In this document: piece after piece, positions 1-53,346 of the stretch | How the letters are laid out: each line of letters begins with the position of its first letter | How positions within the stretch are numbered: the stretch's first letter is position 1 | Virus record (IMG/VR): IMGVR_UViG_3300048065_000224 | Span: 1-53,346 of that record | Direction: 5' to 3' (one strand) | DNA length: 53,346 bases | Origin: a virus | The notes under the pieces: generated by a model | Told to the model about the DNA's origin: nothing | Database searches by the model: none | What the model saw: the letters and a program-made list of their open reading frames with translations, nothing else | Position numbers and translations under genes: made by a program

Positions 1-127
1 GCGGTACAAATTATACTGCAGGTGGGTCAAACTTAGTTGGTGCAACTATTGCAACAGATGGCACAACTGCTACTTTAGATTTTACTACTGACTTAGTATT
101 CAGTAACGTAACTGTATCTGCTGATGG
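1..127. repeat. Terminal direct repeat, left copy (assembly overlap)
   Basis: This block is identical to the last 127 bases of the window and lies inside a coding sequence that continues across the junction. A length of exactly 127 matches the largest k-mer commonly used by de Bruijn assemblers, so it is more likely an assembly overlap of a circular or permuted genome than a physical terminal repeat. Confidence 0.95.
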
Positions 128-269
128 ATGTATTATATACAACACTGCAAACAGTAACTCTGCTATCGCTGTTATTGACTTTGGTGGTACAGTATCTGCT
201 ACTGCAGGTGATTTAACTATAGAGTTCCCAACTGCTGACGCATCAAACGCTATTGTACGTATAGCTTAA
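1..269 (+). CDS. Structural/appendage-like protein, C-terminal part (gene crosses the junction)
   Basis: This is the 3' part of the gene that begins at 53048. Joining the two pieces through the repeat gives an uninterrupted protein of about 146 aa ending at TAA 267-269. The sequence is rich in Thr, Ala, Gly, Ser and Asn with a predicted beta-strand pattern, as in small appendage or decoration proteins of marine phages. It starts with MAITTAMCTSFKSELL, a beginning I associate with such proteins, but I cannot name a family. It is followed closely by the next appendage gene, which has its own GGAG ribosome binding site, so both belong to the tail operon. Confidence 0.7.
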   Translation, partial: GTNYTAGGSNLVGATIATDGTTATLDFTTDLVFSNVTVSADGCIIYNTANSNSAIAVIDFGGTVSATAGDLTIEFPTADASNAIVRIA

Positions 270-279
270 GGAGTAGAAC

Positions 280-1146
280 ATGGCGTTCTATGATACCGCT
301 GATGCTATTTACGGTACAGGGCAATATGGAGCTGCAAGCTATGGCATTGTAACTCCGAATGTTTCCTTGACAGGTGTGAGTGCAACTGCTCTTACTCGTA
401 CCATACATATAAATGCTTTTGAAGTAGATATCACAGAACCTTTGTATGGTCCTAATGCCCTTACAGGCTCGGTAGGCTCATTAGAGTTTTCTAACACTGT
501 AAGTCTTACAGGAGTAGCAGGCACTGGGCAGATTGGCACAGTTTCACCAAACATTGCTTTTGGTATTACTGGGGTAAGTGCTACAGGTGCTACCAATACT
601 GTAACTGAAAATGTAACTGCAAAACCTACAGGTGTTGTAGGAACATTTACTATTAACGCAGCAGGGCTTAGTATTAGGTCTATTAACCGTGTTCCTGTAA
701 CAGGTTCGCCTATGACAGGTTCTATAGGTACGTTAAGTCCTAATGTAGATGAACCAATTGCTACAGGTGTTCAAGGTACAACAGCATCAGGCTCTGTTCA
801 AGTTAATATTGCTGAAAAAGTATCAGGTGTATCTGCAACAGGTGGCATAGGTTCTTTAGAACATAGTAATACTGTAACACTAACAGGTGTTGAAGGTGTA
901 GGTCAAGTTGGTGAAGTAGAAGATCAACCACTAGAAAGAATAGCTACAGGTGTACAAGCAACAGGTGCAATAGGTTCTGTTACCGTTAACATTGTTGAAG
1001 ATGTTACGGGCGTAGTTGGAACATTCTCAGTGGGTACTCCTACAGTAACAGGCGTCGTTACAACATTCACTGCATCAGCATACGATAGAAGAAATGTAGC
1101 TAATACACTACCCAAACAAACAAGCTCACGAAGGAGGGCTGCTTAA
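280..1146 (+). CDS. Repeat-rich tail/appendage protein
   Basis: The 288-aa protein is built mostly from about a dozen degenerate repeats of the form TGV.ATG..GS...N(I/V), each around 20 residues, which suggests a repetitive beta fold. The C-terminus turns basic (SSRRRAA). Its place just before the adaptor and nozzle genes argues for a virion role, perhaps a spike or fibre component. The start follows GGAGTAGAAC, and its TAA overlaps the next ATG by one base. No catalytic motif is visible and the precise function is unknown. Confidence 0.65.
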   Translation: MAFYDTADAIYGTGQYGAASYGIVTPNVSLTGVSATALTRTIHINAFEVDITEPLYGPNALTGSVGSLEFSNTVSLTGVAGTGQIGTVSPNIAFGITGVSATGATNTVTENVTAKPTGVVGTFTINAAGLSIRSINRVPVTGSPMTGSIGTLSPNVDEPIATGVQGTTASGSVQVNIAEKVSGVSATGGIGSLEHSNTVTLTGVEGVGQVGEVEDQPLERIATGVQATGAIGSVTVNIVEDVTGVVGTFSVGTPTVTGVVTTFTASAYDRRNVANTLPKQTSSRRRAA

Positions 1147-1466
1147 TGGCATTAAAATGGCCCGATAAAGATCCTGACGAACAGTTAGACTATTCAATAA
1201 ACTGGAAACCTGCTCTAGGCACTGATACAATCTCATCAGTTATTTGGAAAATATATGATGCAGATGGTGTATTGCAGACTTGGTCAAACAGTCAAATTGT
1301 AAATGGTTTACAGCTTGTTAGTCGTACAAATACAACCACTGTTGCTACAATATATCTAGGCAGTGGTACTGCTTTCACAACATATAAGATTGTGTGTAGT
1401 GTGACTGCTAGTGATGCTACTGTTCGTGAACAAGAAGTTCGTATAAGAGTCGTGGAGAAAAACTGA
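1146..1466 (+). CDS. Small tail-associated protein, Ig-like/fibre-adaptor type
   Basis: The 106-aa protein opens with MALKWPDKDPDEQLDYSINW and has alternating hydrophobic strands typical of a small beta-sandwich. Short proteins of this kind sit next to the head-tail adaptor in many podoviruses and have been called fibre-tail adaptors. I assign that only by position and fold impression. It overlaps its neighbours by one base on each side, so it is translationally coupled in the tail operon. Confidence 0.6.
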   Translation: MALKWPDKDPDEQLDYSINWKPALGTDTISSVIWKIYDADGVLQTWSNSQIVNGLQLVSRTNTTTVATIYLGSGTAFTTYKIVCSVTASDATVREQEVRIRVVEKN

Positions 1467-2146
1467 TGGCTTACGATTATCTCTCCCTTACAAATGAAGT
1501 TTGTCGCAGACTTAATGAGACAGAACTTACATCTTCTAATTTTGCTACAGCCAATGGGTTTTACTCTCAAGTCAAAGACGCAATCAATGCTGCTATTCGT
1601 GACATAAACCAGAAGCATTTCAGTTGGCCCTTTAATCACAACACAGATGACATAACTCTTACTGCAGGTGAGCTAAGATACCCTCTACCAGAGAACGCAA
1701 AGTACACAGACTTTGATACTGTTCGTATCTTACGCAATGCTTCACTCGATCTCAACGAAGCAAGAAGATTGAAGCAACTGAGTTACGATGAATATGTAGA
1801 CAGATACATAAATCAAGAAGGTGAAACAGATACTACAAAAGGTACAGTTCCTGAATACATAGTTCGATCCCAAGATGGCGATCTTATCGTTGCACCTATG
1901 CCAGATAAAGCGTACACAATCGAGTATGAATTTTTTATGATCCCTGCCGACTTAGATACGTACGATGACGTTCCAACAATACCATTCAGATTCAAGCATG
2001 TAGTTGTGGATGGTGCAATGTATCACTCGTACATGTTCAGAGACAATCTTGAATCAGCTACATTATCTCTCCGTAAGTTTGAAGATGGTCTTAAGCAAAT
2101 GAGAACTTTACTTGTTAATGAAAACGTATACGCAAGGGCGGTTTAA
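1466..2146 (+). CDS. Head-tail adaptor protein (SU10-adaptor / tail tubular A-like)
   Basis: The 226-aa protein starts MAYDYLSLTNEVCRRLNE, followed by a helical segment and a region with DIN.....WPFN and YPLP motifs, typical of podovirus adaptor proteins that ring the portal. It directly precedes the nozzle gene, the usual order in SU10- and T7-like tails. Size and order fit the family. It would join the portal to the tail nozzle in the virion. The stop and next start overlap (TAATG). Confidence 0.75.
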   Translation: MAYDYLSLTNEVCRRLNETELTSSNFATANGFYSQVKDAINAAIRDINQKHFSWPFNHNTDDITLTAGELRYPLPENAKYTDFDTVRILRNASLDLNEARRLKQLSYDEYVDRYINQEGETDTTKGTVPEYIVRSQDGDLIVAPMPDKAYTIEYEFFMIPADLDTYDDVPTIPFRFKHVVVDGAMYHSYMFRDNLESATLSLRKFEDGLKQMRTLLVNENVYARAV

Positions 2147-3669
2147 TGCCTGATAGGTGGCAGACACATTCGTTTGAATTTAAAGGTGGTTTGATAACCA
2201 ACTTATCCCCGTATCAACAGGGATTTCAAGCTCCCGGATCAGCAAGAATACTCCGTAATTTTGAGCCATCAATATTTGGTGGATACACTCGAATAGAAGG
2301 TTTCACTAAGTTTGATACAAATGAACTTAGTAACACAGGTGTTGTTAGGGGTATACATCGTTACGGTGGGAATGTTTACGCTGTAAGAGGTGATGATCTA
2401 TTTAGATCTGGTGGATCAGGATGGACACAGATAAGTGACAATGCTACGTACAATAGTGCAGGTGTCACAGTAGGTGGAGCAGGCAAGGTACGATTTCTGA
2501 AGTATGACTTTGATGGCACAGAGAAACTCATGCTTGTAGATAGTACGGGTAAGCCTTATAGATTTGACGGTACTACATTTGAACAATTATCTTCTTTACC
2601 GACTGATACATCAGGTTCTAGCTTCATAGTTAATTTTAAGAATCACATTTTTCTCGGAAACGGTAAAAGTCTTGTTTTTTCTGCTCCTTATGACGATACA
2701 GACTTTACAAGTGCGAGTGGTGGTGGTATAATAAACGTAGCTGATACAATAACTGGATTAATTGTTTTCCGTGAAAAACTTATCGTATTTAGTGAAAGTA
2801 GTATAAACGTTCTTAATGGCAACAGTGTAGGTGACTTTCAACTACAACCCGTATCAAGAGACTTAGGGTGTGTTGCTGAAGATACCATTCAAGAGATAGG
2901 TGGCGACGTTATATTCTTAGGTCCTGATGGACTCAGACTTTTCTCTGCTACAGATAAGATTGGTGACTTTAGTCTTGCGGCCGTATCAAAAACAATACAA
3001 GTTGAGATACTTGATTTAATAAGTAGTAGTCCAAATGGCTTTGCAAGTACAGTTATCCGAGAAAAAAGTCAGTACAGAATATTTGGATACAACTCAACAT
3101 ATACCAACGCTTCGGCAAAAGGGATTGGTGCAACTCAATTAGAAACTGGTATAGCATTCAACGATACACGTGGCATAAATGCTTTTGTAACTTACAGTGA
3201 GTATGACGGTTTCGCAGAAAGAATTTACTTCGGTAACGCAGATGGATTCATATATCAAATGGAACAAGGCAATACGTTTGCAGGCACAGATATACCTGCT
3301 ACGTTTGCCACTCCGTTTATCCCATTGGGCGACCCGACTGTACGAAAGACAATATACAAAGGTACAACATATTTAGATGTAAATGGTGACTTTGACCTTG
3401 AGTTTTCTCTCAAGTTTGATTTTGACCAACCCGATAGTATTCAACCTGACTCGATACTATCAAGTGATGCAGCTGCATCAATAACATACGGTTCAGGTAT
3501 TTATGGAACATCTTTGTTTGGGGTAAAACAAAAAGCCACGTACGAAGTACAAACAATAGGTTCAGGATTTACAGTGTCAATACTATATGAAACAACAGGT
3601 GCGAACACAGACGCTGTCTTTACAATAGACGCTGCTACATTGCAGTATTCTACTAACGCTAGGAGATAA
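2146..3669 (+). CDS. Tail nozzle protein (tail tubular B-like)
   Basis: The 507-aa protein opens with a region like that of podovirus nozzle proteins: FKGGL.TNLSPY, then PGSARILRNFEPS and a beta-propeller-like body with repeated YRFDG, IFLGNG and DGLRLFS blades. In this family the protein forms the distal tail tube through which DNA leaves. It lies immediately after the adaptor and before the fibre gene, as expected. Length is in the usual range for SU10-type nozzles and no signal peptide is seen. Confidence 0.8.
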   Translation: MPDRWQTHSFEFKGGLITNLSPYQQGFQAPGSARILRNFEPSIFGGYTRIEGFTKFDTNELSNTGVVRGIHRYGGNVYAVRGDDLFRSGGSGWTQISDNATYNSAGVTVGGAGKVRFLKYDFDGTEKLMLVDSTGKPYRFDGTTFEQLSSLPTDTSGSSFIVNFKNHIFLGNGKSLVFSAPYDDTDFTSASGGGIINVADTITGLIVFREKLIVFSESSINVLNGNSVGDFQLQPVSRDLGCVAEDTIQEIGGDVIFLGPDGLRLFSATDKIGDFSLAAVSKTIQVEILDLISSSPNGFASTVIREKSQYRIFGYNSTYTNASAKGIGATQLETGIAFNDTRGINAFVTYSEYDGFAERIYFGNADGFIYQMEQGNTFAGTDIPATFATPFIPLGDPTVRKTIYKGTTYLDVNGDFDLEFSLKFDFDQPDSIQPDSILSSDAAASITYGSGIYGTSLFGVKQKATYEVQTIGSGFTVSILYETTGANTDAVFTIDAATLQYSTNARR

Positions 3670-3672
3670 AAA

Positions 3673-5661
3673 ATGGGAAACGGATACACCCGTAATGATA
3701 CAGCAAATAACATTGCAGACGGTAACGTAATTAACGCATCCGATCTCGATGGAGAGTTTGATAAACTTCAGACTGCATTTGACGGTACAACAGGACACTC
3801 ACATGACGGTACTACAGGTGAAGGACCACAGATTGATACGACAGGAATAGCCAACGATGCTGTTACAGGAGATAAACTTGCTGATAACATACAAATAGCA
3901 GGTACTCTTGGTGTAACAGGTGAGACCACATTAAGTACGCACCTTAACATGGGGGACAACGATATCATTAAATTAGGTGACAGTGCTGACCTACAGATTT
4001 ATCACGATGGTGTGTCAAATGGTACTTTTATACAAGAGTCTGGAACTGGAAATCTTATTATAGATTCAACTAATTTGAATATTCGTAATGCAACAGGTAC
4101 AAAAGTTTACATGAATGCAACCGATGGTGGTGCAGTAACTTTAAGATATGATGGAGGTATAAGTCTACAAACTACCTCAACAGGTGTTGACGTAACAGGT
4201 GAGCTACAATCTGACAGTCTTGATGTAGATGGTAATGCTGATATCAGTGGTTCACTCACAATGGGTGGCAACATTGATATGCAAGATGATGATGAGTTGC
4301 TGATAGGAACAGGCGATGATTTAAGACTATACCACACTAGTAGTAATAGCTATATAGATTCAAATGGTGCTGGAAATTTATATATTAGACAAAAAAATAA
4401 TGACTATGATGTTATTATAGAATCTGACGATAGTGTTGGAGGAACAACTACATACTTTCAAGCAGATGGCTCTACTGGAGAATCTAGGCTTTTTCACTAT
4501 GGTACTCAAAAACTTAACACCAAATCAGATGGTGTGCTTATTGGTGGTGAACTTGAAGCGACTACCTTAGATATCAATGGCAATGCTGATATTAGTGGTC
4601 AGCTAACTATGCACAATAATGTAAACCTACAAGACAATGACATATTACAATTAGGTTCTAGCCAAGATTTACAGATTTATCATGATGGCACGAACAGTTT
4701 TATAAAGGACAATGGTACTGGTGGTATCTTTATGAGAGCCACAAGTAACATTAAAATGGAGTCTACAGATGGTAACAGAGTTCTAGCAGAATTTGTTGAT
4801 TCAGCAGGAGTAAACCTTTACTATAATAACTCTAATAAATTACAAACCAAATCAGATGGCGTAGATATTACAGGTGAGTTACAGTCAGACAGTCTAGACG
4901 TAGATGGCAATGCTAATATCAGTGGCACACTCACAATGGGTGGTAATATTAATATACAAGATGGTGATACCTTAAGAATAGGTACTGGTGCTGACTTACG
5001 ACTCTACCACGATGGTTCTGATTCATACATAGATGACATTGGTACTGGTGATTTATACATAAGAGCAAACGACCAGTTAAGATTACAAAAGTACACTGGC
5101 GAAAATATGATTATTTGTAATGTTGATAATGCAGTACAGCTATATTATGATAATGCACAAAAAATGCAAACAACATCAGATGGCATCTATGTAACTGGTA
5201 ATGTGCAGTCAACAACTGGTCATTACGAAGGACCGAGTGCAGGTGATTACATGGACATACAGAGTAGTGTTATAGATTTTAACATTAACAGTGCTATTAA
5301 AGTTCGTATAGAATCAGATGGTGACGTTCATGCAGATGGTGACGTAATTGCTTACTCAACGACTGTGCCATCAGACGAAAGACTAAAGACAGACATTGAA
5401 AGGATTGAAAATGCTACAGACAAAGTAAGTCAGCTTAATGGTTACACATTCACATACAAAGCAGATGGTAAGAAATCAGCAGGTGTTATTGCACAAGAAG
5501 TAGAGAAAGTTCTTCCAACCGCAGTAAGTGAAAAAGAGTTGCCATTAAAGATGGATGATGGTGTAGCATATAAGACTGTACAACACGACCAAATCATAGG
5601 TCTTTTAATTGAGTCAATCAAAGAACTTAAGCAAGAAATAAATGAATTAAAAGGAGCTTAG
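3673..5661 (+). CDS. Tail fibre with C-terminal S74 intramolecular chaperone
   Basis: The 662-aa fibre has a short N-terminal anchor, then several imperfect repeats containing SDSLDVDGNA(D/N)ISG.LTMGGN and DLRLYHDGS.SYIDD. DNA copies near 4199-4270 and 4873-4944 are clearly related. Residues about 566-662 form a peptidase S74 domain: PSDERLKTDIE, later GVIAQEVEKVLP and a terminal coiled coil. Ser567 and Lys572 match the catalytic Ser-Lys dyad spacing of this family, which trimerises the fibre and then cuts itself off. It probably binds the host surface. Confidence 0.9.
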   Translation: MGNGYTRNDTANNIADGNVINASDLDGEFDKLQTAFDGTTGHSHDGTTGEGPQIDTTGIANDAVTGDKLADNIQIAGTLGVTGETTLSTHLNMGDNDIIKLGDSADLQIYHDGVSNGTFIQESGTGNLIIDSTNLNIRNATGTKVYMNATDGGAVTLRYDGGISLQTTSTGVDVTGELQSDSLDVDGNADISGSLTMGGNIDMQDDDELLIGTGDDLRLYHTSSNSYIDSNGAGNLYIRQKNNDYDVIIESDDSVGGTTTYFQADGSTGESRLFHYGTQKLNTKSDGVLIGGELEATTLDINGNADISGQLTMHNNVNLQDNDILQLGSSQDLQIYHDGTNSFIKDNGTGGIFMRATSNIKMESTDGNRVLAEFVDSAGVNLYYNNSNKLQTKSDGVDITGELQSDSLDVDGNANISGTLTMGGNINIQDGDTLRIGTGADLRLYHDGSDSYIDDIGTGDLYIRANDQLRLQKYTGENMIICNVDNAVQLYYDNAQKMQTTSDGIYVTGNVQSTTGHYEGPSAGDYMDIQSSVIDFNINSAIKVRIESDGDVHADGDVIAYSTTVPSDERLKTDIERIENATDKVSQLNGYTFTYKADGKKSAGVIAQEVEKVLPTAVSEKELPLKMDDGVAYKTVQHDQIIGLLIESIKELKQEINELKGA

Positions 5662-5664
5662 TAA

Positions 5665-6651
5665 ATGCCACTTCCTAATTCTGGTCAAATTAGTTTATCC
5701 GATATTGCAGCCGAGTTTGGTGGTTCTGCTCCTCATGCACTATCTGAATACTACAGCAAAGGTAATGCACCTGCTTCAGGTGAGATACAGATAGGTGCTG
5801 ACTTTTATGGAACTTCTGCCTCTTATAGCATTAACTTTTTTGTCTTGGCAGGAGGCGGTGGTGGAGGAAATAGATTTGCTGCCTCTGGTGCTGGTGCAGG
5901 GGGATTAAGAACATCTACACAAACAGTAGATGGTGGAACTGTAATTTCAGTTTCAGTTGGTGGAGGAGGCTCTGGAGGAACTACTAATGCTCATGGAGGT
6001 TATGGGGGAACATCCACTATATCAGGCTCTGGTCTAACAACTATTCAAAGTGCAGGTGGTGCAGGTGGAGTGTCCTACGATACAGGTGTTTCACCTGATT
6101 ACTACTCATTTAGTGGTGGTTGTGGGTCAGGTTCTATTCAAGGAAGACCTGCAGGGCAAGGTAACGTACCTAGTGTATCGCCTAGTCAAGGTAACAATGG
6201 GGGTGGTAGTGCAGGAACTACTGGTCCTAACTCTGGTCAAGGCGGTGGTGGCGGAGGCAATGGTAGTGTAGGAGACACAGGAAGTAACTCTAGTGGACAC
6301 GAAGCAGGTGGTGGTAATGGTTCAGTAAGTAATATAACTGGAAGCTCAGTGACTTATGGTGGAGGAGGAGGTGCTGCAGGAAGAGGTGGTACAAGAGAAG
6401 GTCCGGGAGGTTCTGGAGGAGGTGGACCCGCAGGAACAGGAACTGCAGGAACTCCGGGAACAAATGGTCTTGGAGCAGGAGGTGGAGCTACTGACAGTAA
6501 TTCAGGAGGTGGCTCAGGTGGCTCTGGCGTAGTTATATTAAGTTTACCTACATCTAACTACTCAGGTACGACAACTGGCTCACCAACTGTTACAACAAGT
6601 GGAAGTAATACCATTTTAAAGTTTACAGGTTCAGGGAGTTATACTGCGTAA
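5665..6651 (+). CDS. Glycine-rich adhesin-like tail protein
   Basis: The 328-aa protein begins MPLPNSGQISLSDIAAEFGG, a conserved opening in marine phage tip proteins, followed by about 230 residues dominated by Gly runs, Ser and Asn. The C-terminus is SGVVILSLPTSNY plus a Thr/Ser-rich beta tail. Such Gly-rich segments form polyglycine-sandwich receptor-binding domains in some phages. It follows the fibre gene after AAAAGGAGC, so it is likely a tip or receptor-binding accessory. Low complexity makes the exact family uncertain. Confidence 0.7.
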   Translation: MPLPNSGQISLSDIAAEFGGSAPHALSEYYSKGNAPASGEIQIGADFYGTSASYSINFFVLAGGGGGGNRFAASGAGAGGLRTSTQTVDGGTVISVSVGGGGSGGTTNAHGGYGGTSTISGSGLTTIQSAGGAGGVSYDTGVSPDYYSFSGGCGSGSIQGRPAGQGNVPSVSPSQGNNGGGSAGTTGPNSGQGGGGGGNGSVGDTGSNSSGHEAGGGNGSVSNITGSSVTYGGGGGAAGRGGTREGPGGSGGGGPAGTGTAGTPGTNGLGAGGGATDSNSGGGSGGSGVVILSLPTSNYSGTTTGSPTVTTSGSNTILKFTGSGSYTA

Positions 6652-7118
6652 TGGCACACTTTGCAAAAATAGGAACAGATAATATAGTACAAGATGTAAT
6701 TAAAGTGGCTGATGAAGCTATTATTGACGAAAATGGCGTAGAGCAAGAGCAACTAGGAATAGACTTTTTGGCAAATTTAACTGGGCATACTTACTGGAAA
6801 CAAGTATCTTATAACACAATTGGTGGTGTTTATTGGGAAAGAGATGAACAAGGAAAAGTTACTGTGCCATCCTCAGACCAAAGTAAAGCACTTAGAAAAA
6901 ATTACCCAATAAGAGGTGGGGTATATGATGAAACAAGAGATGCTTTTTATGAAAAGCAAGTTTACGCTTCTTGGACATTAAATGAAACAACATGTATATG
7001 GGAAGCACCTATTCCTAGACCAAGTGATGATAGCAATGAAACTCCCTACACATGGAATGAGGATGCTTATCAAGAAGACAATACACAAGGTTGGGAATTG
7101 CTTGTATTTGATGAGTAA
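6651..7118 (+). CDS. Conserved marine-phage tail-region protein
   Basis: The 155-aa protein opens MAHFAKIGTDNIVQDVIKV and carries WKQVSYNT.GGV, R.NYP..G..YD..RDAFY and W.W proline-rich elements. This pattern recurs in cyanophage and other marine phage genomes next to fibre genes, where it is listed as hypothetical or virion-associated. It is acidic with no membrane segment. Its last codons overlap the start of the first 2OG oxygenase, so the two are probably co-translated. Confidence 0.6.
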   Translation: MAHFAKIGTDNIVQDVIKVADEAIIDENGVEQEQLGIDFLANLTGHTYWKQVSYNTIGGVYWERDEQGKVTVPSSDQSKALRKNYPIRGGVYDETRDAFYEKQVYASWTLNETTCIWEAPIPRPSDDSNETPYTWNEDAYQEDNTQGWELLVFDE

Positions 7119-7680
7119 AGATTTCATATTAAGTTGGACTATTCCAGAGTATATATGCGATGAAATAATATATTACTTTAAGAAAAATAAAAATTTACAC
7201 TACAGAGGCGTTGTACAAGGTACAAACAATAATATACAAAATAAAGATTTGAAAGTTTCTACAGATATAAGTATTGATGCTGATAATAATAACAAACCAT
7301 TTTCTGACTATCGTAACGAACTACAAAATTGTTTAAATCTATACGTTGAAACGTACCCACAAGTTAACAATCTATACAGATTTAACGTATTAGAGCCTTA
7401 CAATATACAACATTATAAAAAAGGCGAAGGTTTTAAAGCGGAACATTGTGAAAGAAATGGTTCATTTAATTTAAGTTTGAAAAGATGTTTGGTATTTATG
7501 ACATATTTAAATGATGTAGAAGATGGAGGTACTAAATTCATTTATCAAAATAGAATTGTAAAAGCACAAAAGGGTAAAACAATTATATGGCCCAGTGATT
7601 GGACTCACACGCACTGTGGTCAAATATCAAAAACGCAAGAGAAAACAATCATTACAGGTTGGTTTAGTTATCTCTGGTAA
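7111..7680 (+). CDS. 2OG-Fe(II) oxygenase, copy 1 (prolyl-4-hydroxylase-like)
   Basis: The 189-aa protein resembles the prolyl-4-hydroxylase branch of 2-oxoglutarate/Fe(II) dioxygenases. Candidate metal ligands are His112-x-Glu114 (family usually HxD) and His166 or His168 in DWTHTHCG, with Lys178 as the likely 2OG-binding residue. Supporting motifs are HYKKGEGF, FMTYLND.EDGGTKF and AQKGKTIIWPS. I start at ATG 7111, which overlaps the preceding stop, because the longer upstream extension reads as an out-of-frame shadow of the previous gene. The substrate is unknown; position suggests a tail protein, nucleic acid or cell-surface target. Confidence 0.75.
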   Translation: MSKDFILSWTIPEYICDEIIYYFKKNKNLHYRGVVQGTNNNIQNKDLKVSTDISIDADNNNKPFSDYRNELQNCLNLYVETYPQVNNLYRFNVLEPYNIQHYKKGEGFKAEHCERNGSFNLSLKRCLVFMTYLNDVEDGGTKFIYQNRIVKAQKGKTIIWPSDWTHTHCGQISKTQEKTIITGWFSYLW

Positions 7681-7694
7681 TTTTACAGATTATG

Positions 7695-7703
7695 TGCTAT
7701 AAT
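7695..7703 (+). promoter_or_regulatory. Extended -10 element candidate
   Basis: TGCTATAAT is an exact extended -10 sequence. The expected start point falls on or next to the ATG at 7709, and no Shine-Dalgarno sequence lies in between. A -35 match is poor. It could give a leaderless message or be chance in AT-rich DNA. Confidence 0.35.
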
Positions 7704-7708
7704 ATAGT

Positions 7709-8296
7709 ATGGATTTATTTACAACCTATATCCAAAGAGATAAAGACGAAACTATAGCAAATACTATATTACAACCATGCAAAGAAGTTTTGTCTAATGT
7801 GCCTAAAGATGAAAGATATAAATACGGTAAAACATCGTTTTTTAACACTAATATATGGAATGAATATAGCAGTAAGTTTCAAGCATTGTATGATTTTATT
7901 TTTAAAAATGCTTTTGCTTACTGTGAAAAGTTACAAATACAAAATGTAAATAGGGTGTCCATAGAAACTATATGGGTGTCAGAGATGTACAAATATGGTC
8001 AACATAAAGTACATGGACATAATGGATACTGTGATTTAAGTGGTAATTTTTATGTGCATACAGAACCAAACAGTGCAGATATAATTTTTCATAGGCATGA
8101 ATTTATTAATGACCCTAATTCAAGATTCGATTTTAAAGAATATAATAAATATAATTCAAATGAATGGAGATTTCCTGCACAAAAAGGAAATATATTAATA
8201 TGGAAATCAGATTTACCACATTCAGTAGATTTAAATATGAGCAAAAGTAGAATAGCTATATCCTTTAATTTAAAATTAATAACAGAAACAAATTAA
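7709..8296 (+). CDS. 2OG-Fe(II) oxygenase, copy 2 (TIGR02466 / Oxy_5-like)
   Basis: The 195-aa protein carries HKVHGHNGYCDLSGNFYV, the H-x-H...SG.fYv signature of a distinct 2OG-Fe(II) subgroup, then FPAQKGNILIWKSDLPHSV and SRIAISFNL. Likely ligands are His102 or His104 plus a nearby acidic residue, His171, and Arg181 for 2OG. Sequence differs clearly from the flanking oxygenases, so this is not a recent tandem duplication. No good ribosome binding site is visible before the ATG. The target is unknown. Confidence 0.75.
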   Translation: MDLFTTYIQRDKDETIANTILQPCKEVLSNVPKDERYKYGKTSFFNTNIWNEYSSKFQALYDFIFKNAFAYCEKLQIQNVNRVSIETIWVSEMYKYGQHKVHGHNGYCDLSGNFYVHTEPNSADIIFHRHEFINDPNSRFDFKEYNKYNSNEWRFPAQKGNILIWKSDLPHSVDLNMSKSRIAISFNLKLITETN

Positions 8297-8866
8297 ATGG
8301 GTGATGCACAACACACATATTGGGTTTTTGATAAAGCGTTAGATAAAAAAACATGTAAAAAAATTATTGATTTAGGAAAAGATAAATGGGAAGAAGCAAA
8401 AGTAGGTGTGACCACAGAAAGCAAACTTGATAAAGAAAAAAGAAAAACAGATGTTGCTTGGTCAAACGATGAATGGCTTTTTAATATTTGTTGGGAGTTT
8501 TTACACACTGCAAACAAAAACTCAAACTGGAATTTTGAAATTAGTGCTTGTGAGCCAATGCAAATAACAAAGTACAAAAAAGATGGTCATTACGATTTTC
8601 ACTTTGATGGGGATGGGTTTACAAGATTCAACAATCCAAGCAACAAGTTTCTCCATAGAACGACTAGAAAATTATCAATGACAATAGTACTTAATGAAGA
8701 GTATGAAGGTGGCGAGTTTGAGTTCTTTGAAGATAAGAACTTAATAAAAGAAAAGATGGGAACTGTAATTGTTTTTCCTTCATATATGGTACACAAAGTA
8801 AGACCTGTAACAAGTGGAACAAGATACTCCTTAGTTGCGTGGTTCTGTGGACAACCTTTCAAATAG
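8297..8866 (+). CDS. 2OG-Fe(II) oxygenase, copy 3 (classical P4H/PiuC type)
   Basis: The 189-aa protein has the most canonical motif set of the three. It shows YKKDGHYDFHFDGDG with His102-x-Asp104, then LSMTIVLNEEYEGGEFEFF, GTVIVFPSYMVHKV with His166, and RYSLVAWFCG with Arg176. These fit an Fe(II)/2-oxoglutarate hydroxylase of the P4H/PiuC superfamily. It follows copy 2 immediately and precedes the small membrane protein gene. Possible roles are hydroxylation of a virion protein or of a host target late in infection, but the sequence does not decide. Confidence 0.85.
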   Translation: MGDAQHTYWVFDKALDKKTCKKIIDLGKDKWEEAKVGVTTESKLDKEKRKTDVAWSNDEWLFNICWEFLHTANKNSNWNFEISACEPMQITKYKKDGHYDFHFDGDGFTRFNNPSNKFLHRTTRKLSMTIVLNEEYEGGEFEFFEDKNLIKEKMGTVIVFPSYMVHKVRPVTSGTRYSLVAWFCGQPFK

Positions 8867-8876
8867 GAAATAGTAA

Positions 8877-9071
8877 ATGAAACTAGACATGCAACCTGAA
8901 CTCAAAGTACAGATGGAACTAGATGCACACGAAAAAGAGTGTGCCATCCGATACCAAACAGTCAATGACAAGCTCTGTACCCTAGACAAAAGAATGTGGC
9001 GAATAGAAGCTATGTCTATGGTGGGTACACTTGGTGTGGTAGCTTTGGTTGTAGCAATCGTGATGAAATAA
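8877..9071 (+). CDS. Small C-terminal-anchored membrane protein
   Basis: The 64-aa protein has a charged N-terminal part (residues 1-43, with a heptad-like helix) and one C-terminal transmembrane segment of about 17 residues (MVGTLGVVALVVAIVM) ending in Lys. Its start follows AGGAAATAGTAA. The shape fits a single-pass holin-like or virion membrane protein, but a lysis cassette with better holin candidates exists elsewhere. It opens the run of ejection proteins. Confidence 0.6.
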   Translation: MKLDMQPELKVQMELDAHEKECAIRYQTVNDKLCTLDKRMWRIEAMSMVGTLGVVALVVAIVMK

Positions 9072-9081
9072 GGATAAAGAT

Positions 9082-10461
9082 ATGGCAGAACAAGATACCA
9101 ATCAACTTTCAGTACTTCCGCCAAATACTGATAAAGACCTGACTGAGCAGGAACAAGTTATAGAACAAAAGTCTGAGCAAGCTCAAAAAAAGGAACTTGC
9201 ACCTGAAGAAACGATAAAATACACTCCTCAACAGGTTGAAGATGAAGAAGTGATGACCACAGAAGGTAAGCTATTATCCGAACCTGAAGACATTACTGCG
9301 ACAAAAATTGACACATCTAAATTTAAGCAAGAAAAACCTACTAAAGAAAAACCTGCCGAAACATACGAAGCTTCTACAGTAGGTGACGTTGGAGAGTTAG
9401 ATGCCGCTGTTGGAGAACTATCTGATGAATCCAAAGTCGTTGCCGCACAAGGAGAGGTTTCGCCCGACGCTTTAGCCGAAGCTGCAACAGCAGAACTTGA
9501 TCCAAGAGCTACTGTAAAATATCAGCTTGCAGATCTATACAAAAGCATTGAAGAAGGAGAAGAATTGCCTGCATGGGCATCTCCTGCTGTTCGTAAAGTA
9601 TCAGCCATTATGGCTCAAAGAGGATTAGGCTCATCGAGCATGGCTTCTGCAGCTATTACGCAAGCATTGATGGAATCAGGTGTTGCTATTGCCCAACAAG
9701 ATGCAAATAAATATGCAACGTTACAATTACAAAACTTAACAAACAGACAGCAGGCTGCTATACAAAACGCAACAGTCGTTGCATCTATGGATATGGCTAA
9801 TCTGAACAATCGACAAGCTGCGGCCGTAAACAACGCAAAAGCTTTCTTATCCATAGACCTTCAAAATTTAACAAACGAACAACAATCAAATACAGTCAAT
9901 TTCCAATCTCAAGTTCAAGCATTACTTTCTGATGCTTCCCAAGAGAATGCGGCCAAACAATTCAATGCAAAATCAGAAAATGAACTTGAGCAGTTTTTTG
10001 CTGAATTAGGGGCCCAGATAGAAACATCTACGTTGAACAGACTATCTGCTCTTGAGGAGTACAACGTTTCTCAAGAAGATGCTGTGCAAATATTCAACAA
10101 TCAACAGAAATCGCAAAGAGAGCAATTCAATACAAATATGAGAGTTGCAATTGATCAGTCAAACACTCAATGGAGAAGACAAATCAATACAGCAAATACT
10201 GCTGCTCAAAATGAAGTTAATAGACAAAATGTATTGACTTTGACAGGTATGAGGCAGCAGGCTTTGAATGACTTGTGGCAATTATACAAAGATCAAGCAT
10301 CATGGACTATGAAAATATCTGAAAACAGAGAAGACAGGGCCCACAACGCTGCGATGCAAGCTTCGGCTATAGCTGATAATGCCGCAAACTATAACGATAA
10401 TTTTAATAAATATCTTGTTTTAAAAACAATAGATAACATATTCAGACCACAAAAAGATTAA
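9082..10461 (+). CDS. Putative internal virion/ejection protein, Gln/Ala-rich
   Basis: The 459-aa protein has an acidic, Glu/Pro/Lys-rich disordered N-terminus (about 1-150), then a long helical, Gln/Asn/Ala-rich region with repeated LQNLTN(R/E)QQ(A/S) elements near residues 215-275. No signal peptide or enzyme motif is visible. Its location with two much larger helical proteins, in the position of podovirus ejection proteins, supports a role as an internal virion protein released with DNA. The start is set by AAGGATAAAGAT. Confidence 0.6.
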   Translation: MAEQDTNQLSVLPPNTDKDLTEQEQVIEQKSEQAQKKELAPEETIKYTPQQVEDEEVMTTEGKLLSEPEDITATKIDTSKFKQEKPTKEKPAETYEASTVGDVGELDAAVGELSDESKVVAAQGEVSPDALAEAATAELDPRATVKYQLADLYKSIEEGEELPAWASPAVRKVSAIMAQRGLGSSSMASAAITQALMESGVAIAQQDANKYATLQLQNLTNRQQAAIQNATVVASMDMANLNNRQAAAVNNAKAFLSIDLQNLTNEQQSNTVNFQSQVQALLSDASQENAAKQFNAKSENELEQFFAELGAQIETSTLNRLSALEEYNVSQEDAVQIFNNQQKSQREQFNTNMRVAIDQSNTQWRRQINTANTAAQNEVNRQNVLTLTGMRQQALNDLWQLYKDQASWTMKISENREDRAHNAAMQASAIADNAANYNDNFNKYLVLKTIDNIFRPQKD

Positions 10462-10476
10462 AAAAGGTTGTAATCA

Positions 10477-10965
10477 ATGTTTAGTACTATTTTAACTGCG
10501 TTAGCACCTACAGTTATATCAAAGGGTGCAAAGTATTTATATGAAGCTTCAGGTTTAGGGGATGTAAGTTTTATGGGCAAATCTATAGGAGATTACCTTA
10601 CAAGTGAACAAGTTAGTAAATCCGTCGCAAGTATAACATCAGGAGCTATAGAGCAACGACTATTGCCTAACTTTGCAAACATGCCACAGCAAGCTTCTAT
10701 ACCTGCTAGTCTAGGGCAAGTATCCGTAGGACCTCCGGGGGGATTTAATGTGACATCTGGAGCATCAAATCTATTATACACAGGAAGAACGGGTGCAATA
10801 GAAAATGCCATGAAAAAGACAGGGGTTCAAGACTTTTTTATAAAAAGAATAACTCCAGAAAGAGCAATACAATTTAGAAGATTGCAAAGCAGAAAAATAA
10901 GAACTAAAGGAACAAGTTTGGATTTAGGTTCTTTAAAATCTGGGCAAATAGAAAGGGCGTTATAA
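10477..10965 (+). CDS. Hypothetical virion-associated protein
   Basis: The 162-aa protein has a hydrophobic, Ala/Ser/Gly-rich N-terminal half (ILTALAPTVISKGAKYLYEA) and a basic C-terminal part (RRLQSRKIRTKGTS). I recognise no family. The amphipathic first 60 residues could associate with membrane or with other ejection proteins. The one-base gap to the following gene shows a tight operon, and context is the only support for a virion role. Confidence 0.5.
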   Translation: MFSTILTALAPTVISKGAKYLYEASGLGDVSFMGKSIGDYLTSEQVSKSVASITSGAIEQRLLPNFANMPQQASIPASLGQVSVGPPGGFNVTSGASNLLYTGRTGAIENAMKKTGVQDFFIKRITPERAIQFRRLQSRKIRTKGTSLDLGSLKSGQIERAL

Positions 10966-10966
10966 T

Positions 10967-11605
10967 ATGGCACTCGACAAAATACAAGCTTTATCAGGAC
11001 CCCCCGGACATTCACTTACCGATACACCTAAGAAGTGGGCATGGGATCAGTCACCTGAATTTGCAAACCCCGACGATGCACTTGACTACGTAGTCGAGGG
11101 ATTAGAAAAAGCATCGACCAAACAAGACCTCGTGCGAATGATGGCTGCAGGAATCAGTGTGGAAGAGTTGGTTACTCAAATTGGATTTAAAGGATTTATG
11201 GAAGGGTTTTACACACCAGACGTTGCCGAACTAATCAAGCCATCGATAGCAATATACCTTATGGGATTGGCTGAAGATAATGGTTTTACTCCTGTTGTAT
11301 TTACTGGGGGTGTTGATAACGCTGATGAATATGAAGGTCAAGTTGATGATCAAACTTTCTACTCCATAATGAAAGAAAGAAATCCTGAAATGTTTGCTGC
11401 AGTTCTCGAAGAAGCAAATGAAGAAGAAAGAATGCAGGCATACTTGCGACAAACAAACGAAGAGAGTTTGGCTACTCCTGAGATAGAAAGTTCTCAATCT
11501 TTCTTAGATGTTCCTGATAATATACCAATGGAAGCTGAGATTATGAGTGAAGACGTAGAAATGGATATGGACAACGACAACGAATTAGAAGAGGAAATTG
11601 ATTAA
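10967..11605 (+). CDS. Acidic-tailed virion-associated protein
   Basis: The 212-aa protein has a folded N-terminal part (WAWDQSPEFANPDDALDYVV, then a helical block with VELVTQIGFKGFMEGFYTPD) and an extremely acidic C-terminus (DVEMDMDNDNELEEEID). Related proteins occur in marine phages next to internal virion proteins. The tail could act as a nucleic-acid mimic or as a binding site for basic virion proteins, which is inference. Stop and next start overlap by one base. Confidence 0.55.
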   Translation: MALDKIQALSGPPGHSLTDTPKKWAWDQSPEFANPDDALDYVVEGLEKASTKQDLVRMMAAGISVEELVTQIGFKGFMEGFYTPDVAELIKPSIAIYLMGLAEDNGFTPVVFTGGVDNADEYEGQVDDQTFYSIMKERNPEMFAAVLEEANEEERMQAYLRQTNEESLATPEIESSQSFLDVPDNIPMEAEIMSEDVEMDMDNDNELEEEID

Positions 11606-14600
11606 TGGTAGCAGGAATTGACTCTCTTATATTAGCAGCCTTCTTAGCATCTGAAAAATATGCTGCAGGCAAACGAAACGAAGCTGCTAAAAAAGAGCAA
11701 CTTGAAAATCAACCTCAAGGTGTGTTCTTTGACACTAAAGATAAAAATCAACCCGTAAAGTATGGTAACCAATACAAAACATCTGGCATTCAAATTGGAT
11801 CATATGTTCCAAAAAAGGGCATAGGCAGTGCTAAACTATTTCCAGATGCTGTTTTAAGCCGAATAGTTCCAAAGCAAAAAGATCAAGGTAAAGTTCCGTA
11901 TTACCTGTCTCAAAAAACAGGAACAAAGTATGGGTCTGTATCTGATCTTCAACAAAAAGAAGGTGTAGGCACACCATATAGAACACAAGCTTTTAATAAA
12001 CAGACTGGTGAGTTTGAGTTTCCTTCTAAGGATATATTTGATGCACCTTCTGACAACAAAACTGAACAAAAGACAAATGTTTTTTTAGATGATAATTTCA
12101 AACCCACCAATAAGAAACCTGCGAATGGATACAGGGCAGTCAAAGTAACTAAAAATGGCATAACTAGCTTTGATATCAAAGAGACTTTAAAACCTACAAA
12201 AGTTGAAAAAGATAAACCAGAAGCGTTATCTACAACCACAGAAACTGTGTATTCTTTAAATGGAGAAACTGGCACGTTAAATCAACTTATTCAAAAGGGT
12301 GCAATATCTGAAGAAGAAGCAGGTGATATAACTAATATAGGTGCTGTTCCAATAGGTGAAAGAAATTTTGATATATATAATGATGGAACAAAAAGAGTAA
12401 CAAACACAGTGAGCTACAATAAATCAGCACTTGAAGTTATAGCTCCTGACGTCTTTAAAAAGGAAGAAGAAGAAAAAGAACCCGTACAGTATTATGCAAA
12501 CGTCATAGATCCCCAGACTAAAGATGCTTACCGCATACCTTTACAAGGCGGAGACTGGAAATCTGAAAAACGCAGATTAGAAAATAAAAACTTGAGAGTT
12601 TTAGATGTTTTTGATATTGATCCTGATACTAAGGTGGCAAATTATGTATTCGACGGAGTAGCCAAGAAAAAAGGAGCGACATCAGATGCAGATTCAGATG
12701 TTAGTGTTGTTGCTTCGTTTCAATTTGAAGGGCCGCTTGATCCCCCAACTCAATTTAAAATTCCAAAAAATATTGGTAAACCCGAAGTTAGAATAGAGTA
12801 TATTACACAAGCTAATAATCTGCTAGGTAATATATTAAACGATGAAAAGAAACGTGAAATATTTTACAAAAATCCTGCTTTAGTGAACAAAATAGGAGCA
12901 GGGTTATTAGATAGTATTCTCCGAGACTATACAAAAGAAGGTGTGGCAGGTGTTCCTAGCTTGAAGTTTTACATACCTATGAAAGATTTTGTGGATAGAT
13001 TTCCCTTTTTAAGCGGTATGAAAATGACTGTTGACGGTGTAACAATGGATTACCGAGACTTTTTAGTCAAAAGACAGGCAGGGCAAATAGATTTTGAAAC
13101 CACGAAAAGAATGCTTGGTATTGATCAAGCAAACAAAAAAATTGGTGTTGAAAGTAAAACTTTAGCAACAAAACAGAGTGCAGAGGTGCAAGGTAATAAA
13201 ATTATAATACCAACACTGACAACCTACACAAACCCTGCTCACACAAAAGCTGTTAACACAATTCTAAACTTCGCTAAAACTCAAGAAGAAGTTGATTATT
13301 ACAGTAACATAATACAAAACAAACTTACAGTGTACTCTGATACAATAGACCCAATGACAGGTACACCAGTGCCTAGACTTGAACAACCTCGCTTAGAGTT
13401 TTTTAATGCAATCAGCAGTCAAAAATTTAACAGAAACATTACTGTTGGTGGCACACAAATTCCTGTTAAAGGTTTTCAAATACTTCAGTCAATCTTGAAT
13501 CCCAAGTTTGAAGTCAAGGGATCTCCTTTTGCAAACTTAATAAGTCAAGACGTTAAACGTGATATGGCGAATGAATTAAGAAATGCGTCTGGGGGAGAAT
13601 TGGCTGTGATGGCAGACATATTAGACATAGCTCTTCAACAAGATGCAGGTGCAAATCTTGATATAACCCTGAATAACATTCATAACTTTAGGCAAGGTCA
13701 AGAGCGAGAAGATAAAAACAAACTTGTTGAATCATCATTTGAAATGGCTAAATCAACAAGCCAAGCCATAGCTGAAGCAGATGCCCTTGAAGGAACTTAT
13801 TTTGACAGTGAGGGCAATATGTATCCTGAAGGGTCAGGACTAGCTCAAGCGTACTTATTTGTAAATGAAGGATTGTATGCTTTTGGGTATGTAACTGACA
13901 AACTCAAACAAGGTATAGATACAGTTTTAGGAAGAAATAGTCAAGTCAACCAGTTGAGTACGTATAGCTACGACAAAGTATTTGCTGCGGCCAACAAAAG
14001 AGTAAACGATTTTACTTCTGTTCTTAATGATGATAGGACTGCAGGAAAGTACAAAGGTCAAGAGGAAGCAGAAGCAAAAGCAAGAACTGCTAACAAAGAA
14101 CAGCTAGATAAAATCGTTAGACAGATGAATGCCGTTGATGAAACGGGTAGAGCCAACGAAAAAGAAAGAGCGTTTGCTAGACGTAACTTCCACAAATACA
14201 TGCTTGCTTATCAACTTGCTGCAGCCATACAAGGTGGCACAGGAGGTAGAACCATATCTGACCAAGACGTTCAAAACATTCTTAGAGCATTTAACTTTTC
14301 AATAATAGGCAAGCCAGAAAATGAACTTGCGTCAATACGTGCAGCTAAGACAATGTTACGAAGATTAAACACATACCACACAGCAATTGCTAATCTGTCG
14401 GGCGTCGGTGGGGAAGATCCTGCTATAAAAAGACAAGCAAGACTTGTGATAGAAGCCGACAAGATGCTTTCAATATCCAAGAGTTACAGCATGAGAGATA
14501 TGACCAGTGATGACATCAGAAGCTTTATACGAGACAAAGGAAAAGCGGTAGGTGCAAACAGACCATCAGGTAATCGTGGTGGTGGCGGTGGACTCACACC

Positions 14601-14670
14601 TGCTTCAGAAGGAATACAGCAACAATTTAATTTCACTAACAAAGTTATAGACTCATTAGGAGGTAATTAA
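11605..14670 (+). CDS. Large internal virion protein 1 (1021 aa)
   Basis: The protein is hydrophilic and mixed alpha/beta in the first half, then strongly helical from about residue 650, with Ala/Lys/Glu/Arg-rich stretches such as GQEEAEAKARTANKEQ and a flexible Gly-rich segment near the C-terminus (RPSGNRGGGGGL). No catalytic motif was identified. Its size, its position between the nozzle/fibre genes and the 1579-aa protein, and the absence of tape-measure features fit an ejected podovirus core protein. The assignment to virion is inference. Confidence 0.6.
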   Translation: MVAGIDSLILAAFLASEKYAAGKRNEAAKKEQLENQPQGVFFDTKDKNQPVKYGNQYKTSGIQIGSYVPKKGIGSAKLFPDAVLSRIVPKQKDQGKVPYYLSQKTGTKYGSVSDLQQKEGVGTPYRTQAFNKQTGEFEFPSKDIFDAPSDNKTEQKTNVFLDDNFKPTNKKPANGYRAVKVTKNGITSFDIKETLKPTKVEKDKPEALSTTTETVYSLNGETGTLNQLIQKGAISEEEAGDITNIGAVPIGERNFDIYNDGTKRVTNTVSYNKSALEVIAPDVFKKEEEEKEPVQYYANVIDPQTKDAYRIPLQGGDWKSEKRRLENKNLRVLDVFDIDPDTKVANYVFDGVAKKKGATSDADSDVSVVASFQFEGPLDPPTQFKIPKNIGKPEVRIEYITQANNLLGNILNDEKKREIFYKNPALVNKIGAGLLDSILRDYTKEGVAGVPSLKFYIPMKDFVDRFPFLSGMKMTVDGVTMDYRDFLVKRQAGQIDFETTKRMLGIDQANKKIGVESKTLATKQSAEVQGNKIIIPTLTTYTNPAHTKAVNTILNFAKTQEEVDYYSNIIQNKLTVYSDTIDPMTGTPVPRLEQPRLEFFNAISSQKFNRNITVGGTQIPVKGFQILQSILNPKFEVKGSPFANLISQDVKRDMANELRNASGGELAVMADILDIALQQDAGANLDITLNNIHNFRQGQEREDKNKLVESSFEMAKSTSQAIAEADALEGTYFDSEGNMYPEGSGLAQAYLFVNEGLYAFGYVTDKLKQGIDTVLGRNSQVNQLSTYSYDKVFAAANKRVNDFTSVLNDDRTAGKYKGQEEAEAKARTANKEQLDKIVRQMNAVDETGRANEKERAFARRNFHKYMLAYQLAAAIQGGTGGRTISDQDVQNILRAFNFSIIGKPENELASIRAAKTMLRRLNTYHTAIANLSGVGGEDPAIKRQARLVIEADKMLSISKSYSMRDMTSDDIRSFIRDKGKAVGANRPSGNRGGGGGLTPASEGIQQQFNFTNKVIDSLGGN

Positions 14671-17600
14671 TGTCTGAACCCCAAATAGAAGCCATTGCAC
14701 CCGAAAAAGAACTTACGGATGCGGAGAAGCTAGGTTTCAAAAAGCTACCTACCGACACTGACGAAACTGTTATAAAGACCACTCCCAAAGAGAGCTTGGA
14801 CATTAGGCAAAAGGCATCAGGTCTTCAGCCAAAATCCGTTGAAAAGGTCGTTGAAAAGTTCACTCCCAGTATCATTCCCGGAGTCATGGATAAGGTAGAT
14901 AGAAAAGTATTTGTGGATCAAAGAAAAGTTGCTCCGTACATAGACGTTCGTTCCGTGTTAAATCCCACAGACAATACTGAAATAAAAGAAGCGATCATGT
15001 CTCTAAAAGGGTATAAAAGTGAAAGTCCTAACGCTCCAAAAGGAACGTATTTACCCTTTGTTGCAAAAGACTACGATGGAAGAATAGCTGAAATGAACAA
15101 GGGTCAAGCAACTCATTTGATTGACTCACAAGATCAAGCCGAACCTATACCATTTGAAATAGGACTGGCACAATATTTAAAAGCTCCAAAAGACTATGAG
15201 CCTTTGACTGTTTTCGGGATACCTGTTGCACAGAAGATACAGGAGTTAACAGGCTTTCCGCTAGACGAGGTAGGAGGTAAACTTGTATACATCAACAGAC
15301 TTAACAAAAAATTAAAAGACTTAGGCGTAAGCACAAGAAGTAGATATGGTATAATAAAGTACAGACTTCAAAAAGAGCCGGGAGCTTTTGACAGTAAAGT
15401 TCTTGAGCCTGCATTCAATGACTACGCCAATGCAAGAGGTTACATCAGAAATGGTGTACGCAGTGTTATAGAAGCTCCGTTATTCATAGCGGGAGAAGTT
15501 TTTGATGCAGTTAATCAAGAGTACGACAAGACTAATTTGTCTCCGATCGGCGAAGGTTTTGAGATAGAAGACCCGCTTGGAGAAACGTTGATTGAAAGTT
15601 CCGAAGGGCGAGATGAGTTGTTGGAAGATTTTTTACCTGCTCAGTCTTCTGTAATCCAAGATCATTTTGCAGCACTTGGGATTGTTGTTGATTTACCAAC
15701 TTCTCAAGCTTTAGCTTCTGATTTTTCTAACTTACCTACACGGGGTTTTGGTGTTGCAGGTGAAATGTTGATACCTGCATCGTATCTTACAAAGGTTGAA
15801 AAACTTTACGGAAAAGCAGAGATAGCTAACTTCAGACACTTCTCTGTAAAAGAAAAAAGGTTAAATCCTAAAATCACTCCAGATGACATATTAGACAAAT
15901 ACCAGACCATGAGATCAAAACAGGTAGCAGGATTTGATTTGGTCAGCCCTGTGTTTGAATTGCCTTTCGTAGGAGGCGTAGGTAAAAAGATAAATGGATA
16001 CATAAACGCAGGCAGACTAGCATCTGGCATGGACATACGGCAAGCAGGTATGGCTATGAGAGGTAGGAATCCTGCAATTTTAGAAAATAGCAAACGTATT
16101 GAGCAACAAAAACAAGATATAATATCATTTAAAGCCAGTCGCCCTGATATGTCGTACCAAGACACCAAGAAACTAGAGCTAATGGAAGCCGACCTAGAAA
16201 AAGAAATCATCGATCACAGAGCCTTAGTTCACAGAGAACATATTCCTAAGTTTATAAGAGACATAGCAGGACAAAACAAGTATATGATAATCGGTGCTGC
16301 TGCAGGAGGACAACTGGCAGAAAACACAGACTCCGATGCTAAAATATTTGAACTCGTTGGTTTGGCTACAGGTCTTGTGTACGGACAAACACGAACCTTC
16401 AGAGGAACTATGAATTGGTTCAAACAAAATATAAGGATGGGCAGGGCAGATGGAGCAACAGACAGAGCTAAAACATTTGATCTTGCAGAACAGATGGCTC
16501 GTAACATAAATACATTTTCTCCTGAATTTAGAGATGCTCTTCTCTCTCGTATAAGATACTTTGGAGATATGCAGCAACGACTCATAAGAGCAGGAGTCAG
16601 TGAAGATCTTGTTAAAAGAAGTTTTTCTAGAATAACTGGATTGACAGTTTTACAAACCTTAGAAGAAGCCGAAAGACTTAACATAAATACAAAAGACTTA
16701 AGAACCTTTTCTAATTTACAAAATCTACAAGAACTATCGAAGGAAAAGGAAGCTTTGATAGCAGAGTTACGAAGTGCGTCTATATCTGTATCCAATCTAC
16801 CTGCGGGTACACAATCTGAGAAGGTAGTAGAAGAGTTTTACAACATAGTAAAAACAGCTACAGATATGGCAGACGGTAGGCTAAAAAAACTACAAGCCGA
16901 CACTGAAACTGTAGAAAAGTTGTTGCCAATCAGAGTCAATGCTATGATAAAAGAAAACAACGGAACTTACTTGGCAGGTAGTGGGGATGAAAAACTACAG
17001 CTTAAAGATGCGTTAGAATATCTATATGACAACGGAGTGAAAGAAGTAGACTTAGAAAACGTTGCCAACAGCACCAAAAAGATAATGGACACGTCAGACA
17101 CTGTATCAACTGCTGTCAATACTGCTATCAAAAAAATAAACGGAGAGTACAACCTACAAGATGCTTTGGCTCAAACAAAAAAGGTTGTTACAGGAGTAGA
17201 TAAAAGAGTGAAGATAGTAGGTGAGCAAAAGGGTATACCTACGTTTAAAAGAGCGGGTAACTTGACTGCTGTGCTGTTAGAAAACTCTAAGAACAGAAGT
17301 TACAACTTAGCACGTGCCAATTACAAGATACTAGACAAAGCAGAGTTTGTTACTAAAAATGGATTACCTGCAGGTAGAAACGCAAAGACTTCAGCAAACG
17401 AGATTGTAAGCTCTTTATTCGAAAACATGGATGTAATTGACATTCAAGATTTTGGAGACAAGGGTATAGGTCGTTCTAAAAGAGCAAGACTATTGAACGC
17501 TCTCGAAGGCATAGGTGACTCTACGTTTCAAAGAATACAACAAGGAACGGGTGCTGAAAGTATAAGTGAAGTTGTGGAAAGTGTGTTGGCAATGGCTAGA

Positions 17601-19409
17601 AACGATAAAAACTTTACATTTAAAAAAGGTCTTTCAGAAAAAATGCAAGCTTTGCAATACATAAGTGAAACGAAAAATGTTAGCACAATAGACGTCAACT
17701 TTGACCAGCTTAACGAACTAAAACACAGCGTCAATAGATTATTGTACAAAGCTAAGAACAGTGGGGATGCAACAAGAGAAGCAGCCTTTGCAGGTCTTAT
17801 GAGAAATGTAAAAGAAAGATTTGATTTTTTCAGAACAGAAGATGGCAAGAGCATTGGTCAACTCTACATAAAAGATGGTGACAGAAGAGTTCCTGTTAAA
17901 GCTTTCTTGGCTGAAGGCGATGCCAAGTACAGTGATCATATGGACAGATACTACGGCAACGACGTCATAGCAGGTTGGCTCGGACTTGGTAAAAAGGATG
18001 GTCGAAAAAACAGAGTACCTAATCAAGATTTTCCTGTAGGTGTTAAGTATGCAAAAAATCCCGTAACATGGTTGGACATGGATCAAATAGCAAACATGGA
18101 TCGTGCAACTAAAGGTCTTGACTTTAATCAAAAGATTAATCAAGGGTTCGGAACATTCAACGAAAAGCTTGGAGTGCATCGTATTGACATAAGCACAGAG
18201 GATGGTAAAGCCGTACAGAAGGCTTTTGAGCTTAAAGGTGCAGAGTGGTTAATCGGTGAATATCGAAAAGGAAACTTAAACTACAATGAACTAAAAGACA
18301 AGATTGATAACATACAAGCCAACTTAAAAGGTGTTGATGCTAACGGAAAAGAAGTATCATTGATTAATCTTAATAAGATAATAGATGATAAATTAGGATA
18401 TGCACCTTCTAATATCAAAAAAGAAATCTATACTGAAGGGGAAGCCATAGCAGATAGGTTTGTGGAAAAACAAGTTTCTGTAGTGAAAGTACAAAGTAAA
18501 GATGTCCAAAAGGGAATTACTGCGGCCACAAATATTATCAAGACATTTACAGCCAATAATATAGACTCAAAGAGTATACTTGAAGGTCTGTTAGGCGGTG
18601 GTACTATGAGACTGAACTCAATAAAAAATTCCTTGATCAAAAACGGTATAGCTAAAGAGAAAGTAGATGAAGTATTAGAGAACTTACTTTTGACTCAACT
18701 TGACAATACTGTTTTTGAAAAGACTGGTAGAATGTCTCTGATAGGGGGTGCAAAGAATGCAAAAATGATCCCCGAATATAACATGAACGTAGATCAACTA
18801 AAAGACTTAGTTGGTTTTTCAGACCCAACAAAAGCAGACGCAGTAAAAGGAATAATTGGAGAAAGCAAATACCAATTCTACACAGACATGATCGGATTCT
18901 TAGAAAACGAAAGTATAAGGACTATTAAAAACGCAAACTTTACTGGAGTTCCCAAGAACCTATCTATAGAAAGTTACATCAGTAGATTCTATTCTATAAA
19001 CAGAGGGGTTATATCTGCACGATATGTTGGAACTGAAGCCGTGCTGCAACAGTTCAGACTTAAAAATCACAGTATGTTTAAGGCGTTGTTGCTAGACAGA
19101 GAAGCAGGTGACTTGTTTCTGAAGATGGTCAAATCAGGAAAACCACTTGAACTAAACGACGAAAAAAGATTTTTTAATCTTATGGGTACAGCTTTGGCTA
19201 AAGCAATTAACACTAACGAAGAGCAAGCTAGTAAGGTAACCATAGATCTAGGAAACTCACACCAGTTTGGTATAACCGAATACCAACTTGCAAGAGATCC
19301 TAGAATACAATCTGCATACGAAGGTATCAGAGATCCACTCAAAGAGAGACTTCAAGAAAAACAATTCCTATTTGACGAGCAAGGCAGACAAATAGTGGAT
19401 GGAAGATAA
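14670..19409 (+). CDS. Large internal virion protein 2 (1579 aa)
   Basis: This is the longest gene in the window. The N-terminus is Glu/Lys/Pro-rich, residues about 260-420 contain amphipathic and hydrophobic helices, and most of residues 580-1500 is predicted alpha-helical. Segment IGAAAGGQLAENTDSDAKIF and the following FELVGLATGLVYG could be membrane-active. Large helical proteins of this kind form the DNA-ejection conduit in podoviruses. I see no transglycosylase motif here; that candidate lies in the protein ending at 45635. The start overlaps the previous stop by one base. Confidence 0.6.
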   Translation: MSEPQIEAIAPEKELTDAEKLGFKKLPTDTDETVIKTTPKESLDIRQKASGLQPKSVEKVVEKFTPSIIPGVMDKVDRKVFVDQRKVAPYIDVRSVLNPTDNTEIKEAIMSLKGYKSESPNAPKGTYLPFVAKDYDGRIAEMNKGQATHLIDSQDQAEPIPFEIGLAQYLKAPKDYEPLTVFGIPVAQKIQELTGFPLDEVGGKLVYINRLNKKLKDLGVSTRSRYGIIKYRLQKEPGAFDSKVLEPAFNDYANARGYIRNGVRSVIEAPLFIAGEVFDAVNQEYDKTNLSPIGEGFEIEDPLGETLIESSEGRDELLEDFLPAQSSVIQDHFAALGIVVDLPTSQALASDFSNLPTRGFGVAGEMLIPASYLTKVEKLYGKAEIANFRHFSVKEKRLNPKITPDDILDKYQTMRSKQVAGFDLVSPVFELPFVGGVGKKINGYINAGRLASGMDIRQAGMAMRGRNPAILENSKRIEQQKQDIISFKASRPDMSYQDTKKLELMEADLEKEIIDHRALVHREHIPKFIRDIAGQNKYMIIGAAAGGQLAENTDSDAKIFELVGLATGLVYGQTRTFRGTMNWFKQNIRMGRADGATDRAKTFDLAEQMARNINTFSPEFRDALLSRIRYFGDMQQRLIRAGVSEDLVKRSFSRITGLTVLQTLEEAERLNINTKDLRTFSNLQNLQELSKEKEALIAELRSASISVSNLPAGTQSEKVVEEFYNIVKTATDMADGRLKKLQADTETVEKLLPIRVNAMIKENNGTYLAGSGDEKLQLKDALEYLYDNGVKEVDLENVANSTKKIMDTSDTVSTAVNTAIKKINGEYNLQDALAQTKKVVTGVDKRVKIVGEQKGIPTFKRAGNLTAVLLENSKNRSYNLARANYKILDKAEFVTKNGLPAGRNAKTSANEIVSSLFENMDVIDIQDFGDKGIGRSKRARLLNALEGIGDSTFQRIQQGTGAESISEVVESVLAMARNDKNFTFKKGLSEKMQALQYISETKNVSTIDVNFDQLNELKHSVNRLLYKAKNSGDATREAAFAGLMRNVKERFDFFRTEDGKSIGQLYIKDGDRRVPVKAFLAEGDAKYSDHMDRYYGNDVIAGWLGLGKKDGRKNRVPNQDFPVGVKYAKNPVTWLDMDQIANMDRATKGLDFNQKINQGFGTFNEKLGVHRIDISTEDGKAVQKAFELKGAEWLIGEYRKGNLNYNELKDKIDNIQANLKGVDANGKEVSLINLNKIIDDKLGYAPSNIKKEIYTEGEAIADRFVEKQVSVVKVQSKDVQKGITAATNIIKTFTANNIDSKSILEGLLGGGTMRLNSIKNSLIKNGIAKEKVDEVLENLLLTQLDNTVFEKTGRMSLIGGAKNAKMIPEYNMNVDQLKDLVGFSDPTKADAVKGIIGESKYQFYTDMIGFLENESIRTIKNANFTGVPKNLSIESYISRFYSINRGVISARYVGTEAVLQQFRLKNHSMFKALLLDREAGDLFLKMVKSGKPLELNDEKRFFNLMGTALAKAINTNEEQASKVTIDLGNSHQFGITEYQLARDPRIQSAYEGIRDPLKERLQEKQFLFDEQGRQIVDGR

Positions 19410-19433
19410 TTTTTAACTACGGAGAAACAACTA

Positions 19434-19703
19434 ATGAAAATGTACAATAATGGACAACGCCAATCAAAAATGTACGGCGGTGGAATGGCTACAAGAAAAC
19501 CCATGATGTATGGCGGTACAGCCATGAAGAAGAAAAAGATGCAGATGGGTGGCATGATGGAAAAGAACATAAAGCCTAATCAATCAAACACTATGAATAT
19601 GATGAACCCTATGGGCATGATGTATGGTGGTCAGAGCAAACTAGACAAGAACAAAGATGGTAAAATATCAGGTAAAGACTTCAAAATGATGAGAAAAGGT
19701 TAG
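19434..19703 (+). CDS. Met/Gly-rich small protein with EF-hand-like loop
   Basis: The 89-aa protein contains 19 Met residues and repeated MYGG/QMGG motifs among Lys-rich linkers, then a single 12-residue loop at residues 71-82 (DKNKDGKISGKD). That loop has the D-x-N-x-DG-x-I spacing of EF-hand or dockerin calcium sites, with Asp rather than Glu at position 12. Met-rich MYGG proteins are common at the end of structural operons in marine phages. Function is unknown; metal binding is plausible. It follows GGAGAAACAACTA and converges on the minus-strand operon. Confidence 0.7.
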   Translation: MKMYNNGQRQSKMYGGGMATRKPMMYGGTAMKKKKMQMGGMMEKNIKPNQSNTMNMMNPMGMMYGGQSKLDKNKDGKISGKDFKMMRKG

Positions 19704-19921
19704 ATATAATTACCTGAACCATTCATAATATCATCACCAGATTTCCTTAAGTAACGAAGAAGAGATGCAACTTGGCTTGTTCCACTATACATGGGCAGAC
19801 CAATGTTCATCTCTTTTTCAAATGTATCAGGATTAAGCGTTTCGTAATTCATTTCGACATTTCCGTCTTTATTTAAAAACACTTCTAATGAAAATAGCTT
19901 TGCTTTAGTTTTTGATTTCAT
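19700..19921 (-). CDS. Hypothetical protein at end of replication operon
   Basis: The 73-aa protein (MKSKTKAKLFSLEVFLNKDG...) has a mixed alpha/beta pattern and no recognised motif. It is the last gene of the minus-strand operon. Its start overlaps the preceding nuclease gene by 17 bases, and its TAA overlaps the stop of the convergent Met-rich gene. There is no terminator hairpin between the converging genes. Confidence 0.55.
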   Translation of the reverse strand: MKSKTKAKLFSLEVFLNKDGNVEMNYETLNPDTFEKEMNIGLPMYSGTSQVASLLRYLRKSGDDIMNGSGNYI

Positions 19922-20390
19922 GGACAGGACTCAACTTATCTATCTTTAGATTGTAACAATCAGCTTTGAACTTAAAACCGTTGTCCGAATCAATATCCCC
20001 TTTTCTGTACAGAGTGGCTTCTTTGTAAAAACTTTGCTTAGATATGCCACCAAGAATCCAAGCCTTACTTAAATCAGTTAGTATGCGAACAAACACATAC
20101 GCATCACAATCCTGTTTAGTTCCATGCAACGCTACAGAACAATCGTAATTAGGTAGGGGTCTAGTGTTGCAACGCTTAGTCTTAACATCTATCCTCACCC
20201 CATCCTTTACAAGATCGTAATCGTATGTATTTATCTGCTTTGCTTCAATACTATCAGCAACGATTATCTCGCCTATCGCACCCACGACGTTGCTAGTGCC
20301 ACCTGTAATACTTCCCTGCAATATGCCCACAGTAGAAGCTTTTTCCCTCGCACGACGCATATAATCTTTGTTGATCGATATCTCTATCAT
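19905..20390 (-). CDS. PD-(D/E)XK nuclease-like protein
   Basis: The 161-aa protein carries the core of a PD-(D/E)XK nuclease: Glu41 in GAIGEIIVAD, Asp59 in YDYDL, and Asp68-Val-Lys70 in GVRIDVKTK. Length and motif spacing resemble small phage endonucleases or resolvases. It is coupled to the RNR gene by a one-base stop/start overlap. Probable roles are DNA degradation or branched-DNA processing during replication; specificity cannot be read. Confidence 0.7.
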   Translation of the reverse strand: MIEISINKDYMRRAREKASTVGILQGSITGGTSNVVGAIGEIIVADSIEAKQINTYDYDLVKDGVRIDVKTKRCNTRPLPNYDCSVALHGTKQDCDAYVFVRILTDLSKAWILGGISKQSFYKEATLYRKGDIDSDNGFKFKADCYNLKIDKLSPVHEIKN

Positions 20391-22318
20391 TAGTTTGCAC
20401 TTAAGTCCACGACTTCACAGGCATCTGCAGTGCAAGCCAATTCACGAGATCCACTTGTATTGTCTTCCTTTTCATACATAGAGAACTTAGTCCAGTCGAG
20501 TGATGTTGGCACACGCCCATTCCATTCGAGATATTCATCCGCATCTATGTCCTGATAAGGAGCTTGTTGGTAGGTATGATCAGCAAACGGTAAGAACGAT
20601 ACACCTGACGCAATATCAAAGTTATCGTACAACCATGCTCCTACTTCCATCCACTCTTGTTCTTTTACAGAAATAGTAACAGATGGTTTGTGTTCACACC
20701 AATTAAGTGCATAGATCTTCCAAAGTTCTAGTTGTTCTATAGCACTCATCTCAGTTCTAGTGATAGCACCACTAGGAGATTTCATAGGAAAAGAGAAGAC
20801 AGTAACGCTATCAGGCTTAGTAATATCAGCTTCAAACGGTACACCTTCCTCTTTCATAAACTTTGTGAGTGGGTCTTTGTTATCACCACGTACAGTTCGT
20901 ATATAAAATGGATTGTGTCTAGCATGTATACCCGATGCTGAATCAGTAAGCTGAGACACAGTACCACTTGGCTTCACACATGTGATAGCCGTACTTCTAG
21001 GTATGCCTATCTTATCTGCATACTCTCTGTTTGTTTTTATTGCTACTTGTTTCATCTCTTGTAACCAAATCTTTGAATCAGTTGTCTTAGCCAGTACATA
21101 ATGATCCATGATACCAGTTAATGAGACGCCAAGCAAGCGTTCTTCTTCAGTGTTTGTTTTCCATATCCTACGTAGGTACTTCAGATCTGTAAGAGTAGAT
21201 TGAAATGTACCTAAGATTGTAGCAACACGTACCTTAGATTGTAATGAAAGTAGATCATCATTCTCTCGTACAACTACCTCAGATAGATTACAGAATTGAT
21301 AAGGTCGAAGTATGATCTCACTACACGGATTAGTACCCCACATATGACCCGTCTGCCTTCTACCACTCTTAGACACTTGATCGTCAGCAGCCTTACGATT
21401 GAACATGCCACGCTCACCCGATTTAGACTCGTACAGAGCTAACCATTCTCTCATGTAAGTTTCCATATCAGGCTTGCCTTTGTAAGCAACAGAGTTATTT
21501 GCCAATGCTCTTTGACCATTTGCATTCCACCACTCGCCTGATTTAGCGTGAGCCATTTGGCTGTCGTTTAAGTTAGACAAGCTGATCAGAGCAGATCGTC
21601 TGACACCACCCACTACAACAACCTCACCTACCTTGCACATAATATCGTGACACTCAACAGGGTATAGCTTTCTTCCCTTTGCACTTTTGAATTTATCTAT
21701 AGTAAACTTAAATAGGTTGACCAACGGATCAGCACCTGATGCTCTTCCGCCCATAACCTTTAGCCTTGCACCTGCAGGTCGCACCTTCGATACATCCCAA
21801 GATGGTATCATTCCTGAATAGAGCAGTGCAACAAGTTCACGATACGCTTTTGCCCACCCTGCTTTGCTATCATCAACAACAATAACAACATCAGACTCTT
21901 GCATGTTCTCACTTACAACAGGTAGCTTATCAACATTCTCTCTTTCCACAGAGAAACCTACACCTGTACCACACATAAGAATATACATAGCTTCGTCGAA
22001 ACTACGAGGACTATCTACGGGTAGATAACTACAGTTGTAGCCACAGACATTATCTCTTTTCAACGCAGGTCCTGCTGTCATCATAGCTCTCATAGACGGC
22101 ATAACATTCAAGTTAAGTATGTACTCTTGTATTATTTCTTTATCGACTTTATCCATCTTATAGTTGTGCTTTTCTAAAAGAGCTTCTTCCATAAAATTAA
22201 CATATCTTGAGACTGTTTCATCCCAGTTCTCTCTTCTTCCTTCTTCTTCAAGCCAACGAGCATACCTCGATTTATGTATAAACTCTTGATATGAAGTTGG
22301 TAGCATATTAGACGCCAT
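20390..22318 (-). CDS. nrdJ: Class II (B12-dependent) ribonucleotide reductase
   Basis: The 642-aa enzyme reduces ribonucleotides to deoxyribonucleotides using adenosylcobalamin. Visible active-site residues are Cys96 (GYNCSYLP), Cys332 and Glu334 (NPCSEIIL), Cys343 (FCNLSEVV), and a C-terminal redox pair Cys629/Cys634 (ACTADACE). Motifs and single-chain layout fit the monomeric class II type, somewhat shorter than the Lactobacillus enzyme. I chose ATG 22318, preceded by AGGAGAAG, over a start nine codons upstream. No thioredoxin or glutaredoxin gene is visible, so the host must supply reductant and the cobalamin cofactor. Confidence 0.93.
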   Translation of the reverse strand: MASNMLPTSYQEFIHKSRYARWLEEEGRRENWDETVSRYVNFMEEALLEKHNYKMDKVDKEIIQEYILNLNVMPSMRAMMTAGPALKRDNVCGYNCSYLPVDSPRSFDEAMYILMCGTGVGFSVERENVDKLPVVSENMQESDVVIVVDDSKAGWAKAYRELVALLYSGMIPSWDVSKVRPAGARLKVMGGRASGADPLVNLFKFTIDKFKSAKGRKLYPVECHDIMCKVGEVVVVGGVRRSALISLSNLNDSQMAHAKSGEWWNANGQRALANNSVAYKGKPDMETYMREWLALYESKSGERGMFNRKAADDQVSKSGRRQTGHMWGTNPCSEIILRPYQFCNLSEVVVRENDDLLSLQSKVRVATILGTFQSTLTDLKYLRRIWKTNTEEERLLGVSLTGIMDHYVLAKTTDSKIWLQEMKQVAIKTNREYADKIGIPRSTAITCVKPSGTVSQLTDSASGIHARHNPFYIRTVRGDNKDPLTKFMKEEGVPFEADITKPDSVTVFSFPMKSPSGAITRTEMSAIEQLELWKIYALNWCEHKPSVTISVKEQEWMEVGAWLYDNFDIASGVSFLPFADHTYQQAPYQDIDADEYLEWNGRVPTSLDWTKFSMYEKEDNTSGSRELACTADACEVVDLSAN

Positions 22319-22556
22319 TATACTCTTCTCCTGTAACTGTTTCAATTAAACGGTTTAAATACCATCTCGCCTTTTCTAAATCTTCTGTGCCATTTTTATA
22401 CTTATATCTACATATGTATTTTAAAATGTTACCTTGAAGATAACTTTCAAATCCATCTCCCGTGACAGATTCAATTATGTCTATAGTTTCGATGCCTGCT
22501 TTGTTGTAGTGGGCAGGATTGTTTACCATATCCTCTTTTTCTAATCTTTTTAACAT
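22308..22556 (-). CDS. DUF3310 family protein
   Basis: The protein of about 82 aa contains NPAHYNKAGIETIDIIES, GNILKYICRYKYKNGTEDL and KARWYLNRLI, the core of the DUF3310 phage family often found near nucleotide metabolism genes. The start is unclear: ATG 22556 is used here, an ATG at 22529 lies just before the conserved core, and a TTG at 22577 would overlap the upstream stop. Function of the family is not firmly known. It overlaps the RNR gene by 11 bases. Confidence 0.75.
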   Translation of the reverse strand: MLKRLEKEDMVNNPAHYNKAGIETIDIIESVTGDGFESYLQGNILKYICRYKYKNGTEDLEKARWYLNRLIETVTGEEYNGV

Positions 22557-22573
22557 ATAATCATAATACCTTA

Positions 22574-22921
22574 TCAATGCTTACTACCAAAATCAACTTT
22601 AATTATGTTATCTTTGTATTCTATCTTTTCACCTGTTTCATCAAGTATCTCACCAAACATTCGCCTAGTTGAATAATTGAAAGCAACTTCAGACATACCA
22701 AAATTAAATAACTCTTCAGGCTTACCTGTTATCAAACCAACAAGTCCTTCATGTATAACAGATGCTACAGAATGGTCAAGCTCACTTTCATATTTTTTTC
22801 CAGTTGTATCGTAGGCGTTCATTTTAAATTTATCATCGCCTACATCCTCAAGTATGATATAGTAGTAATTCTTTTGCAGATTCATCTGCTCCATAAATTT
22901 TTTTATTTCTTTATCTTTCAT
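22574..22921 (-). CDS. Hypothetical protein in replication operon
   Basis: The 115-aa acidic protein (MKDKEIKKFMEQMNLQKNYY...) shows a mixed alpha/beta pattern, without cysteine clusters or membrane segments. I do not recognise it. Its ATG overlaps the stop of the endonuclease I gene (ATGA), which indicates coupled translation and a role within the replication/nucleotide module. Confidence 0.55.
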   Translation of the reverse strand: MKDKEIKKFMEQMNLQKNYYYIILEDVGDDKFKMNAYDTTGKKYESELDHSVASVIHEGLVGLITGKPEELFNFGMSEVAFNYSTRRMFGEILDETGEKIEYKDNIIKVDFGSKH

Positions 22922-23286
22922 TTTTTAAACCACTCCGCAGGTATTGTTTTTTCTGCCCAACGAAAATCGTGCTTGTTGCACCAATCAGCGTAGGTTGTTT
23001 TACTACCTTTGTAAATCTTATTTCGTGCATTCATAAAAACAAATCTTATATCAAGATCTTTATGTTGTTGCTTTACTAGTGCCATCTTTACTCTATCTGC
23101 TTTATCAAGATGACCTTTTGCTTCTACATAGATACCACTCTCGACTATATAGAAATCAGGTGTGTACGTTCGGGGTTTAGGTATGTAGATAAACTTCTTT
23201 GACTCGTACTCAAACTTGACTTTGTTTGCGGCCAAGTTTTTTGCAAGGTGCAATTCAAACTGTGATCTGTACTTGGATCTTCTCAT
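22918..23286 (-). CDS. T7-type endonuclease I (Holliday junction resolvase)
   Basis: The 122-aa protein aligns by eye with T7 gp3: KFEYE, then TYTPDFYI, GIYVEAKG, LDIRFVFMNARNKIYKGSKT, and WAEKTIPAEW. Catalytic residues by analogy are Glu11, Asp44, Glu55 and Lys57, matching T7 E20, D55, E65 and K67 in order and near spacing. ATG 23286, in an ATGA overlap with the previous stop, is preferred over an upstream start 38 codons earlier. It would resolve branched DNA and debranch replication intermediates before packaging. Confidence 0.88.
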   Translation of the reverse strand: MRRSKYRSQFELHLAKNLAANKVKFEYESKKFIYIPKPRTYTPDFYIVESGIYVEAKGHLDKADRVKMALVKQQHKDLDIRFVFMNARNKIYKGSKTTYADWCNKHDFRWAEKTIPAEWFKK

Positions 23287-23669
23287 ATGTTCATCCTCAA
23301 TCCTAATGACTGTATTCGTTTGTTTATGTACCCTGCCAGTTTGGGGGATTGTTTTTCTATGGTAATAAGTTCGTTTGTTAACTGGTATATCGGAAGGCAT
23401 ATTACTTTGTCCTGATTAGTTACATAGTGTATAGCTTGGAATTGGTTTTCTACTTTGAGTATGTCTCGCTTTTCAGTTGCAGAGGTAAGAGAGCCATTGT
23501 TTGAAAAGTTTTCACGAAGAGTCAGGGGAATACCTCTTTCATGTTGACGTAAAAAAACAATGTCTCTCCCACCCCCAGTCTCCGTATGGGAGTCTATATA
23601 AACGTGGTACAAGTCCTCGTTTAATTCCATAAGATTTCTTTGATATTCACGGACATATATAACTGACAT
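23283..23669 (-). CDS. Hypothetical protein between two nuclease genes
   Basis: The 128-aa protein (MSVIYVREYQRNLMELNEDL...) has alternating strands and helices and an Arg/Gly segment (TETGGGRDIVFLRQHERG). I do not recognise a family. The start is placed at ATG 23669, sharing one base with the exonuclease stop (TGATG). It lies between the exonuclease and endonuclease I genes, with overlaps on both sides, so a role in DNA recombination or degradation is likely but unproven. Confidence 0.55.
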   Translation of the reverse strand: MSVIYVREYQRNLMELNEDLYHVYIDSHTETGGGRDIVFLRQHERGIPLTLRENFSNNGSLTSATEKRDILKVENQFQAIHYVTNQDKVICLPIYQLTNELITIEKQSPKLAGYINKRIQSLGLRMNI

Positions 23670-24559
23670 CACAATGCTTTCTTTTTTAACTTGGAGTACC
23701 ACGCTTGAGGTGGCTGTTTAGCTTTCGATGTTATCCTATCATGCAACACGGCATCTTTCCAACAGTGTGCTTTGAACCCGCACATTGTACAAGGCTTGGG
23801 CAACAGTTTGTTTCCCGTTCTGATCTCTTGTCCATCCTTCTTGTATGTTTCAAATATATCCTTAAACGGTACTTTAAATTCAAGGGAATCATCTGTAAGT
23901 AACTTAATTCTTTTCTCAGCGTCTTTCAGATATTCTTTTCGATCGTCATTCTGCCAATCAGGTGCTTCAACGACAGCTACCTCACCACTTGATTTGTTTA
24001 CAACAATCCACCCACCAAACGGCAACCCCGTTGCTTCTCCGTATAGATGACCTTGCATTATGTAGCCAAACGGATCGTCTTCTTTTATCTTCTCGTATCC
24101 ACCGAAACCTGTGTATTTAAATTTAAATGCCCACTCACTTGCAGACTTTATATCCCAAACCTTTTCTTGTCCTAGTTCATCACGTATTATTAAATCTAAT
24201 GTGCCAGTTATTTTTGTGTCGCCTATATTAACACTGACCTGCTTTTGTTTCTCTACAATATCTACGCCTGCCTGCTCAAGAACAAGTACAGCTATGGACT
24301 CCACAAGATCTCCAAACAGAAATCTAAATAGCATGTTGTATTGTACTTCTTGCTCTACACCCTTTTTCTCAAGAAGTTGTTGGCAGATAGGTCTACCAAG
24401 ACCCGACATTCGGATCTTGTACTCTCGTTGTTTATTTAGCTGAGTATCGACAGAGTCTCTGCACGAATTAGCAAAGTCTGTAATGTCTTCGGGGAGAATA
24501 GACACTTCTCCCCTACTAGCACGTTCCATATAGTCTTGGATTTTAAACAGCAACAGCAT
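23669..24559 (-). CDS. Cas4/RecB-like PD-(D/E)XK exonuclease with Cys cluster
   Basis: The 296-aa protein has the exonuclease core GDLVES (Glu87), TGTLDLI (Asp122), VWDIKSAS (Asp136, Lys138) and a later QGHLYGEATG motif. Near the C-terminus, CTMCGFKAHC gives Cys257, Cys260 and Cys266. With a distant N-terminal Cys (33 or 59), this fits the 1+3 Cys pattern that holds an iron-sulfur cluster in Cas4 and AddB. It follows the putative SSB gene and would act in recombination or host DNA degradation. An alternative start is ATG 24529. Confidence 0.83.
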   Translation of the reverse strand: MLLLFKIQDYMERASRGEVSILPEDITDFANSCRDSVDTQLNKQREYKIRMSGLGRPICQQLLEKKGVEQEVQYNMLFRFLFGDLVESIAVLVLEQAGVDIVEKQKQVSVNIGDTKITGTLDLIIRDELGQEKVWDIKSASEWAFKFKYTGFGGYEKIKEDDPFGYIMQGHLYGEATGLPFGGWIVVNKSSGEVAVVEAPDWQNDDRKEYLKDAEKRIKLLTDDSLEFKVPFKDIFETYKKDGQEIRTGNKLLPKPCTMCGFKAHCWKDAVLHDRITSKAKQPPQAWYSKLKKKAL

Positions 24560-25397
24560 TGAAATCGTCTGCTAAACTGTCATCGTTAGTGTCAGGAACT
24601 AACTTGACAGACTCTCTGCTCTGTTCAAGCACGTTTTGATTGTGTGCTTTCACAGTATCTGCAAACTTTTTCATCAAAGCCTTATCTTCTTCAGATATTG
24701 TTGTTTCACTATGTAAGGTAGGTACGGGTATCCAATACTGTACTGAACCTTTCTTTTGCTTAGAAGTTGACATAGATATGTTGCACTTCTGCATAATCTT
24801 TTTTTGCTTGGTTAGGCTATCAATAAAATTTCTGATAGGTACAAACCCTGACTTCTTGAAGTAAGCAACGACTGGATGATTTTCTACTTTGACAGCATCC
24901 CCATTACCTTTCTTGAAATCACCTGATATTACAGAATACAAAACTTGGTTGCAAACTGCAGAACGTGATCTTAACTTCATCGGATCATCGTCTTTAAGTT
25001 TTTCTTCATCTGCCATAGATAAGCGACCACATTTGTTGCCACCCTCTGTATCAGGAAATTCACCTGATAACGAAGGCTTCTGTACAGATTTGCACGAAAA
25101 GCTATTCTGATCAGGATCAAACACACTCCACTCAAATGTTCTTAAGATTGGTCTAATGATAACGGTTTTGGCATATACCATCTCACCTTCGTACATCATC
25201 TTCCAATCGCCACGAGTGAGCGTTTGACCATCTTCTGTCTCAACATCGTAGTTAATGTTTATTCTTGATAAACCTTGCGATACTTTAGGTGCTTTTCCTT
25301 GTCCAGAAAGTTGCATAAAAGCATCTGTGTCGTCACTGTCGAAAGAGCTAACAATGTTATCCATTTCATCAGTCATAGTTTGTAAGTTATTTTCCAT
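24543..25397 (-). CDS. Putative single-stranded DNA-binding protein
   Basis: The 284-aa protein lies between the polymerase and exonuclease genes, where T7-like and HMO-2011-like phages carry their SSB. It has a central beta-rich region (GDWKMMYEGEMVYAKTVIIR and following strands) with several Cys residues (KSVQK..., NKCGRLS, AVCNQ) and an acidic C-terminal tail (DTNDDSLADDFNAVAV) like those SSBs use to contact partners. No exact family match is claimed. The start follows AAGGAAAATTTT. Confidence 0.6.
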   Translation of the reverse strand: MENNLQTMTDEMDNIVSSFDSDDTDAFMQLSGQGKAPKVSQGLSRININYDVETEDGQTLTRGDWKMMYEGEMVYAKTVIIRPILRTFEWSVFDPDQNSFSCKSVQKPSLSGEFPDTEGGNKCGRLSMADEEKLKDDDPMKLRSRSAVCNQVLYSVISGDFKKGNGDAVKVENHPVVAYFKKSGFVPIRNFIDSLTKQKKIMQKCNISMSTSKQKKGSVQYWIPVPTLHSETTISEEDKALMKKFADTVKAHNQNVLEQSRESVKLVPDTNDDSLADDFNAVAV

Positions 25398-25442
25398 AAA
25401 ATTTTCCTTTTTCTGTTTATTTAAGGTTAACGTAATTGGAGG

Positions 25443-26972
25443 TTACAAATTAACTTCAGACAAGTCAAGCCAATTTTTACCTATTTTTAATTCTATGCCG
25501 ACTGGCATATCGTATTTGACGCCATACCTACGTTTTGTCTCACTTGGCAAACACAACATTGCCTTTGATAAAACGTCAATACACTGCTGTTCTTCACTTG
25601 GATGAACGTCAAGAACAATTGAGTCATGTACTGTGTTGCAAATCACAGACTTCATATTCAGTTTTCTCATCTCTTTATCGAGCATAACAAGGGCAATAGG
25701 CAATAGATCAGCCGTAGCAAACCCCTGAACAGGGTAATTACATATAGCAGTACGATTAGTAGCTGAACCCCACTCTGTCCATCTAGCGTCAGGAAAAGAG
25801 TATTCACGCCCTGATGGTAGTTTTATGACCTTTGTTGATACAGCCTGCTTCTCTAGCTCTTTGTGCCACTCAGTTACCTGTTCGTACTTCTCTTTGAACT
25901 TCTGATAGTACTGCTGTTGACTACGAGTACCACTCACACCACCATACAAAGGCTTGAATGTGTGTGCCTTTGCATCCTGTCTAGAGCAGCCTATGATAGA
26001 TGCCGTATAACTATGCACATCTGTACCTTTTATAACATCTGCATAGACATTACTATCTTTGGCAAGAAAGCCTGCCACTCGGAACTCCAACTGTGAATAA
26101 TCGCCCTCAAGTATCTTGCCACCCTGAAATCTACTTTCCACAACCTTACGTATGGCAAACGTTGAACCACGTGGCATGTTTTGAAAGTTGGGATTGCGAC
26201 TGGATAGCCTGCCCGTTGCCGTCACACATTGCATGAACTCAGGATGTATGAAATCGTTTTCATCAACGTTGTTTTTCATTCCCTCGACAAATGTCGATAA
26301 GTAAGTACGAAGAGCATTGTATCGTACATACGCTTCACAAAACTCACGTGCATCACCATCTAGTTCAGATAGCCTATCTTCAAGAGTAACCTTGTCTGTC
26401 TTGAAACCTGCTGATGCAGTATCTTTGGGAGTACGTGGTATGAGCTTGAAGCCTGCCACCTCTCCAGTAGATGTGTAGACTACGCCTTTACCTATGCAAG
26501 TTTTGCATATCCGTTTCGCTTTGCCTACACTTCCATCTTTTCTCAAAGGTGTTATCCTACCTGACCCCCGACAAGTTTCACATTGTCTGCCTATTGTCTT
26601 GTACACAATGTCAGTCATTCGTCTCACACATTGCACAAAGTCTTTGTTCTTCATGCGTGTTCTCATCTTAGGCTTGATTGTGTTGCCACGCATCTCGTGA
26701 CCTAGATTGAATGTGATTGACCAAAGTGATTTGTCTTTTACTTTTCTTGAGTAAAGCAACACACTTTTGTCGTCAGGACTGGCAAGGTTGATAGGTGTAT
26801 CGCCCATTGCATTCTTGGCTAGTCTGTTTAGCTTGTTTTCCAACACGGTCATCTCATCCATGTATTCTTTTTCTATCTCATCAAGAGTTGTCTTGTTAAT
26901 CTTTAGTCCGTTTGATTCTATCCTAGATAGGACATTCGTCATTTCAAATGACAGCTTCAGAGTCTGTTTCAT
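25443..26972 (-). CDS. Family A DNA polymerase with DnaJ-like zinc insert
   Basis: The 509-aa polymerase domain has motif A DYSQLEFRVAG (Asp291), motif B RQDAKAHTFKPLYGG (Arg331, Lys335, Phe339, Tyr343) and motif C TVHDSIVLDV (Asp450), where Ser replaces the usual Glu of HDE. Residues 131-162 hold two CxxCxGxG knuckles, a partial DnaJ central domain inserted in the thumb region, as described for the HMO-2011 polymerase. The proofreading domain is a separate upstream gene. Phe at the E. coli F762 position is notable. The start at 26972 follows GAGGAAAT. Confidence 0.93.
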   Translation of the reverse strand: MKQTLKLSFEMTNVLSRIESNGLKINKTTLDEIEKEYMDEMTVLENKLNRLAKNAMGDTPINLASPDDKSVLLYSRKVKDKSLWSITFNLGHEMRGNTIKPKMRTRMKNKDFVQCVRRMTDIVYKTIGRQCETCRGSGRITPLRKDGSVGKAKRICKTCIGKGVVYTSTGEVAGFKLIPRTPKDTASAGFKTDKVTLEDRLSELDGDAREFCEAYVRYNALRTYLSTFVEGMKNNVDENDFIHPEFMQCVTATGRLSSRNPNFQNMPRGSTFAIRKVVESRFQGGKILEGDYSQLEFRVAGFLAKDSNVYADVIKGTDVHSYTASIIGCSRQDAKAHTFKPLYGGVSGTRSQQQYYQKFKEKYEQVTEWHKELEKQAVSTKVIKLPSGREYSFPDARWTEWGSATNRTAICNYPVQGFATADLLPIALVMLDKEMRKLNMKSVICNTVHDSIVLDVHPSEEQQCIDVLSKAMLCLPSETKRRYGVKYDMPVGIELKIGKNWLDLSEVNL

Positions 26973-27513
26973 ATATTTCCTCAAATGTTAAGCCAAAGGC
27001 TTCTAGTTGTTTTACTGCAACCTCTTCGGTTGCGACTACATCGGCAATGCCGTATTCTTCGACTATCTCTGCAGGTATTTCGTAGAAGGTTTTGCCTTCC
27101 TTAATATACGGTGCAACCAAGTCCTTTTCTTTTTGGGTAACGTTATAACGTTTTGCGAGAGCATCAAGTGCCAAAGACCAACGTCTTCCCTTTGACCTAA
27201 TATATTCTGCAACCATCGTATCATACAAAACTCCATCATATTTAAATCCACATGAACGCAACCACATTATGTCAAACTTTATATTTTGTCCAACAAGAAT
27301 GTCAGCCTTGTCCAAGTCACTTTGTAGATGCTCCTTTGTTCCATCGACGTAAGTTTTTTCTTTGTGATAGAAAAATTCATATTTAACATCTTGGTTTAAC
27401 AACCACTTCCAACCCACTGATACTAAACGATTATTAAAGTAGGGCAACGCTGTAGTACCCCCACCTTGTTTATCTCGATGTGTTGTTTCTACGTCTAAAG
27501 TTAACACGTTCAT
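26944..27513 (-). CDS. DnaQ-like 3'-5' exonuclease (proofreading subunit)
   Basis: The 189-aa protein holds the DEDDy exonuclease motifs: Asp7-x-Glu9 in LTLDVETT, Asp81 in GQNIKFDIMWL, and Tyr154/Asp158 in EEYGIADVV. It would remove misincorporated nucleotides for the polymerase encoded directly downstream. The split from the polymerase domain looks natural: the downstream gene has its own ribosome binding site, and this gene ends at a TGA overlapping it by 29 bases. The start at 27513 shares one base with the helicase stop and follows AAGGGGGG. Confidence 0.88.
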   Translation of the reverse strand: MNVLTLDVETTHRDKQGGGTTALPYFNNRLVSVGWKWLLNQDVKYEFFYHKEKTYVDGTKEHLQSDLDKADILVGQNIKFDIMWLRSCGFKYDGVLYDTMVAEYIRSKGRRWSLALDALAKRYNVTQKEKDLVAPYIKEGKTFYEIPAEIVEEYGIADVVATEEVAVKQLEAFGLTFEEIYETDSEAVI

Positions 27514-28739
27514 TAATAATATACCCCCCTTGTGATATCTATTTGGGCATTGATCATACCATGCCATCCGTTGATTTTATTTTTGGATATACAGATGTGT
27601 CTGACTATGTTGTCAATCTCACTTGAACCAGTCTTGCCTATGCCTATGATGATGTCAGCTTCTCCTGCCTTTCCTGTCTTGGAATTGTCAAGCATGGCAT
27701 AGTCAATAAATTGACGGTCATGGGCATCGTAACTTGCTTGGCTTACTGCCCACACAAGACACACATTTCGCTTGGCTATCTCCCTTGCAGATACATAAGT
27801 TTCTTTTAGTCGCTCATCTCCACGATTGTACTCGCCTTTTATTCTGAACTTGTCTAACTGGTCACAGAACATCACGTCAGGCTTGTTTAACTTGGCGTAT
27901 TCATCAACCTCTTCGATTGATGTACCTACTGAATCCATGATTGTTAGGTAAGGTTCTATTTCTTTGACGTATCTATCTAGCAACTCAAACCTTTTATCGA
28001 CCATCTCTTCTTTTGTCAGTTCAAAGTACGACTGAATTATTCTTAACTTGATACGTTTGGCAGGCTCTTCATTTGCCCAGTACACAACCTGAAAACCTTG
28101 TCGTATGTACGATGCAGCCAAAAAGCAACAGAACGTTGTTTTGCCCACTTCAGGTCTTGCAAACAAGATACCTAAGTTACCTCGATCTAAACCTTTTATT
28201 CTTTCGTTTATCAGATTGAATGCGAATGGAAAGTCATTGTCTCCCGCTTCTTCTGACAACAGTTCATTCAAGTCTTTGTCAACGATAGTATAAGTTGTCT
28301 TGTCACCTATTCTTCCGTCGTCTACACTTTCGATAAGTTTCTTGAGTTCTCCAAACTCGTCACTATCTCCAGTAAATATGTCAAGTGCCTTTTCTCCAAT
28401 CTGTCTAGCTTTGTCACGTAACCACAGATTGTTTACAATGTCAGTATGTAGTTCGTCACTTTCTTTTGGTGCAATGAGTTGTGCTATCATATCTTGCACA
28501 CGATTCCTAGATGAATCAGGCATGGCAGGATTACGATCGTTGAATATTGTGGATAACTCTGCTACAGATAGACTACGCTCATACTTTGTGTGTGAGTACA
28601 CTATCGTATCGAATATGTCTTTGAGTTCATTGTCGAACATAGTCCGATCAATTTTATTTTTTACTTTGTTGAAAAAATCGATGTTAAGACAAAAGCCTAA
28701 CACTTGTCTGTCAATCGATATAACGCCTGATGAAGTCAT
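27513..28739 (-). CDS. Replicative DNA helicase (DnaB-like)
   Basis: The 408-aa protein has an N-terminal helical region and a RecA-type motor. It shows Walker A ARPEVGKTT (about 194-202), catalytic Glu in YWANEEPAKR (about 224-225), Walker B PDVMFCDQLD (Asp293), and a later DNSKTGKAGEADIIIGIGK motif as in DnaB/gp4 helicases. The first Walker A residue is Ala instead of Gly. It is encoded just after the primase, with a 29-base overlap, so the two probably work as a pair at the fork. The start follows AGGGGAAAGAA. Confidence 0.88.
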   Translation of the reverse strand: MTSSGVISIDRQVLGFCLNIDFFNKVKNKIDRTMFDNELKDIFDTIVYSHTKYERSLSVAELSTIFNDRNPAMPDSSRNRVQDMIAQLIAPKESDELHTDIVNNLWLRDKARQIGEKALDIFTGDSDEFGELKKLIESVDDGRIGDKTTYTIVDKDLNELLSEEAGDNDFPFAFNLINERIKGLDRGNLGILFARPEVGKTTFCCFLAASYIRQGFQVVYWANEEPAKRIKLRIIQSYFELTKEEMVDKRFELLDRYVKEIEPYLTIMDSVGTSIEEVDEYAKLNKPDVMFCDQLDKFRIKGEYNRGDERLKETYVSAREIAKRNVCLVWAVSQASYDAHDRQFIDYAMLDNSKTGKAGEADIIIGIGKTGSSEIDNIVRHICISKNKINGWHGMINAQIDITRGVYY

Positions 28740-29502
28740 TTCTTTCCCCTATTTCCATATCTTTTAAATCTTTGTTCAAAACAATTAACTTAGTTGGAAC
28801 GTAGTTCCTTAATTTCCTTACCATCATGTATGCCTTAGAAGTTGCATCTTTGTCAAGTGCAACGTATGCCTTTCTGAATTTTTTTATTACATCAATGTGG
28901 TCATCAAGTAATGTCGTTCCCATCAATGCTAGTCCAGTAGCTACATTGGAAACTGAACAGGCTGAAGGGCAATCTTCCACAACCAAACAGTTGTCACTAT
29001 TACCACACACAAAAGGATATTTACTTGTGCCATATCTTCTCCACTTAGGTTTGCGACCATCAAGGCTTCGACCAGTTCCATCTACCACTTTGTTGTCATG
29101 CTTTACTAGATAGACAACCCTATCTTGTTGCAAGTCATATCTTATGTCAGCCATTCCATCTAGGTAGGCGTTATACGATCCTACTCTTTTTACATAGGCT
29201 TCTGCTTCTTTGCTACGAGATAGTGATACAAATGTGTCAGGAACAACAAAGTCAGCATTGATTGTCTGTTTTGTCACTCGTTCTTTAAATGCAACCTTTG
29301 AGTTTTCTTTTGTAAGTTGCACGCCAGTAGAACCTTTGGTGTGGCAATCTGCATGAAAGCAGTACCACAATCTTTCAAATCCAGTATCCGTTACGCTAAA
29401 GGTATTCTGTCTAGCACATAGAGGGCAATCACCCCTATACCGCCCGTAAGATACAACATGTAAGTTTCCCACATAATTCTTTATCCATTCAGGATTTGTC
29501 AT
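28711..29502 (-). CDS. DNA primase (zinc finger plus TOPRIM)
   Basis: The 263-aa protein has a zinc-binding N-terminus (Cys26, Cys29, Cys48, Cys53 with His50 nearby: CPLCA... WYCFHADC) and a TOPRIM-like core with Glu176 (VVEDCPSA) and Asp217-x-Asp219 (VALDKDA). This layout matches the primase half of T7 gp4. It primes DNA synthesis for the replisome encoded downstream. I chose ATG 29502, preceded by GAAAGGAAACC, over an upstream start that would run into the promoter. It is the first gene of the minus-strand operon. Confidence 0.88.
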   Translation of the reverse strand: MTNPEWIKNYVGNLHVVSYGRYRGDCPLCARQNTFSVTDTGFERLWYCFHADCHTKGSTGVQLTKENSKVAFKERVTKQTINADFVVPDTFVSLSRSKEAEAYVKRVGSYNAYLDGMADIRYDLQQDRVVYLVKHDNKVVDGTGRSLDGRKPKWRRYGTSKYPFVCGNSDNCLVVEDCPSACSVSNVATGLALMGTTLLDDHIDVIKKFRKAYVALDKDATSKAYMMVRKLRNYVPTKLIVLNKDLKDMEIGERNDFIRRYID

Positions 29503-29566
29503 CACGGTTTCCTTTCGACTAAAACCGTTACTACGCAACAAAAATATTGTCAACATAAAAAATAAT

Positions 29567-29595
29567 TTGACATGATTTTAAATCCGTGATATTTG
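29567..29595 (+). promoter_or_regulatory. Sigma70-type promoter for the early plus-strand genes
   Basis: TTGACA (29567-29572) and TATTTG (29590-29595) are separated by 17 bases and face the RHH-like gene. The element interleaves with the opposite promoter, and the two -35 boxes form a TTGACA...TGTCAA inverted pair. One regulator could therefore act on both. Confidence 0.65.
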
Positions 29596-29603
29596 TGTGT
29601 CAA
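29575..29603 (-). promoter_or_regulatory. Sigma70-type promoter for the replication operon
   Basis: On the minus strand, TTGACA (29603-29598) and TAAAAT (29580-29575) are separated by 17 bases. This faces the primase gene. A second, weaker minus-strand pair, TTGACA (29553-29548) with TAACGG, lies downstream. Confidence 0.7.
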
Positions 29604-29624
29604 CCCGTTGGGAGATATATACCT

Positions 29625-29837
29625 ATGACTAGACCAAATAAGATATTCCAAGATACAACATCGTACAATCTTACGATAGAAAAAAAAGATTACGAAGAGC
29701 TTAAAAAGTTCTCGACAAAAGAATCAAATACATATAACATGCAAGTTAGTATTGCAGATTTGATTCGTACTTCTGTTAAACTTTACTTAGAGGATTTACG
29801 TATTGAGTATGGAAAAGAAAAAACAAACCAAGACTGA
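29625..29837 (+). CDS. Ribbon-helix-helix-like DNA-binding protein
   Basis: The 70-aa protein (MTRPNKIFQDTTSYNLTIEK...) has a short beta-strand segment, SYNLTIEKKDYEELKKFS, then a helix, VSIADLIRTSVKLYLEDL. This is the size and pattern of Arc/CopG-type ribbon-helix-helix repressors. It lies first behind the divergent promoters, the classical place for an autoregulated switch. ATG 29625 is used; it follows GGGAGATATATACCT. RHH folds are hard to prove from one sequence, so the call rests on pattern and position. Confidence 0.6.
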   Translation: MTRPNKIFQDTTSYNLTIEKKDYEELKKFSTKESNTYNMQVSIADLIRTSVKLYLEDLRIEYGKEKTNQD

Positions 29838-30084
29838 TATAACACAACGTAGAGACGGTATGTGGATTGTCGATGCGAAGTTGTCAGCAGTAAGAATAGG
29901 CGTACAAGATAAAGAATTTGTCAAGCGTGGACACAACATAGATTACAGAGTTTGGGTAACATGTTTTGTCGCTAAGACACAAAAGGCTTGTATTGATTGG
30001 CTAAGAGACAATATGGCTATGCTAGATAAGCGAAGCCAGAAGTACTCCGTTAATGTCAATCAGTATAAGGAAAGCATCGGCTAA
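29809..30084 (+). CDS. Small hypothetical early protein
   Basis: The 91-aa protein is basic at its N-terminus (MEKKKQTKTDITQRRDG) with a beta-rich core (MWIVDAKLSAVRIGV, IDYRVWVTCFV) and a C-terminal helix. No family is recognised. It overlaps the RHH-like gene and ends before a strong terminator, so it is the second and last gene of a short transcription unit. It could be a DNA-binding partner or a host-takeover protein. A TTG at 29803 is an alternative start. Confidence 0.55.
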   Translation: MEKKKQTKTDITQRRDGMWIVDAKLSAVRIGVQDKEFVKRGHNIDYRVWVTCFVAKTQKACIDWLRDNMAMLDKRSQKYSVNVNQYKESIG

Positions 30085-30134
30085 CTTTTCCTTTCATAAG
30101 CTGATGCTTTCGCTATTTCCTCCTATACGTTGAA

Positions 30135-30174
30135 GAGGGGAGTGACCATAAAAAGTCACTCCTCTTTTTTTTTT
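30135..30174 (+). terminator. Rho-independent terminator
   Basis: A stem of at least 8 perfect base pairs (GGAGTGAC with GTCACTCC, extended by wobble pairs), an 8-base loop and a run of ten T form a strong terminator just after the two-gene early unit. Confidence 0.9.
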
Positions 30175-30175
30175 G

Positions 30176-30205
30176 TTGACAGATGTTTTTAGTTAGTTGT
30201 ATAAG
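30176..30205 (+). promoter_or_regulatory. Sigma70-type promoter before the methyltransferase gene
   Basis: TTGACA (30176-30181), an 18-base spacer and TATAAG (30200-30205) lie immediately after the terminator. This placement isolates the methyltransferase unit from upstream transcription. Confidence 0.7.
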
Positions 30206-30263
30206 TTTCCCTGAGTGATATACACTCTCTATACTAAGAACAGTTAATTGAAAGGAAAATAGT

Positions 30264-31436
30264 ATGAATTGGCTTAATTTATGTAGTGGTGGCGAAACTG
30301 GTAGGCAATCTGTAAAGGAGCTTGGATTACCAGTATCTAATTGGTTTACATCTGAGATAGATAAATTTGCTATGAAAGTAGCAGATGATAATCACGATGA
30401 TCTTGTCCATCTAGGAGATATACGAACTGTAATAGACAAAACAAAAAACATTCCCATAGATGTTATTCTGTGTGGATCACCTTGTCAGGGATTTTCTGTA
30501 GCGGGGAAAGGTTTAAACTTTGAACACCCTCAATCGAAGTTGTTCTTTGAGTTTCTTGAAATATACAAATACCACTATGAGCGTTTCCCTCAATGCAAAT
30601 TGCTTTTTGAGAATGTCCGTATGAAAAAGGAATGGCAAGATATGATCTTTGATATGTTACGTGAAATCAATCCAAAACTTAAATTGTACATAATCAATTC
30701 ATCGCTTGTATCTGCACAGAATAGAGTACGTATGTACATAACTGATTTTGAATTTGATATACCTAAAGATCGAAATATCAAGTTAAGAGATATTGTCGAG
30801 TGTGGTTGTGTAGATAGAGAGAAGTCATACTGTCTAGATGCAAACTATTGGAAAGGTGGTAACCTTAAAATGTACTTTGAGAAGTCACGTAGACAATTAG
30901 TATTCAAAAATCACAATGTAGAGAAAAGTGACACTAATTGTATTCAGGTTGGAGTAGCTGATCTGAATGGACACGATATCTTAAAGCGTGTTTATTCTGT
31001 CGAGGGAAAGTCGCCTACATTAAATACGTGTGGTGGTGGCAATCGAGAACCAAAGATACTTTGTAAATCTGCGTCAATTACTGGGCGTAGACTAGATAGA
31101 AATGGAGTGCGAAAGGATAACGATTTGTCAATTCCAATTACACAAGCTTTAGAAGTATCTGATTCGGACAAGTCACGTTGTCTATCTACAATAACAAAGG
31201 ATACCGTTGTATCGCCTTTGCCAGTTGGTCGCTATCCAAACGCCTATACAGATAGTGCTTTACAATGGAGAAAACTTACTGTAAAGGAATGTTGTAGGTT
31301 ACAAACATTGCCTGATGATTATTGTAAAGCAGTAAGTAACAGTCAGGCTTACAAGATACTTGGCAATGGTTGGACTAACGAAGTCATTAAGTTTATTTTG
31401 AAAGGAAAACAACATGGCAATGATCGAACCAATTAG
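30264..31436 (+). CDS. DNA (cytosine-5) methyltransferase
   Basis: The 390-aa enzyme has the C5-methyltransferase motifs in order: SAM site LNLCSGGETG (residues 4-13, variant of DLFSGxGG), catalytic GSPCQGFS (Cys74), FENVRM (Glu116), AQNRVRMYI (152-159), a target-recognition region, and LGNGWTN near the C-terminus. It would methylate cytosine in a specific DNA sequence that cannot be read here. No cognate restriction enzyme is present, so protection of phage DNA from host restriction or gene control is likely. It starts after GAAAGGAAAATAGT behind its own promoter. Confidence 0.92.
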   Translation: MNWLNLCSGGETGRQSVKELGLPVSNWFTSEIDKFAMKVADDNHDDLVHLGDIRTVIDKTKNIPIDVILCGSPCQGFSVAGKGLNFEHPQSKLFFEFLEIYKYHYERFPQCKLLFENVRMKKEWQDMIFDMLREINPKLKLYIINSSLVSAQNRVRMYITDFEFDIPKDRNIKLRDIVECGCVDREKSYCLDANYWKGGNLKMYFEKSRRQLVFKNHNVEKSDTNCIQVGVADLNGHDILKRVYSVEGKSPTLNTCGGGNREPKILCKSASITGRRLDRNGVRKDNDLSIPITQALEVSDSDKSRCLSTITKDTVVSPLPVGRYPNAYTDSALQWRKLTVKECCRLQTLPDDYCKAVSNSQAYKILGNGWTNEVIKFILKGKQHGNDRTN

Positions 31437-31605
31437 TCTAGATAAGCATCTTGTGGATTGTGTATCTGAATACAAAAAGATACGCCAGTTACAATATGAT
31501 TGTGAATGGAATGGACAAACTGAACAAGCTAGTCTATACAGAACTCAAAGTGTACGCCTAAAGAAGTTAATCAAAGATGGCGTACTTTATCAACCAAAGT
31601 TTTAG
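31414..31605 (+). CDS. Small hypothetical early protein
   Basis: The 63-aa protein is mainly helical and mixed in charge (MAMIEPISLDKHLVDCVSEY...), with one basic segment, YRTQSVRLKKLIKDG. It is unrecognised. It overlaps the end of the methyltransferase gene by 23 bases and follows TTGAAAGGAAAACAAC, a well-formed ribosome binding site, which supports it being real. Confidence 0.55.
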   Translation: MAMIEPISLDKHLVDCVSEYKKIRQLQYDCEWNGQTEQASLYRTQSVRLKKLIKDGVLYQPKF

Positions 31606-31619
31606 TGAAAGGGGAAAAC

Positions 31620-32444
31620 ATGACTAAATACTTTTCGGAAAACCACCAACGATGGTTAAATATAGCAAACATGACAGATCAACATGTCAGGAATGCTTTT
31701 GTCAAAATGTGTAACAGAAATAAGGATATAACAACACAAGATGCTTTGTATGCTCAAGAGCAAGAGAAAAGAGCAGATAGGCTACAAGATAGAGTGCTTA
31801 GTTTAGAAAAGACAATACGTAAGCTAAACAGTCAACCTACTGTAACGGCTGAAGCTTACGACGTTGCTTGGAAAAAGATCGAGTCACTTCAAGAGGAAAA
31901 TGTCAGGCTTGTTGCCCAGTTAGAAAACGACGAACACAATGTTGGGCATTTAGATGGGAAGATGAAGAGGTTAGCCTATCTAGAAAAGTTACTTCAAGCC
32001 AAGAACTATGTATTTTCTGATATACCAAACACGCCTGAGAATATGGAGATGATCAAACTACTTAAGAAACATGTTAACAAAGATATGTACAGAGTAAGAT
32101 GGAGAGGTCAATATCTTGTCGAAGGGGAAGATTGGAGAAAGTATGTCGATGGTCAACCTTTGTCAAAGTCTAAATGTATCCGTGTCTATATAGATAATTT
32201 GTCAACACATAACACTGTGGAAGGATTCAATCTAGATGAGATAGGAATCATTCTAGATGGATTAGAAAAGGTCGAAGAACAAGGTGAAGAGTTTATAAGG
32301 AGCTTTGATATTGAGGGTGAAAACGACGAAGATGTCAATGCTGAAAAGTTGTTACTTCAAAAGTCAAAAGTGCTTACAAACTATTTTGAACAGATGAGGT
32401 TTCACATCGAAGAATGTCAACAGAAAATGTCGGAGATAGAATAA
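31620..32444 (+). CDS. Coiled-coil hypothetical protein
   Basis: The protein of about 274 aa has a long coiled-coil region near residues 40-110 (EQEKRADRLQDRVLSLEKTI, ESLQEENVRLVAQLEND), then a mixed region and an acidic stretch. I do not recognise a family. ATG 31620 is chosen because it follows GAAAGGGGAAAAC, while the GTG at 31605 lies inside that site. Its TAA overlaps the next ATG. It could be a scaffold for an early complex, which is only a guess. Confidence 0.6.
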   Translation: MTKYFSENHQRWLNIANMTDQHVRNAFVKMCNRNKDITTQDALYAQEQEKRADRLQDRVLSLEKTIRKLNSQPTVTAEAYDVAWKKIESLQEENVRLVAQLENDEHNVGHLDGKMKRLAYLEKLLQAKNYVFSDIPNTPENMEMIKLLKKHVNKDMYRVRWRGQYLVEGEDWRKYVDGQPLSKSKCIRVYIDNLSTHNTVEGFNLDEIGIILDGLEKVEEQGEEFIRSFDIEGENDEDVNAEKLLLQKSKVLTNYFEQMRFHIEECQQKMSEIE

Positions 32445-32638
32445 TGTCACACCCAATGAACGATAACGTATTCGATTTTGTCAACGATAGATGGAGCGAA
32501 ATGAGTGTTGATGATTTCAAAGATTGGCTAAGAACACATAGAGAAACTGATATGGTTGCAAAAGTTGTTCACGATAATCTAGATAGTTTAGAACAGAAAT
32601 GGAAACAAGAAATGTTTGACAGTTATCCATCTATTTGA
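32444..32638 (+). CDS. Small acidic hypothetical protein
   Basis: The 64-aa protein (MSHPMNDNVFDFVNDRWSEM...) is acidic and helical, with aromatic residues spread along its length. The TAATG overlap with the previous stop argues for start 32444 rather than a start ten codons earlier. Size and charge are those of phage early inhibitors, but no family is recognised. Confidence 0.5.
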   Translation: MSHPMNDNVFDFVNDRWSEMSVDDFKDWLRTHRETDMVAKVVHDNLDSLEQKWKQEMFDSYPSI

Positions 32639-32676
32639 TAAGGATATAATCTGAACAGACAAGGAAAGGAAATTAG

Positions 32677-33240
32677 ATGTCTAGCACAGATAGAATACGA
32701 GCTTACTACAACCTACATAAGAAATGCTTTTCTGTACAAGATTACAAAACTGGTAAAGTTGTGGAGCATACAAACAAACTCTATTTAAGTAACGCTTTGT
32801 TTGTTGTCAGGAAGTCAGGCAACGAAAGAGTAAAGAAAGAGGGAAGAAAGAATGTCCACGCTTTTGTCAATGGTATCCGCCATAGTAATTCTGAAGATGC
32901 ACCTTTGGGGTCAAGCTATCAGGTAAGCTACAATCCTCACACAATGGATTACTTTCACTACTGTAGGCATGTTGTTGGCTTTCCTCAATGGCTACCAGTT
33001 GATAGGCATTGGATAGGTAACGTTTGGTTGTACATGTTTGATGGCAAGCCAGTAATTTATGCAGATATCGATAAGTTGTCAGGCGAAAAGTTGTCAGCCG
33101 ATGCTCTTGATGTTGAACCAAGTATGACTATTAAAGGTAAAACTTTTGAAAAGCTTGTGTATCCAAATGGAAATGTAAGCATGAAATTTTTGGAGCAAAA
33201 AAGAAAAATAATCAAAAATAAAAAAGGTGTTGCAATCTAA
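32677..33240 (+). CDS. Hypothetical early protein
   Basis: The 187-aa protein begins SSTDRIRAYYNLHKKCFSVQ and carries a central aromatic/His-rich part (YNPHTMDYFHYCRHVVGFPQ, DRHWIGNVWLYMFDGKPVIY) and a basic C-terminus. Similar proteins occur in early regions of marine podoviruses without known role, by my recollection. It follows AAGGAAAGGAAATTAG. The His/Cys cluster could bind metal but does not match a zinc-finger pattern. Confidence 0.55.
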   Translation: MSSTDRIRAYYNLHKKCFSVQDYKTGKVVEHTNKLYLSNALFVVRKSGNERVKKEGRKNVHAFVNGIRHSNSEDAPLGSSYQVSYNPHTMDYFHYCRHVVGFPQWLPVDRHWIGNVWLYMFDGKPVIYADIDKLSGEKLSADALDVEPSMTIKGKTFEKLVYPNGNVSMKFLEQKRKIIKNKKGVAI

Positions 33241-33299
33241 TCTAGATAGTTTAGAAAAGAATTAAGTTCAATTTTAATCAATTATGAAAGGAAACAAAA

Positions 33300-34313
33300 A
33301 TGAACTATATAGCTACAAAATTTGAAAACGAAGTAAAAACCCATACTGATTTTAGAGATGTTAGTTTTTATGAAGACAATTCAAAAATACAAAAGGTTGA
33401 TCTTCAGGCTTTAATACCAGTTGGGATAAAAACCAATCATGATTATGCAGAAGTTTTGGAGACTAAAAAACTTGATGGATATTTTGGTTTGTACAATTCT
33501 AGTCTAGATAAGTTATTACGAACTCGACCAGTTAGCGATACTTATCAGCTTGTTGCTCATCATGAATTATTTGCTGAACAAGCTAAAATTTTAGGTCAAT
33601 CTGATTTGCCTTTAGAAAATATAACTGTAACAGATAAGCTTTACAAAGATGGCTTGCAAGCTCATAGAACAATTTACTTTCATGATCTTGAAACGACAGT
33701 AAGCAACAATAAAGATAAGGTTTTATCTAGAATAGATATCTTCAATAGTTGTGATATGTCTTGGTCATTCCAAGTTTTTAGCGGAGCTTATAGAGATCTA
33801 TGTAGAAATACTTTGGTCTTTGGTGGTCAAAAAGCTTATCATCAGCAAGCCAAACATACTAGGAATTTATCGACTACTGCTCTTATGACAAAGGCAAGTA
33901 TTGGTTTGGAGTTTTGGAACAATCAAAAGGAAACCATGCTTAACTGGCGTGCAAAGGATATGTCTTTGGAACAGTTTGGCGAGATACTTAAACAAACTAT
34001 CTGTAAAAAGAAAAGTAAATCTGCGGAGTTAAATTTAACTAATCCAGTTAACGAAACTAAGCTTAATTATCTATTGGATAGATTTGAAAAAGAAACGCCT
34101 GATCTAGGTAAAACTATGTGGGCGGGATACAATGCTTTAACACATTGGGCAACACATACTGATCAAACTATCGAAAAAGAAATAGATAATAAGATCGTAA
34201 AAATAAGATCAGGTAAATCTACTGCTGATACGCCAAGCGTACAAAGAACAAGAAATGACGAAGTAAGAAATGTTATTGAATGTGATGCGTGGAAAAGTAT
34301 GGAGGTTGCATAA
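33300..34313 (+). CDS. DUF932 family protein
   Basis: The 337-aa protein has the DUF932 (phage/plasmid TIGR03299-like) layout: a region around HRTIYFHDLETTV and SRIDIFNSCDMSWSFQVFSG, then RDLCRNTLVFG, a helical part, and YNALTHWATHT followed by a C-terminal basic segment. The biochemical function of the family is unknown; members sit on mobile DNA and in early phage regions. It follows GAAAGGAAACAAAA. A GGAGG sequence near its end may serve the short downstream frame. Confidence 0.8.
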   Translation: MNYIATKFENEVKTHTDFRDVSFYEDNSKIQKVDLQALIPVGIKTNHDYAEVLETKKLDGYFGLYNSSLDKLLRTRPVSDTYQLVAHHELFAEQAKILGQSDLPLENITVTDKLYKDGLQAHRTIYFHDLETTVSNNKDKVLSRIDIFNSCDMSWSFQVFSGAYRDLCRNTLVFGGQKAYHQQAKHTRNLSTTALMTKASIGLEFWNNQKETMLNWRAKDMSLEQFGEILKQTICKKKSKSAELNLTNPVNETKLNYLLDRFEKETPDLGKTMWAGYNALTHWATHTDQTIEKEIDNKIVKIRSGKSTADTPSVQRTRNDEVRNVIECDAWKSMEVA

Positions 34314-34394
34314 TTGACTGATCTAATTGCAACAATTTATAAGGTGGTCATGATTATTTTTTTAATCATGATCATTGGTTTAATCATAGGATAA
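34314..34394 (+). CDS. 26-aa membrane microprotein candidate (TTG start)
   Basis: A short frame directly abuts the DUF932 stop. It reads MTDLIATIYKVVMIIFLIMI and ends IGLIIG. Its TTG start is preceded by GGAGG with an 8-base gap, a good ribosome binding site. Nearly all residues after position 10 are hydrophobic, so it would span the membrane once. It is too short for routine gene finding. Confidence 0.45.
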   Translation: MTDLIATIYKVVMIIFLIMIIGLIIG

Positions 34395-34407
34395 GGAAAG
34401 GAAAATC

Positions 34408-34761
34408 ATGAAAACATTATCTGATATAGGCAACACAATTGACGCCTTAAAAGACGTGTCAACAAATGCTTTGTCAAAACATGGATATAGTCGTAGCCGT
34501 TTAAGAATGAAACAATTGTCTGTCAATCTTAGTCAAGCTTGGGATATGTACAAAATTAAACATGGCAATACCTATAGAACTGAACTTTGTCTATTTGTCA
34601 TTAAAAATTCATCAAGCGGATTAAAATTTCCATCAATTAAAAAACGAACTGGTTTTAATCAATCACAAGTTAAAGCTTCTCTTGACTGGTTAATAGATAA
34701 AAATATCATTCAATGTAAAATAAAAGATAAGTTTGCAATTTATAGCTATAAAAAAAAATAA
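34408..34761 (+). CDS. Winged-helix-like DNA-binding protein candidate
   Basis: The 117-aa basic protein has a C-terminal half with the pattern of a winged helix: helix TELCLFVIKNS, then FPSIKKRTGFNQSQVKASLDWLIDKNIIQ as turn and recognition helix, then a strand-loop-strand wing KIKDKFAIYSYKKK. This suggests an early transcription regulator of phage or host genes. The start follows AAGGAAAGGAAAATC. A promoter and a hairpin terminator lie directly behind it. Confidence 0.6.
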   Translation: MKTLSDIGNTIDALKDVSTNALSKHGYSRSRLRMKQLSVNLSQAWDMYKIKHGNTYRTELCLFVIKNSSSGLKFPSIKKRTGFNQSQVKASLDWLIDKNIIQCKIKDKFAIYSYKKK

Positions 34762-34762
34762 C

Positions 34763-34792
34763 TTGCATTAAATAAAATTATCGAATTATAAT
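34763..34792 (+). promoter_or_regulatory. Sigma70-type promoter overlapping a terminator
   Basis: TTGCAT (34763-34768), an 18-base spacer and TATAAT (34787-34792) form a good promoter. Its expected start point is near 34798-34800, inside the 5' arm of the adjacent terminator hairpin. Confidence 0.6.
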
Positions 34793-34794
34793 TG

Positions 34795-34824
34795 GGCTAG
34801 GTTAGAAATTAATCTAGCCTTTTT
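34795..34824 (+). terminator. Rho-independent terminator
   Basis: GGCTAGGTTA pairs with TAATCTAGCC (ten pairs, one G-T wobble) around a GAAAT loop and is followed by five T. It sits behind the winged-helix-like gene. Confidence 0.8.
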
Positions 34825-34846
34825 AAATGTGAAAGGAATTCCAACA

Positions 34847-35230
34847 ATGGAAACAAAACAATATTTAATAAAAAGCGAATACGATTTTAATAAAAAGAAA
34901 TTTAACGCAGTTAATAATTGTGAATTAACTTTACAATTTAAAGTAATGGATAGTTGCTGTTTAGTTGAAATTATTGGTCGTTATAATGGTCGCACCAATG
35001 AAGAATTTAAACATCAAATTTTTTGCCATAAAGACCAAATGTTAAAAATCTTACCTAATGTGAATGATCAAGTTGCAAAGGTTGATGAACCAGTTAGCAA
35101 AGATAGGGTTTTAATTGATCAAAATATTGGTGTTATTTTTGAAGAGGAACAAAAGCAAAAGGAATACCAGTTAGGTTTGCACGGTCAAATAGATCTTGAA
35201 GAATTAATTGATGAAAAGAAAGGAAACTAA
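34847..35230 (+). CDS. Hypothetical early protein
   Basis: The 127-aa protein (METKQYLIKSEYDFNKKKFN...) has a beta-rich N-terminal half with a Cys pair (MDSCCLVEIIGRY) and an acidic, Glu/Gln/Lys-rich C-terminal third. It is unrecognised. ATG 34847 follows AAAGGAATTCCAACA. It opens the last early cluster before the noncoding control region. Confidence 0.5.
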   Translation: METKQYLIKSEYDFNKKKFNAVNNCELTLQFKVMDSCCLVEIIGRYNGRTNEEFKHQIFCHKDQMLKILPNVNDQVAKVDEPVSKDRVLIDQNIGVIFEEEQKQKEYQLGLHGQIDLEELIDEKKGN

Positions 35231-35231
35231 T

Positions 35232-35354
35232 ATGGCTTACTTTTTAAAAGAACTTTTAGATTTGTTTAAGTGGATTTGTTGTGGCTTTACTCTTGCTTAT
35301 TGCTTGGCTAGTTATCATGGTTTAGATACTAGCTTTTCTAGTTTGTGGGGTTGA
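35232..35354 (+). CDS. 40-aa membrane protein
   Basis: This short frame starts at ATG behind GAAAGGAAACTAAT, the same site used by its neighbours. It encodes MAYFLKELLDLFKWICCGFT and then LAYCLASYHGLDTSFSSLWG. One hydrophobic segment (about residues 13-27) could span the membrane. The ribosome binding site makes it likely to be real; function is unknown. Confidence 0.6.
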   Translation: MAYFLKELLDLFKWICCGFTLAYCLASYHGLDTSFSSLWG

Positions 35355-35356
35355 TC

Positions 35357-35524
35357 ATGGCTTACTATTTTGAATGTAAAGATTGCGGAAAGAAAGAAAC
35401 TTTCCCTAAAAGAAAAATGTATGATGAATCAAAGGAAGGTAAAAAACAAGAATATGAAACTGTACTCTGTGTTTCTTGCGTTTCTAATAAGGTTCGTCTA
35501 AAAGGTAATCTAATAATTATTTAA
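35357..35524 (+). CDS. 55-aa zinc-ribbon-like protein
   Basis: The frame begins two bases after the previous stop and encodes MAYYFECKDCGKKETFPKRK, continuing to a second CVSC pair. Two CxxC knuckles at residues 7-10 and 38-41, about 28 residues apart, fit a zinc ribbon. The protein is basic between them. It probably binds nucleic acid or a host protein. It shares the opening residues MAY with its neighbour upstream. Confidence 0.65.
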   Translation: MAYYFECKDCGKKETFPKRKMYDESKEGKKQEYETVLCVSCVSNKVRLKGNLIII

Positions 35525-35542
35525 TGAAAGGAAACTAAAAAG

Positions 35543-35863
35543 ATGACTATTATTTATGAAAACATGCCCAAGCGATCTATGGGATTAACAAACGTTGCAA
35601 AGGTCGAGAACTTCAAAAGCTTTAGGTCTGGCAATCCTATTGCGAACCAGTTCAGGATTACTTTGCAAAATGGAACTGAAGTGTTTCAAAGTTATTCTTC
35701 TGTAATTGCAATAAAGGTTAATGAACAGACTTTTCTTGATCGTACTTGCTGGAACTATTCAAATACAACTTCAAGATACAGAAAAGAATTCTTGAATGAA
35801 GATACCAAAACGACTAAAGAAAAGATTAAAAACGGTGTTTATGTTATGATGGATTTAAACTAA
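35543..35863 (+). CDS. Hypothetical protein, TTSRYRKEFL type
   Basis: The 106-aa protein has a beta-rich core (NQFRITLQNGTEVFQSYSS) and a C-terminal TTSRYRKEFLNED...IKNGVYVMMDLN. I associate this pattern with small phage and plasmid proteins of unknown function. It follows GAAAGGAAACTAAAAAG and ends just before a terminator, so it is the last gene of the early plus-strand module. Confidence 0.6.
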   Translation: MTIIYENMPKRSMGLTNVAKVENFKSFRSGNPIANQFRITLQNGTEVFQSYSSVIAIKVNEQTFLDRTCWNYSNTTSRYRKEFLNEDTKTTKEKIKNGVYVMMDLN

Positions 35864-35889
35864 TAAAACTTTAAAGAATACCTTTAACG

Positions 35890-35924
35890 AACGCCTTAGA
35901 TTAGTTTCTAGGGCGTTTTTCTTT
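35890..35924 (+). terminator. Rho-independent terminator
   Basis: AACGCCTTAGA pairs with TCTAGGGCGTT (eleven pairs, one wobble) around a six-base loop, followed by TTTTTCTTT. It ends the early plus-strand module. Confidence 0.85.
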
Positions 35925-35966
35925 GCTTAACTCTAATAAATACCTAAACGGTTGTAATTGCTAGGT

Positions 35967-35995
35967 TTGTTTCTTTGGTATTGTTTTGGTATATG
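35967..35995 (+). promoter_or_regulatory. Weak sigma70-type promoter candidate
   Basis: TTGTTT, a 17-base spacer and TATATG with a TGG extension just upstream. The match is moderate and no gene follows closely, so this may drive a noncoding transcript or be chance. Confidence 0.3.
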
Positions 35996-36253
35996 CTCGC
36001 AATCATACTACCAAACGCAGACTTTAAGGTTAAGTTATACAACTTATAAAAATGTCAATGGCAGTTTGTGTGCGTGCATACACGAAAGGTATACATCAAA
36101 GGTTAAACTTTTGGGAGTTTGTAAGTTGTCTATGCTAGCCTTTGGAAATCTGTTACAGGTATAAGGGTTGGCAAGTGCCACCGGGGGGTACTGGGTACTT
36201 GTATGCAATGTCGGCATATTTTTACCCAAAATGGTTACTTGTACAACTTACGG

Positions 36254-36322
36254 TGCAACGCATTACGTACAACCCTATTTGCAACGCATTACGTACAACC
36301 CTATTTGCAACGTATTATGTAG
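36254..36322 (+). repeat. 26-base tandem repeat, 2.6 copies
   Basis: The unit TGCAACGCATTACGTACAAC plus CCTATT occurs twice exactly (36254-36279, 36280-36305), then a partial, diverged third copy (TGCAACGTATTATGTAG). Each full unit contains the palindrome TACGTA. The layout resembles iterons or a cluster of regulator sites. Confidence 0.9.
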
Positions 36323-36413
36323 ACGTGGTGGGGGTATACGTTGTATTTCCCCGGAGGATCTACTCCGATTGTATCCATCAGATCCACTTTTGTCAATAAA
36401 ATAATTATTTTTC

Positions 36414-36442
36414 TTGACGTATGCGTGCTAAGTTCCTATTAT
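36414..36442 (+). promoter_or_regulatory. Sigma70-type promoter for the packaging/head operon
   Basis: TTGACG (36414-36419), a 17-base spacer and TATTAT (36437-36442) lie about 110 bases before the first gene of the packaging module. It is likely a major promoter for terminase and head genes. Confidence 0.75.
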
Positions 36443-36552
36443 ATAGGTAACAAAGCATCATTTAAAGCGTATGCAACCAATCATATCACATCTAAACCAG
36501 TGCATTTTGGCTTTATTTGAAATGATCCTTTGTTTTTATCTAAGGAAACTCC

Positions 36553-36774
36553 ATGTTTGAAGCATTTGTACTGATTTGTTTAGTAGGACAGCCTACTATG
36601 AATGCAAATTGTGAAGAACTTATGGATACACGAGGCCCGTACAAGACTCACGACAAGTGTTTATCACGAGTATACGAGATCCAAAGGGAATTACCCTTGT
36701 ACAAACCTCACATGGAAGCAAGAGCATACCGTTGTGACGAATTTACTCCCGAAACAAAGAAGCAAAGAGCGTGA
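36553..36774 (+). CDS. Small exported-type Cys protein
   Basis: The 73-aa protein begins with a hydrophobic segment (FEAFVLICLVG) that could be a signal or membrane anchor, followed by a soluble part with Cys residues (NANCEEL, HDKCLSR, AYRCDEF). The same build (FVL... CL... AY.C) appears in the 60-aa protein at 50618. It follows AAGGAAACTCC and lies first behind the 36414 promoter. Function is unknown; an envelope location is inferred. Confidence 0.65.
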   Translation: MFEAFVLICLVGQPTMNANCEELMDTRGPYKTHDKCLSRVYEIQRELPLYKPHMEARAYRCDEFTPETKKQRA

Positions 36775-37144
36775 AATAAGCCCTCAACAAGAGGAATTTC
36801 TCGATCATCTCTTTGAAAATGGTGGCAATGTCACCGATGCAGCCCTAAAAGCAGGTTATGCAAAGGGGTCTGTGACATGGCTACGCAATAGTTTAGCAGA
36901 TGAGATCATCCGACGCACCCAAAACGTGCTGTCTATGAACGCATTTAAGGCGGCTACACGCCTTGTAACGACAATTGACAACCCAGTACCCGAAAGAGGT
37001 GACGACCTACGCTTCAGGGCGGCAGAATCGCTGTTAAACAGGGTCGGACTGGGTAAACAAGAAACAACTAACGTAAATGTACAGGCAGTACACGGTATTG
37101 TCCTGTTGCCACCCAAGAAAGACGTAGTCATCGATGGAAATTGA
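36734..37144 (+). CDS. terS: Terminase small subunit
   Basis: The protein contains SPQQEEFLDHLFENGGNVTD and AALKAGYAKGSVTWLRNS, a helix-turn-helix as in small terminases, then a helical oligomerisation part and LRFRAAESLLNRVGLGKQET. It would bind phage DNA and start packaging with TerL. The start is uncertain. GTG 36734 (136 aa) is used here because an ATG at 36602 would overlap the preceding gene by 173 bases with shadow-like sequence. It lies directly upstream of terL, as usual. Confidence 0.75.
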   Translation: MTNLLPKQRSKEREISPQQEEFLDHLFENGGNVTDAALKAGYAKGSVTWLRNSLADEIIRRTQNVLSMNAFKAATRLVTTIDNPVPERGDDLRFRAAESLLNRVGLGKQETTNVNVQAVHGIVLLPPKKDVVIDGN

Positions 37145-37250
37145 GTGGTGGCAAGCACTCTTGGTTACAATGGTATCGATTAACACAACAATCAACCTTA
37201 TTGTGTTCTTTAGAGGTAGGAAAATAATGAAAAGGGAACGTAATGGCTGA
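37134..37250 (+). CDS. 38-aa membrane peptide bridging terS and terL
   Basis: This short frame starts in the last codons of terS (11-base overlap) and stops 8 bases into terL, filling the gap between them. It encodes MEIEWWQALLVTMVSINTTI, then NLIVFFRGRKIMKRERNG: one hydrophobic span followed by a basic tail, a good single-pass topology with the tail inside. The overlaps on both sides suggest translational coupling. Function unknown. Confidence 0.55.
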   Translation: MEIEWWQALLVTMVSINTTINLIVFFRGRKIMKRERNG

Positions 37251-38928
37251 TACACCCAAGCGTGGTCGCCCAAAGAAAGACCCCAACGCTCCTAAATCCA
37301 GATATTATTACAGTCCAGAAGTCAAAGCACGTAAGCAAACACAACGCAGACTATCTGAAGCAAAGAAACGAGCAGCAAAGGTAACGCAACAGGCTGAAAG
37401 CAAACGACGTTACGCACGAAAGCTTGAAGAAAAAATAACCAAAATAGATAAGGCTCTGAACAGCAATGAAACTACCGTCATTGATAAAAAAGATCTTGAC
37501 CAACTTCCAGATGTCGTTGAACAACTGGTGGATGGGCGTGAAATTATTTTTAAGCCAAACGAAGGACCTCAAGAAGAATTTCTTTCCTCAAGTGAAAGAG
37601 ATGTTCTGTACGGTGGTTCAGCAGGTGGAGGAAAAAGCTTTGCCCTTCTTGCAGACCCGTTACGGTATTGCCACAATAGCAACCATCGTGGGCTTCTTCT
37701 TAGGCGTACTCTGGATGAGCTAACAGAACTTATTGACAAATCTCGGCAGTTGTACCCACGGGCGTACCCCGGTGCAAAGTTCAGAGAGTCAAAGTCAACA
37801 TGGCACTTTCCGTCAGGTGCAACGATTTGGTTTACGTATCTTGACAAAGACAAAGACGTAACACGATTTCAGGGTCAGTCCTTTAACTGGATAGGCATTG
37901 ATGAGATAACCCAATATCCCTCGCCTTATGTTTGGGATTATCTCCGTTCACGACTTAGAGCAACTGATCCTGAACTACAAAAAAATCTGTACATGCGTTG
38001 TACAGCGAACCCCGGAGGGGTCGGAGGTTGGTGGGTAAAAAAGATGTATATTGACCCATCACAATATGGTTCGACTTTTCCTGCAATGGATATCGAAACA
38101 GGCAGACCTTTTGTATGGCCCAAAGGGCATGAGAAGGAAGGTGAACCCCTGTTTTATCGTAGGTTCATACCTGCACGTCTAACAGACAACCCATACTTGT
38201 TGGCTGACGGACAATACGAAGCGATGTTGCGTTCGCTACCCGAAGTCGAGCGTAAGCGACTTCTTGAAGGCGATTGGGAAGTAACGGAAGGTGCAGCCTT
38301 CCCAGAGTTCAGTAGAAGTAAACATGTTACACCGTATTTTGACCTTCCGCCAAACTTCCCACGAATACGAGCAGCCGACTACGGCTATGCAAGTCCTTCT
38401 TGCGTTCTTTGGGCTGCTATTGATTGGGATAATAATATCTGGGTTTATAGGGAGTTATACGTAAAACAGTTGACAGCAGAAGAGTTAGCTGATAGAATAC
38501 TAGAAGTAGAACAAGAAGACCCGACTCCCCACTATACAGTACTTGACTCATCGTGTTGGAACAAAACAGGCTTTGGTCCTTCCATAGCCGAAACAATGAT
38601 GAGATGTGGAGTGCGTTGGACACCCTCAGACAGAAACAGACTTCAAGGTAAAATGGAAATACATCGTAGGCTTGCTGATGACCCTCGAACAAACGAACCT
38701 AGACTACGAATATTTCCGAACTGTGTCAATCTTATCAAGCAGCTATCAGGCATACCTCTTAGCAAAACAAATGCAGAAGATGTGGACACAAAGGCAGAAG
38801 ATCACGCATACGATGCACTGCGATATATGTTAATGACAAGGATGACAGGATATGTGTCGATTCATAAAACGCTTGGTGGTATCAAGAATCAGGTCTACCA
38901 AATGCAAGACCAAACATTTGGGTATTAA
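37243..38928 (+). CDS. terL: Terminase large subunit
   Basis: The 561-aa packaging motor has Walker A GGSAGGGKS (124-132), Walker B WIGIDE (216-221), a coupling motif TANPGG, and an RNase-H-like nuclease with Asp379 (AADYG), Asp435 (VLDSS) and Asp524 (HAYDAL). Residues 1-75 are an unusual basic, helical extension that begins KRGRPKKDP, an AT-hook-like GRP core. It pumps DNA into the prohead with TerS and the portal. The start follows AAAAGGGAACGTA. Confidence 0.95.
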   Translation: MADTPKRGRPKKDPNAPKSRYYYSPEVKARKQTQRRLSEAKKRAAKVTQQAESKRRYARKLEEKITKIDKALNSNETTVIDKKDLDQLPDVVEQLVDGREIIFKPNEGPQEEFLSSSERDVLYGGSAGGGKSFALLADPLRYCHNSNHRGLLLRRTLDELTELIDKSRQLYPRAYPGAKFRESKSTWHFPSGATIWFTYLDKDKDVTRFQGQSFNWIGIDEITQYPSPYVWDYLRSRLRATDPELQKNLYMRCTANPGGVGGWWVKKMYIDPSQYGSTFPAMDIETGRPFVWPKGHEKEGEPLFYRRFIPARLTDNPYLLADGQYEAMLRSLPEVERKRLLEGDWEVTEGAAFPEFSRSKHVTPYFDLPPNFPRIRAADYGYASPSCVLWAAIDWDNNIWVYRELYVKQLTAEELADRILEVEQEDPTPHYTVLDSSCWNKTGFGPSIAETMMRCGVRWTPSDRNRLQGKMEIHRRLADDPRTNEPRLRIFPNCVNLIKQLSGIPLSKTNAEDVDTKAEDHAYDALRYMLMTRMTGYVSIHKTLGGIKNQVYQMQDQTFGY

Positions 38929-38932
38929 GTAA

Positions 38933-40909
38933 ATGGCAAAAGGTATTACATTTGAACCACAATTTGAAGCTATTCTATCTGATAAGGGTAGAATAAGAGG
39001 GGAGTCTCTTAAGACTACTCCTATAGGTCAAATATTCAGTAACACAACTGATAGAAAAAATCTTGCAAAACTTCTTACAAAAGCAGGATTAGAAAAATAC
39101 ACTATAGATGATATTTTTGGGAAGAATACACGAAAGTTTGTAGAAGAGTTAGTTTACACTAAAAAATTAACTAACGCTCAAAAGAAAGATTTAATAGGCC
39201 CATTCAAACCACTTCTTGCTGAAGTTGGTATATCTGCACAAGGAACAACAAACCCACTTCGTTCACACATGACAAATGTCGTGGGTGATTCTGTAATGAA
39301 GTCACAAGGATTTGGTACTGATCCTTTAAGACTTATACCTGCAAACTATCCATCACAAGCTTATCAAGCTTTAAAAAACTTAGCAGCAAAATATAATGCA
39401 GCAGGAAGACAAGAAGAGAAAACATTTCTACTTATGTTGATGTTGGGTGGTTACAGACCTTCCGATTTTAAAAATATAAAATTTGAAAACATTGATTTTG
39501 AAACAGGCTTAGTACAAGACGTAAAATTAAAGACAGACACAGCAGGTACAATTAACTTAGCATATATGCCTGAAGCTCAAAGAGATATTATAAAATCTTA
39601 CATGGAAAGCACGGGAAGAACAAAAGGTTTGGTTTTTCAAAAAGTAAATTCTCTTGTTGATAATATAAATGAAGATTTAACTAAAACAAATGTAAACATA
39701 AAATACTTAGTCCAATCAAAGAAAGAGCTTGAATCAAGACCTATGTCTATCTATGATTTAAGAAGAATAAAAGAAAGTGACTATACAGCAGCAGGCTACG
39801 ATCCTAACAGTTACATTAGAAAGTTAGCAACGTGGCGACCTAAAAAAGGTAACGTAGAACAATACATAGCAGGTGTTACAGTTGGTGGACAAATAGAAGA
39901 TGCTAACGCAAAAGCTTTTGCACCTTACGTTCTATTAACAGAAGGCAACCTAACACAAGACGGCACAAAAAATCCTGCACAGTTCTTAGAAGATGTGGGC
40001 GTTAAAACAACTGAATATACTCAGCAGTATATGACAACAAAAAAGTCTTTTAAAAGTCTTCCTACATTTAAACAAAAGGAAGTTGTAAAGTTTTTTCCAA
40101 ATGTAGCATACCCAGACGAAGTAGACGGTATGTCTATATCTGACCCACAAGACATCAAAATTTTAAGTCCTGAAAATGCTGAGTTAAATCAACAAAAAGC
40201 AGGTCTGCAATTACAAAAAGAAATTGCACAATCAGGATCAGAACTTATTGCAGCAAAACAACAATACTTAATGGATTTACAACAGGCAGGCGACGTTGAC
40301 GAACAGATATCTTCTGAACAAGATAAACAAGCTGCCCAGAAAAAACAAAGTAAACTTAATCAAGCTTTAGAAAAAGGCAACAAGTTTTTAGATTGGGCAG
40401 GTAACAATCTTAAAAGTATAACTGGTACTAGCTTAACAGCTTTAGGAGCTTTTGGACTCGCAGAAGAAGCCAAGTCAGACTTTTTAAAGTATAAGGAGCG
40501 TGGATTTAGTGACGTGGGTGCAGGATTAGGTGCAGGTGTAGAAACAATAAGAGATGTTGCAATTGACACAGTAGTGGGTCTTAACGTTCCAAGAAATATT
40601 GCACAGCTTAGTCTTATAGGTAGTCCTGCGAGTGAGGGTGCAGATATTTTACCTGCAGGTGAACCTAAAAGAATGGGCATGGAGTCCGAGTCTGCAGAAT
40701 TTTTGAATCAGATGCAAACTAGTTTTCAACCTCCAGAAGAAGGAGGATCACAAGCTTTGAATATAATCGAACAGGATACCAACGTAGGTGACAGAATGAG
40801 TACATTTGGCAGAACGCCTGATGTATCTCCGGGGTTTGTTACCCCACCTTCTCGATCAGAACTAGCTGACGAGACACAACGGCAACAAAACTTTATGGGA
40901 GTAACTTAA
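38933..40909 (+). CDS. Tyrosine-recombinase-like domain fused to a virion-type protein
   Basis: The 658-aa protein lies between terL and portal. Residues about 140-320 look like a tyrosine recombinase catalytic domain: Arg175 (LMLGGYRPSDFKNIKFENID), Lys198 or Lys200, Tyr274-x-x-Arg277 (YDLRR, His replaced by Tyr), Trp301 (LATWRP) and Tyr311 (VEQYIAG). Spacings parallel XerD and Cre, where Trp also occurs at the fifth position. The remaining 340 residues are Gln/Ala-rich helices, a Gly/Ala segment (GLGAGVETI) and a flexible tail, like a head protein. Whether it recombines DNA or uses the fold structurally is unknown. Confidence 0.6.
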   Translation: MAKGITFEPQFEAILSDKGRIRGESLKTTPIGQIFSNTTDRKNLAKLLTKAGLEKYTIDDIFGKNTRKFVEELVYTKKLTNAQKKDLIGPFKPLLAEVGISAQGTTNPLRSHMTNVVGDSVMKSQGFGTDPLRLIPANYPSQAYQALKNLAAKYNAAGRQEEKTFLLMLMLGGYRPSDFKNIKFENIDFETGLVQDVKLKTDTAGTINLAYMPEAQRDIIKSYMESTGRTKGLVFQKVNSLVDNINEDLTKTNVNIKYLVQSKKELESRPMSIYDLRRIKESDYTAAGYDPNSYIRKLATWRPKKGNVEQYIAGVTVGGQIEDANAKAFAPYVLLTEGNLTQDGTKNPAQFLEDVGVKTTEYTQQYMTTKKSFKSLPTFKQKEVVKFFPNVAYPDEVDGMSISDPQDIKILSPENAELNQQKAGLQLQKEIAQSGSELIAAKQQYLMDLQQAGDVDEQISSEQDKQAAQKKQSKLNQALEKGNKFLDWAGNNLKSITGTSLTALGAFGLAEEAKSDFLKYKERGFSDVGAGLGAGVETIRDVAIDTVVGLNVPRNIAQLSLIGSPASEGADILPAGEPKRMGMESESAEFLNQMQTSFQPPEEGGSQALNIIEQDTNVGDRMSTFGRTPDVSPGFVTPPSRSELADETQRQQNFMGVT

Positions 40910-40910
40910 T

Positions 40911-41129
40911 ATGCCTAACAATAACTATAATTATGGTGCAGCTTATATTATGGGATCAGATAAGACATCTGTAAACGATGATATGGGTTCTAAGCAACTA
41001 TACAGAGAAGGTCTTGAATTTACTACAGCAGTAGACCAAGATGCTTTACAGGTTGACATGCCAAAGAAGCAAACTAAACCTACAGTCGAAGCTTCTTTAT
41101 TTAAAATGGCTGAAGAAAGAGACTATTAA
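40911..41129 (+). CDS. Small hypothetical protein before portal
   Basis: The 72-aa protein (MPNNNYNYGAAYIMGSDKTS...) is polar with an Asn/Tyr-rich N-terminus and no recognised motif. It starts one base after the previous stop and ends 17 bases before the portal gene, so it belongs to the head operon. It may be a minor virion or assembly protein. Confidence 0.55.
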   Translation: MPNNNYNYGAAYIMGSDKTSVNDDMGSKQLYREGLEFTTAVDQDALQVDMPKKQTKPTVEASLFKMAEERDY

Positions 41130-41146
41130 TAACACATAGGTAAATC

Positions 41147-43279
41147 ATGGCTGATGAAAACTTTCTTCAACCTGCTGATGATACTGCAATACCTGTAGAA
41201 AATCCTAGCGAACAGATGCCCGGATTAGCAGGGTATATCAAAAGCAAATTTGAAGATTCAGAAAATGGCAGACGCAGTTATGAACTACGTTGGTTGCAAG
41301 CCTTTAAAAACTACAGAGGTATTTATGATTCGTCTACTCAGTATAGAGATTCGGAACGTTCTCGTGTATTTATAAAGGTAACTAAAACAAAAGTTCTTGC
41401 TGCATATGGGCAAATAATCGATATACTTTTTTCTAACAAGAAGTTTCCGATAGTTGTTGAGCCAACTCCAGTACCAGAAGGTATTGCAGAGTTTGCACAT
41501 CAAACAACACCTCTAGATGAAATAGTAGAACAAGATCCATACGGTTTTGAAGGAGACGGGAGAGATTTACCTCCCGGTGCTACGGAAGCAAGCAAAAAAG
41601 ATTTAGACTTTTTAGGTGGGCTGCAAGGTAGATACGCTAACGCTAACTTGTCTCCCGGACCTTCTCTTGGTGGCGAACCACAAATAAGTCCTGCACAAAA
41701 AACAGCACTTAATTTAGAAAAACTTATACACGATCAACTAACAGATACTGACGCTGTTACCGTCTTACGTGATGCTATTTTTGAATCTTGTTTACTTGGA
41801 ACAGGGATAGTAAAAGGTCCGTTTAATTCTTACAAACGAGTTCATAAATGGGATAGAGATGATAATGGAGAAAAAACTTATGCTCCATATGAAAAGATTG
41901 TACCAAGAATTGAGTATGTGTCTTTATGGGATTTTCATCCTGATCCATCAGCAACAAGCATAGAAGATTGTGAATACGTCATACAAAGACATCGTATGAA
42001 CAGACAACAGCTTCGTGCTTTAATAAACAGACCTTATTTTTACAAAGATGCCATAGAAGAGTGTCTAGCTAAAGGTCCTAACTACGAAGACAAGTACTAC
42101 GAAGATACTATCAGAGAAGACGACACCGAGCCATACTTTCAAGAAAACAGGTATGAAGTACTTGAGTATTGGGGTGTTATTGACAAAAAACACGCCGATG
42201 AAATCGGTATGGATGGTATAGAGGAGATATCTGAGTTAGAACAAATCCAAGTTAATGTTTGGACTTGTGGCAACATGATACTTCGCTGCGTCCTTAATCC
42301 GTTTATGCCTGCACGAATACCATACCAAGCATTTCCATACGAGACTAATCCATACCAGTTGTGGGGAGTTGGCGTAGCAGAAAACATGGAGTTTTCTCAA
42401 AAGTTAATGAATGGTCACTATCGTATGGCTATTGATAACTTAGCACTTGCAGGTAATCTAGTATTTGACATTGACGAAGCAAGCTTAGTTCCCGGACAAA
42501 ACATGGATATATTCCCCGGTAAGATATTTAGACGACAGTCGGGTGTAACTGGCACAGCAATCAACGGATTAAAGTTTCCAAACACTGCACCTGAAAACAT
42601 ACAAATGTACCAAATATCTCGACAACTTGCAGACGAAGATACAGGAATACCATCTATATTACATGGGCAAACAGGTGTGACAGGCACGGGTAGAACAGCA
42701 TCAGGTTTATCTATGTTGCTTGGTGGTGCAAGCTTATCTTTAAAAACTGTTATAAAGAATATAGATGACCACTTGTTGAAACCGATGGGTGAAGCATACT
42801 TTCAGTGGAATATGCAGTTTACTGATAACGTACCCGAAATAGAAGGCGATCTTGAGATCAAACCTCGTGGTACTGCAGCAGTGATGCAAAAAGAGGTACG
42901 TAGTCAAAGACTAACAACCCTGTTGCAAACTGCAAGTAACCCAATGCTTGCACCTTTTGTAAAGATACCAAACCTTATGAGAGAGCTTGCGATAGCACAA
43001 GATATAGATCCAGATAGTTTGGTTAACGACGTAAGCGAAGCACAGATATTCGCAGAAATACTTAGAGGACTTCAAAATGCTCAACAAGAAGCAAGCCAAC
43101 AACCTCAATCCCCTGATCAACAACAGTCAGGCATGGAACAGTCTGGAGGAGTACCTGCAGGAGCTAACCCAAGTGACGATTCAGGCGTTGGTGGCGGCAC
43201 GATCGGAACTGGAAGTGTTCCAACTGCAGGGGAAACTGGCTTTACTGGAACAGATCAAGAAACTCAAGGACAATCATAA
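41147..43279 (+). CDS. Portal protein
   Basis: The 710-aa protein has the sequence character of podovirus portals: RWLQAFKNYRGIYD, SRVFIKVTKTKVLAAYGQII, YVSLWDFHPDPSATSIEDC, then PFMPARIPYQAFPYE, ADEDTGIPSILHGQTGVTGT and a conserved helical stem region. It forms the dodecameric DNA entry ring and binds TerL and the tail adaptor. The C-terminal 70 residues are a Gln/Ser/Gly-rich flexible tail. Order terL, accessory, portal, scaffold, capsid fits. Confidence 0.88.
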   Translation: MADENFLQPADDTAIPVENPSEQMPGLAGYIKSKFEDSENGRRSYELRWLQAFKNYRGIYDSSTQYRDSERSRVFIKVTKTKVLAAYGQIIDILFSNKKFPIVVEPTPVPEGIAEFAHQTTPLDEIVEQDPYGFEGDGRDLPPGATEASKKDLDFLGGLQGRYANANLSPGPSLGGEPQISPAQKTALNLEKLIHDQLTDTDAVTVLRDAIFESCLLGTGIVKGPFNSYKRVHKWDRDDNGEKTYAPYEKIVPRIEYVSLWDFHPDPSATSIEDCEYVIQRHRMNRQQLRALINRPYFYKDAIEECLAKGPNYEDKYYEDTIREDDTEPYFQENRYEVLEYWGVIDKKHADEIGMDGIEEISELEQIQVNVWTCGNMILRCVLNPFMPARIPYQAFPYETNPYQLWGVGVAENMEFSQKLMNGHYRMAIDNLALAGNLVFDIDEASLVPGQNMDIFPGKIFRRQSGVTGTAINGLKFPNTAPENIQMYQISRQLADEDTGIPSILHGQTGVTGTGRTASGLSMLLGGASLSLKTVIKNIDDHLLKPMGEAYFQWNMQFTDNVPEIEGDLEIKPRGTAAVMQKEVRSQRLTTLLQTASNPMLAPFVKIPNLMRELAIAQDIDPDSLVNDVSEAQIFAEILRGLQNAQQEASQQPQSPDQQQSGMEQSGGVPAGANPSDDSGVGGGTIGTGSVPTAGETGFTGTDQETQGQS

Positions 43280-43301
43280 ATCCGTTACACAGATGAAGTA
43301 A

Positions 43302-45635
43302 ATGGCTAATATACTTGAAAGATATATAAATAATTTATTTGAAAGAGAATTAGGTCTAGGAAAGGCTATAGCTCCGTACGTTCCAATTCCTGCAATTCCG
43401 TTTGCACCTAATGTTCCAAGTCCGTTTGACTTTGATACTAGACGAAGAACTAGTTTTCCTGTATATGGAAGATCTCCTACGACTCCAACTCCTGATTTAG
43501 ATATATTTGATGAGCCTGATGGTTCTGAAGCACCTCCAGAAATAACAATAGAAACTATAACAGGAGATTTATCTAGTTATATTAATCAACCTACAACTCC
43601 ACAAAGTTTTGTAGATAAACAGTTGGGTCTTGAGGTTAGTAAAGAATTAGCTTCTGGGCAAGACAGAGTCACGGGTATGGGAGGTGCATTGACTCAATTT
43701 GCAAGTCTAACAGGTTTATCAGCATCTATGATCGATGCAATCGGCGAAAAGTCAAAGCAAAATCTTGAATCAATCGTTGCTAATGCAGCACTAGGTATTC
43801 CCGGATACGGAATAGGCAGAGTTAACAATCAAACTGTAGGTATATCTCCGGGAGGTAGAATATCTGGAACTGTACCAACTAATCTAACAACTGAGCAAAT
43901 GAATCAAATACAAGATGTTTTGGGAGGTAAATCTGGAGCATTAGGACCTGCTATGCAAGAATATTCGGTAGCAGGCGGTAGACTTGATATGGGCAAACCT
44001 CAAACGCAAGCCATGTTAGATTTTGAAAAAACTGTAATAGATGCAAAAGGTTTATCAATTGAGCAAAAAGCAGGTCTATTAGGGTATGACAGATTAACTA
44101 ATCCGTTTGAACGTTCTCGAATGACGCAAAATTACTACACAATGACTCCGCTCCAAGAAATTCTGGAGAACAAACAAAAAACAGCAGAAAATAGAGAGGG
44201 TATGAGTTCTACATCAGGATCTATGTCTATGGGTCTTGAGACAGATATAGACGCACAGCAGAGTCAAAAAAATCCTATGGGAATAAACATTGGTATTGAT
44301 ATGGCAAATATAACAGGGCCCACTACAACTGTAGATTCACAAGGTTATGATTTAGGTGGCGGTTATGGAGGACCTACAGGAGGACCTAGTGGCTTAGATG
44401 TATCCTCAGAAGTTAGTTCTGGTGGTTATTCTGACAATGAAGCAGGCGACAATCAAGACGGTGGCTTTGGTGGTGGTGGTTGGACTGCATATGGTGGCAA
44501 AATAGGAAATTCTGACAAAGGATTTGTATCAAAGACTCAGACAATAAAAGGTGTAGGTCTTATTAAGCCTGAAGAAACTTTTGTTGAAACTGATATGGTT
44601 AGAGACAGATTTGAATTTGATGCAGCAGATGGAGACTACGTTGTTAACGGTCCTGCTTCAAAAGAAAATGAAGGTGAGATAATCGGTCTTGTAAATTCTG
44701 CTATAAACGAATTAAAAAAAGAAGGGGTTGACATACGTGTAGGAAATCCTAAAATAAAAGATAAGAACAAAGTTCCGTTAATTGTAGCTTCCTCAGAAAT
44801 ATACATACCTAAAGTGGTAGCTGAGAAAATAGGTTATCCTATACTAGACAAAATAAATGAGTCTGGCAAAGCTGAAGTAACTCGCTTAAAGAATGAGCTT
44901 GGAAATAATTCTCCAGATGACGATCGACAAGAAGCTTATGAAGGAATGCGTGTAAGAAACCCTCAACAAGGATTTTTGTTTCGACGACCTGAACTTAATC
45001 TAACTAATCCTAATACTGATAAACCCCAAGAAGATGCTTTTGTTCCGGGAATATCTGACGAACCAGTAGAAATGACTCTAGATCAACAAAGATTTTTTAA
45101 TGACTACGAGTTTGGGGATATTAAAAAAGCAATTAAAAAAACAGAGATACAAGGCTTTGAAAAAAATCCGTTTATATTTACAGGCGTAAAGGCTAAGAAG
45201 GGTAAAAGTAGTTCTGCATTTGGTCCTATGCAAATAACCAAAAGTTTAATAGAGGACTTTGAAAGCAGAAGTCCTGATTATAAAACTCTAAGTAACGAAG
45301 AAAAAAAATACTTACAAGCTTTAAAATTACAAGGTGAAGACAAGATAAACAAAGAACTGTACGGTGTTCTTAAACGTGGTCCTAAAGAGATGAGACGAGA
45401 CGTTGATGCAAAAAAAGTATATGGCAAAAAAGCACAAGGATTGAAGCCTTACGGAAAAGGCACTATTGATCCTGAGATGCACAAAAAGTATTACGATAAA
45501 ATTGCTGATGTCATTCTTCTTCACAAATTAAAAGATCACAAAACTATAGAAGACGCACTTGCATCTTACGGAGAAGGTGCAGGCTACGGAGAAAAAGTCT
45601 TAAATGATTTATTGGATATTATACAGATAAAATAA
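43302..45635 (+). CDS. Large virion protein with C-terminal transglycosylase-like domain
   Basis: The 777-aa protein has a Pro/Thr-rich N-terminus, an Ala/Gly-rich helical part, a glycine-rich linker (about 360-420), and a DAADGDYVVNGPASKENEGE module. The last 170 residues resemble a lytic transglycosylase: a candidate catalytic Glu near 615 (KKTEIQGF), SSAFGPMQITKSL (about 637-649) and ALASYGEGAGYGEK, equivalent to the family's GxMQI and AYNxG motifs. It probably cuts peptidoglycan during DNA entry. The unusual place between portal and scaffold implies a head or neck component. Confidence 0.7.
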   Translation: MANILERYINNLFERELGLGKAIAPYVPIPAIPFAPNVPSPFDFDTRRRTSFPVYGRSPTTPTPDLDIFDEPDGSEAPPEITIETITGDLSSYINQPTTPQSFVDKQLGLEVSKELASGQDRVTGMGGALTQFASLTGLSASMIDAIGEKSKQNLESIVANAALGIPGYGIGRVNNQTVGISPGGRISGTVPTNLTTEQMNQIQDVLGGKSGALGPAMQEYSVAGGRLDMGKPQTQAMLDFEKTVIDAKGLSIEQKAGLLGYDRLTNPFERSRMTQNYYTMTPLQEILENKQKTAENREGMSSTSGSMSMGLETDIDAQQSQKNPMGINIGIDMANITGPTTTVDSQGYDLGGGYGGPTGGPSGLDVSSEVSSGGYSDNEAGDNQDGGFGGGGWTAYGGKIGNSDKGFVSKTQTIKGVGLIKPEETFVETDMVRDRFEFDAADGDYVVNGPASKENEGEIIGLVNSAINELKKEGVDIRVGNPKIKDKNKVPLIVASSEIYIPKVVAEKIGYPILDKINESGKAEVTRLKNELGNNSPDDDRQEAYEGMRVRNPQQGFLFRRPELNLTNPNTDKPQEDAFVPGISDEPVEMTLDQQRFFNDYEFGDIKKAIKKTEIQGFEKNPFIFTGVKAKKGKSSSAFGPMQITKSLIEDFESRSPDYKTLSNEEKKYLQALKLQGEDKINKELYGVLKRGPKEMRRDVDAKKVYGKKAQGLKPYGKGTIDPEMHKKYYDKIADVILLHKLKDHKTIEDALASYGEGAGYGEKVLNDLLDIIQIK

Positions 45636-45651
45636 TATCTAAATAAAATTA

Positions 45652-45679
45652 GTCAGCTACCCACAAATGTGGCCCTGAC
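45652..45679 (+). ncRNA. Structured RNA hairpin 1 before the scaffold gene
   Basis: GTCAG pairs with CTGAC, then an internal loop CTAC/CC, then CCAC pairs with GTGG around AAAT. The same build is repeated in hairpin 2. No T run follows, so it is not a typical terminator. Confidence 0.6.
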
Positions 45680-45687
45680 AGACCGAA

Positions 45688-45714
45688 GCAGCTACCCACA
45701 GCCAGTGGCACTGC
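45688..45714 (+). ncRNA. Structured RNA hairpin 2 before the scaffold gene
   Basis: GCAG pairs with CTGC, then an internal loop CTAC/CA, then CCAC pairs with GTGG around AGCCA. Compared with hairpin 1, a T-A pair in the outer stem is replaced by G-C, a compensatory change. It ends 18 bases before the scaffold ATG. Confidence 0.6.
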
Positions 45715-45732
45715 AAGAATGAGGTAAAAACT

Positions 45733-46623
45733 ATGGCAAAACAACAAGTTCGTGGCGTAAGAGCCAACAAACCAAATGACTCAGACGGAGTTATAAACAA
45801 TCCTAATCTTTATCGTGGTAAGTATCGTGACGACGTTTACAAAGATGATGAAGAAGAGCAGACTCAAGACCCCACTTTAGAAGTGGCTACTCAAGAGGAA
45901 CAAGAGGAGACTTTCGTATCTGCAAAGAAAGAAGAGACTGCCCAAGAGCATGATTACAAGAAACGGTATGATGATCTGAAGCGTCACTACGATCAAAAGA
46001 TACAGGAGTTTAAAACAAAAGAACAGCAACTAGAAAGTGCAATGCAACAATCTAATGTTAATGTTCCTTTACCTAAAACTCCAGAAGAACTAGAAAAGTT
46101 TAGAAGTGAATATCCTGATGTTTATGACGTTATGCAAACGATAGCTTCAGAAAAAGCTAATCAGCAAGCTGAACAACTTCAGCAGGAACTTAAAACTTTA
46201 AAAGCTCGTGAGAAAGAAAATTTGGTTAAGGTCGCCTACCGTGAACTTAAAACTTTGCATCCTGACTTTGAAGAAATAAAAGAAGATGAAAAGTTTATCC
46301 AATGGTTAGAAGAACAACCCGCCACTATTAGTGATGGTGTGTTAAAAAACAACACAAATGCTCGACTAGCCGCAAGGGTTATTGATCTCTACAAAGCAGA
46401 CGCAGGGATCACAACCAAAAAACAACAGAGCAAAAAACCAAACGTTTCTGCTGCAATGGCTGTTACATCTCCTAGAGCAAAAGAGATACAGACAGACGCA
46501 AATGCAAACAAGAAAGTTTGGAAAGGCTCTGACATCGCCAGACTTAAACCGTGGGAATTTGAAAAGGTGGAAGCCGAACTCGATTTAGCACGGCAAGAAG
46601 GGCGAATTGACATGAACAGCTAA
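45733..46623 (+). CDS. Scaffolding protein
   Basis: The 296-aa protein is acidic and almost wholly helical. It has a disordered Glu/Gln-rich N-terminus, a coiled coil (KKRYDDLKRHYDQKIQEFKT... about residues 75-105 and 135-165), and a basic C-terminal part (TTKKQQSKKPNVSAAM) followed by WKGSDIARLKPWEFEKVEAE. This is the usual design of podovirus scaffolds, and it directly precedes the capsid gene. The ATG follows GAGGTAAAAACT and the paired hairpins. Confidence 0.8.
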   Translation: MAKQQVRGVRANKPNDSDGVINNPNLYRGKYRDDVYKDDEEEQTQDPTLEVATQEEQEETFVSAKKEETAQEHDYKKRYDDLKRHYDQKIQEFKTKEQQLESAMQQSNVNVPLPKTPEELEKFRSEYPDVYDVMQTIASEKANQQAEQLQQELKTLKAREKENLVKVAYRELKTLHPDFEEIKEDEKFIQWLEEQPATISDGVLKNNTNARLAARVIDLYKADAGITTKKQQSKKPNVSAAMAVTSPRAKEIQTDANANKKVWKGSDIARLKPWEFEKVEAELDLARQEGRIDMNS

Positions 46624-46646
46624 AACCTCAAAAAAGGAGAGAGAAA

Positions 46647-47624
46647 ATGGCTTTCGATTCCGCTTCTGGGTACAATAATTTACCGTCAGGTAATTTTGCT
46701 CCTCAGATATTTAGCCAAAAAGTTCTCAAGTTCTTCAGACGTGCTTCGGTTGCAGAAGATATTACGAATACCGATTACACTGGTGAAATTGAAAACTTTG
46801 GTGACACTGTAAATATTATCAAAGAACCAACAATAACTGTATCTAGTTATTCAAGAGGTTCTGTGGTAAACACTCAAGACTTGGCAGACGATCAAATTAC
46901 ATTGACCGTTGACCAAGCTAACGCATTTGCATTTAAAATCGATGACATCGAGGAAAGACACTCGCATGTCAACTTTGAAGCATTAGCAACTTCATCAGGT
47001 GCTTTTTCTTTGAAGAGAAAATATGATGCAAACGTGCTACAATCATTAGCAAACGGTGCAGGTATTGCAGGTGCTGATGATGCAAGTGTTTCAGGTGGTT
47101 TAACAACTACTGAGTCAACTTTAGGTACAGCTTCTGCTCCTATTAACGTAGAAGCCGACGATGCAGGTATCAATCTTATGCTGTTAATGGCAAGATTGAT
47201 GGATGATCAGTCTGTACCAGAAGAGAACAGATGGTTTGTTGCTCCTCCGATCTTCTACGAGAAGATGTTTCAAGCAGGTAACAAGATTGCTGAAGTACAG
47301 GTAACTGGCGATGCAACTTCTAACCTAAGAAACGGACTTGCAACTCCCGGTACACTTGCAGGCTTCAGATGCTACAAGTCTACTGCACTAAACAGCACAG
47401 CAGGCACAGACCAAGTAACAATGACAGGACTAGCAACAGATGGTTCTGAAAATCTTGTTATGGCAGGTCATATTTCTGCTGCAGCTACAGCGTCTCACAT
47501 CGCAAAGACTGAAGTGGTACGTTCAACTGAATCATTCTCTGACGTTGTTAGAGGGTTACATGTCTTCGGAAGAAAAGTCCTTAGACCTGAAGCTCTTGTA
47601 CGTGGCGTCATTGACTTCGCTTAA
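46647..47624 (+). CDS. Major capsid protein
   Basis: The 325-aa protein has features of phage coat proteins: FAPQIFSQKVLKFFRRASVA at the N-terminus, then DYTGEIENFGDTVNIIKEPT, DDIEERHSHVNFEALATSSG, a long helix-bearing part with ARLMDDQSVPEENRWFVAPP, and GFRCYKSTAL. Such sequences belong to HK97-fold capsid subunits of marine podoviruses. It sits after scaffold and has a strong ribosome binding site (AAAAAAGGAGAGAGAAA), which fits high expression. Confidence 0.88.
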   Translation: MAFDSASGYNNLPSGNFAPQIFSQKVLKFFRRASVAEDITNTDYTGEIENFGDTVNIIKEPTITVSSYSRGSVVNTQDLADDQITLTVDQANAFAFKIDDIEERHSHVNFEALATSSGAFSLKRKYDANVLQSLANGAGIAGADDASVSGGLTTTESTLGTASAPINVEADDAGINLMLLMARLMDDQSVPEENRWFVAPPIFYEKMFQAGNKIAEVQVTGDATSNLRNGLATPGTLAGFRCYKSTALNSTAGTDQVTMTGLATDGSENLVMAGHISAAATASHIAKTEVVRSTESFSDVVRGLHVFGRKVLRPEALVRGVIDFA

Positions 47625-47639
47625 TAGGAGGACTAGATA

Positions 47640-48056
47640 ATGCCAGATTATACTATTACAGGTGCTGTCGCAGGTGTTCCTATCGGTGTCAAACCTCAGA
47701 TTGTTGAAGTGGTTTTAGACTTCTCATCAACAAGCCTAACTACATCAGACTCAGTAGAAGTTTTTGAACTTCCTGCTAACAGTTTGGTTCTTATGGCAGG
47801 TCTTGAGGTTCTTACTTTAGCATCAACTGGTTCTCCAGTTCTTGACTTAGGTGACGACGCTGACGATGATATCTATGCAGCCGCAGTTGCAGGTCATACT
47901 GCTTTAGCTTCAGGTACAACAAGTGTAGGTAAATTCTACACTGCAGCTGACACTATCGACTTAATTGCTAACACAGCAACTTTTGACGGTAAGGTTAGAG
48001 TGTACGCAGTTATCGCAGAGCTTGGTACTGCAGAAACTGCAGCATCTTTTGCGTAA
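47640..48056 (+). CDS. Head decoration-like protein
   Basis: The 138-aa protein is acidic and beta-rich (GVKPQIVEVVLDFSSTSLTT, VEVFELPANSLVLMAGLEVL, DLGDDADDDIYAAAVAG), the composition of small capsid decoration or fibre-like proteins. It follows the capsid gene with GGAGGACTAGATA as ribosome binding site. No enzyme motif is seen. It could also be a minor tail protein. Confidence 0.6.
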   Translation: MPDYTITGAVAGVPIGVKPQIVEVVLDFSSTSLTTSDSVEVFELPANSLVLMAGLEVLTLASTGSPVLDLGDDADDDIYAAAVAGHTALASGTTSVGKFYTAADTIDLIANTATFDGKVRVYAVIAELGTAETAASFA

Positions 48057-48069
48057 ATAACTAACTCAG

Positions 48070-48091
48070 GAGGGCAGGGCAACTTGCCCTC
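48070..48091 (+). terminator. Hairpin after the capsid operon, weak terminator
   Basis: GAGGGCA pairs with TGCCCTC around an eight-base loop. No T run follows, so termination would be partial or the hairpin may stabilise the capsid mRNA end. Confidence 0.45.
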
Positions 48092-48112
48092 TTGGCAACA
48101 ATGAGGTAGCGT

Positions 48113-48400
48113 ATGTCTGAGAAAGGTACAATGAAAGGTCACACCATCAAAGGTGGTCACAAACGCCCAACTAAAAAGGGTGCAGGTATGACTAAGAAAG
48201 GTGTTGCTAAGTATCGAAGGGATAATCCCGGATCAAAACTCAAGACAGCAGTAACTGGCAAAGTCAAGCCGGGGAGCAAAGCTGCCAAACGTAGAAAGTC
48301 CTACTGTGCAAGAAGTGCAGGGCAAATGAAAAAGTTTCCTAAAGCAGCAAAAGATCCGAATAGCCGTCTAAGACAGGCTAGAAAGAGATGGAAATGTTAA
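48113..48400 (+). CDS. Small Lys/Arg-rich protein (DUF6321-like)
   Basis: The 95-aa protein is strongly basic: KGHTIKGGHKRPTKKGAG, GVAKYRRDNPGSKLKTAVTG, GSKAAKRRKSYCARSAGQM and a terminal RKRWKC. I recognise this as the DUF6321-type protein widespread in cyanophages and other marine phages. Its charge suggests DNA binding, perhaps inside the capsid; the function has not been shown to my knowledge. It starts after GAGGTAGCGT. Confidence 0.7.
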   Translation: MSEKGTMKGHTIKGGHKRPTKKGAGMTKKGVAKYRRDNPGSKLKTAVTGKVKPGSKAAKRRKSYCARSAGQMKKFPKAAKDPNSRLRQARKRWKC

Positions 48401-48497
48401 TTTCAATTAATTTCACACTATTTAAATTTTTTAATACCATAGCCACTAAGTTTTACAATCGTTACGTGCGAATGTTACACAAGTCACAAGGTAGATA

Positions 48498-48707
48498 ATG
48501 GTCACAGTTGAGCAGTTTCTGAAATGGAAGATACTCCCAAGATGTATGATGCTTGCAAGCACAGTCATGTCTTGGAGATGTGCTGAGTGGTTCATGGATT
48601 TAGATGCACCCACAGCAGCTCAATCAGCATTTGTATCCGTTGTTATGGGCGTGATGACAGGTGTATTTGGTATTTGGATGGGTCACGAACACAAGGAGCA
48701 TAAGTAA
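48498..48707 (+). CDS. Small two-span membrane protein, holin candidate
   Basis: The 69-aa protein has two hydrophobic segments (about residues 12-31 and 43-61: AFVSVVMGVMTGVFGIWMG) with a short loop (FMDLDAPTAAQ) and a charged end (HEHKEHK). This topology suits a class II holin or antiholin. It overlaps the following holin-like gene by one base. The start follows AAGGTAGATA. Confidence 0.6.
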   Translation: MVTVEQFLKWKILPRCMMLASTVMSWRCAEWFMDLDAPTAAQSAFVSVVMGVMTGVFGIWMGHEHKEHK

Positions 48708-49099
48708 TGTTAACAGCGTTAATAGGTCCTATTGCTAATCTTGCAGGTTCGTGGATGGAAAGCAAGGTAGAGAAAGTCAAGGCTGATGGTCAAGCTAAAG
48801 TAGCACAAGCCAAAGCTAAAGCAGTCGTCGCAGAAAAAGTAGCAGCAGGAGAAGTTGCTTGGGAGAAGTCTATGGCAGATGCCACAGATGGATCGTGGAA
48901 AGACGAGTTTGCACTTATTGTCCTTCTACTACCTGCTATATTAGTCTTCATTCCTAGCATGACAGAATATGTACGAGCAGGGTTTGAAGTTTTGAATACG
49001 TTACCAGATTGGTATCAGTATCTTTTATTTATAGCCGTTAGTTCTTCTTTTGGAATTAAGGGTGTTGGTCAAGCGATGAAACTGATGGGGAAAAAGTGA
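48707..49099 (+). CDS. Holin (3TM/GTA-type-like)
   Basis: The 130-aa protein has an N-terminal amphipathic start, a Lys/Ala-rich coiled helix (residues 18-55, KVKADGQAKVAQAKAKAVV), and two hydrophobic spans (FALIVLLLPAILVFIPSM and YQYLLFIAVSSSFGIKGV). I recall the C-terminal half as similar to the holin family known from gene transfer agents (Holin_3TM). It would form the membrane lesion that frees the lysozyme encoded at 49764. Confidence 0.65.
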   Translation: MLTALIGPIANLAGSWMESKVEKVKADGQAKVAQAKAKAVVAEKVAAGEVAWEKSMADATDGSWKDEFALIVLLLPAILVFIPSMTEYVRAGFEVLNTLPDWYQYLLFIAVSSSFGIKGVGQAMKLMGKK

Positions 49100-49341
49100 T
49101 GTCAAACATAATTGAAACAAACTTCGGTACATTAATTAATCCTGCGAGAGTAGCAAATGGAAGTGCTTCTAGTATTGTAAAGAAGGGAGCTTTCTACATA
49201 TTCTCACTCAAGATAAGCAACGATGATATAAGAGAGTATTCTTTTACTGACAGACAAAGAGCAGAAAAGATGAGAAAGATTCTTGTAAGCCACTTAGAAC
49301 ACATGATTAGTGATACAGCGAGGAAAGCAAATGGCAGCTAA
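49099..49341 (+). CDS. Hypothetical protein in lysis region
   Basis: The 80-aa protein (MSNIIETNFGTLINPARVAN...) is a mixed alpha/beta polypeptide with a C-terminal helix (RAEKMRKILVSHLEHMISD). Its ATG at 49099 shares a base with the previous stop. No motif is recognised. A GTG at 49096 is an alternative start. Confidence 0.5.
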   Translation: MSNIIETNFGTLINPARVANGSASSIVKKGAFYIFSLKISNDDIREYSFTDRQRAEKMRKILVSHLEHMISDTARKANGS

Positions 49342-49495
49342 GAAAAAGAAAAGCAGTAGTCCTAAACCAAAGAACCCAAAGCTCTATGCTTCAGTAAAAG
49401 CTGCGGCCAAGAAGAAATTCAAGGTGTACCCGTCAGCATATGCAAATGCTTGGTTAGTACGTGAGTACAAGAAGCGTGGAGGTACATACGCATAA
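49331..49495 (+). CDS. Small basic protein (KPKNP-YPSAYANAW type)
   Basis: The 54-aa protein is Lys-rich at the start (MAAKKKKSSSPKPKNPKLYA), then has KKKFKVYPSAYANAWLVREY and KKRGGTYA. The YPSAYANAW motif recurs in small proteins of cyanophages and marine phages. It overlaps the upstream gene by 11 bases and follows AGGAAAGCAA. A nucleic-acid-binding or virion-core role is inferred from charge. Confidence 0.65.
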   Translation: MAAKKKKSSSPKPKNPKLYASVKAAAKKKFKVYPSAYANAWLVREYKKRGGTYA

Positions 49496-49767
49496 TGGCT
49501 AAACCTAAAGGCGGATTGACTAAGTGGTTTAAAGAGGATTGGCGGGATGTCAAGACAGGCGAAAAGTGTGGTAGGTCTGGTAAAGAAAAGAAGTCTCGAC
49601 CGTATCCTGCATGTAGACCTAAAGCAGTAGCCAGTAGAATAACTAAACAAGAAGCAAAGAAAAAGACAGGACCTGCGAAGGTAAAATGGTCTGTTACTGC
49701 ATCAGGTAAGCAAAGAAAAGCATGTGGGGGTAAAGTACACAGAGGAAGAAAGGCACAAATGGCATGA
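49495..49767 (+). CDS. Small basic Cys-containing protein (DUF5872-like)
   Basis: The 90-aa protein begins GGLTKWFKEDWRDVKTGEKC and continues with RPYPACRPKAVASRITKQEA and KVHRGRK. This WFKE.W.D...C...YP.C layout fits the DUF5872-type proteins of marine phages, which I assign with moderate certainty. High positive charge suggests DNA or RNA binding. Start and stop overlap both neighbours. Confidence 0.6.
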   Translation: MAKPKGGLTKWFKEDWRDVKTGEKCGRSGKEKKSRPYPACRPKAVASRITKQEAKKKTGPAKVKWSVTASGKQRKACGGKVHRGRKAQMA

Positions 49768-50249
49768 AGTATGAACGCAGTGAATTAGTTAAGATGATAG
49801 CTTTACACGAGGGACTTCGATTACAAGTCTATCAGGACCATTTAGGCATAGATACGATTGGAATCGGTCGTAACTTGGAAGACAGGGGTATTACAGACGG
49901 TGAGCTATCTTTCATAAACAAAACTATGAAAGATGTTTACGAGACAGGTCTTACCGAAGAAGAAGCGTACTATCTCTGCATGAATGACATAGCAATTGTA
50001 GAAAAAGAGCTACTAGAACGAAAGCCTATTGTAAATCAACTTAACGATGTACGACAAATGGTGCTTGTAGACATGGCATTTAATATGGGTGTTCCTCGTC
50101 TTATGAAATTTAAGAACATGTGGATGGCGATAGAAAAAGTAAACTATCCTTTAGCTTGTGAAGAGATGATTGATTCGAGATGGGCTAATCAAGTAGGCAA
50201 CAGAGCTATGAAGTTATCCCTAGCTATGAAAAATGGAGAGTGGATATGA
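49764..50249 (+). CDS. Endolysin, T4-type lysozyme (GH24)
   Basis: The 161-aa protein has the T4 lysozyme active site: Glu16 (LHEGLRL), Asp25 (VYQDHLGID) and Thr31 (DTIGIGRN), with the same spacings of 9 and 15 residues as E11, D20 and T26. FNMGVPRLMKFKNMW and the C-terminal SRWANQVGNRA match the family. It lacks a signal peptide, so it depends on the upstream holin to reach peptidoglycan. Its start overlaps the previous stop (ATGA). Confidence 0.93.
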   Translation: MKYERSELVKMIALHEGLRLQVYQDHLGIDTIGIGRNLEDRGITDGELSFINKTMKDVYETGLTEEEAYYLCMNDIAIVEKELLERKPIVNQLNDVRQMVLVDMAFNMGVPRLMKFKNMWMAIEKVNYPLACEEMIDSRWANQVGNRAMKLSLAMKNGEWI

Positions 50250-50521
50250 CTGAAAAAAATAAAAGAATTGATAGAGGGGTAGTATCTGATAAAATGCGTA
50301 AAAGATATCAAGTTCCGAGATCTGCACAACAAGACAATAATGTGTTTAATGACGATCGAACAAAACGAAAAGTCTACAGTCATTACACAGGAATGGTAGT
50401 ATCTGATAAAAAACCTGAAACTTACAAAATTAGAAATATTGCCGTAGAAAAAATAAAAACAGAAACTAAAGAAGCGATAGAAAAAAGAATGTTCGGAGGA
50501 AAACGTGGAACAAAAGCGTAG
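50246..50521 (+). CDS. Hypothetical basic protein after lysozyme
   Basis: The 91-aa protein (MTEKNKRIDRGVVSDKMRKR...) is hydrophilic and basic, with the repeat-like segments GVVSDKMRKRYQ and GMVVSDKKPETYK. It is unrecognised. ATG 50246 follows GGAGAGTGGAT and overlaps the lysozyme stop. The last part carries the ribosome binding site of the Cys-rich mini-gene. Confidence 0.5.
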   Translation: MTEKNKRIDRGVVSDKMRKRYQVPRSAQQDNNVFNDDRTKRKVYSHYTGMVVSDKKPETYKIRNIAVEKIKTETKEAIEKRMFGGKRGTKA

Positions 50522-50621
50522 ATGCGAAACATGTGAATGTTACGAGTGTGACTGCGAAGAGTGCAATTGCGAATGCCACACAGAAAAAAAGAATGAGGAG
50601 GTACAAGGAGTACCAGTGTGA
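50505..50621 (+). CDS. 38-aa Cys-rich, metallothionein-like protein
   Basis: A short frame with GTG start directly after GGAGGAAAAC encodes a protein whose residues 7-24 hold eight cysteines in the pattern CxxCxCxxCxCxxCxCxC, followed by His25 and an acidic/polar tail. The dense CxC/CxxC spacing is like metallothioneins, so metal binding is likely. It overlaps the upstream gene by 17 bases and its TGA overlaps the next start. It is shorter than usual gene-calling limits. Confidence 0.65.
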   Translation: MEQKRRCETCECYECDCEECNCECHTEKKNEEVQGVPV

Positions 50622-50800
50622 TTGAGTTCGTACTAGTGGTTATGATGGGATTAAAGATAATAGACCAAACACAAACCTTCGATAACATAGATAGATGTTT
50701 GTACTTTGCAGTAAGATTAAATGATCAAGCATCTATACCACAAAGGGAAGGACCTAACTTACAAATAACAGCGTATTGTAAACCAACAAGAAAGAAGTGA
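50618..50800 (+). CDS. Small exported-type Cys protein
   Basis: The 60-aa protein begins at GTG behind AAGGAGTACCA and opens with a hydrophobic segment ([14 protein letters not shown]), then [13 protein letters not shown] and [13 protein letters not shown]. It has the same design as the 73-aa protein at 36553, with two matching Cys positions (CL... and AY.C). An envelope or virion-surface location is inferred. Function unknown. Confidence 0.6.
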
Positions 50801-50801
50801 C

Positions 50802-50936
50802 ATGCCACTAAAGAAGGGTAAATCTAAAAAGACAATCTCTGCAAACATACGAACAGAGATAAGAAGCGGCAAGCCACAAAAGCAAGCTGTTGCTATAGCA
50901 CTATCCAAAGCAGGTAAAAGTAAGAGGAAAAAGTAA
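50802..50936 (+). CDS. 44-aa basic protein (DUF6496-like)
   Basis: The protein reads [20 protein letters not shown], then [20 protein letters not shown] and a KRKK end. The KGKS..TISxNI..E...[12 protein letters not shown] core is a pattern I know from many phage genomes, often listed as DUF6496-type. It is too short for many gene finders. Charge suggests nucleic-acid binding. Confidence 0.65.
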
Positions 50937-51380
50937 GTGTTAGCAGAATTAGCCGCAGCAAATGCCGCCTTTTCGGTTATTAAGCAGTTTGTGTCCAACG
51001 GGAAAGAACTGAGTGGATGTGCGAAACATATAAGTGATTTTGTATTTTCAAAGGAAGCAATAGAAAAGAACCTTAAAAAGAAAAAGGCTAAAGGTGTAGG
51101 AGGTTCAGACTTAGAAGAGTTCATGGCTCTTGAGCAGATAAAAGAAAAAGAAGAAGAACTCAAGAAAATGATGATCTATTTAGGTCGACCCGGATTGTGG
51201 CAAGATTGGCAAGCCTTTCAAGCTGAAGCTCGTAAATCTAGACGTTACCAAGAAAAAATGGAAGAGAAGCGTAGAGAAGAGTTGATGGAATACGTAGGCT
51301 ACGGAATAGCCTTTATAGTTGTATTATTCTTTGCAGGATTGATGGCATGGTTTGCAGGCAAGTGGATGGGAAGATTTTGA
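50937..51380 (+). CDS. Membrane-anchored protein, lysis/virion accessory
   Basis: The 147-aa protein starts at GTG after the previous TAA. It has an Ala-rich helical beginning, CAKHISDFVFSKEAIEKNLK, a central coiled region (EQIKEKEEELKKMM) with GRPGLWQDWQAFQAEARKSR, and one C-terminal membrane span (VGYGIAFIVVLFFAGLMAWF). This form recurs in marine T4-like phages by memory. A spanin-like or virion role is possible but unproven. Confidence 0.55.
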   Translation: MLAELAAANAAFSVIKQFVSNGKELSGCAKHISDFVFSKEAIEKNLKKKKAKGVGGSDLEEFMALEQIKEKEEELKKMMIYLGRPGLWQDWQAFQAEARKSRRYQEKMEEKRREELMEYVGYGIAFIVVLFFAGLMAWFAGKWMGRF

Positions 51381-51493
51381 GTCCGTGCGTGGGTGTCTGT
51401 ACGTTGAAAGACAATGTGTGCATAGGCTGTAAGCGAACTATAGAAGAAATTAAAAAGGCGTACGAAGATACAAAGAGATTGACATTTAGCTAA
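51377..51493 (+). CDS. 38-aa DUF1289 protein
   Basis: A TTG-started frame overlapping the previous stop encodes SPCVGVCTLKDNVCIGCKRT followed by IEEIKKAYED. This is the DUF1289 core (SPC..vC....... C.GC.RT..EI), with four cysteines at residues 4, 8, 15 and 18 that probably bind a metal or cluster. Bacterial members are usually longer. The start codon and small size are unusual, but the motif match is clear. Confidence 0.7.
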   Translation: MSPCVGVCTLKDNVCIGCKRTIEEIKKAYEDTKRLTFS

Positions 51494-51507
51494 TCTATCT
51501 GTATAAT
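51479..51507 (+). promoter_or_regulatory. Exact-consensus sigma70 promoter for appendage/tail genes
   Basis: TTGACA (51479-51484), a 17-base spacer and TATAAT (51502-51507) match the sigma70 consensus at every position. The predicted start lies near 51514, just before an AAGGAG ribosome binding site. The -35 box lies in the last codons of the DUF1289 gene. Confidence 0.85.
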
Positions 51508-51526
51508 CCCTAAAAGGAGTACACCT

Positions 51527-51730
51527 ATGAAGAAACTAGCCGCACAAGCTTTAGCTTTTCAATATCAACTACAAATAGAAAATGCACAAGCAATACTTAA
51601 CGCCAATAATACAACATTAGACACAATAGATAAAGCATTAAAAGATATTATTGAAATAAATCAAAAATTACAAATGATAAACGGTATGATGGCAGATGCT
51701 GTCAAGGAAACAGAAAAAGAAACTTCATAG
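51527..51730 (+). CDS. Small helical protein
   Basis: The 67-aa protein (MKKLAAQALAFQYQLQIENA...) is predicted as one long amphipathic helix or coiled coil with many Gln, Asn and Ile residues, and an acidic end. It follows AAAAGGAGTACACCT directly behind the consensus promoter. No family is recognised. It may be a chaperone-like or structural helix for the following appendage proteins. Confidence 0.55.
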   Translation: MKKLAAQALAFQYQLQIENAQAILNANNTTLDTIDKALKDIIEINQKLQMINGMMADAVKETEKETS

Positions 51731-51734
51731 CAAC

Positions 51735-51936
51735 GTGTACAAAGTACTTAAAACAAAAAAAAAATTTAAAGATACTTATACCAGTTAACGCTAAACCTAT
51801 CAGATTTCTTACACAAAGACAAATAGAAAACATAGATAGGTATTTAAGAAATCCATTTAGAGTAAGTAAGATACGTGAACATTATAGACGTATTAGCAAA
51901 CTCAAAGAGAAACTTAAAGTAGAAAAAATAAAATAA
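51735..51936 (+). pseudogene. Small basic gene interrupted at an A10 run
   Basis: A frame ending at TAA 51934-51936 encodes LKILIPVNAKPIRFLTQRQI, then ENIDRYLRNPFRVSKIREHY and a Lys-rich end, and looks coding, but it has no start codon. A GTG at 51735 begins MYKVLKTKK in a frame that meets it only if the A10 run at 51755-51764 had nine A. A real slippage site, a sequencing or assembly indel, or a decayed gene are all possible. It fills the gap between two genes and its stop abuts the next ATG. Confidence 0.45.
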
Positions 51937-52686
51937 ATGTCCATCACTTCATACCCAAATGTAATTACTTTTAGTGGTGGTGTAGGATCATACCCTTACT
52001 TCTTACAAGTATCTCGTGGTCTTATTGAGGGACACAAGCGTGTATTTAAGTTTGGATACAACGGCGTAATACAAAACGTAGAAGAGACTATTTGGGATGT
52101 AGGTGGTTTATATGCTTACCCATCTAGTGCTGTAACAATGACAGCGACAAGTAGTTCAGGTGCTACAGACGAAAACGTACAAGTTACGATTCAAGGTTTA
52201 GATGCAAGTTACAACGAATTATCTGAAACAGTAACACTAAACGCATCAGGAACTGCAACAACAACAGGTAGCTTCTTACGTGTGTATCGTGGTTTTGTAG
52301 CAAGTGGTACAGCATCGGCAGGTAACATCACAATTGCAAATGGTGGAACAACCTATGCGTATCTGTCATCTGCTGACCAACAGACTTTGATGGCACTATG
52401 GACTGTGCCTGCAGGTTATACAGCTTATTTGTTTCAGATAGATACAACAGCATTTACAGTACAGAACAATAAAGTTGCTACGATAAGAATGTTAACAAGA
52501 GAATTGAATGGCGTATTTCGTACTCAAAATAAGTTTGATTTGTTTGAAGGCTCGTATCATCAAGACATTACCTGCCCACAGCCGATACCTGAAAAAACAG
52601 ATATTGAGTTTCGTGCGATAGCGGATAGTTCAAATGCTGACTTACGAGTTGCTGCGACTTTTGATATTATTTATATAGAGAACTAA
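51937..52686 (+). CDS. Structural/appendage protein, beta-rich
   Basis: The 249-aa protein has a conserved-looking front (FSGGVGSYPYFLQVSRGLIE, FKFGYNGVIQNVEETIWDVG), a Thr/Ser/Gly-rich beta centre and a final part with LTRELNGVFRTQNKFDLFEG and PEKTDIEFRA. The pattern matches marine phage structural proteins of the tail or head surface; I do not name a family. It lies in the operon behind the consensus promoter. Confidence 0.65.
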   Translation: MSITSYPNVITFSGGVGSYPYFLQVSRGLIEGHKRVFKFGYNGVIQNVEETIWDVGGLYAYPSSAVTMTATSSSGATDENVQVTIQGLDASYNELSETVTLNASGTATTTGSFLRVYRGFVASGTASAGNITIANGGTTYAYLSSADQQTLMALWTVPAGYTAYLFQIDTTAFTVQNNKVATIRMLTRELNGVFRTQNKFDLFEGSYHQDITCPQPIPEKTDIEFRAIADSSNADLRVAATFDIIYIEN

Positions 52687-52688
52687 GC

Positions 52689-53027
52689 ATGGCTGAACGT
52701 AAAAAAAGAACCGTTGCTTTAGAACTAACAACAGCCAACCAAGATATTTACACAGTGCCTGCACGATTTACAACCGAAGTAAACAGCATATATATTAACA
52801 ATGCTTCTAGTTCTTTGGTTACATTTAGTTTAGATTGGTACGATGCAGCATCAACAACGTTCTATACTTTAGCTGAACTTGTTGAACTACCTGCAAATTC
52901 ACTACTACAGATTACAGATTATCCTTTGTATTTGATTGGTAGTGATAAGATACGAGGTCTTGCAAGTGCAAACAGTGCTGTAAATATAACAGTATCCCTA
53001 GAGGAGTTCTTTCAGACTTCTCTATAA
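52689..53027 (+). CDS. Small structural/appendage protein
   Basis: The 112-aa protein is beta-rich with aromatic strands (VNSIYINNASSSLVTFSLDW, ELVELPANSLLQITDYPLYL, DKIRGLASANSAVNITVSLE). Such small proteins occur in marine phage tail regions with similar neighbours. It follows the previous stop by two bases and precedes the junction-spanning gene, so it is part of the same appendage set. Confidence 0.6.
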   Translation: MAERKKRTVALELTTANQDIYTVPARFTTEVNSIYINNASSSLVTFSLDWYDAASTTFYTLAELVELPANSLLQITDYPLYLIGSDKIRGLASANSAVNITVSLEEFFQTSL

Positions 53028-53047
53028 TTAAGCCGAAGGAGAGATAA

Positions 53048-53346
53048 ATGGCTATTACAACTGCGATGTGTACTAGTTTTAAATCAGAGTTATTAGGTGG
53101 TTTACACGACCTTGATACTGATACACTTAAACTAGCACTTATTAAAGCATCCCCATCAGGTACATATGGTGCTGCTACAACTAACTATTCTGACGTAACA
53201 GGTAACTCTGACGAAGCAAGCGGTACAAATTATACTGCAGGTGGGTCAAACTTAGTTGGTGCAACTATTGCAACAGATGGCACAACTGCTACTTTAGATT
53301 TTACTACTGACTTAGTATTCAGTAACGTAACTGTATCTGCTGATGG
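53048..53346 (+). CDS. Structural/appendage-like protein, N-terminal part (gene crosses the junction)
   Basis: The ATG follows AAGGAGAGATAA. The frame stays open to the window end and matches, through the 127-base repeat, the frame that ends at position 269, for a full length of about 146 aa. The N-terminus contains KSELLGGLHDLDTDTLKLAL, then a Thr/Gly-rich beta region. It is likely a small virion surface or appendage protein. Confidence 0.75.
   Translation, partial: MAITTAMCTSFKSELLGGLHDLDTDTLKLALIKASPSGTYGAATTNYSDVTGNSDEASGTNYTAGGSNLVGATIATDGTTATLDFTTDLVFSNVTVSAD
53220..53346. repeat. Terminal direct repeat, right copy (assembly overlap)
   Basis: Identical to bases 1-127. Removing one copy closes the genome at about 53,219 bp and restores an intact gene, which supports completeness. 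Confidence 0.95.

Follow-up and report, generated by a model that had tools for sequence, protein, structure and literature searches.

A polymorphic tyrosine-recombinase protein encoded between the terL and portal genes in a clade of uncultured marine phages

The protein of 658 residues encoded between terL and the portal gene of the phage described here carries a genuine tyrosine-recombinase domain, and an uncultured clade within a dominant marine phage group keeps this enzyme with an untouched catalytic triad, while the rest of its sequence is replaced even among phages of a single sample. That the sequence is nearly wholly different between phages, except at the residues that do the cutting, suggests a working recombinase that is made together with the virus particle and possibly accompanies the DNA into the cell. 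The window, by which we mean the whole stretch of 53,346 nucleotides that was analysed, bears an exact direct repeat of 127 bp at its two ends (1-127 and 53220-53346) and is thus taken to be a complete circular map of ~53.2 kb, with the features that matter for the argument being collected in Table 1.

Table 1. Coordinates of the recombinase gene, its parts, and the associated features of the window
Feature	Position	Strand	Basis or remark
1021-aa hypervariable protein, candidate ejection protein	11605..14670	+	position and size
1579-aa hypervariable protein, candidate ejection protein	14670..19409	+	position and size
Conserved ~690-bp non-coding region before terS	35864..36552	+	terminator-like and promoter-like signals, three 26-bp direct repeats, dyads
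terS	36602..37144	+	phrog_51
terL, upstream neighbour of the recombinase ORF (4-nt spacing)	37243..38928	+	ORF order
Tyrosine-recombinase-like protein, 658 aa, terL-portal slot	38933..40909	+	ORF list, phrog_1, family profile, AF2 and Foldseek
N-terminal helical domain, residues 1-125, core-binding domain by position	38933..39307	+	AF2 helices, pLDDT mostly 70-95; VIA alignment to Brujita integrase from residue 17
Tyrosine-recombinase catalytic domain, residues 131-334	39323..39934	+	VIA alignment to XerA 4a8e (131-333); phrog_1 (151-342)
Arg175, box I Arg	39455..39457	+	63/63 in A3; 72/72 in L-INS-i alignment
Tyr274, box II His position	39752..39754	+	column S/Y/K/E/T/G/R/A, never His
Arg277, box II Arg	39761..39763	+	63/63 and 72/72
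Trp301, box III His/Trp position	39833..39835	+	His 38/63, Trp 5/63
Tyr311, predicted nucleophile	39863..39865	+	63/63 in A3; 66/69 in A4
Separately swappable C-module, residues 401-658	40133..40906	+	module-swap comparisons
Conserved 72-aa protein between recombinase and portal (1-nt spacer after recombinase)	40911..41129	+	relatives' loci
Portal protein	41147..43279	+	phrog_332 and phrog_1216
Candidate ejection protein of 777 aa, varying together with the recombinase in near-identical phages	43302..45635	+	position and size

The recombinase domain and its invariant residues

The reading frame lies exactly where the first-pass annotation had placed it, between terL and a 72-aa frame that is followed by the portal gene. 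Taken as a single sequence, the window protein matches XerA weakly, with the PF00589 Phage_integrase profile reaching an E-value of 4.5e-4, which is below the Pfam curated cut-off, and the phrog_1 integrase profile one of 4.9e-6 over residues 151-342; the family profile matches tyrosine recombinases in the PDB (XerA) with an E-value of 1.6e-8. An AF2 model of residues 1-400, built on an alignment of 69 sequences, has a pLDDT of 83.1 and a pTM of 0.69, an alignment of four sequences having given a pLDDT of only 37. Its best Foldseek matches in the PDB are Xer, phage and Tn1549 integrases, Cre, and lambda Int, with only modest TM-scores (0.24-0.47), a probable reason being that the model's N- and C-terminal domains superpose poorly as one body, and the best named matches among BFVD structures are integrases. 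VIA aligns the model to XerA (4a8e) with a Z of 11.0 and 3.3 Å over 168 residues, as well as to the Brujita integrase with a Z of 12.3, the latter at an rmsd of 15.0 over 249 residues, which is a poor whole-chain fit, and its matches also include 8a0a and 9rgl, which represent regulators sharing the fold, namely SPbeta MrpR and phi3T SroF. The confidence of the AF2 model dips at about residues 301-320, so that the exact placing of Tyr311 within it is uncertain. Both the structure prediction, by way of AF2, Foldseek, and VIA, and the comparison with integrase profiles point to the tyrosine-recombinase fold that the first-pass annotation had suspected, and a chance match to the motif was ruled out by the profile, structure, and residue-invariance tests.

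Every residue on which that suspicion had been founded (Arg175, Lys198, Lys200, Tyr274, Arg277, Trp301, and Tyr311) is present in the window protein. In the A3 alignment of 63 family members, the mean column identity of which is 15%, the sole invariant columns are Met1, Arg175, Arg277, and Tyr311, the three catalytic residues thus showing no variation among homologues at this level of divergence; Arg175 and Arg277 are invariant in two further alignments as well (72 and 69 rows), and in the three of the 69 rows in A4 without an aligned Tyr311 another Tyr lies close by in that stretch of the alignment. None of the 63 members has a His in the box II column, and the membership of the family in the superfamily therefore rests on the fold and the Arg/Arg/Tyr triad. 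The earlier statement that only the box II His had changed, to Tyr, is correct for the window protein and does not extend to the family, where Tyr is one of many states and a minority one, found in 11 of the 63 members. In other enzymes this position is held by Lys (type IB topoisomerases) or by Tyr (TelA and ResT). Box III is more regular: His occupies it in 38 members and Trp in five, including the window protein, with other residues accounting for about one third. Lys198 and Lys200, the candidate lysines of the beta2-beta3 hairpin, fall in a gapped block of columns, in which Lys stands at position 200 in 24 of the 43 ungapped rows.

Locus, relatives, and cassette exchange

Four close relatives of the recombinase protein are 71-91% identical to it; homologues are otherwise too diverged for direct sequence search, and we therefore used terL as a handle, taking 80 IMG/VR loci in which terL is 78-98% identical to that of the window. 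Wherever a locus has enough sequence past terL, the next large gene belongs to the same family and is followed by a protein of ~72 aa and then by the portal protein, and a homologue matching the family profile was found in the terL-portal slot of all 80 testable relatives, including L037 and L061, which were missed under the default filters of hmmsearch and are clear members with the filters off. The slot proteins form one BLAST-connected family, span 545-759 aa at full length, and, the closest relatives aside, are 11-44% identical to the window protein. In the relatives with coverage, the order of terS, terL, recombinase, 72-aa protein, and portal is kept, which sets the recombinase among the head and late genes, and the late operon is tightly packed, with spacers of 4 and 1 nt flanking the recombinase frame.

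No cultured relative of the recombinase protein was found by tblastn with three family members as queries; the cultured HMO-2011-type phages examined have no slot gene, nor do 46 HTVC115P-like loci, in which the terL-portal gap is 631-1384 bp in the 37 measurable cases. An ordinary integrase has been published for parts of the HMO-2011-type group (PMC9038755), and HMO-2011, CRP-603, and MW202701 carry such a canonical integrase elsewhere in the genome (PF00589, E-values of 1e-21 to 2e-14) and no member of the slot family, with HTVC115P, RHph_N3_19, and phiM6 having neither. A second PF00589 match was sought in the window and 12 relatives and none was found, and the slot gene may have taken over from the canonical integrase, though the sample is small, with three cultured phages set against this clade. 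Other genes are held in the slot by L010 (MW202701; 225 aa), L009 (849 aa), and L011 (an SGNH hydrolase of 535 aa), and the slot may be a general place of insertion in the wider phage group. The early region of the window also encodes a C5 cytosine DNA methyltransferase (30264-31436; PF00145, E-value of 7e-34), which some relatives have and which was not detected in others.

Hypervariability was counted over 74 loci, in 340 pairs whose terL identity is 95% or more, by comparing residues 1-345 of the slot protein, and in 300 of these pairs (88%) this part is less than 35% identical or has no detectable similarity. While the catalytic module is hypervariable when different alleles are compared, it is conserved inside any one of them, with an N-module dN/dS of 0.05-0.33 within allele types; this is purifying selection, and the diversity accordingly arises mainly by replacement of whole types. 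When the window is set against L062, L110, and L111, DNA identity is about 93-99% through most of terL, there is mostly no alignable DNA from ~38,935 to ~40,400, and identity to L062 and L110 is back to 98-99% from ~40,830. C-modules are shared (at least 55% identity) by proteins with unlike N-modules (at most 30%) in 16 pairs, and N-modules are shared by proteins with unlike C-modules in 11. The recombinase alleles thus swap as cassettes, and their N- and C-modules reshuffle separately; within sample 3300044676, for example, L002 and L111 carry different alleles with terL 97.9% identical. A separate observation concerns the co-sampled L025 and L026 (IMG/VR 3300022074), whose terL sequences are 99.6% identical and whose recombinase alleles look unrelated. 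The first-pass annotation had anticipated neither this hypervariability and cassette exchange nor the want of a further recognisable integrase in the clade.

The C-module consists, in this order, of a coiled-coil-like segment, a hydrophobic stretch rich in Gly, Ala, and Pro, and a tail with a GF motif. The first-pass annotation had seen in some 340 residues of the protein a likeness to virion proteins; this part is a separate, swappable module, with no convincing match to any known virion family in PHROG. Among 22 C-modules compared with PHROG, no single PHROG matched more than one, and the scattered matches (head scaffolding with an E-value of 0.0024, head morphogenesis, and tape measure) are too weak to use. 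A fusion to a virion-type module is nevertheless suggested by the late-operon position, the independent swapping of the C-module, and the apparent co-variation of the slot protein with candidate ejection proteins. This co-variation can be followed between G002 and G003, which come from one metagenome, G003 being without the first 12 kb of G002, so that the tail genes located there fall outside the comparison. The two are 99.6% identical in terL, 99.0% in the portal, and 94-99.7% in the proteins of the replication module, whereas similarity between their slot proteins is undetectable and three other large ORFs are 30% (754/681 aa), 23% (1565/1631 aa), and, over part of the length, 43% (827/850 aa) identical. 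By place and size these ORFs correspond to the 1021-, 1579-, and 777-aa proteins of the window, the counterparts of which diverge likewise in other complete genomes, and which, called by position and size only, are likely the set of ejection proteins.

Proposed role and rival explanations

A target site of the recombinase was sought in the flanks of the gene, in dyads, among inverted repeats, and by tRNA and T-loop searches, and none was found. The conserved non-coding region before terS contains a terminator-like stem (35889-35918), three 26-bp direct repeats (36241-36321), a promoter-like site (36414), and two TTRTACAA dyads ~200 bp apart; Rfam gave no match. The dyads, GTTRTACAASTTA, occur 17 times genome-wide against 9.4 expected, which is slightly above chance, and by eye the two before terS have no clear link to the allele type of the recombinase. 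The region is conserved across allele types and is therefore more likely to serve as a late promoter, a packaging region, or an origin than as the target of a particular allele. An allele-specific core site beside the gene was ruled out, the flanks being conserved between allele types, as was an attP of the tRNA type, there being no tRNA gene and no T-loop motif above chance. A DNA inversion system was likewise rejected, no strong long pair of inverted repeats having been found and the listed pairs, 70-94% complementary, looking like chance.

The reading that we favour, tentatively and with somewhat less than even confidence, is that of an active recombinase that is made late, is placed in the virion by its C-module, and acts on the incoming DNA, replacing an early integrase. 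The enzyme would be produced alongside the head proteins, the C-terminal module would most likely direct it into the virion, alongside the other ejection proteins, and it would enter the cell with the DNA. There it would perform a site-specific strand exchange by which the incoming genome, a terminally redundant molecule, is either circularised or integrated, ahead of any phage gene expression and in place of the ordinary early integrase of the relatives. Virion carriage and ejection, as well as the reaction and its DNA target, are what we infer here: late expression would otherwise be hard to square with an enzyme required as soon as infection begins, a point that has also been argued for gp44 of 80alpha (PMC7290940). 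The exchange of the DNA-recognising and catalytic module as a cassette is what diversifying selection on specificity would lead one to expect, for instance for different target sites or hosts. Weighing against this reading are the family-wide lack of the box II His, the searches that yielded no target site, the want of a convincing virion-family match for the C-module, and the small sample behind the reciprocal pattern with the canonical integrase. More tentative still is the extension of this reading to the whole short-tailed marine clade, the members of which would package and eject a polymorphic active tyrosine recombinase, with allele cassettes switching DNA specificity between near-identical phages.

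The main rival, which we regard as unlikely, is that an ordinary integrase has relocated to the late operon of this clade and acquired an extension at its C-terminus, its alleles being swapped for host-specific att sites. The nearest folds and profiles are indeed integrases and Xer, no other integrase was recognised in this clade, three cultured relatives having theirs at another place in the genome, and the swapping of integrase genes is ordinary among related temperate phages; against this, the spacers beside the gene leave no non-coding space for an attP, which might yet lie within the gene or at another place, both flanks are mostly 95-99% identical between allele types, and neither the late-operon position, nor a C-terminal part of ~310 residues that shuffles independently, nor the family-wide lack of the box II His fits an integrase of the usual kind. 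In addition, no terL close to that of the window was found in 84,980 bacterial and archaeal species genomes (GTDB, one genome per species), so that no prophage was seen, and the early proteins scanned include no Pfam lysogeny gene.

A rather improbable alternative is a packaging-associated resolvase working in the producing cell, by dimer or concatemer resolution or by end processing, which would suit a gene found between terL and portal in all relatives and would give it a role like that of baculovirus VLF-1, a tyrosine recombinase that forms part of the nucleocapsid and is involved in packaging the genome (PMC11654684, PMC3649998). Hypervariability would be unexpected in such a one-site housekeeping enzyme, given a conserved terL and an equally conserved non-coding stretch ahead of terS, and the cultured relatives package their DNA without the slot gene. 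Tyrosine recombinases seldom make lasting breaks, and this, together with the want of an immunity partner, the adjoining 72-aa protein being conserved across alleles, makes it improbable that the protein is an injected effector directed against host or rival DNA. Such a polymorphic recombinase, its diversity stemming from conflict and not from self-processing, would account for near-identical phages of one sample carrying different alleles, and the allele polymorphism and module shuffling do resemble those of polymorphic or polyvalent injected phage proteins (PMC5512222, PMC5576092).

A catalytically dead fold repurposed for DNA binding, which the first-pass annotation had listed among its options, has precedents in phage regulators of the MrpR and SroF type (8a0a and 9rgl among the VIA matches), but is very unlikely here, since a recombinase fold in which the catalytic Arg/Arg/Tyr is invariant while nearly all else changes counts strongly against it. 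Finally, a telomere resolvase (protelomerase) making hairpin ends was rejected, the box II Tyr not being family-wide, no long perfect palindrome being present among the inverted repeats (arms up to 6 kb apart), and the direct end repeat fitting a circular map.

Comparison with known systems

The domain itself is old, and what we did not find in the open-access literature searched is a tailed-phage tyrosine recombinase that has a fixed place in the head operon and is hypervariable and modular. If the recombinase is indeed carried and ejected by the virion, it would constitute a virion-delivered site-specific recombination system, such as is not described for tailed phages in that literature. 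The retention of such an enzyme in the head operon of a whole clade makes testable how incoming phage DNA comes to be circularised or integrated before gene expression, as well as what makes a recombinase match ejection proteins in polymorphism, and the slot alleles offer a large natural set of recombinases, possibly with distinct specificities.

With Xer/XerA and the phage integrases (PF00589, phrog_1), the slot family shares the catalytic fold, the order and spacing of the Arg, Arg, and Tyr residues, and a predicted N-terminal helical domain, and it differs from them in lacking the box II His and adjoining attP space, in its C-terminal part of ~310 residues, in its head-operon position, and in its hypervariable cassette alleles. 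Cre of phage P1 resembles the window protein in its box III Trp (Trp315 in Cre, Trp301 in the window) and in similar spacings, and can circularise redundant P1 DNA; Cre, however, has the box II His, has no comparable C-module, and is encoded outside the head operon, and no lox-like site was identified in the window. The protelomerases TelA and ResT have in common with the window protein the box II Tyr and the Y-x-x-R arrangement, but the slot family does not have this Tyr throughout and the window has no palindromic telomere. The canonical integrase of HMO-2011-type phages is also a tyrosine recombinase and belongs to the same wider phage group (PMC9038755), but it is encoded upstream of the replication module in frames of 302-389 aa, matches PF00589 strongly, and falls outside the slot family.

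Except in baculo-like viruses, no part in packaging or in the building of virions is known for tyrosine recombinases (PMC11654684), and VLF-1, which like the slot protein is a member of the superfamily, belongs to a different virus realm. A parallel in logic and position is gp44 of 80alpha, which like the slot recombinase is encoded next to the portal in the late operon: this virion-carried ejection protein, the gene of which lies between the portal and capsid genes, is reported to bind genome ends by non-specific DNA-end binding and has been proposed to promote circularisation, the recombinase involved being unknown (PMC7290940).
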